Origin: Eubacteriales bacterium
GTDB taxonomy: Bacteria; Bacillota; Clostridia; Lachnospirales; Lachnospiraceae
Direction of reading: 5' to 3'
DNA length: 33,270 nucleotides
NCBI GenBank assembly: GCA_030531555.1
Contig: JAUNNI010000027.1
Coordinates: forward strand, 1,410-34,679
A program made the translations under genes and the position numbers. A model generated the notes under the pieces. It had not been told where the DNA came from and ran no database searches. It saw only the letters and a program-made list of their open reading frames with translations. Position 1 is the first letter of the stretch, and each line of letters starts with the position of its first letter. Below, one piece after another: positions 1 through 33,270 of this stretch.

Positions 1-55
1 GAGTATTTGTGTATTAATTTTTAGTAGATGAGAGTGAGAACTTTTCACTCTCTAG
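1..55 (-). mobile_element. Right-end fragment of an IS4-family element cut by the window edge
   Basis: These 55 bases are identical to 3695-3749, the right end of the complete IS4-family element, and identity stops exactly at base 55. The stretch carries the same imperfect terminal palindrome around 31-51. It is therefore read as the end of a second copy whose body lies outside the window. It ends 22 bases before the aminopeptidase start codon. A contig edge inside an IS is expected for short-read assemblies. Confidence 0.8.
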
Positions 56-77
56 CAGACATAGAAGGGGAGAAAAA

Positions 78-1283
78 ATGGGACTTCCGGAAAACTGTGG
101 ACTGGAGCTGTACTCCAGATTTCAAAAAGGACAGAAAAATTTAATCAGTGATGTGCCAGGAGTAGTGGTAGGTCATGTGACCAGAAGAGAAGGCGATGTG
201 AATACCGGTGTAACGGCTATTCTGCCCCACGGCGGAAACCTCTTCCATGAAAAAGTGATGGCAGGAGTTGAGGTGTTAAATGGTTTCGGCAAGTCTATGG
301 GCCTGATTCAGGTGAAAGAACTTGGAACTATTGAAACACCAATCATCATGACCAACACTTTGAGCGTTGGTACTGCATTTACCGGACTTTGCCGCTATAT
401 GCTGGAACAGAATCCGGAGATCGGTGTCACAACCGGAACTGTCAACTGTCTGGTAACCGAGTGCAACGATGGTTATCTCAATGACATCCGAGGTCTTCAT
501 GTCAGGGAAGAAGATATCCCGCAGGCAATTCGTAATGCCAGTCCGGATTTTGAAGAGGGTGCAGTAGGAAGCGGAACCGGCATGAGCTGCCTGGGATTAA
601 AAGGCGGGATCGGATCTGCCTCCAGAAAACTGGAAATTGAGGGGGAAACCTATCACATCGGAGCCCTTGTTATGACGAACTTCGGTGCACCAGGGCATCT
701 GGTGATCGGAGGAGTGCATTACGACACAAGAACTGTGAAGAAAAAAGACATCAAAAGACTGGTCAAGCAGAGAATGGCTTCGATTTCTTTCGAAGAAGAG
801 AAAAAGGCAGAGAGAGAAGCAGAGAAAGAAGCAGAGAAGATGGACAGATTCTCGGAATCCGCCAAAAGCCAGGGTGAAAATAGAAAAGAAATTCTGGAAG
901 AAGGAATCGTACAGGAGCAGGATAAGGGGAGTATTATCATGATTATCGGAACAGACATCCCTCTTTCTGAGCGTCAGCTGACCCGTGTGGCAAAAAGAAG
1001 TGCCATCGCCCTGGGACGGTGTGGTTCCTACATGGGCAATGGCAGTGGAGATATCGCAATCAGTTTTACAACAGCAAACCGGATTCCGCATGAACCGGAG
1101 CAAAGCATCCTGACAATGAAGATGTTCAGTGATGATGAGATCAGCAAGGTCTTTGAGGCATCGGTTGAGGCAGTGGAAGAGAGCATCATCAGTTCCCTCT
1201 GGCATGCCGAAAGCTTCATCGGAAGAGCAGGTCATGGACGGATGGGACTGCAGGATTATCTGAAAAATCTTAAGGATTTATAG
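78..1283 (+). CDS. S58/P1 family aminopeptidase (DmpA-like)
   Basis: This is an N-terminal-nucleophile hydrolase of peptidase family S58 (DmpA/BapA type), which removes N-terminal residues, in some members D-residues or beta-alanine, from short peptides. Family features seen are TGTVNCLVTECNDGYLND (about 119-136), a GSGTGMSCLGLKGGIG glycine-rich segment (about 164-179) and KGSIIMIIGTD, where Gly284-Ser285 matches the self-cleavage site with Ser as the expected nucleophile. The C-terminal ALGRCGSYMGNGSGDI segment is also typical. The protein has 401 residues, and a very charged Glu/Lys-rich stretch at about 232-280 precedes the cleavage site, which makes it longer than typical members. The ATG follows AGAAGGGGAG with good spacing. 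An IS end lies 22 bp upstream, so the native promoter has been replaced. It is convergent with the HAD gene. It fits the D-peptide theme of the 14.7-26.1 kb cluster but is not adjacent to it. Confidence 0.88.
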   Translation: MGLPENCGLELYSRFQKGQKNLISDVPGVVVGHVTRREGDVNTGVTAILPHGGNLFHEKVMAGVEVLNGFGKSMGLIQVKELGTIETPIIMTNTLSVGTAFTGLCRYMLEQNPEIGVTTGTVNCLVTECNDGYLNDIRGLHVREEDIPQAIRNASPDFEEGAVGSGTGMSCLGLKGGIGSASRKLEIEGETYHIGALVMTNFGAPGHLVIGGVHYDTRTVKKKDIKRLVKQRMASISFEEEKKAEREAEKEAEKMDRFSESAKSQGENRKEILEEGIVQEQDKGSIIMIIGTDIPLSERQLTRVAKRSAIALGRCGSYMGNGSGDIAISFTTANRIPHEPEQSILTMKMFSDDEISKVFEASVEAVEESIISSLWHAESFIGRAGHGRMGLQDYLKNLKDL

Positions 1284-1350
1284 AAATTTCCTGGTTAGAT
1301 CCTCATAATAATCACAGACTTATAGAAGTTTCCTGGTTAATTCCTCATAG
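1279..1350. repeat. Imperfect 30-bp direct repeat covering the HAD gene 3' end
   Basis: TATAGAA-TTTCCTGGTTA--TCCTCATA occurs at about 1279-1307 and again at 1321-1349, 42 bases apart with three mismatches. The second copy encodes the last residues of the HAD protein on the minus strand (YEELTRKLL-stop). The first copy would encode YEDLTRKFL-stop and overlaps the stop codon of the aminopeptidase. It looks like a small local duplication of the HAD 3' end. Confidence 0.8.
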
Positions 1351-2015
1351 GAGCGGACCAGGATTTTTCTATGCTCAGAATCACAGCTTTCCGGATCCAC
1401 ATCCGGGCGGAACCAGATAGCTGGCATGCCGACTCCGAAAGCTCCGACAATATCCTTATCCCAGTTGTCTCCGATCATCACGCATTCCTCAACGTCACAT
1501 TTGGTCTTTTCCAGAACCTTTCGAAAGAAGCCTTCCTGTGGTTTCTCATAACCTGCTTCTTCACTGGTCACAATAAAATCAAAAGCATCCAGAAGTTCAA
1601 GCTTTTCCAGCTTCCGATACTGAATCTCAGTCATCATATCGGTGCCAAGCCCCAGGCGTATGCCTGATTGTCGGGCTTTCTGCAGAAACTGATGTATCCC
1701 ATCGCAGGGAACCATGCGTGAGATGATATTATCCCAGTAAAGATAGTAGAGTGTTCTGGCGTGAGGCAAGGGATTTATTCCCTTCTGTTCTAAGATGATC
1801 TGGGAGCGGAGCAGGATATCATGGATGCAGGAATTACCAAAGCCAAGCTCAGCAGTAATCTCCTTATAAACTCTTGGCCATGCAGCGGCAAACTCACCCG
1901 GCTCAAATCCCAGATGCTCCACGCAATAATCATCCAGAATCTTTAAAGTGATCCGGTGGAGGGGAGTATAAATATAAAGGGTTTCATCAATATCAAAAAT
2001 AATTGTTCTAATCAT
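1320..2015 (-). CDS. HAD-superfamily hydrolase (YjjG/pyrimidine nucleotidase-like), IS at its start codon
   Basis: This is a haloacid dehalogenase-type hydrolase, probably a small-metabolite phosphatase. Motif I is FDIDETL near the N-terminus (Asp8 and Asp10 from the chosen start), a helical cap follows, motif II lies around LGLGTD, the motif III lysine is in YEKP, and motif IV is GDNWDKDI. The length is 231 residues when started at the ATG at 2015, which gives the natural opening MIRTIIFDID. A GTG at 2036 would add seven residues encoded by the IS end. No ribosome site precedes either start, because the IS4-family element begins at about 2017, two bases from the ATG. The gene is intact but has lost its native upstream region, so expression is doubtful. 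The substrate cannot be told from sequence. Confidence 0.8.
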   Translation of the reverse strand: MIRTIIFDIDETLYIYTPLHRITLKILDDYCVEHLGFEPGEFAAAWPRVYKEITAELGFGNSCIHDILLRSQIILEQKGINPLPHARTLYYLYWDNIISRMVPCDGIHQFLQKARQSGIRLGLGTDMMTEIQYRKLEKLELLDAFDFIVTSEEAGYEKPQEGFFRKVLEKTKCDVEECVMIGDNWDKDIVGAFGVGMPAIWFRPDVDPESCDSEHRKILVRSYEELTRKLL

Positions 2016-2138
2016 ACTAAAGAGTGAAAAGTTCACTCTGAATCATTAAATTTACGATTGCACACAAATAAGACTCGATTCGAGATTTTAACTCAATCGG
2101 GGAATCATAAAGCTATATGATTGCTGAAGTTTTGCTGC

Positions 2139-3578
2139 TTAGGCTGCTTTTTCTGAAAAAGGCTGGTCTGAATCCTGTTCCAGCAGTCCAAGAATTAATT
2201 CAGTTAGCTCGGAATCCTGTTTAGAGAGTAAAAGCCGGAATAAATTCTTATGCAGATAAGACAGCACTGTTCCTTCGGATTGTTTTGTTCTTGCTGCAGT
2301 TCTCAGATAACGGTCCTTTGAAAGTATTTTGGCGAATCTTTCATCGAGTGCTATCAGCTGGGCCAGACCTATGGCAATGCAGGAGAACATGACAAAACGC
2401 TCTGTTGCCTTCATTGTAAGGCTGATACGGTTACGGTCCTCTTCCTTCACGATAGCGGACATATTGTCTGCCTTTGATCTTTTCTTAAAGCGGTTAAGCT
2501 TCGGAAGGGACTTCGTCCAGAAGTGATAACTGAAGGCTCCGATCTGCTGTTTCAATTCCCTGAAGGTACATTCAATGGAGAAGCGCATGGCATAGCATTC
2601 TATGATCCTTACAGGATCGAGGTTAAGGTCTGTGCTGACAAAGATTGCCCTGCTCTGACCTGTAACGACAAGCACAAAACGGAGTTCCTTATAAAGCTTG
2701 GGGCCCCAGAGAAGATCCTTACAAAGATAAGAGATTTCCTCTTACTTGCCATAAAGAGTAGCCTTACCTTTGATAAAGGAATCCTGTTCACTGTCAAATA
2801 GACTCTTAAGCTTTATCGTCTCGCCTTTTTTACGTGGACGCTCCCTTTTCTTTCCTGAGGGAGCATCAGGCTTTTCATAAGCCTTACAGTTCATTTTTGC
2901 TCTGGTAACGATATGAAGTATATCGGTTTCTTTGCAGAGTTCAGCAAGCCTTTTCAGTGCTGGAACGGTAAGAAAATATCTGTCCAGACACAGATAGGCT
3001 TTCCCAAGATGTACGGCTGCTTCATAGGCATTTTCAACCATGCGTACCACATGGGTCGTACTTCTGTAAGACTGGGATTCATCCCAATCAGACATGGAAG
3101 AAAGGCCAAGATGGATATCCATACTCACGGGCACAGCAAAGTATGATGTTCTCTTGCCGATCACTGCAGCAAGACCGCCAAACATATGGCCAAAGATATA
3201 AGGAGCCTTGGAACAGTTTTCAGATTCCTGATAAAGTTTCTGGACTCCCGGCATATGCTTACCTTCTTTTGCAGCCTTGGTACCATCGCCTAAGAGAAGG
3301 ATCCTGTTCTCAAAAGAGAGCAGAAGCCCTGATCTCCGGATAATGGAATACCATCTGGTTTTGATATCAGCCAGATTATAGGCATCAGAGCGAAAGAAGT
3401 GCAACAGGCACTCATAACAGCTGCCTTTCAGTGACAGAGCACGGATGAAAGAGGTTACGCCAAGCTTGTCGACTCTGGACATGAGACCGAGGATAACGAC
3501 AACAAACCATTTATAGGAAGCTTTACGGGAAAAGCAGAATCTAAACTCAGCAAGAATGGATTCGATAAAACTGATCAT
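2139..3578 (-). pseudogene. IS4-family DDE transposase with single in-frame TAA
   Basis: The gene reads from the ATG at 3578 (GGAGA six bases upstream) to 2745, then meets TAA at 2742-2744 after the residues ATLYGK. The same frame continues without interruption as EEISYLCKDLLW and on to the stop near 2139, so only one nonsense codon separates the halves. The first part (278 residues) holds likely catalytic Asp98 (LLLGDGTK) and Asp199 (YLCLDRYF). The second part holds the YREK box YAMRFSIECTFRELK with the catalytic Glu. The catalytic triad is thus split over two products. It is most likely inactivated by a point mutation. Stop readthrough cannot be excluded but is not needed to explain the data. 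Confidence 0.85.
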
Positions 3579-3620
3579 ACGGCATCTCCTTTAGTCAGAA
3601 ATAATACTTCTAACTAAAGG

Positions 3621-3661
3621 GCCGCTTTCGCTTCCTTTTTCTTTTTAACAGCGAAAGCGGC
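3621..3661. other. Perfect 12-bp-stem hairpin upstream of the IS4 transposase
   Basis: GCCGCTTTCGCT at 3621-3632 is exactly complementary to AGCGAAAGCGGC at 3650-3661, with a T-rich 17-base loop. It lies inside the IS, between its right end and the transposase start. It could stop read-through transcription from outside (minus-strand direction) or block translation of such transcripts, a common IS self-restraint device. That role is inferred. Confidence 0.7.
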
Positions 3662-3754
3662 AGCATATTGGGGCTTCTCTGTCAATAGCTTTTTGAGTAT
3701 TTGTGTATTAATTTTTAGTAGATGAGAGTGAGAACTTTTCACTCTCTAGTATAA

Positions 3755-4030
3755 GAAGACACACTAAATAAAGATTCATATATCATCGAAAAGGGAGATA
3801 ATACCATTAATGCAGATGATCAAACAAAGGCCATTGATGATGCCCAGAAAAAGATGAGGGAGAGTGTTGGTAAAAATAAATCATTGATGATTAATGCAAG
3901 AGAACGTGCTATGACCTTAATAGAAAATTATATTGTTCAATTAGGACAAACTGTTGGGAAAGAATATAAAGTATTATTTACAGATAACGTAGATACCAGC
4001 AATAATGTTCAAGAATCAACGAAAGAATAA
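3755..4030 (+). pseudogene. 5'-truncated gene, DUF4230-like C-terminal part
   Basis: An open frame of about 91 codons runs from the IS border to TAA at 4028-4030. It has no start codon or ribosome site, because the upstream part is replaced by the IS4-family element. It reads ...DDAQKKMRESVGKNKSLMINARERAMTLIENYIVQLGQTVGKEYKVLF..., the pattern seen at the end of DUF4230 proteins, which are secreted or membrane-anchored proteins of unknown function common in Firmicutes. A clear terminator follows at 4047-4080, which supports this being the true 3' end of a former gene. The family call rests on resemblance only. Confidence 0.55.
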
Positions 4031-4046
4031 TATAAAGATTGTTTTG

Positions 4047-4080
4047 AAAAGACCAAATTTGCTTATGAATTTGGTCTTTT
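4047..4080 (+). terminator. Rho-independent terminator after the DUF4230 fragment
   Basis: AAAAGACCAAATT (4047-4059) pairs perfectly with AATTTGGTCTTTT (4068-4080) around an 8-base loop, and the T-run extends to 4082. Confidence 0.85.
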
Positions 4081-4084
4081 TTAT

Positions 4085-4234
4085 ATGGGAAAGCAGGTGA
4101 TTTTTATTATTACAACAGAAAATGATTACCTCGAAATGACAGTTGAGCAGCTCGGACAGTTTCTCGATGATCTTGAAGAAACAGCATTGGTTACGATTGA
4201 ACCTATTTTGGAGAACAATGAAAAAGAGTCGTGA
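4085..4234 (+). CDS. Small acidic hypothetical protein (49 residues or slightly shorter)
   Basis: An open frame runs from the ATG at 4085 to TGA at 4232-4234. It encodes a small acidic protein beginning MGKQVIFIITTENDYLEMTV. A GTG at 4097 with GGGAAAG just upstream is an equally good start and gives 45 residues. The middle part (LEMTVEQLGQFLDDLEE) looks like an amphipathic helix. The family is not recognised. It sits directly after a terminator and is convergent with the next gene. It is a plausible accessory gene of the mobile element, but the call is weak because of its size. Confidence 0.45.
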   Translation: MGKQVIFIITTENDYLEMTVEQLGQFLDDLEETALVTIEPILENNEKES

Positions 4235-4259
4235 TCGATAATCACAGCCCCAATAATAC

Positions 4260-4475
4260 TTAATCTTCATTCTGTTCGATTTCACATAAAGCACTCTGAA
4301 TACTATTTATTGTTGCAACAACATCTTTCAATGTTTCAGCATAAAACTGAATCATATCAAGCATGTTTGGATTGGAAATAGTATTACCTGCAGTAAGGAT
4401 GATCAGACCAGTGGTAATGGCATTTGTGGTTAGTGATAAGTGATCCATTGAATCGATGAGATCAATTCTGTGCAT
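4260..4475 (-). CDS. Small hypothetical protein (71 residues)
   Basis: The start is placed at the ATG at 4475 because GGAAGGAGGT lies eight bases upstream, while the longer frame to 4505 has no ribosome site. The product begins MHRIDLIDSMDHLSL, is largely helical in appearance, with a central moderately hydrophobic stretch (TTNAITTGLIILTAGN) too polar to be a sure membrane segment, and has an acidic end. It is not recognised. It is divergent from the nuclease-like gene at 4687, with an intergenic region of about 210 bp between them. Confidence 0.65.
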   Translation of the reverse strand: MHRIDLIDSMDHLSLTTNAITTGLIILTAGNTISNPNMLDMIQFYAETLKDVVATINSIQSALCEIEQNED

Positions 4476-4658
4476 AAAAAGTACCTCCTTCCGTGTAAAG
4501 TTCAAGTATAGTTTATCTATTGGATCTTGTACCTTGCACCAGTAGGCGGATCTCTTTTGTATGAAAGCACTATAGCATTGAAGCGAATTGATTAATATTC
4601 ACAATTGCCGAAAAATGTTGGAAAAAGTTTGCGCATGTAAACCTGAACGACATAAATA

Positions 4659-4667
4659 TGCTATACT
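4659..4667 (+). promoter_or_regulatory. Extended -10 promoter for the nuclease-like gene
   Basis: TGCTATACT combines the extended TGn element with a near-consensus -10 (TATACT) 20 bases before the start codon at 4687. No convincing -35 box is found at 16-18 bases, which is normal for extended -10 promoters. Confidence 0.55.
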
Positions 4668-4686
4668 ATAAACAGGGAGTGATTCT

Positions 4687-5145
4687 ATGTACAATAAAAA
4701 TTGGTCTAGAGATACATTAAACAGACAAAAAGTGGGAACATTTGGTGAGTATTATGCTAAGATGGCCCTTGCTTCTTATGGTATGGATATTTATACATCA
4801 GAGGTAGATGATCATGGAATAGATTTTGTTGCAGAATCTCCAGATAAAAAATCATTTCGTAAATTTCAGGTAAAAGCAATTCGGGAAGGCACTACTTATG
4901 TATTCATGAGAAAAAAATACTTTGATATTAAAGATGAATCATTGTATTTGGTTTTAATTTATCTGGTTGATGGTATGGATCCAGAGGTATATATTATTCC
5001 TGCAGATGCCTGGAACAGAGGAATTGACGCTCTTGTTCATAGAATCTATACGACAGGTGAGGAGTATGGCATTAATTTTAGCAAAAAGAACAGGATTTCA
5101 TTGGCTCAATTCAAAATAGACAAAATGATAGATTCTATTATGTAA
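4687..5145 (+). CDS. PD-(D/E)XK nuclease-like protein (DUF4365-like)
   Basis: This 152-residue protein has the layout of small restriction-endonuclease-fold proteins. It has an N-terminal helix with a conserved Glu in TFGEYYAKMALASYGMD (Glu21), then DDHGIDFVAE (Asp46), a short basic turn, and FRKFQVKAIREG (Gln61-Val-Lys63). This matches the E...D...(E/Q)xK core of the PD-(D/E)XK superfamily, close to what is annotated as DUF4365. It could cut or bind DNA, and related proteins occur in mobile elements and defence loci. The start has GGGAGTG upstream. The next gene follows after 25 bases, so the two are probably co-transcribed. The fold is inferred from motifs, and catalysis and target are unknown. 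Confidence 0.65.
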   Translation: MYNKNWSRDTLNRQKVGTFGEYYAKMALASYGMDIYTSEVDDHGIDFVAESPDKKSFRKFQVKAIREGTTYVFMRKKYFDIKDESLYLVLIYLVDGMDPEVYIIPADAWNRGIDALVHRIYTTGEEYGINFSKKNRISLAQFKIDKMIDSIM

Positions 5146-5170
5146 ACGATTATTTTACGCGAGGTGCTAA

Positions 5171-5743
5171 ATGGATCAGGGAAAATATCAAATATATCAA
5201 CAGTCAAAAAGAAATTATACCACCAGACATGAATATCCTATTTGTAATCATACGGAAAATATTGGATATACAAAAGGTATTACATCAGATGGAGTTCCTT
5301 TCGAAGCAGAATTGTTTGAAAAAGATGATGTTCTTACTTTATCTGTGGTTATGCCAGCCATCTATAATGATAATACATACTTTGACGATAAAGAGAAAAA
5401 AGACAATCAAAGCAATATTATAGGTATCCAATACGAAGTGGAATCTATGGATTATTCAATTCTTGATATTGGAATGGTCGATGTTGCCGAGGAAGAAAAT
5501 AAGGATGTTATAGAACAATATGTAGATTATCTCTGTAATTGTGACATAGTGGCATTTGCTTCTAATGTTTTCAATGGTATTGTGATGTATCGTATTGATC
5601 ATTCAGGAAATGAATTGGCAAAAGTAATGATTACACTAAAAGAAGGGGATGATTACTGGGCATATACTTCATTGGATTTTCAGGAATTCGATAATCATAA
5701 GAGAGATAGCAAACCTGTTTTTACTGTAATCAGAAATAAATAA
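5171..5743 (+). CDS. Hypothetical acidic protein, partner of the nuclease-like gene
   Basis: The 190-residue protein is not recognised. It has no signal peptide or membrane segment, is rich in Asp, Glu and Tyr, and reads as a mixed alpha/beta soluble protein (for example YEVESMDYSILDIGMVDVAEEENKDVIEQ). GAGGTG lies upstream of the ATG, 25 bases after the nuclease-like gene, and a terminator follows at 5781-5820, so the pair forms a compact two-gene unit with its own promoter and terminator. The pairing suggests an immunity or modulator partner or a substrate-recognition subunit, but nothing in the sequence proves this. Both genes are more AT-rich than the conjugation genes that follow. Confidence 0.7.
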   Translation: MDQGKYQIYQQSKRNYTTRHEYPICNHTENIGYTKGITSDGVPFEAELFEKDDVLTLSVVMPAIYNDNTYFDDKEKKDNQSNIIGIQYEVESMDYSILDIGMVDVAEEENKDVIEQYVDYLCNCDIVAFASNVFNGIVMYRIDHSGNELAKVMITLKEGDDYWAYTSLDFQEFDNHKRDSKPVFTVIRNK

Positions 5744-5780
5744 TAAGAATATAGACATAAGTATTGAGTTTTTAATATCA

Positions 5781-5820
5781 GGTCAGATACAAGTCGAAAT
5801 TAACTTGTATTTGGCCTTTT
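5781..5820 (+). terminator. Terminator of the nuclease-like two-gene unit
   Basis: GGTCAGATACAAGT (5781-5794) pairs with ACTTGTATTTGGCC (5803-5816), with two non-Watson-Crick positions, and is followed by TTTT. Confidence 0.75.
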
Positions 5821-5851
5821 CTCATGCCCAAAAGAAAGGAGGTCGATCCAT

Positions 5852-7924
5852 TTGCCAAAGAAAACTCAACATGAATTACCCGAAGTCAAAGTCCGGCTTC
5901 GCTTAGAGCAGGGAACTTCTCTATACAGTGACCGTGCCATCGATACCCCGGAAACTGCCGTAGAAGTTATGGCTGATATGATGGCAAATTTGGACCGGGA
6001 GCATCTGTGTATCGTAAACCTGGATGCCAGAAGCCGGCCCATCGCATTTAACATTGTCTCTATCGGAGGGGTCGCAGAAAGTCGGTTTGATCTACAAAAT
6101 ATCTTTAAGTCAGCTATGCTTCAAAATGCATCCAGTCTTATCGCCCTGCACAACCACCCTTCGTCAGAGGTGTCCCCAAGCTGGGAAGATATCGAGGTTA
6201 CCAAGAAGATTGTAGCTGCCGGAAGGATTTTGGATCTTCCATTATTGGATCATATTATCGTAGGAGGATTCACCGGAGAAGCATACAGCATGAGAGAAGA
6301 CCATGAAGGACTCTTTCGTGCCGGTCATACCTTCCTGAAGAGTAATGATCCCAGTGATCTTATGGAGCGAAAAAGTCCATATTCCGTGGGAAAACCGGAT
6401 TCTGCAGAATACCGCAAACAGCGTGAGGAGAAGATGAAGCAGCTTACCGATATGCTGGAAGCAGGTGTGAAAAATGTATTCGAGAGTGATACCTTTGCTG
6501 CATTTTTGAAGACCATGGCAGCTTTTCCAAAGTATTCGATAAGGAATCAGATGCTTTTATATCTTCAGATGCAGGAGAAAGGACTGGATCCGAATCAGCC
6601 AGTCTGTGGCTATAATGCCTGGAAGGAACGTTTTGGAAGAAATGTAATGAGAGGCCAGCAGTCTCTGAAGATTTTTGCGCCGATGAAGTTCAAGACCAAA
6701 AGGGAACAGGATAAGGTGGATTCCAGCACCAATCAGCCAGTAAGAAATCCAGATGGATCCATTCAGAAAGAGGAAGTGGAAGTCTCTGTTACAAGATTCA
6801 AAGTGGAAAATGTCTTTGCTCTTGCACAGACAACAGGAAAGCCTTTGCCATCCATCTACCATAATCTGGAAGGAGATGTAAACCGCTATGATCAGTTCCT
6901 GCAGGCTCTTCATGAAGTCAGTCCGGTTCCTGTCAGTTTTGAACCGATGACAGGGAAAGATGGTTATTACTCTCAAGTAGAAAAGAGGATTGCTATCCGG
7001 GATGATATGAGCCAGAGACAGACTGCACTTGCCCTTCTTCATGAGATAACCCACGCCTATCTTCATGATCTGGATATGGATCATTTGGAAGAATCCTTAA
7101 AAGAACGAGGCAAAGACAACAGGCAGCTTGAGATTGAAGCGGAAGGATCCGCTTATGTATGTGCCACCTATTTTGGTATTGACGTAGCAGAGAACAGTCT
7201 GGGCTATATCACAGGATATTCCTCAAACAAAGAACTTCCAGAGCTATATGCGTCCCTTCAGACAATCCGTGATAATTCCCTGAAGATCATTGAATCCATG
7301 GAAAAAACTCTGACCAGGATCCGTCAGGAAGAACTGGAGAAGGATCCATTTCTTACCAATACCAGTGACCAGTACGCCATCTATCAGCTGGATCCAAAGG
7401 ATAAAGAGATCCCTTACCGTTTTATGAATACCACCTATATCGAACGAAATGATCTTCATATTCGGGTAGGGGATTACCGTCAGGTCTATCATGGGGCAAT
7501 TGAGCCAGGAATGACTCTCGATACCATCTATGAGAAGTTCAATCTTTCACATCCTGAGGATTTCAAAGGCCATTCTCTTTCCATCAGTGATGTAGTCATC
7601 CTGCGAAAAGACGGAGAAGAAAAGGCTTATTATGTTGATAATTTCGGCTTCAAGGAGCTGCCGGATTTTGTGGAGATACTAAGAAGTCCTTTAAGCACCT
7701 TGCCGGTTTACCAGGAGAAAGAACAGCAGACAGTGAAAGAATTGACCCAGGAATCCCTGGGATTTGCAGACCCCAAAGTTACTCACGATGCTTTGGATCC
7801 TCTGGAACAGACCTTCCAGGATATCCTGGAAAGGGCAAAACAGGAAGATGAGGCATCAAAAATGAATCAGAACACCAGAGCACAGGAGAAAACGGCAAAG
7901 TTATCCCGTGCTTTTTCTATGTAA
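5852..7924 (+). CDS. RadC/JAB - ArdC - zincin - YodL multidomain mobile-element protein
   Basis: This is a 690-residue fusion protein. Residues about 15-140 are a RadC-type JAB/MPN domain with a full JAMM metal site (H100-x-H102-x7-S110-x2-D113 in HNHPSSEVSPSWED). About 188-300 is an ArdC-like single-strand DNA-binding domain (AAFPKYSIRNQMLLYLQMQ, GYNAWKERFGRNVMRGQ). About 345-450 is a zincin metallopeptidase with HEITH at 397-401 and a candidate third ligand in IEAEGSAY. About 505-608 is a YodL-like domain (YAIYQL ... SLSISDVVIL ... YYVDNFGF). ArdC proteins of conjugative plasmids protect incoming DNA from restriction, so a role in establishment of transferred DNA is likely. The start codon is TTG at 5852, chosen because AAAGGAGG lies nine bases upstream. 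It heads the conjugation gene run with the XRE, PcfB and PcfC genes. Confidence 0.88.
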   Translation: MPKKTQHELPEVKVRLRLEQGTSLYSDRAIDTPETAVEVMADMMANLDREHLCIVNLDARSRPIAFNIVSIGGVAESRFDLQNIFKSAMLQNASSLIALHNHPSSEVSPSWEDIEVTKKIVAAGRILDLPLLDHIIVGGFTGEAYSMREDHEGLFRAGHTFLKSNDPSDLMERKSPYSVGKPDSAEYRKQREEKMKQLTDMLEAGVKNVFESDTFAAFLKTMAAFPKYSIRNQMLLYLQMQEKGLDPNQPVCGYNAWKERFGRNVMRGQQSLKIFAPMKFKTKREQDKVDSSTNQPVRNPDGSIQKEEVEVSVTRFKVENVFALAQTTGKPLPSIYHNLEGDVNRYDQFLQALHEVSPVPVSFEPMTGKDGYYSQVEKRIAIRDDMSQRQTALALLHEITHAYLHDLDMDHLEESLKERGKDNRQLEIEAEGSAYVCATYFGIDVAENSLGYITGYSSNKELPELYASLQTIRDNSLKIIESMEKTLTRIRQEELEKDPFLTNTSDQYAIYQLDPKDKEIPYRFMNTTYIERNDLHIRVGDYRQVYHGAIEPGMTLDTIYEKFNLSHPEDFKGHSLSISDVVILRKDGEEKAYYVDNFGFKELPDFVEILRSPLSTLPVYQEKEQQTVKELTQESLGFADPKVTHDALDPLEQTFQDILERAKQEDEASKMNQNTRAQEKTAKLSRAFSM

Positions 7925-7946
7925 TCAGAAGGAGGAATCCAAAGAA

Positions 7947-8549
7947 ATGCAAGAGCAAAATGATATGTTTATGGAAGAAAAAATGATGTGGAAGGTGGGC
8001 CAGTGCATCTATGATCTAAGAGTACAGAAGAACTTATCCCAGCAGCAGCTTGCCGATCTGTCCATGATTCCCCAGACGGAAATGCATCAGATTGAAAATG
8101 GATACCAACTGCCGGATGATCTGAATCTGCATCTTATGGCCATGGCCCTGGATGTTTATCCGTCCAGTATCTTAAAAGCTGATCCGGTACCACGAAGAAC
8201 TTACTGGGAATTTATGGAGTTATATGACCGTACCATGAGTCTGCTTGACCAGGTCATCGAATATAACCAGGCCTATATGAAAGTGATTGATGAGATTGTG
8301 GCAGATTATCCACAGATGCAGAGCTATCTGGCAGCAAAACTTCCGAAAGAATCCCAATCTGAAGAAAGAAGGGAAGAACAGTCCCTGACGCAAAATCCAA
8401 CACTAGCTAAAGAAGAAAATTCTGCCACAAACACCATAGATACAGCAAATGTACAGCAGCAGGCAGAGAAACCTTCAGATCTGCAGACTGGAGCAGAAGC
8501 CAAACCGAACAAACCGGATCAACAGACACCGAAACTGGGAGGATTTTAA
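7947..8549 (+). CDS. XRE-family helix-turn-helix protein of the conjugation operon
   Basis: The start at ATG 7947 follows AGAAGGAGGA. An upstream in-frame ATG at 7908 overlaps the previous gene and lacks a site. Of 200 residues, the N-terminal third is a Cro/C1-type helix-turn-helix (LRVQKNLSQQQLADLSMIPQ, then TEMHQIENGYQLP). The middle is helical, and the tail from about residue 135 is low-complexity, rich in Gln, Glu, Pro and Ala, and probably disordered. It lies 22 bases after the ArdC-type gene and two bases before the PcfB-like gene, so it is co-transcribed and may regulate the operon or act in DNA processing. The helix-turn-helix is clear, the job is inferred. Confidence 0.75.
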   Translation: MQEQNDMFMEEKMMWKVGQCIYDLRVQKNLSQQQLADLSMIPQTEMHQIENGYQLPDDLNLHLMAMALDVYPSSILKADPVPRRTYWEFMELYDRTMSLLDQVIEYNQAYMKVIDEIVADYPQMQSYLAAKLPKESQSEERREEQSLTQNPTLAKEENSATNTIDTANVQQQAEKPSDLQTGAEAKPNKPDQQTPKLGGF

Positions 8550-8551
8550 TT

Positions 8552-9835
8552 ATGGAACGAGAGACAAAAGATGTGATCGTCAGTATCACCAATGCCATGC
8601 GATACATGGATCCGGTCCTGAAGCTGACATCCATAGGAACCGTTATGTTGCTGCAGCATTTTGCCCGACTGATCCAGGAAAGAAGGCTGCAGGAGAACAC
8701 ATTTGAGGAATTCTCTGATTTTCTGAAAGCCACTGATGGAAAATACGATATCATGAATGTTCCCATCGCAGATGCTGAACAGATGTCTGAGGAACTCGAT
8801 GCCATGGGAGTTCATCATTCTGTACTACCGGATCTGAATAAAGATGACGGTTTGGTTCAGGTGGCAGTCTATCAGGCAGACAAGGATAAGTTTGCGGCGT
8901 GGTATCAGAGACATCTCATGAGCTGTATGCAGGGAGGAGAAAAGAGTCTGCAGGATCTTCAGAATCTGACCAGGGGAAGAACCAGCATCGTATCCTTCCC
9001 ATTAGAGGGAATGGAACAGGATATGGCAGAGGATTTTTCAAAACTGGGCATCAATTACTCCATGCTTCCAGATCTTCATGTGGGAGATGGATCTTTTCAG
9101 ATGGTTGTTGCCAATGCCGATATGCCAAAGGTTCAGAAATGGTATGACCTGAAGAAAGAAGATCTTCTGAAGACAGAAGGAAGGGAGCTGCCGGATCTGG
9201 ATGCCATTTCCATGGAAGAATACCAGCAGACAGGACAGATCACGGAAGAAGAGTATGTGGAAAGTGCATCTCCAGATATCAAAAAGGCTATCGAAAAATA
9301 CGAGAATCAGGAGAAAGGAGAACTGGAGGAAACCCTTGCTGAGCCGGAGCAGTATCCAAAGAATGAAAATGTGATTGAGTTTGAATCATTTTCCAGGAAT
9401 CCGGAATATATCCCGATCAGCATTGACAGGGAAACACTGATCCAGCAGAGTAGTTATCAGGATTTAGAGGAATTTCAAAGACACGGGATGTTTGCCTGCA
9501 GAGTGCCCGGAACCTGGAATACGGAAGAAATGGAAGAACAGATCCTCCTTATTCGTATGGAGCAGGTATTTGAAACAAATGACGGGAAGGGTTATCTTGC
9601 CTTCCTTCGAAAAACAGACCCGCCAATCGTGCTAAGTGGAAAAACAGGCGATGTGATGGAGCAGTATGCCGGGATAGGATCCGATGCATTTGCCCGTAAC
9701 TACTTTGAAAAAGTACAGCAGAAGATGCTGGAGATCGACCAGAAGAAGAGCAAAGAGCTGGAAAAAGCTGTCACAAAGGCAGGGAAAGAAGTTCTTCCGC
9801 TGAAGATCCCATCCAACCCGGTCAAGGCACGGTAA
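8552..9835 (+). CDS. PcfB-like (DUF3801) protein with internal duplication
   Basis: The 427-residue protein begins with a helical region resembling DUF3801/PcfB, the relaxosome accessory protein paired with coupling protein PcfC on pCF10. Two tandem units follow: residues about 65-118 (DAEQMSEELDAMGVHHSVLP) and about 145-198 (MEQDMAEDFSKLGINYSMLP), each continuing DL-x3-DG and ending near a Trp-Tyr. The second half (about 230 onward) is an acidic linker and a domain of unknown type. GGGAGGA precedes the ATG, and the XRE gene ends two bases before. The immediate downstream neighbour is the coupling protein, the same order as pcfB-pcfC, which is the best argument for the call. Duplication and extension make it longer than plain PcfB proteins. 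Confidence 0.65.
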   Translation: MERETKDVIVSITNAMRYMDPVLKLTSIGTVMLLQHFARLIQERRLQENTFEEFSDFLKATDGKYDIMNVPIADAEQMSEELDAMGVHHSVLPDLNKDDGLVQVAVYQADKDKFAAWYQRHLMSCMQGGEKSLQDLQNLTRGRTSIVSFPLEGMEQDMAEDFSKLGINYSMLPDLHVGDGSFQMVVANADMPKVQKWYDLKKEDLLKTEGRELPDLDAISMEEYQQTGQITEEEYVESASPDIKKAIEKYENQEKGELEETLAEPEQYPKNENVIEFESFSRNPEYIPISIDRETLIQQSSYQDLEEFQRHGMFACRVPGTWNTEEMEEQILLIRMEQVFETNDGKGYLAFLRKTDPPIVLSGKTGDVMEQYAGIGSDAFARNYFEKVQQKMLEIDQKKSKELEKAVTKAGKEVLPLKIPSNPVKAR

Positions 9836-9850
9836 AGGAAGTGGTCCTTT

Positions 9851-12115
9851 ATGTATGTCAAAAAGAAAATACCATGGGTAGGACTGCTTTTGCTCCTGAT
9901 TCCCATTGAGATCGCAGCATATTATGTCAGCGGTCTTTTTTTGATTCCGGGAGTGACTCTGGCAAATTACATGAATCATCTTGCTTACATCATGCTGCAT
10001 CCATTTCATTTATGGCTGAATGCCAAAACTCCTGCAGTCATGGGAATCGGTCTGATCCTGTGGCTGATGGGAGTTTCTTATTTCTTAAGTCATTATAAGA
10101 ATTACCAGTTTGATAAAGAACACGGTGTGGCAGAATGGGCAGATGTTGCACAGATGTCAAAGGAGCTTCGGGGAGAATCTGGCAATGATCTCACGTATCT
10201 CAGCCAGAACATAGCCTTCAGTTCCAAAGCCTTATCCAATATGAATGGTCTGGTCATCGGTGGATCCGGTTCCTTTAAGACAACTTCCGTTCTGACTCCG
10301 AATCTATTAGAAGCAAACTGTACGAATATATTTTTGGATATCAAGGGAGAACTACTTAGAAACCATGGAAATTATCTGAAAGCCCATGGCATCACGGTAA
10401 AAAGCTTTAACCTGAAATATCCTTTGGAATCGGACCGTTTTAATCCATTTGAATACATTTACAGTAATTCAGACCTGGTTGCCCTGATCCAGAATATCCA
10501 GGAATCCGTCACGCCACCCGATGCCCAGAAAGGAGATCCGTTCTGGGCCGACGGTGTTGGTCTTTATATGCAGTCCATGTTTGAATATGAGTGGTATATG
10601 TCTAAGAACGAAAAAAGAAAAGCCACGATGAATAATATCCTGAAACTGGTAAACATGGAATCCAAAAAGGTGGATGAAAACGGAACCACAGCTCTTCAGC
10701 AGGAAATGAACCGGCTGGCTGAGATTTATGGAGATGATTATCCCCCTGTCCGTGATTACCGTAAACTGAAGGAAGGCGCCACAGAAACAGTACGATCCAT
10801 TATCATCATGGTAAATGCCCAGCTCCGTCTTTTTGAACTTCCAGAAATCCAGAGAATCTTTGAAGATGATGACATTGACATTCCATCACTGGGACTGGGA
10901 GTGGACGGCAATCCCAACAAGAAAACAGCATTATTCCTTGTCATGCGTTCTTTGGATAATTCCTATAATCTCTTCATCAACATCTTTTATAACATCATGT
11001 TCCGTGTCCTCAAAGATCTGGCAGATAATGAATGTGAAGGAGGCTCACTACCGATCCATGTCCGTTTATGGGCAGATGAATATTATGCAGGACCAAAACC
11101 ACAGAATACTGAAACTCTCATGGGTGAGATTCGTGGACGAAACCTGTCGATTGTTCCAATTCTTCAGGATCTGGCCCAGATCAAAACCGTATTCCCACAG
11201 GATAAATGGCAGATATTCAATGATAACTGTGCTTCCGTGATCTATCTTGGATCCGGACCTACGGCAGATGATACCCATAAATGGATCTCTGATATGCTGG
11301 GTGAAACAACCATCGATACAAGATCAGAAAGCATTCCATCCAGTATGAATCAGAGTGGAAGCGTGCAGAATCAGAAGGGTGGCATGAAACTGTTCACACC
11401 AACACAGGTGAGGGAAATGCCACGAAAACACTGCATCATTTTCCTGGAAGGAAGAAAGCCGATCTATGATGTGAAAAACATCCCATTCAACACACCAAAA
11501 TGGAAAGAATCTGAAGAACTGGCTGGGAAATACGGTTACCGTCATCCGGTCCGTGTCACTTACAATGAGAAAACAAGGACCTATAAAACTATTGAATGTC
11601 GTGAGAAGATTCAAATCCTCGATGAAAAGGATCTAGAATACTATAAAGAAGCAGCAAAAACCGATAATAGCATCCGTGTATATGAAGTCGATGCGCAGGA
11701 TTTTCTCTTTTTAAATCTGCATCCTGATGAAAAACCAACCGTGGAAGAACTGTCTGAAATGATAAGAAATATGCAGAAAAAAGATGTTTCTGAAATGGAG
11801 CTGCCTGCTGATGTGGCAGCAATGAAAGCAGAGAAAGCACCCGAAAAGGACACGGTATCACAAAAAACTGCTTCAACATCCAATGACAAAGAAGAGAAAA
11901 ATGTACCACACGATTCCTGGGATCTTTCCGGATCCATCATTGACTGTATGTTGCGATATGGCAAGCAGCTTTCCCATGATGAGATGGATATCATCATACA
12001 GGGAATAGAGGATGGATTGACCGATGAACAGGTAAAAAAATACTTTGCTCTTCATGATGTCAAACAAATGAAGAGAGTGGTACATTTGCTTCGAATACAA
12101 AATAAAACCAGCTGA
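9851..12115 (+). CDS. VirD4/TraG-type coupling protein (PcfC-like)
   Basis: This is the conjugative coupling ATPase that links the DNA-relaxase complex to the transfer channel at the inner membrane. Its 754 residues include two N-terminal membrane segments (about 8-34 and 61-80). The nucleotide site is GGSGSFKTTS at 137-146, where Phe replaces the usual Gly before Lys. A Walker B-like strand is HVRLWADEYYAG (about 403-414), followed by a motif with MGEIRGRNLS and LQDLAQIK typical of the family. The C-terminal 60 residues form a separate helical module. The start at 9851 has GGAAGTGG upstream, 15 bases after the PcfB-like gene. The relaxase and channel genes expected nearby are absent, so this is a piece of a once larger transfer region. 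Confidence 0.9.
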   Translation: MYVKKKIPWVGLLLLLIPIEIAAYYVSGLFLIPGVTLANYMNHLAYIMLHPFHLWLNAKTPAVMGIGLILWLMGVSYFLSHYKNYQFDKEHGVAEWADVAQMSKELRGESGNDLTYLSQNIAFSSKALSNMNGLVIGGSGSFKTTSVLTPNLLEANCTNIFLDIKGELLRNHGNYLKAHGITVKSFNLKYPLESDRFNPFEYIYSNSDLVALIQNIQESVTPPDAQKGDPFWADGVGLYMQSMFEYEWYMSKNEKRKATMNNILKLVNMESKKVDENGTTALQQEMNRLAEIYGDDYPPVRDYRKLKEGATETVRSIIIMVNAQLRLFELPEIQRIFEDDDIDIPSLGLGVDGNPNKKTALFLVMRSLDNSYNLFINIFYNIMFRVLKDLADNECEGGSLPIHVRLWADEYYAGPKPQNTETLMGEIRGRNLSIVPILQDLAQIKTVFPQDKWQIFNDNCASVIYLGSGPTADDTHKWISDMLGETTIDTRSESIPSSMNQSGSVQNQKGGMKLFTPTQVREMPRKHCIIFLEGRKPIYDVKNIPFNTPKWKESEELAGKYGYRHPVRVTYNEKTRTYKTIECREKIQILDEKDLEYYKEAAKTDNSIRVYEVDAQDFLFLNLHPDEKPTVEELSEMIRNMQKKDVSEMELPADVAAMKAEKAPEKDTVSQKTASTSNDKEEKNVPHDSWDLSGSIIDCMLRYGKQLSHDEMDIIIQGIEDGLTDEQVKKYFALHDVKQMKRVVHLLRIQNKTS

Positions 12116-12140
12116 TAGAAACGCCTAATCTATCAGCTGG
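12108..12140 (+). other. Perfect 11-bp hairpin overlapping the coupling-protein stop codon
   Basis: CCAGCTGATAG (12108-12118) pairs exactly with CTATCAGCTGG (12130-12140) around an 11-base loop. The stop codon TGA (12113-12115) lies inside the left arm. No T-run follows, so a simple terminator is unlikely. RNA 3'-end protection or a protein site are alternatives. Confidence 0.6.
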
Positions 12141-12177
12141 CATGTCAAGAAGGACTGTGGCATTATGAAGAGAATGC

Positions 12178-12546
12178 CTACGAATCTTCGGAATCTACGA
12201 TTTTTTTATAACGATAATAGGATGCTTGCCCGATGGATAGCCTCTCCATAATATGTTTGCGGTCAAGCCCCTCAGCATACAGGATGCGAAACTCATCCAA
12301 ACGCTCGGCCTTTTCAGGGCTCTTTTTTCTACCGGCATTTCTGCGAAGCTTATCCTGGTAAATGGAAAGACGAAGCATGGACTTCGCACCATGATCCGAA
12401 AGTGTCACAGAGATGCCATTCTTATTCAACAGCTCATTGATCAGCTGAATCTGTTCTGATGTTTCTGAAGAAGAAACAATCTCAAAATCAAACTCATCAA
12501 TATTCATATCTTTCAAAGAATCATCCTTTAATTTATCATCCATCAT
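12178..12546 (-). CDS. Small helix-turn-helix protein of mobile-element type
   Basis: The 122-residue protein has a very acidic N-terminus, a middle with KSMLRLSIYQDKLRRNAGRKK, and a C-terminal resolvase-like helix-turn-helix (YAEGLDRKHIMERLSIGQASYYRYKKI). Such small proteins occur next to conjugation genes of clostridial elements, but I cannot name a family with certainty. GGAGGTAG precedes the doubled ATG. It is convergent with the coupling-protein gene. It probably binds DNA through the C-terminal part. A role in element control is inferred from position only. Confidence 0.65.
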   Translation of the reverse strand: MMDDKLKDDSLKDMNIDEFDFEIVSSSETSEQIQLINELLNKNGISVTLSDHGAKSMLRLSIYQDKLRRNAGRKKSPEKAERLDEFRILYAEGLDRKHIMERLSIGQASYYRYKKIVDSEDS

Positions 12547-13009
12547 CCACTACCTCCATCTATCAAAACAACTTGTAAAGGCATAATTATTTCTGAAAAT
12601 AGTATAGCACAGAAAATGTCTTATCTGCAATTAATAAAAGATAAAAAGTTTGATAACAACAATATATAGTACATAATGCACCAATATCTCCACCGTATAT
12701 AGTTGTCTTGTTCAATGATGCAGAACAATTGGGTAAATAGGATTTGATTATAATAAATGCTAAGAATAGATATTGCAATAAGTAAAAAAAATGGTAAAAT
12801 AACGATTGCGGCGTGCCGCAATCGTTATTTTTTAGATTATGGACTTCAGTCTGTTGAGCATGAAGCGAGTTTCTCATAAAGGAGAAATGAGCCATGCGAA
12901 ATAATTAACCACCCGCTATGCGGGTGCGCATCGAAGGTTATACAAAAAAATTACCTTTCCGTATACAATAATGTTGTTCAGGCTATATTGTAGAAAGGAA
13001 AGGTAATTT
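12547..13009. other. Gene-free AT-rich stretch with palindrome and IS200 left end
   Basis: About 460 bases carry no convincing gene. Bases 12600-12795 are AT-rich without visible structure. The rest contains the 36-base palindrome at 12796-12831, a short region of no recognised content (12840-12900), and the subterminal hairpin of an IS200-type element (CACCCGC-TAT-GCGGGTG at about 12910-12926). Confidence 0.6.
12796..12831. terminator. Bidirectional terminator, 17-bp perfect stem
   Basis: AAAATAACGATTGCGGC and its exact complement flank a two-base GT centre, with A-rich sequence before and T-rich after. On either strand this forms a GC-cored stem ending in a T-run. It could shield the transfer region from the IS cluster. 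Confidence 0.75.
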
Positions 13010-13240
13010 ATGGCGAAGAAAGAATATTCACTCTCACACACAAAATGGATGTGCAAGTATCACATTGTCTTCACACCTAAGTATAGACGAAAAATAATAT
13101 ACAATCAACTAAAAACGGACATCCGCGATATCATTAAACAGTTATGTGCATATAAAGGTGTAGAAATATTAGAAGGACATCTTATGCCAGATCATATCCA
13201 TATGTTAGTAGCGATACCACCAAAGATTAGCGTATCATCA
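12905..13240 (+). mobile_element. Truncated IS200/IS605-type element
   Basis: The left part has a subterminal hairpin (about 12910-12926) ahead of a Y1 transposase gene, the layout of IS200-type elements, which lack inverted repeats. Recognisable coding similarity ends at about 13240, just before the IS630 copy, so the right half is gone. The left boundary is approximate. Confidence 0.7.
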
Positions 13241-13282
13241 TTTGAAGATGGTTCTTTAACTAGTATAGTGTCTTTTAAATAA
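13010..13282 (+). pseudogene. IS200-type Y1 transposase TnpA, 3' part missing
   Basis: The frame starts at ATG 13010 after AAAGGAAAGG. It has the TnpA opening WMCKYHIVFTPKYRRKIIY and the metal-binding HUH motif in MPDHIHMLVAIPPK. After SVSSF (about 13240) the sequence no longer resembles TnpA, and the last residues read through 20 orphan bases into the IS630 end. The C-terminal catalytic tyrosine helix, expected around residue 125-130, is absent, so the protein cannot carry out transposition. Confidence 0.85.
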
Positions 13283-13963
13283 ATGGACTGTATTTCCAAG
13301 CTGTGATATACTATCTCCAGAACATTCTGGAGGTATCATAATGGGTAGAAAATCGTCAACTATCGAACTCTCAACAACTGATCGCGAGTATCTTGAACTT
13401 CAAACACGAGCAAGAACCATTCAAGCACAAACAGTTAGCAGAGCAAGAATTATTCTTCTGAAATCAGAAGGCATTTCTATCGAAGAAATTGCTGATAAAG
13501 TTGGCATGAACAGAAAGAGTGTTATGCTCTGCTTGAAAAAGTTCAAAGAAGGCGGTGTTGAAAATGCTCTTTTTGATGCACCTGGTCGTGGCAGAAATGC
13601 TGAGATTACAGATGAAGAAAAGGCATGGATTATCAACCTTGCTTGTCAAAGACCGGTAGATCTCGGTTATGCTGCTGAAACATGGACCTATGCAAAATTA
13701 ACTGCCCACATCAATAAAACGGCCGAGGCTGCTGGATATACAAGACTCTCAACTATTCACAAGAGTACTATAAATATCATTCTCGATGAAGCTGATATTA
13801 AGCCGCATAAAATCACTTACTATTGCGAAAATCGGGATTCTGAATTTGACCAAAAAATGCACAATGTACTACTCGTATATAAACAGTTGTCCCTCCAATT
13901 CGACGAAGAAGGCAATCTTTTTCCGTTTGAAGAGGATGGACAGGTAGTTCATGTCCTTTCTTA
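13263..13963 (+). mobile_element. 3'-truncated IS630 copy
   Basis: The 701 bases are identical to 26430-27130 of the complete IS630 except one base (13920 T versus 27087 C). The left end GTATAGTGTC follows CTA of a CTAG target, as in the complete copy. Identity stops abruptly at 13963, inside the transposase gene, where MATE-gene sequence begins. The right end is missing. Confidence 0.9.
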
Positions 13964-13967
13964 CTGA
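13341..13967 (+). pseudogene. IS630 transposase, N-terminal 207 residues only
   Basis: It is identical to the first 207 residues of the copy at 26508 except Phe194 in place of Leu. It retains the helix-turn-helix region (ISIEEIADKVGMNRKSVMLCLKKF) but ends before the first catalytic Asp, because the gene is joined at 13963 to the MATE gene. It is therefore inactive, though a DNA-binding fragment could be made from its own ribosome site (TGGAGGTATCATA before ATG). Confidence 0.9.
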
Positions 13968-14538
13968 AGAGGCAGACAAAGACCAGATTGAGCAGGACAT
14001 TGATGAGGCCGGCAGTCATGATAAAGAGGGTCGGCCTTCGGGTATCGCTATTGGATCTGAGGATGGCGGCACCGAAATTATAGACCAGGATAAAAAAGAG
14101 TCCAATGAAATAGATGCGGATATAGAGAACTGACAGGGACAGGATGGACGCCGGGGTCCCCATGGCGGTCAGGATCACACCTGCAAAGAGGAAACCGAAG
14201 CTGGCTGTGAGAATGCCTGCGAAACAGGCGATAAAATAAGCCGTGTGGATGGCCTTCTGAACTTCGTCATAATCGCCCTTACCGATTAGTCTGGAAACGG
14301 TCACGTCCGCACCGATGGACAGACCCATCAGACCCCAGGTGAACATGGAGACCACAGGGGCTGTAGAGCCTACGGCAGCCAGGGAAAGTTCGCCGGCATA
14401 ACGGCCCACGATCATGGAGTCTGCAGCATTGAAGAATCTCTGAAATGCGTTGGAGATCATGAGGGGATAGGCAAAACGCAGCATATGGATCAGGAGATGG
14501 GAACCTGTCATTTGAATGGGTTGGCGATTGTGTGACAT
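13964..14538 (-). pseudogene. MATE-family efflux transporter, C-terminal part lost
   Basis: The start at 14538 (MSHNRQPIQMTGSH) is preceded by GAGGACG. About 191 residues of a MATE/NorM-type drug:cation antiporter are present, including FAYPLMISNAFQRFFNAADS, GRYAGELSLAAVGS, WGLMGLSIGADVTVSRLIG and ILRSNSDTRRPTLF, about the first five to six of twelve membrane helices. Family proteins have about 450 residues. At 13963/13964 the frame passes into the antisense of the IS630 copy. The gene is divergent from the D-amino-acid transaminase gene, so it probably belonged to the same chromosomal or cargo block. Confidence 0.88.
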
Positions 14539-14740
14539 GAGATATCGTCCTCTTTTTTCTATGGTTATCAAGGATATTATGGTATAATTTCATTATGAAA
14601 ACAAGCTGAAAATCTCAAATAGGATATCGCATAAAATCTACAACTATGAAGTTGGCCTTATTCATGCACATTTTCGCGGAATCCGTGTATGGTTTTTGGT
14701 TTGATGTCTAAATCATATTGAGAAAAAAAGGAGCAGGACA

Positions 14741-15580
14741 ATGAAGAACATTGCTTATTACGAAGGCCGAACCTCTCTCATTGATGAGATGATGATTCCG
14801 GCAAATGACCGTGCATTTTATTTTGGTGACGGTATCTATGAAGCGGCTACGGTATACAATCACAAAATTTTCGCTTTGGATGATCATCTGGATCGTATGT
14901 TTAACAGTGCAGCGATCGTCAATATCAAACTGCCCTATACAAGGGAAGAATATGCAGCCATCCTGAAGGATCTGGTGAAACAGGTGGATCATGAGATCCA
15001 GTTCCTTTACTGGCAGGTGAGCAGAGCCAGTGCGCCAAGAGGCCATGCTTTCCCTGGTGATGCAAAGCCAACACTCTATGTTTACAGCAAACCACTGGAG
15101 AAGGTGGAAATGAAGGATGACTATCACCTGATCTCCGTTCCGGATACCCGTTATTTCCACTGCAACTGCAAGACCCTGAACCTGATCGTCAATGTTATGG
15201 CGGCAGATCAGGCCAAGTCCTGTGGCTGTCAGGAGGTTGTTTTTATCAGAGACGGCCTTGTGACAGAGGGATCCCATTCCAATATCCATATCATTAAAGA
15301 GGGTAAACTGATCACCCACCCACTGGACAATCTGATCCTTCCCGGCACAGAGAGAAAGCACATCTTAAGATACTGTGATCAGCTGGGCATCCCATATGAA
15401 GAGAGAGCCTTTTCTCTGGATGAACTGAAAGCAGCTGATGAGATCGTCATCTCTTCAACCAGTCAGCCTTTCATGAGAGCGATCTCTGTGGACGGTCAGC
15501 CTGCCGGCGGTAAGGATCCGGAGATCTGTGAGAAGATCAGATCCTGCTACTGGGCAGAAGTTGCCGACTTGTATGAATAA
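14741..15580 (+). CDS. dat: D-amino-acid transaminase (fold-type IV PLP enzyme)
   Basis: This enzyme interconverts D-Ala plus 2-oxoglutarate with pyruvate plus D-Glu, and acts on other D-amino acids. Its 279 residues are typical of class IV aminotransferases. Seen features are the N-terminal RAFYFGDGIYEA, the PLP lysine Lys144 in CKTLNLI (equivalent to Lys145 of the Bacillus enzyme), and Glu176 in TEGSHSN. QVSRASAPRGHAFP (Arg100, His102) matches the carboxylate-trap motif that separates D-amino-acid from branched-chain and lyase relatives. AAAGGAGCAGG precedes the ATG. It lies upstream of the peptide importer operon and divergent from the MATE fragment. It would use D-Ala or D-Glu released from imported peptides, or supply D-Glu for wall synthesis. 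Confidence 0.88.
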   Translation: MKNIAYYEGRTSLIDEMMIPANDRAFYFGDGIYEAATVYNHKIFALDDHLDRMFNSAAIVNIKLPYTREEYAAILKDLVKQVDHEIQFLYWQVSRASAPRGHAFPGDAKPTLYVYSKPLEKVEMKDDYHLISVPDTRYFHCNCKTLNLIVNVMAADQAKSCGCQEVVFIRDGLVTEGSHSNIHIIKEGKLITHPLDNLILPGTERKHILRYCDQLGIPYEERAFSLDELKAADEIVISSTSQPFMRAISVDGQPAGGKDPEICEKIRSCYWAEVADLYE

Positions 15581-15702
15581 CCAATGTTTGTAAATTGCAT
15601 AAAGCCGATTCGAATTTATACGACAAGATGGTGTATAAAACATACACTGATTGCCGGAATAAAATGTAGGATGCTTAACTTTTGTTGGCTTTTTGGGTAT
15701 TA

Positions 15703-15731
15703 TTGACAAAAGAGACAATTTTTTATATAAT
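15703..15731 (+). promoter_or_regulatory. Consensus sigma-A promoter of the peptide importer operon
   Basis: TTGACA (15703-15708) and TATAAT (15726-15731) are both perfect consensus and separated by exactly 17 bases. The start codon of the lipoprotein gene lies 67 bases beyond the -10. A promoter this strong is usually held in check by a repressor. Confidence 0.9.
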
Positions 15732-15739
15732 CGGTTTAT

Positions 15740-15766
15740 AATAATACGTTAATTAAACGAATTATT
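15740..15766. promoter_or_regulatory. Palindromic operator candidate at the importer transcription start
   Basis: AATAATACGTT and AACGAATTATT are inverted repeats (10 of 11 matched) around five bases, beginning nine bases after the -10 box and so covering the expected transcription start. This is a classical repressor position. The regulator is unknown and no adjacent regulator gene exists. Confidence 0.6.
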
Positions 15767-15798
15767 ATTGCAGGATTCTAATAGAGGAGGAGAAAATT

Positions 15799-17448
15799 AT
15801 GAAAAATGCAAAAAAACTTCTTGCATTAGCAGCCATGGCATCTATGCTTATGATGACAGCTTGCGGCGGTTCCAAGCCAGCAGCTACAGAAGCTGCTAAA
15901 GAAGAGGCTCCAGTAGAGGCAGGTGCTTCTATTTCCCAGAGCCAGGATATCGTAATCGGTATGAACGTAGACTTCACAACAATGGACCCACAGGATACAA
16001 GTGATACAATTTCCGGTGCTGTTCAGAAGATGATGCTTGATTCCTTATTCGCATTCGATGAGAACATGGATATCTATCCTATGCTTGCTACAGGTTATGA
16101 AGCAAATGATGAGGCTACAGAGTTCACAATCAACCTTCGTGAAGGCATCAGCTTCACAGATGGTACACCTTGGAACGCAGATGCACTTCTTACAAACATT
16201 GAGAAGTGGGATACAGTAGAGCTTGGTCTTAAGAGATCTACATTCCTTTCCAGCATCATCGATACATATGAGAAGGTTGATGATTACACAGTTAAGATCA
16301 ACCTGACATCCCCATTTGGTGCGTTCATTGCTAACCTTGCACATCCAGCATGTACAATCATGAGCCCTAAGACAATTGAGGCAGGTGTTGAGGAGTGTGC
16401 ACTCAGACCAGTTGGTACAGGTCAGTACACATTCGTTGAGTGGGAAGAAGGCGACCACCTTACAATCGCTCTTAACAAAGACTGGTGGGGCTTCGATGCA
16501 GAGATCTGCGGTGGCGAGGCACTTGCTGATTCCGATTGTGGTTTCAACACAGTTACATTCAGACCTGTTGAAGAGTCTGCTACACGTGTAGCAATGATCC
16601 AGTCCGGTGATGCTCAGATCATCGAGCCTATCCCAACAGAGAGCGTTGCAGTTCTTCAGAACGACCCTAACGTTAAGGTTTCTGTAGAGAACTCCATCAT
16701 CGTTCGTTACCTCTTCATGAACAACCAGAAAGAGCAGTTCAAGGATGTTCGTGTTCGTCAGGCAATCGACTACGCAATCGACAAGAACGCTTACTGTGCA
16801 GTTGTTAAGGAAGGCCTTGCTGTTCCAGCAACATCTGTTATCGGTGAGAACGTAGCTTACTACAAGGGCAATGAGCCACGTGAGTACAACATCGAGAAGG
16901 CTAAAGAGCTTCTTGCAGAGGCTGGCTATCCAGATGGTTTCACATGTACATTAACATACACAAACACAACTGCTAACCAGAAGCAGTGTGAGTTCATCAA
17001 GCAGCAGCTTGAGCAGGTTGGTATCACAGTTGAGCTTAACGGTCTTGAGTCCGCAATCTGTAACGAACTCGTACAGGCAGCTTATGACAGCGGTGCAGAT
17101 TCACCTGTAGAGCTTTACGTTATCGGTTGGTCTCCATCCACTGGTGATGCTGACTGGGGTATCCGTCCACTTCTTGCAATCGAGTCTGAGCCACCTATGA
17201 GCTACAACATCTGCTACTACGAGAACGAAGAGCTTGATGGTTACATCCAGCAGGGTCTCCAGAGTGCAGACGTAAACGTTCGTGCAGAGGCATATGCTAA
17301 CGCTCAGGATCTCGTTTGGGAGGACGTTCCGCTTGTATGTCTTGCTCAGGATTCCAACACATGGGCTACAGCTGCTAACATCTCAGGTGTATTCCTTAAC
17401 CCAGATGGCGCTCTGATCATTCAGGATGCTAAGATGACAGCTGAATAA
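15799..17448 (+). CDS. Peptide-binding lipoprotein of a Dpp/Opp-type ABC importer
   Basis: This is a family 5 extracellular solute-binding protein (DppA/OppA class, DppE in B. subtilis naming) of 549 residues. It has a lipoprotein signal with basic start, hydrophobic core and lipobox MMTAC, with Cys22 as the lipid anchor, then a Ala/Glu-rich linker. The body has the family pattern: TMDPQDTSD, EFTINLREGISFTDGTPWNADAL, VGTGQYTFVEWEEGDHLT and VRQAIDYAIDKNAY. AGAGGAGGAG precedes the ATG. Codon choice is visibly narrower than in neighbours outside the operon (ACA, GTT, CTT repeated), a sign of high expression. It captures peptides outside the cell for the permeases encoded downstream. The peptide specificity, plain or D-residue-containing, cannot be read from sequence. 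Confidence 0.92.
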   Translation: MKNAKKLLALAAMASMLMMTACGGSKPAATEAAKEEAPVEAGASISQSQDIVIGMNVDFTTMDPQDTSDTISGAVQKMMLDSLFAFDENMDIYPMLATGYEANDEATEFTINLREGISFTDGTPWNADALLTNIEKWDTVELGLKRSTFLSSIIDTYEKVDDYTVKINLTSPFGAFIANLAHPACTIMSPKTIEAGVEECALRPVGTGQYTFVEWEEGDHLTIALNKDWWGFDAEICGGEALADSDCGFNTVTFRPVEESATRVAMIQSGDAQIIEPIPTESVAVLQNDPNVKVSVENSIIVRYLFMNNQKEQFKDVRVRQAIDYAIDKNAYCAVVKEGLAVPATSVIGENVAYYKGNEPREYNIEKAKELLAEAGYPDGFTCTLTYTNTTANQKQCEFIKQQLEQVGITVELNGLESAICNELVQAAYDSGADSPVELYVIGWSPSTGDADWGIRPLLAIESEPPMSYNICYYENEELDGYIQQGLQSADVNVRAEAYANAQDLVWEDVPLVCLAQDSNTWATAANISGVFLNPDGALIIQDAKMTAE

Positions 17449-17525
17449 TCTTATACCTGTGGCTGCAGGCCGCTATAAGATCATTATCTTTTAAAGAAAA
17501 AACAAAAAGACTTCAGTAATTACGG

Positions 17526-17561
17526 TGGGCACTGCAGAGGCTTTCTGCAGTGCCCATTTTT
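17526..17561 (+). terminator. Strong hairpin between the lipoprotein and permease genes
   Basis: TGGGCACTGCAGA (17526-17538) pairs perfectly with TCTGCAGTGCCCA (17544-17556), followed by TTTTTC. It probably acts as a partial terminator that lets the binding protein be made in excess over the membrane parts, a common design in such operons. Confidence 0.88.
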
Positions 17562-17650
17562 CACATTTTTATCAGACGGAAGTTCAGATAGAGATGTGTA
17601 CAAATTGAGACGCAACTTGAAAACGTATCCTACGAGAGGGGGGTAACTAC

Positions 17651-18571
17651 ATGTTAAAATATACAGTGAAGAGAGTGCTGGGAATGATCCCTACACTGAT
17701 CATTGTTGTAACATTTGTATTTCTTTTCGTTCGATTGATCCCTGGTGACCCAGCACGACTGGTAGCCGGTGAGCAGGCGACACTCGAAGACGTAGAAAAC
17801 GTAAGAGAGCAGCTTGGTCTGAATCAGCCGGTCTATGTCCAGTACGGCAAGTATGTCACCGGTCTTCTCCGTGGAGATCTGGGCACATCACTTCGAACAA
17901 AACGTCCTGTTCTTGATGAAGTCAAGGCAAGATATATGAACACTCTGAAACTGACAATCATGGCACTTTTATGGAGCTCCATCGTTGGTGTTGCTTTAGG
18001 TGTCTGGTCCGGTAAGAACCGAAGTAAATGGCAGGATTATACGGGAATGACGGTGGCCGTCTCGGGCATCTCGTTGCCGAGCTTCTGGATTGGTTTCCTT
18101 CTGATCATGCTTTTCTCTGTAAAGCTCAGATGGCTTCCAACAACAGGTGCTAACGGCATCAAGGGCCTGATCTTACCTGCGATCACACTGGGCACAAGTA
18201 TCGCAGCCATCATTGCCCGATTCACAAGATCCTCCATCATCGAAGTTCTGAAAGAGGACTATATCCGTACAGCCCGCGCAAAAGGTCTTAAAGAGAGTGC
18301 GGTTACCTGGGGCCATGCCTTCAGAAACTCCATGATCTCTGTTGTAACTGTTGTAGGTCTTCAGTTCGGTTTCCTTTTAGGTGGTTCTGTTGTTACTGAG
18401 CAGGTATTCGCTTTCCCTGGACTGGGATCCCTGCTGATCGAATCTGTAAACTATCGTGATTATCCGGCGATTCAGTCTCTGATCCTGATCTTCTCGCTGC
18501 AGTTCATCGTGATCAACCTTTTAGTTGACCTCCTGTACGCAGTGCTGAATCCGGAAATCAAGTTATCATAA
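17651..18571 (+). CDS. dppB: Peptide ABC importer permease DppB
   Basis: This 306-residue inner-membrane permease has six predicted membrane segments and the DppB/OppB pattern: the N-terminal MLKYTVKRVLGMIPTLIIVV segment, PGDPARLVAGEQAT, GDLGTSLRTKRPV, and the EAA loop that contacts the ATPases (EDYIRTARAKGLKESAV). AGAGGGGGG precedes the ATG. It is first in the run dppB-dppC-dppD-dppF with gaps of 15, 13 and -1 bases, and is separated from the lipoprotein gene by a terminator-like hairpin. It forms a heterodimeric pore with DppC. The family call is firm. Dipeptide versus oligopeptide use is unresolved. Confidence 0.93.
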   Translation: MLKYTVKRVLGMIPTLIIVVTFVFLFVRLIPGDPARLVAGEQATLEDVENVREQLGLNQPVYVQYGKYVTGLLRGDLGTSLRTKRPVLDEVKARYMNTLKLTIMALLWSSIVGVALGVWSGKNRSKWQDYTGMTVAVSGISLPSFWIGFLLIMLFSVKLRWLPTTGANGIKGLILPAITLGTSIAAIIARFTRSSIIEVLKEDYIRTARAKGLKESAVTWGHAFRNSMISVVTVVGLQFGFLLGGSVVTEQVFAFPGLGSLLIESVNYRDYPAIQSLILIFSLQFIVINLLVDLLYAVLNPEIKLS

Positions 18572-18586
18572 AGAAGGAGGAAGCGT

Positions 18587-19465
18587 ATGTCTAAGAAAAA
18601 AGAAATCAATGAAAAAAATGACATCAAGACACCTCTTTCTGAGGCGATCCGCAAATTTAAAAAGCAGAAAAATGCAATCATAGCCTTATGCTTTATCCTC
18701 TTCCTGGTTGTTCTTGCATTTATCGGTGATAAAATCGTACCTTTTGGTATCAATGAATATGATTACTCCAACACCCTTCAGGGACCATCCATGGCCCATT
18801 GGTTTGGAACAGATGAGTTTGGCCGTGACCTTTTCTCAAGAATCATCTGTGGTACAAAGATTTCTCTGGCTGTAGGTCTTTCTGCAGTTAGTGTCGGCTG
18901 TATCTGTGGTACGATCCTTGGTCTGATCGCAGGCTATTATCGTGGCTGGATCGACAGCGTGATCATGAGAATCTGTGATACCTTATTCGCATTCCCTGGC
19001 ATCATCCTTGCCATCGCCATCGTAGCGATCCTTGGTTCTGGTCTTGGCAACGTTGTCATCGCTGTTGCTGTCTTCTCCACACCAACCTTTGCACGACTGG
19101 TTCGAAGCCGAACTCTGGCGCTGAAGAATGCCGTCTTTGTTCAGGCTGCACGAAATATCGGTGCATCTGATGCCCGTATCCTGTTCCAGCACATTCTGCC
19201 TGGCGCATTCCCTGAAATCATCGTTCAGTATACCATGTCTATTGGTTCTTCCATCCTGACAGCTTCTTCACTGAGCTTCCTTGGTATGGGTGCACAGCCT
19301 CCTACACCTGAGTGGGGTCTTCTGCTCTCCAATGGACGTAACTATATGTTAACTGCATTCCACTGTACACTCTTCCCTGGTATCGCGATCTTCCTGACCG
19401 TTCTTTCTTTCAACCTTCTGGGTGATGGTCTTCGTGATGCTCTGGATCCAAAATTAACAGATTAA
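18587..19465 (+). CDS. dppC: Peptide ABC importer permease DppC
   Basis: The 292-residue second permease has an N-terminal cytoplasmic lysine-rich tail, a first membrane helix (AIIALCFILFLVVLAFIGD), HWFGTDEFGRDLFSRIICGTK typical of DppC/OppC, and an EAA loop in QAARNIGASDARILFQHILPG. GAAGGAGGAAG precedes the ATG, 15 bases after dppB. It pairs with DppB in the membrane. No unusual features were seen. Confidence 0.93.
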   Translation: MSKKKEINEKNDIKTPLSEAIRKFKKQKNAIIALCFILFLVVLAFIGDKIVPFGINEYDYSNTLQGPSMAHWFGTDEFGRDLFSRIICGTKISLAVGLSAVSVGCICGTILGLIAGYYRGWIDSVIMRICDTLFAFPGIILAIAIVAILGSGLGNVVIAVAVFSTPTFARLVRSRTLALKNAVFVQAARNIGASDARILFQHILPGAFPEIIVQYTMSIGSSILTASSLSFLGMGAQPPTPEWGLLLSNGRNYMLTAFHCTLFPGIAIFLTVLSFNLLGDGLRDALDPKLTD

Positions 19466-19478
19466 GGAGGAAAAGAAT

Positions 19479-20474
19479 ATGGCAGAAGAGATTAAAAATG
19501 TTCTTGAAGTCAACAATCTTCACACCTATTTTTTTACAGACTCCGGTACTGTTCATTCTGTAGAAGGTGTTGATTTCCAGTTAAAAGAAGGACATACATT
19601 AGGCATCGTAGGTGAGTCCGGTTCCGGTAAGAGTGTTACTTCTCTTTCCATCATGGGCCTCCTGATGGGTACCACAGGTAAAGTCGTAGAAGGTGAGATC
19701 CTTCTGGATGGCAAAAATATCCTGGAGTTTTCTGATGAGGAGAGAAGAAACCTTCGTGGCGGACAGATCTCCATGATCTTCCAGGAACCAATGACCAGCT
19801 TAAACCCTGTTCTTACCATTGGTAAGCAGCTGACTGAGTGTATCCTCCAGCATCAGAAGGTTTCCAAAGAGGAAGCCTGGAAGATGGCGACAGAGATGCT
19901 CAGAAAGACAGGTGTTCCTCGTGTTGAGCGTATGATGAAGGAGTTCCCATTCCAGCTCTCCGGTGGTCAGCGTCAGCGTGTTATGATCGCCATGGCCCTT
20001 GTATGTAACCCTCGTATCCTGATCGCCGATGAGCCAACAACAGCTCTTGACGTTACCATTCAGGCTCAGATCCTTGATCTGATGAATGAACTCAAGAAGG
20101 ATATTGGTACATCCATTCTCTTCATCACCCATGACCTGGGTGTTGTTGCAGAGGTCTGCGATGACGTTGTTGTTATGTACTGTGGACGAGCGGTTGAGAA
20201 GGGCAATGTTTATGAACTCTTTAAGAATCCATCCCATCCTTATACACAGGGTCTTCTGAAGTCCATCCCTAAGATTGGTCAGAGCAGTGATGAGGAACTG
20301 GAAGTGATTCCTGGTAACGTTCCAAATCCTAAATATATGCCTAAGGGCTGTAAATTTGCTCCAAGATGCAGCAAGTGTTTTGAGAAGTGTCTCAACGAGG
20401 AGCCTGGATTCTTCGATCTTGGCAACGATCATTTCAGCAAATGCTGGCTTCATGAAAATGGAGGTGAGAAATAA
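19479..20474 (+). CDS. dppD: Peptide ABC importer ATPase DppD
   Basis: The 331-residue ATPase has Walker A GESGSGKS (about 45-52), Q-loop in FQEPMTSLNP, signature LSGGQRQR, Walker B RILIADEPTTALD, and the switch His in FITHDLGVV. The C-terminal oligopeptide-transporter extension contains GCKFAPRCSKCFEKC, the cysteine cluster that binds an iron-sulfur centre in characterised DppD/DppF proteins. AAGGAGG precedes the ATG. Its TAA overlaps the dppF start by one base (taATG), so the two ATPases are translationally coupled in equal amounts. Confidence 0.94.
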   Translation: MAEEIKNVLEVNNLHTYFFTDSGTVHSVEGVDFQLKEGHTLGIVGESGSGKSVTSLSIMGLLMGTTGKVVEGEILLDGKNILEFSDEERRNLRGGQISMIFQEPMTSLNPVLTIGKQLTECILQHQKVSKEEAWKMATEMLRKTGVPRVERMMKEFPFQLSGGQRQRVMIAMALVCNPRILIADEPTTALDVTIQAQILDLMNELKKDIGTSILFITHDLGVVAEVCDDVVVMYCGRAVEKGNVYELFKNPSHPYTQGLLKSIPKIGQSSDEELEVIPGNVPNPKYMPKGCKFAPRCSKCFEKCLNEEPGFFDLGNDHFSKCWLHENGGEK

Positions 20475-21454
20475 TGGGCACAAACAATCTGCTTGAAGCA
20501 ACTGACGTTAAGATCTATTATCCTGTCGCAAGTAGTTTTGGTAAAAAAGAATATGTTAAAGCGGTAGATGGCGTTTCCTTCGAGGTCAGAAGAGGTGAAG
20601 TTCTGGGTATCGTAGGTGAGTCCGGCTGTGGTAAGTCCACGCTGGGCAGAGGTGTCTGCAAGCTTGAAAATATCACATCCGGTAAGATTGTTCTGGATGG
20701 TGTGGATATCTCCAATTTCAATGCTGCCAAGATGCGTCCGATGCGTAAGAAGGTCCAGATGGTTTTCCAGGATCCATACGCATCTCTGAATCCACGTATG
20801 TCTGTCTTCGATATCATTGCTGAGCCTATGCGTATCCATGGCCTGGCAAAGAACAACGAAGAACTGAAAGAGAAGGTTCTGGCAACACTCCGCAAGGTTG
20901 GTCTGGATGATTACCATGCAAACCGTTATCCTCATGAGTTCTCCGGTGGTCAGCGTCAGCGTATCGGTATCGCAAGAGCCCTGGCTGTTGAACCGGATCT
21001 GATCATCGCCGATGAGCCTGTATCTGCTCTGGACGTATCCATTCAGGCTCAGGTTCTGAACCTGATGAATGTGCTGAAGAAGGATCTGAACCTGACTTAC
21101 ATCTTCGTTGCCCATGACCTCTCCGTTGTTGAGTATATCAGTGACCGTGTAGGTGTTATGTATCTGGGTAACTTTGTAGAGGTTGCGGATAAGAAATCTC
21201 TCTATGAGAATCCAATGCATCCTTATACACAGGCGCTCTTATCAGCAGTGCCTGTTCCGGATCCAACAGCGAAGAAGAAACGTGTGATCCTGGAAGGTAA
21301 TATTCCTTCAGCTCACAACCCACCAAGTGGCTGTAAGTTCCATACAAGATGTCCAAAATGCATGGAGATCTGTAAGACTGTGGCACCTGAGAAATATCAG
21401 GCCAGCGAAGATCACTATGTCTATTGCCATCTCTATGATGATAAATTAAAATAA
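20474..21454 (+). CDS. dppF: Peptide ABC importer ATPase DppF
   Basis: This 326-residue partner ATPase has Walker A GESGCGKST (about 48-56), FQDPYASLNPRM at the Q-loop, signature FSGGQRQR, Walker B LIIADEPVSALD, switch His in FVAHDLSVV, and C-terminal cysteines in GCKFHTRCPKCMEIC. GGAGGTG precedes the ATG, which overlaps the dppD stop. It ends the importer operon, and a terminator follows at 21489-21524. The M55 peptidase gene that probably once followed is now separated by an IS91-family element. Confidence 0.94.
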   Translation: MGTNNLLEATDVKIYYPVASSFGKKEYVKAVDGVSFEVRRGEVLGIVGESGCGKSTLGRGVCKLENITSGKIVLDGVDISNFNAAKMRPMRKKVQMVFQDPYASLNPRMSVFDIIAEPMRIHGLAKNNEELKEKVLATLRKVGLDDYHANRYPHEFSGGQRQRIGIARALAVEPDLIIADEPVSALDVSIQAQVLNLMNVLKKDLNLTYIFVAHDLSVVEYISDRVGVMYLGNFVEVADKKSLYENPMHPYTQALLSAVPVPDPTAKKKRVILEGNIPSAHNPPSGCKFHTRCPKCMEICKTVAPEKYQASEDHYVYCHLYDDKLK

Positions 21455-21488
21455 AGGATGGAAGTTAAACACTTTATCGAATCAAGAC

Positions 21489-21524
21489 AAAAGCAGGTTC
21501 GGGCGATTTTTGGACCTGCTTTTT
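21489..21524 (+). terminator. Terminator of the importer operon
   Basis: AAAAGCAGGT (21489-21498) pairs with ACCTGCTTTT (21514-21523), followed by further T residues. Confidence 0.88.
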
Positions 21525-21613
21525 CCTTGATTTATAGGAAATTGCGCCTCCAGCGCATTTCTCAATAAAATAGCCCGCACGGAGGCGGGCATAACAAAAA
21601 GACGATGGCTTTT

Positions 21614-21787
21614 TTAGAAAAGGTAGAATCCCTCTTCTCCAAAATCGTCGTCAAGATCGTCTTCATTTAAGAAATAATCCATGTCAAGAAGTTGCTCCTC
21701 GCTCATACGGCGGATGTCTTTGGAAGTCATTCCTTCAGGTGGATTATCGATGTATTTTTTGCGCAGTTCCTCGATGTTGGTTTTCAT
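21614..21787 (-). CDS. Small acidic protein downstream of the IS91 transposase
   Basis: The 57-residue frame opens MKTNIEELRKKYIDNPPEGM and ends in a strongly acidic stretch with several Asp and Glu before GFYLF. GAGGAGG precedes the ATG at 21787, and the transposase stop is 39 bases upstream, so it is co-transcribed with the transposase. The context suggests an element-encoded accessory or regulatory protein. The family is not recognised. Confidence 0.7.
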   Translation of the reverse strand: MKTNIEELRKKYIDNPPEGMTSKDIRRMSEEQLLDMDYFLNEDDLDDDFGEEGFYLF

Positions 21788-21826
21788 GTGTTCGGCCTCC
21801 TCTTGAGAGGGTTATACCACTGGAGA

Positions 21827-22978
21827 TCAAGCAGAGGAACGCTTTCCACGAGATTTGGACATCTCTTTCTCGTATAGTTCTTCGAGGGGAACACGCTTGT
21901 GATTAAAGTAAAGCTCCAGAAAAAGCATTTTTTGTTTGCAGTTTGGACATTCTAATGGATCATAGCCAAATGCTGAAAGAATGGCAGTGCGCCATTGATT
22001 GAAACTAAGGAAGATTTGATGCTTCTCTTTGGAAATAGCAGGTATCAGTTTTTGATCTATATCACGATGGCGGGCATAGATACCACCATAGCGAATCATT
22101 TTAAAATGTTTCTCTGGGATATGCCGGATCAGTCGTTTGATGAAGTCCATGGCAGGAACCGTTTCTACAACATACTTTTCATCTTCATGTCGGTTGTAAT
22201 GAAAAGTAACCAGTTTGCCATCGTAGCTATCAATACGAGAAGTTGCAATAACAGGACGACCCAGATAGCGCCCAATGTATTTTACAACAGTATTGGGATC
22301 ACATTTGTTGGGCTTAGCATAAACATAGAAGCCATGTTTGTGTTCTTTGTAACAGTGAGATTTAGTCTTTTTAAAAGAAGGTCCCAGTCTGGCTTCCATT
22401 TCGTTTAGAAGCGCTGTGCGGAATGCATTTCTGAGGAAGGTATAATTGAAGTGATTTATGTTTCTCCAGAAAGCATCATCACTGAAACCGCCTTCAGAGA
22501 TAAGACAATGAATGTGTGGATTCCATTTGAGGTCTCTGCCGAAAGTGTGAAGAACCATGATGAATCCTGGTGTAAAGTTTTTTGAATGATTCAAATTGAA
22601 AAACATTCGGGATACAACACTGGATACAGAATGGAAGAGACAGTTGAGGAGTGAGCGGTCTTCTAGAAAGTAATCTCGAAGAGATTCATCAATAGTAAAA
22701 ACACAATGTCTGTGCTGGACTCTAACCAGCTTGAAAGACATGGATGTAGTGCGTTCCATGGCATATTTAGTGCCACAGGTTGGACAAAAACGGCTATGAC
22801 AGCGGAAGGGAACAAATTTAAGGTGTCCGCAGTGAGGACAGCCGTACATAGCCCCGCCAAAAGCAGGATCACCACAATTGATCATCTTTTCGATGTTTTC
22901 CAGCTCGGTTGGTCTTGGATGGAGAGTATATTTAATTTCTTCGTAATAGTCACTGAAAATTTTCTGGAGTATATTCAT
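21827..22978 (-). CDS. IS91-family Y2 transposase
   Basis: From the chosen ATG at 22978 (MNILQKIFSDYYEEI) the protein has 383 residues. An upstream TTG at 23026 would read through the terminal hairpin and is unlikely. It has an N-terminal zinc-binding pair (YGCPHCGHL ... FCPTCGTKY), the HUH motif NPHIHCL (His155 and His157), the two catalytic tyrosines in KYIGRYLGRPV spaced Y-x3-Y (234 and 238), and a C-terminal CPNCKQKM. All key residues for single-strand nicking and rolling-circle transposition are present. It looks intact. Confidence 0.9.
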   Translation of the reverse strand: MNILQKIFSDYYEEIKYTLHPRPTELENIEKMINCGDPAFGGAMYGCPHCGHLKFVPFRCHSRFCPTCGTKYAMERTTSMSFKLVRVQHRHCVFTIDESLRDYFLEDRSLLNCLFHSVSSVVSRMFFNLNHSKNFTPGFIMVLHTFGRDLKWNPHIHCLISEGGFSDDAFWRNINHFNYTFLRNAFRTALLNEMEARLGPSFKKTKSHCYKEHKHGFYVYAKPNKCDPNTVVKYIGRYLGRPVIATSRIDSYDGKLVTFHYNRHEDEKYVVETVPAMDFIKRLIRHIPEKHFKMIRYGGIYARHRDIDQKLIPAISKEKHQIFLSFNQWRTAILSAFGYDPLECPNCKQKMLFLELYFNHKRVPLEELYEKEMSKSRGKRSSA

Positions 22979-23013
22979 AAGATTATTATGAAGGAAAATG
23001 AAACAAAAAGAAA

Positions 23014-23042
23014 CCCCACCCCTCAAGATTGAGGGGCAGGGG
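23014..23042. other. GC-rich terminal hairpin of the IS91-family element
   Basis: CCCC-A-CCCCTCAA and TTGAGGGG-CA-GGGG form an almost perfect stem with a two-base GA centre, upstream of the transposase. It is a candidate origin or termination structure for rolling-circle transfer. Confidence 0.6.
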
Positions 23043-23047
23043 AGTTG

Positions 23048-23068
23048 AATAGGCGTAGCCTATTTTTT
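23048..23068 (+). terminator. Short terminator before the M55 peptidase gene
   Basis: AATAGGC-GTA-GCCTATT followed by TTTT is a compact hairpin reading toward the plus strand. It would stop transcription entering the M55 gene from the left. Confidence 0.65.
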
Positions 23069-23153
23069 ACTGCTGAAACAGGAGATAGAAAAAGTGTTGT
23101 GCAAAAAGTGTTCCGGCAGGAACACATGAATCAAAGAGAGACGGAGTAAAGCT

Positions 23154-23954
23154 ATGAAAATATTTTTCAGTGCAGATATCGAAGGTTGTGCCGGTGTGGC
23201 ACTGGGACCGGAATGTCATAAGAATGAGCCGGTTTACAAAGCCTTTGCCAGACAGATGACAAGAGAAGTGATTGCAGCCTGTGAAGCCGCCCATGAGATG
23301 GGGGCAGAGGAGATCGTGGTCAAGGATGGTCATGGTGACGCGGGCAATATCGATCCTCATGAGATGCCTTCTTACGTAACCCTCATCAGAGGCAAGAGCG
23401 GACACCCTTATAACATGATGTGGGGTATCGACGAGAGCTTTGATGGCGTGATGTATATCGGATATCATTCCCCTGCGGGCAATCCGAACTTTAATATCAG
23501 TCACACCTCCACAGGCAACAGCCTTTACATCAGACTGAATGGCAAATATATGAGTGAGTTTATGCTCAACTCTTATACCGCTGCCAATCATCAGGTGCCG
23601 ATTCTTTTTATTGCCGGTGATGAGGAAATCTGCAGACTGGCAGGAGAGATGGTGCCTGGCATCGAGACAGCGGTGACAAAGCGTGGTGTCGGCGGAGCAA
23701 CCATCTGTGTGCCAAGAGAGACAGTTGAGGAACGTATCAGAGCAGGTGTGAAGAGAGCCCTTCAGAAAGATCTTAAGCAGAATCTGATTCCTGTGCCGGA
23801 TCAGTATACTTATGAAGTCACTTTTAAGGACTGGAACAGAGCTTATCGTATGAGTTTTTACCCAGGCATGACCCAGATCGATACTTTCACAGATCGTCTG
23901 GTGACCAATCAGTGGATGGATATTGTCGCTGCGCACTGCTTTGTGGTATACTGA
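23154..23954 (+). CDS. dppA: M55 family D-aminopeptidase (DppA-like)
   Basis: This is a zinc D-aminopeptidase of family M55, whose B. subtilis member DppA cleaves D-Ala-containing dipeptides and is encoded with a dpp importer. Of 266 residues, the metal-site motifs are present: SADIEG at the N-terminus (Asp8, Glu10), DGHGD with His60, GYHSPAG with His105, and SEF with Glu135. Sequence around SHTST (His117) is also as in the family. GACGGAG precedes the ATG. It acts in the cytoplasm as a ring-shaped oligomer in characterised members. It sits downstream of the importer operon, separated only by the IS91-family element, and ahead of the M42 and C26 genes. Confidence 0.92.
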   Translation: MKIFFSADIEGCAGVALGPECHKNEPVYKAFARQMTREVIAACEAAHEMGAEEIVVKDGHGDAGNIDPHEMPSYVTLIRGKSGHPYNMMWGIDESFDGVMYIGYHSPAGNPNFNISHTSTGNSLYIRLNGKYMSEFMLNSYTAANHQVPILFIAGDEEICRLAGEMVPGIETAVTKRGVGGATICVPRETVEERIRAGVKRALQKDLKQNLIPVPDQYTYEVTFKDWNRAYRMSFYPGMTQIDTFTDRLVTNQWMDIVAAHCFVVY

Positions 23955-24080
23955 TGAAGTCGTAAAATCGTGGAAAATTAACATAAAATAATTTACAGAA
24001 ATTTCACGAGGAATATGATCATCTCGGTTTGGGTATATGCTATCCTCAAATGTGCAGAGTATGAGGGAGGAGCAGCAAAA

Positions 24081-24176
24081 TTGTCTCAGCGGTGGGTAAT
24101 ATCCCTTATCTGTCGGAACCGACAGGATGAAAAAAAGCTGATGATCATGTTCGTCGATAAGGAGGAAATAGAATGA
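24081..24176 (+). CDS. Possible 31-codon leader peptide coupled to the M42 gene
   Basis: A TTG start at 24081 has GAGGGAGGAG eight bases upstream. The frame reads 31 codons, including a basic, Arg-rich middle (WVISLICRNRQDEKK), and ends in TGA overlapping the M42 start codon (ATGA). Spacing, ribosome site and overlap make translational coupling plausible. The palindrome CTGTCGG-AA-CCGACAG lies within it. It is too short to be sure it is a gene. Confidence 0.4.
   Translation: MSQRWVISLICRNRQDEKKLMIMFVDKEEIE
24110..24125. repeat. Perfect 7-bp inverted repeat ahead of the M42 gene
   Basis: CTGTCGG-AA-CCGACAG sits 48 bases before the M42 start codon. It could be an operator or an RNA hairpin within the leader frame. 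No T-run follows, so it is not a terminator. Confidence 0.5.
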
Positions 24177-25261
24177 ATATTGAAATGTTTGGCAAGATTA
24201 CAGATGCCTTCGGACCAAGTGGATTTGAAGAAGATGTCATCAGAACAATTGCCGGCTACTGCCAGGAGTTTGAACTTGAGAATGATGCTATGAACAATCT
24301 TTATGCGCGTATGCCGGAAGTAGATCCTGGCAAACCAGTTGTGATGCTGGACGCCCATACCGATGAGTGTGGCTTTATGGTTCAGGCTATTCTGGACAAT
24401 GGACTTTTAAGTATGTTGACACTGGGTGGATTCGTTATGAGCAATCTGCCTGCTCATTCTGTTGTCATCAAAACAAGAGCCGGTAAGCTGGTCAAGGGTA
24501 TCATTGCAGCCAAACCGGTACACTTTATGACAGACGCTGAAAAAGCCAACCCGAACCTGACCATCGAAAATATGTATATCGATGTGGGCGCGGTATCCAG
24601 AGAGGAAGTCATCGAGTCCTTTGGCATCCATATCGGTGATCCGATTATGCCGGATGTTAAGTTTGAGTATGATGAAGAGCATGAGATCTGCTTTGGTAAG
24701 GCTTTTGACAACAGAGCAGGCTGTGCATGTATCGTTGATACCATGAAACAGCTTTTTGAGGAGAGAGCTTCCCTTCCTGTCAATGTGGTAGGCGCTTTTG
24801 CTGCTCAGGAAGAAGTAGGTACACGTGGTGCTCAGGTAACAAGCCAGGTGGTTAAGCCTGATTTTGCCATTGTTTTTGAAGGCTCTCCAAGTGATGATTT
24901 CTTCTTCAGCACCAATGTGTCTCAGGGACGTATGAAACAGGGGGTTCAGATTCGTCTGAGAGACCAGAGCTATGTATCCAATCCTGTTTTTGCTGATTTT
25001 GCAAGAGAGATGGCTGATAAGTATGGTATCCCTTATCAGGAGACTGTACGCCGTGGTGGCTCTACCAATGCCGGTAAGATCCATCTTAAGAACAAAGCGG
25101 TACCTGTTCTTGTACTGGGTGTGCCAAGCCGTTATGTACACAGCCATTACAACTTCTGTGCAAAAGCCGATTTAGAGGCGGCTGTGGATCTGGCCTGTGA
25201 AGTGATCCGTCATCTGGATCAGGAACGTCAGAAACATATCTGCAGACAGGATATTCTGTAA
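24173..25261 (+). CDS. M42 family metallo-aminopeptidase
   Basis: This 362-residue enzyme belongs to the TET/glutamyl-aminopeptidase-like M42 family, cytosolic di-metal enzymes forming large cages that trim short peptides. Metal and catalytic residues are all visible: His62 and Asp64 in LDAHTDECGF, Asp179 in KAFDNRAGC, Glu213-Glu214 in AAQEEVGTRGA, Glu236 in IVFEGS and His323 in YVHSHYN. AAGGAGG precedes the ATG. It follows the M55 gene by about 220 bases and precedes the C26 gene, so imported peptides would meet both L- and D-directed aminopeptidases. The preferred N-terminal residue cannot be told. Confidence 0.92.
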   Translation: MNIEMFGKITDAFGPSGFEEDVIRTIAGYCQEFELENDAMNNLYARMPEVDPGKPVVMLDAHTDECGFMVQAILDNGLLSMLTLGGFVMSNLPAHSVVIKTRAGKLVKGIIAAKPVHFMTDAEKANPNLTIENMYIDVGAVSREEVIESFGIHIGDPIMPDVKFEYDEEHEICFGKAFDNRAGCACIVDTMKQLFEERASLPVNVVGAFAAQEEVGTRGAQVTSQVVKPDFAIVFEGSPSDDFFFSTNVSQGRMKQGVQIRLRDQSYVSNPVFADFAREMADKYGIPYQETVRRGGSTNAGKIHLKNKAVPVLVLGVPSRYVHSHYNFCAKADLEAAVDLACEVIRHLDQERQKHICRQDIL

Positions 25262-25389
25262 GTCCTGAAGGATTCGACCTGGAGACGGATCGAAGACTAT
25301 GGAAAGATACGGCAGTGAATCGGTTTCACAATCTGTAATCAAAGAGATTGCCATGTAGAAAATAGGAATAAATGAAAGAGGGTAAATAT

Positions 25390-26139
25390 ATGAATGGAAA
25401 CAAACCGATTATCGGTATCGCAGGATTAACCAATCTGAATCCAAGACCGGGTTGGCGTCAGACGGAATTCGTTATTACAGGCTGTGCCAATGTCCAGGCT
25501 GTAATGAGAAACGGAGGTATTCCATTGGTTATTCCTGTGGATGTCTTACGTAGTGATGCAGAAGCAGCATTGGCGGTATGTGATGGTTTGCTTTTTCCGG
25601 GAGGTCCTGATGTGACACCATGGTATTATGGTGAAGAACCTCTTCCTGTCATCGATATTTTTGAACCAGACGCGGATGATGCCTGGCTTAAGGCAGGTCA
25701 GGTTGGCCTGAAGAGAAAGATACCTATGTTGGGGTGCTGCAGAGGTATCCAGCTTCTGAATGTGCTTATGGGGGGCAGTCTTTATCAGGATGTGCAGCTC
25801 CAGGGCGAAGGGATCATTCAGCATATGCAGAAATTTGACAGAAGTTATCTGACCCATCATGTGAATATTGAGGCAGATACCCATCTGGCAGGTATTCTGG
25901 GCCAAGGTGAGCACAAGGTCAACTCCATCCATCATCAGTGTGTAAAGGTACCTGGTAAGGGTATGCGCATCAGTGCCTATGCACCGGATGGCACCATTGA
26001 GGGTATCGAGGATGAGGAAGGCCTGATCATTGGTGTTCAGTGGCATCCGGAGAATCTGGTAGACAGCAATCCTGAAATGAACAAGCTTTTCAAGTATCTC
26101 GTGGATACCGCTGCAAAGCGTGCAGGTAAAGCAGATTAA
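25390..26139 (+). CDS. C26 family gamma-glutamyl hydrolase (PuuD-like class I amidotransferase fold)
   Basis: From ATG 25390 (AGAGGG seven bases upstream; an ATG at 25372 lacks a site) the protein has 249 residues. Family marks are the oxyanion strand LLFPGGPDVTP, the nucleophile elbow LGCCRGIQLLN (second Cys, residue 117) and the His-Glu pair in GVQWHPENL. PuuD hydrolyses gamma-glutamyl-GABA, and C26 relatives split other gamma-glutamyl amides. In this setting, with D-aminopeptidase and D-amino-acid transaminase, a gamma-D-glutamyl bond of wall peptides is a possible target. That is an inference, since no substrate residue proves it. It ends the metabolic cluster, with a terminator at 26175. 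Confidence 0.87.
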   Translation: MNGNKPIIGIAGLTNLNPRPGWRQTEFVITGCANVQAVMRNGGIPLVIPVDVLRSDAEAALAVCDGLLFPGGPDVTPWYYGEEPLPVIDIFEPDADDAWLKAGQVGLKRKIPMLGCCRGIQLLNVLMGGSLYQDVQLQGEGIIQHMQKFDRSYLTHHVNIEADTHLAGILGQGEHKVNSIHHQCVKVPGKGMRISAYAPDGTIEGIEDEEGLIIGVQWHPENLVDSNPEMNKLFKYLVDTAAKRAGKAD

Positions 26140-26174
26140 GAGATGATTTTGCCGGCAGGAAAATGCAGACATAG

Positions 26175-26222
26175 AAAAAGAGAATCGACTTTTGAATGAT
26201 CAGAAGACGGTTCTCTTTTTTA
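26175..26222 (+). terminator. Terminator after the C26 hydrolase gene
   Basis: AAAAAGAGAATCG (26175-26187) pairs with CGGTTCTCTTTTT (26208-26220) with one G-U pair, and the T-run ends at 26222. Confidence 0.88.
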
Positions 26223-26223
26223 T

Positions 26224-26430
26224 ATGACTGGAAAAAAATCTCCATCAAGCGTGAAGGGCAGGGGAGATGAAGGCCTCTTACAGATTTTGTTCCGTCTAAG
26301 GCGAGTCGGGGACTGTGCTCTCACGTATCCAGGCATCTGCCAGAAGCTGATGGCCAAGACTTGTCAGATGGATGCCATCTACTGTGAGATCTGCGAGACA
26401 GCAGGTTTTCAGGGCTTCTTCAAAGACTAG
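26224..26430 (+). CDS. Doubtful 68-codon ORF before IS630
   Basis: The frame begins two bases after a terminator, has no ribosome site, and ends in the TAG of the CTAG target of IS630. The Cys-containing second half (CQKLMAKTCQMDAIYCEICE) could be the remnant of a lost gene. No family is recognised and it may not be expressed. Confidence 0.25.
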   Translation: MTGKKSPSSVKGRGDEGLLQILFRLRRVGDCALTYPGICQKLMAKTCQMDAIYCEICETAGFQGFFKD

Positions 26431-27714
26431 TATAGTGTCTTTTAAATAAATGGACTGTATTTCCAAGCTGTGATATACTATCTCCAGAACATTCTGGAGG
26501 TATCATAATGGGTAGAAAATCGTCAACTATCGAACTCTCAACAACTGATCGCGAGTATCTTGAACTTCAAACACGAGCAAGAACCATTCAAGCACAAACA
26601 GTTAGCAGAGCAAGAATTATTCTTCTGAAATCAGAAGGCATTTCTATCGAAGAAATTGCTGATAAAGTTGGCATGAACAGAAAGAGTGTTATGCTCTGCT
26701 TGAAAAAGTTCAAAGAAGGCGGTGTTGAAAATGCTCTTTTTGATGCACCTGGTCGTGGCAGAAATGCTGAGATTACAGATGAAGAAAAGGCATGGATTAT
26801 CAACCTTGCTTGTCAAAGACCGGTAGATCTCGGTTATGCTGCTGAAACATGGACCTATGCAAAATTAACTGCCCACATCAATAAAACGGCCGAGGCTGCT
26901 GGATATACAAGACTCTCAACTATTCACAAGAGTACTATAAATATCATTCTCGATGAAGCTGATATTAAGCCGCATAAAATCACTTACTATTGCGAAAATC
27001 GGGATTCTGAATTTGACCAAAAAATGCACAATGTACTACTCGTATATAAACAGTTGTCCCTCCAATTCGACGAAGAAGGCAATCTTCTTCCGTTTGAAGA
27101 GGATGGACAGGTAGTTCATGTCCTTTCTTATGACGAAAAACCAGGACTTCAGGCAATTGCAACTACATCTGAAGATCTTAGACCTGACGAAAAGCATCCA
27201 ACAATCAGTCGAGATTATGAGTATAAGCGACTTGGGACCATTTCTCTACTGGCCGCAATTGATCTGTAGACAGGTGAAGCAATACCGTTAGTTCGAGACA
27301 AACATAGTAGTACAGAATATATTGAGTTTCTTCAGATGTTAGATCAGAAATATCCGAAAGACGATAAGATTCGAATCGTATTAGATAATCTTAAAGTTCA
27401 TACTTCGGAAGCAACAAGAAGATATTTGGCAACTGTGCCTGGACGATTCGAGTTTGTATTTACGCCCAAGCATGGTTCATGGCTTAATATGGTTGAGGGA
27501 TTCTTTAGCAAAATGACCCGCCAAATGCTTCGTGGAATTCGCGTTAAAAGCAAGGAAGAGCTTGAAAATCGAATTTATAAATACTTCGAAGAAGCAAATG
27601 AAGAGCCTGTTGTTTTTCATTGGAAATACAACCTTGATGATGTTGATGTTTCGGAAGCAATCATAGTAGATACGCTTCCTGTTAAAAAGTCCAGTTAAGT
27701 AAAGGATGATATAC
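26430..27714 (+). mobile_element. Full-length IS630-family element in a CTAG target
   Basis: The ends read inward GTATAGTGTCTTTTAAATAA (26430) and GTATATCATCCTTTACTTAA (from 27714), 14 of 20 matching. The flanks are C-TA on the left (26427-26429) and TA-G on the right (27715-27717), so TA of a CTAG site was duplicated, the known preference of IS630. The element has 1285 bases. The transposase has one in-frame stop. Confidence 0.92.
26508..27698 (+). pseudogene. IS630 transposase interrupted by a single in-frame TAG
   Basis: The frame opens with GGAGGTATCATA upstream of ATG and reads 253 residues to TAG at 27267-27269, then continues in the same frame (TGEAIPLVRDKHSST...) to the stop at 27696-27698. 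The helix-turn-helix part is residues 30-75. The first catalytic Asp is Asp252 (AAID), two codons before the stop. The second is in IVLDNLKVH and the Glu is in SWLNMVEGFFSKM, both beyond the stop. The 253-residue product cannot catalyse transposition. With Gln or Leu at the stop the protein would be a normal IS630 transposase. Confidence 0.9.
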
Positions 27715-27833
27715 TAGATACCATTTTCCAAAGAGAAATTTCCCCAAAGTCAAGTCTTGTATCTCATTTTTTCTGTATTAGAATAGCAAAGGTTTGTGCT
27801 TTGCCGAGCAGACAACACAGGAGGATTACAAAT

Positions 27834-27986
27834 ATGAGTGAGATTGATATTAGGTTAAACCAACTGGCAGATATGCTTTTGAATAATGAGATAACACAGG
27901 AAGAACATGTAGATCGATATAATGAGATTATTCGATCAGAAACAGACGAAGATTCATTAGGAAGGCAGCCCCACGAACATATTTAA
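27834..27986 (+). CDS. Small hypothetical protein (50 residues)
   Basis: The start is at ATG 27834 because CAGGAGGA lies upstream. The longer frame to 27801 has no site. The product opens MSEIDIRLNQLADMLLNNEI and continues as an acidic, helical sequence ending in RQPHEHI, with a likely two-helix form. It is not recognised. It begins the AT-rich regulator and recombinase block that follows IS630 and is followed by a large hairpin. Confidence 0.65.
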   Translation: MSEIDIRLNQLADMLLNNEITQEEHVDRYNEIIRSETDEDSLGRQPHEHI

Positions 27987-27998
27987 TAATTAAATGTT

Positions 27999-28055
27999 AA
28001 GGCAATGATGTGAATGAAATTTTTTTACGATGAAATTTTTTTATATCATTGCCTT
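27999..28055 (+). terminator. Hairpin with a 35-base loop holding a duplicated 14-mer
   Basis: AAGGCAATGAT (27999-28009) pairs exactly with ATCATTGCCTT (28045-28055). The loop contains ATGAAATTTTTTTA twice (28014-28027 and 28030-28043). It probably ends the small gene's transcript, although the T-run lies in the loop instead of after the stem. Confidence 0.5.
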
Positions 28056-28119
28056 GTCTTATATTTTGTGGATTCTTAAGGCGAATGACTCGCCTATTGA
28101 TACGAACATAACCTCTTAG

Positions 28120-28158
28120 TTTGCAAATATAATAGAGATAGAAAATTGTATTTTGCAA
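28120..28158 (+). promoter_or_regulatory. Likely promoter and operator of the first XRE gene
   Basis: TATAAT at 28128-28133 is a perfect -10 box without a good -35. It is flanked by the palindrome TTTGCAAA (28120-28127) and a related TTTTGCAA (28151-28158), about 30 bases apart. This could be the binding pair for autoregulation by the XRE protein encoded just downstream. Confidence 0.45.
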
Positions 28159-28179
28159 TGAGGAGGATAGCAGTGATCA

Positions 28180-28617
28180 ATGACGGAATCAAGTGCCAAA
28201 TATGATGTAACATATATGAATAAAATGATTGGCAAGACGCTGACTCAGCTTAGAATGGAACGCCATCTTACCCAAAGTGAAGTAGAAGTTGCATTAGGTA
28301 TGGGACCACGAACATTGTCAAAATATGAGAATGGAAGTCGTACAATTACGACAGATATATTGATGATGTTTTCAGACTTCTATAATGTTAGCGTACATTA
28401 TCTTTTGGAGGAGTTTCCAGATGATTCTTGGGGTAAAATTCAGAATGAGGCAGCACTGAATCTGTTGAATGAGTTGCCGGTTCATGAACAACGATTAATC
28501 CTGTTGAATATTATTAATAACTGGGAACATCATTTTGGAGATTTAGATTTGCAGAAGAGTAAAGTTGAAAGCAGAGTTTTGTCCTATTATTCCTCGCTGA
28601 AGAGCACATTGAAATAA
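28180..28617 (+). CDS. XRE-family transcriptional regulator
   Basis: Of 145 residues, a Cro/C1-type helix-turn-helix covers about 17-72 (LTQLRMERHLTQSEVEVALGM, then PRTLSKYENGSRTITTDILM), followed by VSVHYLLEEF as in phage-repressor-like regulators. The rest is a helical domain of unknown type. AGGAGGA lies 13 bases before the ATG, a little far; a GTG at 28173 is in another frame. It is probably the repressor of the recombinase module, by analogy with integrative elements. A terminator follows at 28641. Confidence 0.82.
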   Translation: MTESSAKYDVTYMNKMIGKTLTQLRMERHLTQSEVEVALGMGPRTLSKYENGSRTITTDILMMFSDFYNVSVHYLLEEFPDDSWGKIQNEAALNLLNELPVHEQRLILLNIINNWEHHFGDLDLQKSKVESRVLSYYSSLKSTLK

Positions 28618-28640
28618 AGAATTGCAAATTATGGAACAGC

Positions 28641-28687
28641 ACCAGAGAATTACTAAAATTTTTTAGGAATTTTCTGGTTTTTTTTTA
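28641..28687 (+). terminator. Terminator after the first XRE gene
   Basis: ACCAGAGAATTACTAAA and TTTAGGAATTTTCTGGT form a long, slightly mismatched stem followed by eight or more T residues. Confidence 0.85.
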
Positions 28688-28701
28688 TGAAAAATGGTCT
28701 C

Positions 28702-28721
28702 ACATACAAAGATTTGTATGT
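28702..28721. promoter_or_regulatory. 20-bp perfect palindrome, operator candidate of the WYL gene
   Basis: ACATACAAA-GA-TTTGTATGT lies 53-72 bases before the WYL-regulator start, downstream of the XRE terminator. It is a perfect two-fold site well placed for autoregulation. No clear -35/-10 pair is seen with it. Confidence 0.6.
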
Positions 28722-28773
28722 ATCATTTGCTACACTCCTTCAATCGAGATAATAGAAGGAGGAATGCGGTATT

Positions 28774-29775
28774 ATGAGTAACAAGGAAAGAGGGTTAAGA
28801 CGTATGCTGCAGATTAAAGATATTTTATGGAGGAGGAGTGACAACCAGCATAAAATTAACCTTGATATCATAACGAATGCTTTAGAGATTGCTGGATTTA
28901 CAGCTGATCCACGCACTGTGAGAAATGATATCCGACGTCTTAATAAGCAAGAGGAATGTATTCAGATAACACGTGAAGGCAAAGAAGATAAATTCTGCTA
29001 TATAGATGAAAAAAGAGAGTTTACTCTAGCGGAGCTTAGAATGTTGGTGGATTGTATACAATCTAGCAGATTCATTACCACACAACAAAGTACATCTCTT
29101 ATTAACAAGCTTAAGAAGCAAACCAGCGACAATTGTGCGAGTGATATACAAAAGCAGGTGATAATTTTTAAACGTGTAAAATCTCCTAAAAACCATGTGT
29201 TTGAAAGTATTGGCATCATTCATCAGGCTATTATTCAAAATAAAAAAATAGCTTTCCGTTATTGGAAATGGAATGTGCATAAAAGTAAAACCTATCATAA
29301 TGATAATCAGGAATATGTTCTCAGCCCGTATCTGTTGGAATACCGCGATGATTACTATTATTTGATTGGATACGAAAAGAAGAGCGATAAGGTGAAAACT
29401 TTCCGTATTGATAAACTGGTGGAAGTAAGGCTTATGGAAGAGGATAGAGATAAAAATGATAAGACTGCTGTCTTACACCCTGAGATATATAGTAAGAAGC
29501 AGATTCATATGTTCGGCGGGGAAGAAATGAAAGTTCGACTTCGTGGCAAAAATGATATTGTTGGGGTCATTATTGATCAATATGGTAGTGAAAACATCAT
29601 TGTTCCAGAAGAAAATAATTATTTTTCGGTATCTGTTAATGTTGAAATCAGTGAGCAATTCTATGGATGGGTTGCTGGATTAGGAGACAACATTACAATA
29701 ATACATCCGGAGGAAGCCGTAGATGGATTTAGAAATCATATTGACAAGATTCGCAATCTATATACTACGATTTAA
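28774..29775 (+). CDS. WYL-domain transcriptional regulator
   Basis: The 333-residue protein has an N-terminal winged helix-turn-helix (about 10-60; DPRTVRNDIRRLNKQ), a linker, a WYL domain (about 145-235; KIAFRYWKW, YVLSPYLLEYRDDYYYLIGY, KTFRIDKLVEV) and a C-terminal WCX-like extension. WYL proteins sense ligands, in several cases nucleic acids or nucleotides, and regulate DNA repair, phage defence or mobile elements. GAAGGAGGAATG lies upstream of the ATG. It has its own operator-like palindrome. The second XRE-like gene follows after about 95 bases. The target is likely its own module, which is inferred. Confidence 0.87.
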   Translation: MSNKERGLRRMLQIKDILWRRSDNQHKINLDIITNALEIAGFTADPRTVRNDIRRLNKQEECIQITREGKEDKFCYIDEKREFTLAELRMLVDCIQSSRFITTQQSTSLINKLKKQTSDNCASDIQKQVIIFKRVKSPKNHVFESIGIIHQAIIQNKKIAFRYWKWNVHKSKTYHNDNQEYVLSPYLLEYRDDYYYLIGYEKKSDKVKTFRIDKLVEVRLMEEDRDKNDKTAVLHPEIYSKKQIHMFGGEEMKVRLRGKNDIVGVIIDQYGSENIIVPEENNYFSVSVNVEISEQFYGWVAGLGDNITIIHPEEAVDGFRNHIDKIRNLYTTI

Positions 29776-29870
29776 TAGATGGGGGTATACAGAATGTATA
29801 CCCAATTACAAAAAATGTAGCACGACAGGAATAACATCTGTTGTTACTATATATTTATGAGGTAGTAACG

Positions 29871-30272
29871 ATGGGAAAAAATGAAGCACAAGACGAAGTA
29901 AAAGAGATTGGTGACAGATTAAATAAGATACAGAAATTTTGTGGAAAGCAGAATGAAGAGATGCCAGAACTACTTGCTGTGAGTAAAGGGGCATACCTTC
30001 ATTATAAAAGTGGATTACGACAAATGAATGTATCGACCTTATTCAGGTTGTGTGAATCTCTAAAACCAAATATGAATTATCTTTTTTATGGCATAAATCC
30101 AGAGCATATTGTATTGGAGGATTCGGATTTTTTTCCTGCTGAGAAGGAATATGATTTTGAAATGATTGTTTATATACTGGTTGCATATCTTTCTTCTTTA
30201 TCGAAGGATGAAATTCCTGAAAAGATTGGAAGGCTTCAATTGATACAGGGTGAACTTCTGACTGGATTGTGA
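29871..30272 (+). CDS. XRE-like small regulator
   Basis: The ATG at 29871 is preceded by GAGGTAG, which is better than the ATG at 29841 without a site. The product has 133 residues. A divergent helix-turn-helix is seen at about 10-65 (IGDRLNKIQKFCGKQ, ELLAVSKGAYLHYKSGLRQM, VSTLFRLCESLKPNMNYLFYG). The C-terminal half (FFPAEKEYDFEMIVYILVAY) is helical. It lies between the WYL and recombinase genes and is probably part of the same control module. Confidence 0.68.
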   Translation: MGKNEAQDEVKEIGDRLNKIQKFCGKQNEEMPELLAVSKGAYLHYKSGLRQMNVSTLFRLCESLKPNMNYLFYGINPEHIVLEDSDFFPAEKEYDFEMIVYILVAYLSSLSKDEIPEKIGRLQLIQGELLTGL

Positions 30273-30459
30273 TATTCCATTGTTGCAACAAGTGCTCCGT
30301 GATAAGTGAATATAGATATAGAATTATTTGTTGCTATTATAATTTTTCTCGGAGAATGCATGAACTTGATCAGAGAAAATGAATGACAAAATAAAAATAA
30401 CGAATAGGGTAGCTTTATTAATTATACGAGCTGCCTTTTGTTTATGGAGGTGTTATTTG

Positions 30460-30615
30460 GTGAATAAGAAAAAATTACTAAATTATACGATACAACGCTC
30501 CATGTTGAAGCAACTGTACGATAAAGGACTAATTACAGAAAGTGAATTTCAGAAAATAAAGAAAGAGCTGGAGAAGGATTATGGTGTTGTGTCAGGATTA
30601 ACAACAAATTGTTAG
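30460..30615 (+). CDS. SHOCT-like small protein upstream of the recombinase
   Basis: The start is placed at GTG 30460 since GGAGG lies nine bases upstream. A longer frame to 30379 has no site. In 51 residues the segment QRSMLKQLYDKGLITESEFQKIKKEL has the SHOCT-type helical hairpin pattern. Small proteins of this kind are often encoded directly before large serine recombinases in clostridial elements. The function is unknown. Confidence 0.65.
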   Translation: MNKKKLLNYTIQRSMLKQLYDKGLITESEFQKIKKELEKDYGVVSGLTTNC

Positions 30616-30708
30616 GATCCTTTGTGATATATCTTGACGACTTTAATATGGCTCGTTATAATGATATATGTAGACACTAATAAAGGAATACAAATAAAAG
30701 GAATAAAA

Positions 30709-32448
30709 ATGGAAGTTGAAATTATTAAGGCAAAGAATAGAAATGAAGATTCTTATGCAATTCAAAAGTTTGATAGACTTAGAGTAGCAGCGTATTGTCG
30801 AGTTAGTACCGATGATGAAGATCAGATAAAAAGTTATAATTCGATGGTGAAACATTATACAGATCTTATTCAAAGCAGTGCTGATTGGGAATATGTGGGT
30901 GTATATGCAGATCGTGGTATTACAGGAACTAAAGTTGACAAACGAGAAGAATTTCAAAAATTAATAAATGATTGTCTTAATGGTAAAATAGACATGGTTA
31001 TTGCTAAAAGTATTCCACGTTTTGCCAGAAATACGCTGGATACATTAAAATATGTTCGTTTATTACGAGAAAAAAATGTTGCTGTCTATTTTGAAGTGGA
31101 AAAGATTAATACCATTAAAGATGGAGAGTTTCTTATGACAATTCTTTCTTCAGTGGCTCAGCAGGAAGTAGAGAATACTTCAGCTTATGTAAAAAAGGGC
31201 CTGAAGATGAAAATGAAGAGAGGAGAGCTAATTGGATTTCAAGGATGTATAGGATATGATTACGATTTGAATACAAAGACATTATCGGTGAATCCAGAAG
31301 GGGCTAAGGTGGTTGAGTATATATTTGAAAGATATATTAACGGAGCTGGTAGCACCGTAATTGCTCGTGAGTTGAATGAAAAAGGAATTCTAACCTACAG
31401 AGGAAATGAGTGGGTTTCTTCTACTATATTAGGTGTCTTGGAAAATGAAAAATATATAGGCGATATTCGAATGGGAAAAACATTTACGTTAGATCCTATA
31501 TCCAAGCGACGATTAGATAATCATGGTGAAGAAGAACAGTATTATATTCATGATCATCATGAGCCAATTATATCGAAAGAAGTTTTTGAAAAGGCTCAGG
31601 AGATTAGAAATCGAAGAAATGGTAAAAAGAAGAGTGCACTAGTAGGCAAACGAGAAAAATATAGTAGACAGTATGCGTTCAGCTGCCTGTTAGAATGTGG
31701 ATTTTGTGGTAGTAATCTATCCAGAAGGAATTGGCACAGTGGAACTGCGAACTGTAAAACTATATGGCAATGTGTTACTTCAACAAAGAAAGGTAAAAAG
31801 AATTGTCCAGATAGTAAAGGAATTCCAGAATATGTGATAGAAAAAGCATTTATGGAATCTTATCGTATGCTCTATTGCGAAAACAAAGAAATATTAGATC
31901 AGTTTTTAAAACGACTGGAAAAATCTTTGTCCGAAGAGAATTCTGAAAAGAATTTACATGTTATACAGACAAAGATAAGAAATCTAACAAATAAACGAAA
32001 TACATTATTGGATAAATATCTGGAAGATACAATTGATAAAGAACTGTATCAGAAAACAGATGGAAGATATACACAGCAGATTCTAGGATTAGAAGAAGAA
32101 CTTGAACTGATACAAAATCATCTTAGTGAGCAGGATGATTTAAAGAAGAGAATACAGGAATTTAAAAAAGTTCTTACTCAAAATGAGGGTATGACAGGAT
32201 TCGATCGTCATATCTTTGAGAGTATCATTGAAAAGGTTATCGTAGGTGGCTACGATGATGATGGCAAGAGGGATCCTTATAAACTTACTTTTATATATAA
32301 AACTGGATTTAAAAATACTGTTGATGATGCGAATGATAAGTTTGGCCTTCCTAAAAAGAAGCCGGGAAGAAAACCGAAAAATATGTGTTCCGATATTATT
32401 GACAATGTTAAAAATGTGTGTTCGAATGTAATTAACAACACATTGTGA
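30709..32448 (+). CDS. Large serine recombinase (integrase of an integrative element)
   Basis: The chosen ATG at 30709 follows AAAGGA and gives 579 residues. The frame could open at 30634 but without a site. The resolvase domain has the nucleophile Ser33 in AAYCRVSTDDEDQ, with YADRGITGTKVDKRE, KSIPRFARNTLDTL and FLMTILSSVAQQEVE as in TndX/TnpX-like enzymes. The recombinase domain and a zinc ribbon follow (CGFCGSNLSR, later Cys pair), then a coiled coil (about 395-490). The tail is PKKKPGRKPKNM plus a degenerate repeat CSDIIDNVKN / CSNVINN. It would insert or excise an element at short att sites. Its gene lies at the right end of the mobile block, as usual. It looks intact. Confidence 0.92.
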   Translation: MEVEIIKAKNRNEDSYAIQKFDRLRVAAYCRVSTDDEDQIKSYNSMVKHYTDLIQSSADWEYVGVYADRGITGTKVDKREEFQKLINDCLNGKIDMVIAKSIPRFARNTLDTLKYVRLLREKNVAVYFEVEKINTIKDGEFLMTILSSVAQQEVENTSAYVKKGLKMKMKRGELIGFQGCIGYDYDLNTKTLSVNPEGAKVVEYIFERYINGAGSTVIARELNEKGILTYRGNEWVSSTILGVLENEKYIGDIRMGKTFTLDPISKRRLDNHGEEEQYYIHDHHEPIISKEVFEKAQEIRNRRNGKKKSALVGKREKYSRQYAFSCLLECGFCGSNLSRRNWHSGTANCKTIWQCVTSTKKGKKNCPDSKGIPEYVIEKAFMESYRMLYCENKEILDQFLKRLEKSLSEENSEKNLHVIQTKIRNLTNKRNTLLDKYLEDTIDKELYQKTDGRYTQQILGLEEELELIQNHLSEQDDLKKRIQEFKKVLTQNEGMTGFDRHIFESIIEKVIVGGYDDDGKRDPYKLTFIYKTGFKNTVDDANDKFGLPKKKPGRKPKNMCSDIIDNVKNVCSNVINNTL

Positions 32449-32474
32449 AACAATTGCTCTATTAAGTCGCAAAT

Positions 32475-32500
32475 AAAAGGCTTGATTAAGAAGCCTTTTT
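32475..32500 (+). terminator. Terminator after the recombinase gene
   Basis: AAAAGGCTT (32475-32483) pairs with AAGCCTTTT (32491-32499) around a 7-base loop, with five T residues at the end. Confidence 0.82.
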
Positions 32501-32533
32501 ATGCAATCATCATGGAAGAATAAAGGAAAAAAT

Positions 32534-33145
32534 ATGGGAGTATCAAAAATTGTACTTACCGGAGGACCTTGTGGTGGAAAATCTACTGGATTGAAAAAGA
32601 TTCAGGAGGTTTTTACGGCAAGAGGCTACACTGTTCTTATTATAGAGGAAACAGCAACAGAACTGATTCCGAATGGATTGACACCGGGTGGTTGTCTCTC
32701 TCAGAAAGAGTATCAAAAATGTCAGATGAGCATTCAGATGGCAAAAGAGAGCGTTTTTGATTATGCATCAACACAGATTGATAATGAAAATATTTTGATT
32801 TTTTGCGATCGTGGTGCCATGGATAATCGGGCTTATCTGACTGAAGAAGAATTTGTGGAAGCCTTGGAATTTATTGGATATTCGGAAGAAGAGCTTCTCA
32901 GTCATTATGACGCAGTCTTCCATCTGGTTACAGCAGCAAAAGGTGCGGAGGAGTTCTATACAACAGAGAATAACGTGGCTCGCACGGAAACAGTGGAAGA
33001 AGCGGCTGCCCTGGATGACCGGATTCTTTTGGCCTGGCAGAAACATCCCTACGTAAGAATCATCGATAATGCAAAAGATTTCGATGGTAAGATACAAAAA
33101 CTGATGGAAGAAATCACTTATTTTTTGGAAAGAGAAATGAATTAA
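32534..33145 (+). CDS. P-loop ATPase/kinase-like protein (AAA_28/NadR type)
   Basis: The ATG at 32534 has AAAGGAAAA upstream and gives 203 residues. A longer frame from 32501 would start in the terminator region. Walker A is GGPCGGKST (about 10-18). A Walker B-like NILIFCDRGAMDNRAYL and a lid region with Arg (NNVARTETVEEA) follow, as in the AAA_28 proteins related to thymidylate and ribosylnicotinamide kinases. It probably phosphorylates a small molecule, but the substrate is unknown. It follows the recombinase after 85 bases and may be the first host gene beyond the element's right end. Confidence 0.8.
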   Translation: MGVSKIVLTGGPCGGKSTGLKKIQEVFTARGYTVLIIEETATELIPNGLTPGGCLSQKEYQKCQMSIQMAKESVFDYASTQIDNENILIFCDRGAMDNRAYLTEEEFVEALEFIGYSEEELLSHYDAVFHLVTAAKGAEEFYTTENNVARTETVEEAAALDDRILLAWQKHPYVRIIDNAKDFDGKIQKLMEEITYFLEREMN

Positions 33146-33158
33146 GTGATAATTTATG

Positions 33159-33235
33159 AGTACTCGAAAGAAAGTCCAATGATTGATAGAAATTTTAACA
33201 ATCATGGAAGGACAAACTTTCGGGTACTTTTTCTA
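33159..33235 (+). terminator. Long nested terminator hairpin
   Basis: The outer stem AGTACTCGAAAG (33159-33170) and CTTTCGGGTACT (33217-33228) has one G-U pair. It encloses an inner stem GTCC-ATGATTG/CAATCAT-GGAC with a bulge, and the outer stem is followed by TTTTTCTATTTTTC. It closes the ATPase gene. Confidence 0.8.
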
Positions 33236-33270
33236 TTTTTCTTTAAAAAACGGGAAAAATTTGATATATA

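Follow-up and report, generated by a model that had tools for sequence, protein, structure and literature searches.

A conserved Lachnospiraceae gene cluster predicted to import and degrade peptides containing D-residues

The 33,270-nt stretch of DNA analysed here (the window, to which all positions refer), from a gut-type clostridial bacterium, carries a cluster of genes that is probably a salvage operon, importing peptides with D-residues and degrading them inside the cell, with stem peptides or other fragments of the cell wall as the most plausible substrate predicted from the sequence. A GsiB/Dpp-type ABC importer would bring in short peptides, M55 and M42 aminopeptidases, joined in relatives by an S58 peptidase, would strip N-terminal D- and L-residues, a C26 hydrolase would cut the gamma-glutamyl bond, possibly including that of gamma-D-Glu, and a transaminase would connect D-Ala and D-Glu to keto acids. 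Substrate and direction of flux are what we infer from gene content, conserved order and catalytic residues, each of which was observed directly.

The operon is conserved within the Lachnospiraceae, including [Clostridium] clostridioforme AGR2157 (locus L054), and offers an entry to the question of which bacteria feed on stem peptides and with which enzymes; some of these peptides are ligands of the host immune system. Its D-peptide toolkit is unlike the textbook one of Bacillus and is largely common to distant members of the family. Should the C26 protein indeed cleave gamma-D-Glu bonds, a hydrolase family would gain a new class of substrate.

Gene content and catalytic residues

The sequence-only reading had called a transaminase, an importer, M55 and M42 aminopeptidases and a C26 hydrolase, and all of them lie where it had placed them, on the plus strand. 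The first gene (14741–15580) encodes a class IV aminotransferase of the D-amino-acid transaminase (DAAT) type (PF01063, E 1.7e-48). The importer follows with a GsiB-like substrate-binding lipoprotein (SBP_bac_5, 15799–17448; PF00496, E 4.5e-84), a DppB/GsiC-like permease (17651–18571; PF00528, PF19300), a DppC/GsiD-like permease (18587–19465; PF00528, PF12911) and two oligopeptide-type ATPases, DppD-like (19479–20474) and DppF-like (20474–21454), both matching PF00005 and PF08352, the latter also passing NF008453 (414.7 bits, cut-off 408). Further downstream are the M55 D-aminopeptidase family protein (23154–23954; PF04951, 281.9 bits), which aligns with DppA (1HI9, E 6.8e-27), the M42 aminopeptidase (24173–25261; PF05343, E 6.7e-76) and the C26 gamma-glutamyl hydrolase-family protein (25372–26139; PF07722, E 2e-57). 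Across these nine reading frames the Pfam family matches cover nearly whole profiles.

Residues which we take to be catalytic or substrate-binding are largely retained. Six such sites are kept in all 26 M55 sequences and seven in 22 or 23 of 23 M42 sequences, one row being gapped, while the Cys-His-Glu triad of C26 is present in 22 of 22 sequences (21 from the window or M55 loci, one from a control stretch). In the transaminase the Arg/His trap, Lys and Glu are found in 4/4, Ser in 3/4 and Tyr in 2/4 (the other two being gaps). Among solved structures it is closest to 1DAA (E 1.5e-50), a D-amino acid aminotransferase of the Bacillus type, with which the Arg/His trap and the PLP Lys align, and its best-scoring NCBIfam family, TIGR01121, is matched at 231 bits, below the curated cut-off of 277.45. 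The NCBIfam equivalogs of Bacillus DppA (141 of 430 bits) and PuuD (84 of 266 bits) are likewise not reached by the M55 and C26 proteins, respectively.

The importer scores raise the question of whether the cluster is used for gamma-L-glutamyl peptides of the glutathione type, imported in a GsiB-like manner, split by C26 at the gamma bond and finished by M42 and M55, with the D-specificity of M55 incidental. The best NCBIfam matches are GsiB for the binding protein (390/594 bits) and GsiC (423/463) and GsiD (430/484) for the permeases, the best solved relative of the binding protein is YliB (1UQW, E 1.4e-100), which we take to be GsiB, and the solved relatives of the C26 protein include PuuD, a gamma-glutamyl-GABA hydrolase. 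The likeness of the binding protein to a glutathione binder counts against the D-residue reading, as does the DppB-like permease, which barely passes a nickel-permease model (350.8 against 350 bits). All three Gsi scores, however, fall below their curated cut-offs. Moreover, glutathione use would have no need of M55, S58 or the transaminase, and in Pantoea a GsiB-like importer also accompanies S58 and M55 together with DgcA, a D-Glu-related racemase gene, so that we consider this explanation unlikely.

Conserved neighbourhood and regulation in relatives

Salvage of D-residue peptides finds evidence in an order common to relatives, mostly Lachnospiraceae: an optional D-amino-acid transaminase, S58, a divergent regulator, the binding protein, DppBCDF, M55, M42 and C26. 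Among 22 operon-type loci, within about 10 kb around M55, the importer was found in 20, M42 in 19, C26 in 18, S58 in 13 and the regulator in 11; this tally omits L064 (Wenxinia, M55 at 43%). By comparison, neither M42 nor C26 occurred in 60 other clostridial M55 stretches, which cover 62 of the 102 M55 places outside the window's own genome, taken from the highest score down, and 40 control stretches held M42 and S58 in none and C26 in one. One flank was shorter than 6 kb in 21/60 of the class stretches and 9/22 of the operon loci. A neighbourhood not conserved in relatives had been named beforehand as grounds against the cluster; the shared order and the M42 and C26 counts speak for it.

The association of C26 with M55 loci is strong and involves two positions and two branches of the C26 tree, whose outgroup is a single distant row; C26 was not found in the stretches covering loci L061–L063. 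It is plausible, judging by sequence, that C26 takes the place of the YkfC endopeptidase on gamma-D-glutamyl bonds. It speaks against the salvage reading that M55 proteins of 61–65% identity in four genomes (L056, apparently the same record as L139; L140; L141; L142) stand without a neighbouring importer or partner peptidase.

M42 aminopeptidases act on ordinary L-peptides, which would suit a general nitrogen-scavenging operon where M55 and S58 just let the aminopeptidases cope with a D-residue now and then, for instance in heat-treated dietary protein. One report, on a Fervidobacterium M55 protein that boosted feather breakdown (PMC7017815), points the same way. Yet the neighbours of other clostridial M55 genes, families chosen after some loci had been inspected, indicate D-amino acids or wall peptides: Asp/Glu racemase lies near 7/60, S58 near 6/60, S66 near 5/60 and Ddl near 3/60, against 0/40 control stretches each, the seed loci supplying 4, 3, 1 and 2 of these matches, respectively. 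General scavenging is the least likely of the readings that we weighed.

For wall-peptide salvage, the sequence-only reading had proposed that the transaminase replaces the epimerase by turning D-Glu and D-Ala into keto acids. The own genome has no match to an MR_MLE-type epimerase (MR_MLE_C), which is compatible with the proposal, but the transaminase adjoins S58 in just 3 of 11 readable relatives. To our knowledge glutamate racemase is general in walled bacteria and would deal with free D-Glu anyway, for which reason the replacement is weakly supported. S66 carboxypeptidase, an enzyme of the classical pathway, was found in only 9 of the 21 genomes searched, with one match elsewhere in the own genome; a complete murein-tripeptide route is thus not guaranteed.

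Upstream of the binding-protein gene lies a sigma70-type promoter match, TTGACA-17-TATAAT (15703–15731, plus strand), the sole 12/12 match between 14500 and 26500, where weaker matches are little above the number in shuffled sequence. By raw count, looser TTGAC..TA...T matches occur up to 400 bp 5' of the binding-protein gene in 14 of 17 relatives. The relatives' regulator was considered as a working sigma54 activator, and -24/-12 promoters were sought, but this was set aside: a pattern search of the 12 loci holding that regulator region found neither Walker A nor GAFTGA, and the upstream sites look sigma70-like in the 14 of 17 relatives just mentioned. GESGTQKK is present in 8/8 aligned regulators. 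The own genome has no RpoN match; however, since the regulator seems unable to work with sigma54, the missing RpoN no longer accounts for the regulator's absence here. A survey of sigma54 in Clostridiales lists peptide-degradation regulons (PMC6615313), and a word search of its text did not find 'peptidase', 'D-alanine' or 'D-amino'. An Rfam scan of the window gave no match at or above a gathering score, and one relative's leader gave just matches far below the cut-offs.

A wider proposal, which we put forward tentatively, is that in gut Lachnospiraceae a YkfC-free wall-peptide salvage operon took on C26, on perhaps two occasions, to cut gamma-D-glutamyl bonds as its cytoplasmic endopeptidase. 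In many carriers the regulator would descend from a sigma54 activator, would have lost Walker A and GAFTGA and would act on a sigma70 promoter.

Probable acquisition and state of the copy in the window

Mobile elements, absent from the earlier reading, surround and interrupt this copy. An IS91-family transposase (21827–23026, minus strand; NF033538, 323 bits, cut-off 125) divides the importer from M55-M42-C26, a junction without an intervening gene in 9/9 relatives compared, and a terminator-like hairpin (21489–21523, plus strand; 15-pair stem, then a T-rich tail) follows DppF. With the operon split in this way, the importer genes of this genome have probably ceased to be transcribed together with those of the peptidases. 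Direct copies of an element that we name IS630-type from its HTH and DDE_3 domains flank the segment, both on the plus strand: a partial left copy (about 13261–13963; HTH_32, 703-bp match to the right copy) and a right copy in two frames (26428–27720; HTH_32 and DDE_3 parts), whose only other match in the assembly, a draft of 165 contigs, is the left one. A MatE-type reading frame extends into the partial left copy.

The S58 and regulator genes that adjoin the cluster in relatives are also missing here. A different S58 (DmpA-type) peptidase, like the hairpin not mentioned in the earlier reading, lies 13 kb upstream (78–1283, plus strand; PF03576, 377.7 bits), with 39–42% identity to most S58 proteins of the operon loci and 47% to that of L055, and it is possible that it acts as a functional partner from outside the cluster.

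Lateral transfer is the likely source of the operon, because its G+C is unusually high for this genome and M55 was found in none of the 23 congeners searched. The nine genes rank at the 96.7–98.9 percentile in G+C among 182 reading frames of the own genome. Against transfer stand their wider spread in third-position G+C, from the 90.1 to the 99.5 percentile, and the equally high rank of certain genes from mobile elements in the window (DUF3801-like 97.8, RadC/ArdC 95.6 percentile). M55 was found in 1/24 genomes of the genus, the own one, and in 25/397 of the family, where 15 of 26 non-own places were taken for inspection. The IS91 region (21614–23049) is 74% identical in DNA to congener G020.

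These features also bear on the rather doubtful view that the copy is decaying, or was mis-joined in draft assembly, and has little function in this organism. The IS91 split, the hairpin, the missing S58 and regulator, the near-identical IS630 copies with truncated neighbours and the overrunning MatE-type frame, the high G+C and the number of contigs all fit it. Against it, the nine frames match nearly whole Pfam profiles with the checked residues kept, and a serine recombinase found elsewhere on the contig has counterparts of 65–74% DNA identity in four congeners, a weak sign of a host contig because recombinases move.

Comparison with known systems

Searches of the open-licence literature for the gene set or its parts gave no paper describing the set in its title or the start of its abstract. 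The closest textbook system is dppA-E with ykfA-D of Bacillus, likewise an M55 D-aminopeptidase with a complete family-5 importer (binding protein, two permeases, two ATPases in the window). The order on a B. velezensis plasmid is M55, permeases, ATPase, binding protein, LD-carboxypeptidase, dipeptide epimerase and C40; the activities of YkfB and YkfC are described in PMC3305447. Pfam searches of the ten cluster-region proteins gave no S66 LD-carboxypeptidase, no enolase-superfamily L-Ala-D/L-Glu epimerase and, at this locus, no C40 gamma-D-Glu endopeptidase. Instead, the window has M42, C26 and the transaminase (relatives also S58 and the regulator), and its M55 sits downstream of the importer. 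The contention that this is a peptide-import and D-peptide-type cluster apart from dpp-ykf is supported, but its enzyme set is less unusual than had been supposed, since transaminase, S58, M55 and importer also occur together in Shinella.

E. coli GsiABCD resembles the window in the Gsi-like binding protein and permeases, but the window has two separate ATPase genes, where GsiA is one fused ATPase, D-peptide enzymes alongside and scores beneath the Gsi cut-offs. Proteobacterial loci (Shinella, Pantoea, Sulfitobacter) combine M55, an S58 (P1) peptidase and an importer as here and in relatives, in the order transaminase-S58-M55-importer in Shinella and DgcA-importer-S58-M55 in Pantoea; they differ in their LysR or MurR/RpiR-type regulators, and no C26 or M42 is listed in the viewed stretches, the plasmid gene tables being incomplete. 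Partial likenesses extend to L. paracasei (binding protein-M42-M55) and S. meliloti, where importer-MurR/RpiR-M55 lies close to a D-serine ammonia-lyase gene; these loci of other groups, too, favour salvage of D-residue peptides. Six plasmid regions of other groups with M55 and an importer include S58 in three and a transaminase in one. The pairing of M55 with an importer is already present in other groups, and the set in the window is a variation on it.

Gene content and conservation of the operon

The sequence-only reading had described, between 14741 and 26139, a D-amino-acid transaminase, a complete Dpp-type importer (binding protein, SBP, with DppB-C-D-F) and peptidases of families M55 (D-aminopeptidase), M42 and C26. 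That observation is confirmed, as every named gene is present at the coordinates given (the transaminase at 14741–15580) and all lie on the + strand; the genome that carries the window (G000) is a draft of 3.12 Mb in 165 contigs, the window being part of one. In alignments, the residues presumed to be catalytic are kept in M55, M42, C26 and the transaminase. An S58 (DmpA-type) peptidase gene of high G+C lies on the same contig at 78–1283 and scores 377.7 bits; other members of the genus reach at most 128.7 bits, and among the genus genomes searched so high a score occurs in G000 alone.

The cluster is a real, conserved operon type. Scanning named genomes with the M55 protein, a single query which reaches close relatives only, gave 23 loci. 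Of the 23 records concerned, 14 are titled Lachnospiraceae, a large family (397 of its genomes were sampled) to which G000 probably belongs. The order mapped in relatives is (transaminase)–S58–divergent regulator–SBP–DppB-C-D-F–M55–M42–C26, where a transaminase directly beside S58 is present in three of the 11 readable relatives (L043, L047, L051) and not in the other eight (L045, L050, L052, L053, L054, L060, L137, L138). A conserved neighbourhood in clostridial relatives, the check named beforehand, was found: across 22 loci (L042–L063, ca. 10 kb around M55, L064 excluded), some cut by contig ends and not independent because of shared descent, the importer is near M55 in 20, M42 in 19, C26 in 18, S58 in 13 and the regulator in 11. 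In contrast, neither M42 nor C26 occurs in 60 other clostridial M55 stretches, while 40 control stretches, chosen away from M55 in M55-carrying genomes, hold no M42 and one C26. Among 15 family stretches (L137–L151), L137 and L138 carry the full importer-M55-M42-C26 set plus S58 and the regulator, L143 has all of this except C26, and the set is missing from the other 12.

In L057–L060 the C26 gene lies upstream on the opposite strand and its product forms a separate, fully supported branch of the C26 tree. This second position and separate branch suggest that C26 is functionally required in the operon, and its stable recruitment is the best supported of the novel claims. No C26 was found within the stretch covered in L061–L063, nor M42 in the ca. 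10 kb around M55 in L055.

Mobile elements and probable acquisition by transfer

An IS91-family transposase (21827–23026, − strand, opposite to the cluster), preceded by a terminator-like hairpin (21489–21523), separates DppF from M55, and the cluster segment sits between IS630-type copies in direct orientation, of which the left is partial. In nine mapped relatives the DppF–M55 gap contains no gene. Importer and peptidases are thus probably separate transcripts in the window's organism. Conjugation-type and recombinase genes share the contig. Genes at 5852–12115 encode a RadC/YodL/ArdC-N protein, an HTH protein, a weakly DUF3801-like protein and a type IV coupling protein, probably a piece of a conjugative element; 28180–33145 encodes HTH, WYL regulator, large serine recombinase and AAA proteins, the recombinase stretch matching three congeners at 69–74% and a fourth at 65%. 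An IS200-type transposase frame (13010–13282) ends at about the start of the left IS630 copy.

In G+C, all nine genes of the cluster fall at the 96.7–98.9 percentile for G000, the reference being 182 reading frames of 200 aa or more on 20 sampled contigs; some mobile genes of the window are equally high. M55 had no match in 23 congeners, several of them incomplete genomes, and where congener DNA matched the segment, it did so in the transporter, in IS91 and over a short piece of MatE (at most 12 candidates scored per genome). The M55, C26 and DppB trees put the window inside the set of operon loci, the nearest neighbour lacking strong support. Together with the IS630 flanks, G+C, congener absence and tree placement favour acquisition by transfer; a mis-binning or mis-join may instead have put the cluster on this contig.

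A regulator derived from a sigma54 activator

The divergent regulator of the relatives (656–709 aa) has a sigma54-activator-type AAA+ domain in the two proteins scanned and is derived from a sigma54 activator. All 8 aligned proteins have GESGTQKK at the Walker A position, and a pattern search of the 12 loci covering the region found neither Walker A nor GAFTGA, both of which occur in 7 of 7 remoter homologues from other M55 stretches (such as L078, L079 and L084). The motif-less form lies at L043:1908–3875 and in L042, L045, L047, L049, L050, L053, L054, L137 and L138; in L051 the frame is broken into two. A winged-helix HTH_12 at the protein end was detected (21.9 bits against 21.4) in L054 only of the two scanned. 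TTGAC..TA...T sites precede SBP in 14 of 17 relatives, a count with no computed chance rate, and the window carries a perfect sigma70-type consensus. Between its transaminase and SBP genes the window lacks a regulator of this type, and a search of G000 gave no RpoN (sigma54) match; RpoN exceeded the cut-off in 14 of 20 genomes searched and matched in 5 of 24 genus genomes. A hairpin with a T-run between SBP promoter and start (L043:4037–4073; similar by eye in L047 and L051) is a possible attenuator; the L043 sequence reached the cut-off of no Rfam family.

Putative function and relation to known systems

The proposed D-peptide salvage, with C26 replacing a gamma-D-Glu endopeptidase and the transaminase an epimerase, is partly supported. 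The importer, three peptidases, transaminase and their conserved linkage are observed; the importer would bring in peptides containing D-residues, M55 and M42 (plus S58 in relatives) would trim N-terminal residues, C26 would open gamma-glutamyl bonds, and the transaminase may shift amino groups of D-Ala or D-Glu. Wall stem peptides fit best as putative substrate because they combine D-residues with the gamma-D-glutamyl bond, while glutathione-type peptides remain a rival since the binding protein most resembles GsiB/YliB, a glutathione binder. A classical S66 LD-carboxypeptidase turned up in 9 of 21 genomes, one of them G000. MR_MLE (enolase-type epimerase) proteins exceeded the cut-off in 17 of 21 genomes and had no match in G000, an absence only suggestive because the family is broad and matched in all 14 control genomes.

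M55 also occurs in other settings. L056, whose contig equals that of L139 in length, and L140–L142 carry an M55 of 61–65% identity with no importer or peptidases nearby; the solitary genes of L140, L141 and L142 (one family, three genomes; 61–62%) adjoin tuf/fusA-like frames. M55 neighbours in 60 stretches of the class include Asp/Glu racemase (7), S58 (6), S66 (5) and D-Ala-D-Ala ligase (3), each absent from 40 control stretches; these families were picked after viewing some loci, and 4, 3, 1 and 2 of the hits, respectively, are seed loci.

M55 matches were present in 127 plasmid records, and six of these regions were viewed, their gene tables being incomplete. Shinella carries a D-aminopeptidase, D-amino-acid transaminase, P1 (S58), M55 and importer; Pantoea DgcA, a GsiB-like importer, P1 and M55; Sulfitobacter P1, MurR/RpiR, importer and M55; S. 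meliloti an importer, MurR/RpiR and M55, with D-serine ammonia-lyase a few genes further; L. paracasei SBP, M42 and M55; and B. velezensis the classical M55-importer-LD-carboxypeptidase-epimerase-C40 set. C26 is not among the genes listed in these incomplete tables. Because these regions from other groups show M55 gene sets, the M55-plus-importer kind is already known and widespread, and the window operon is a variant of it.
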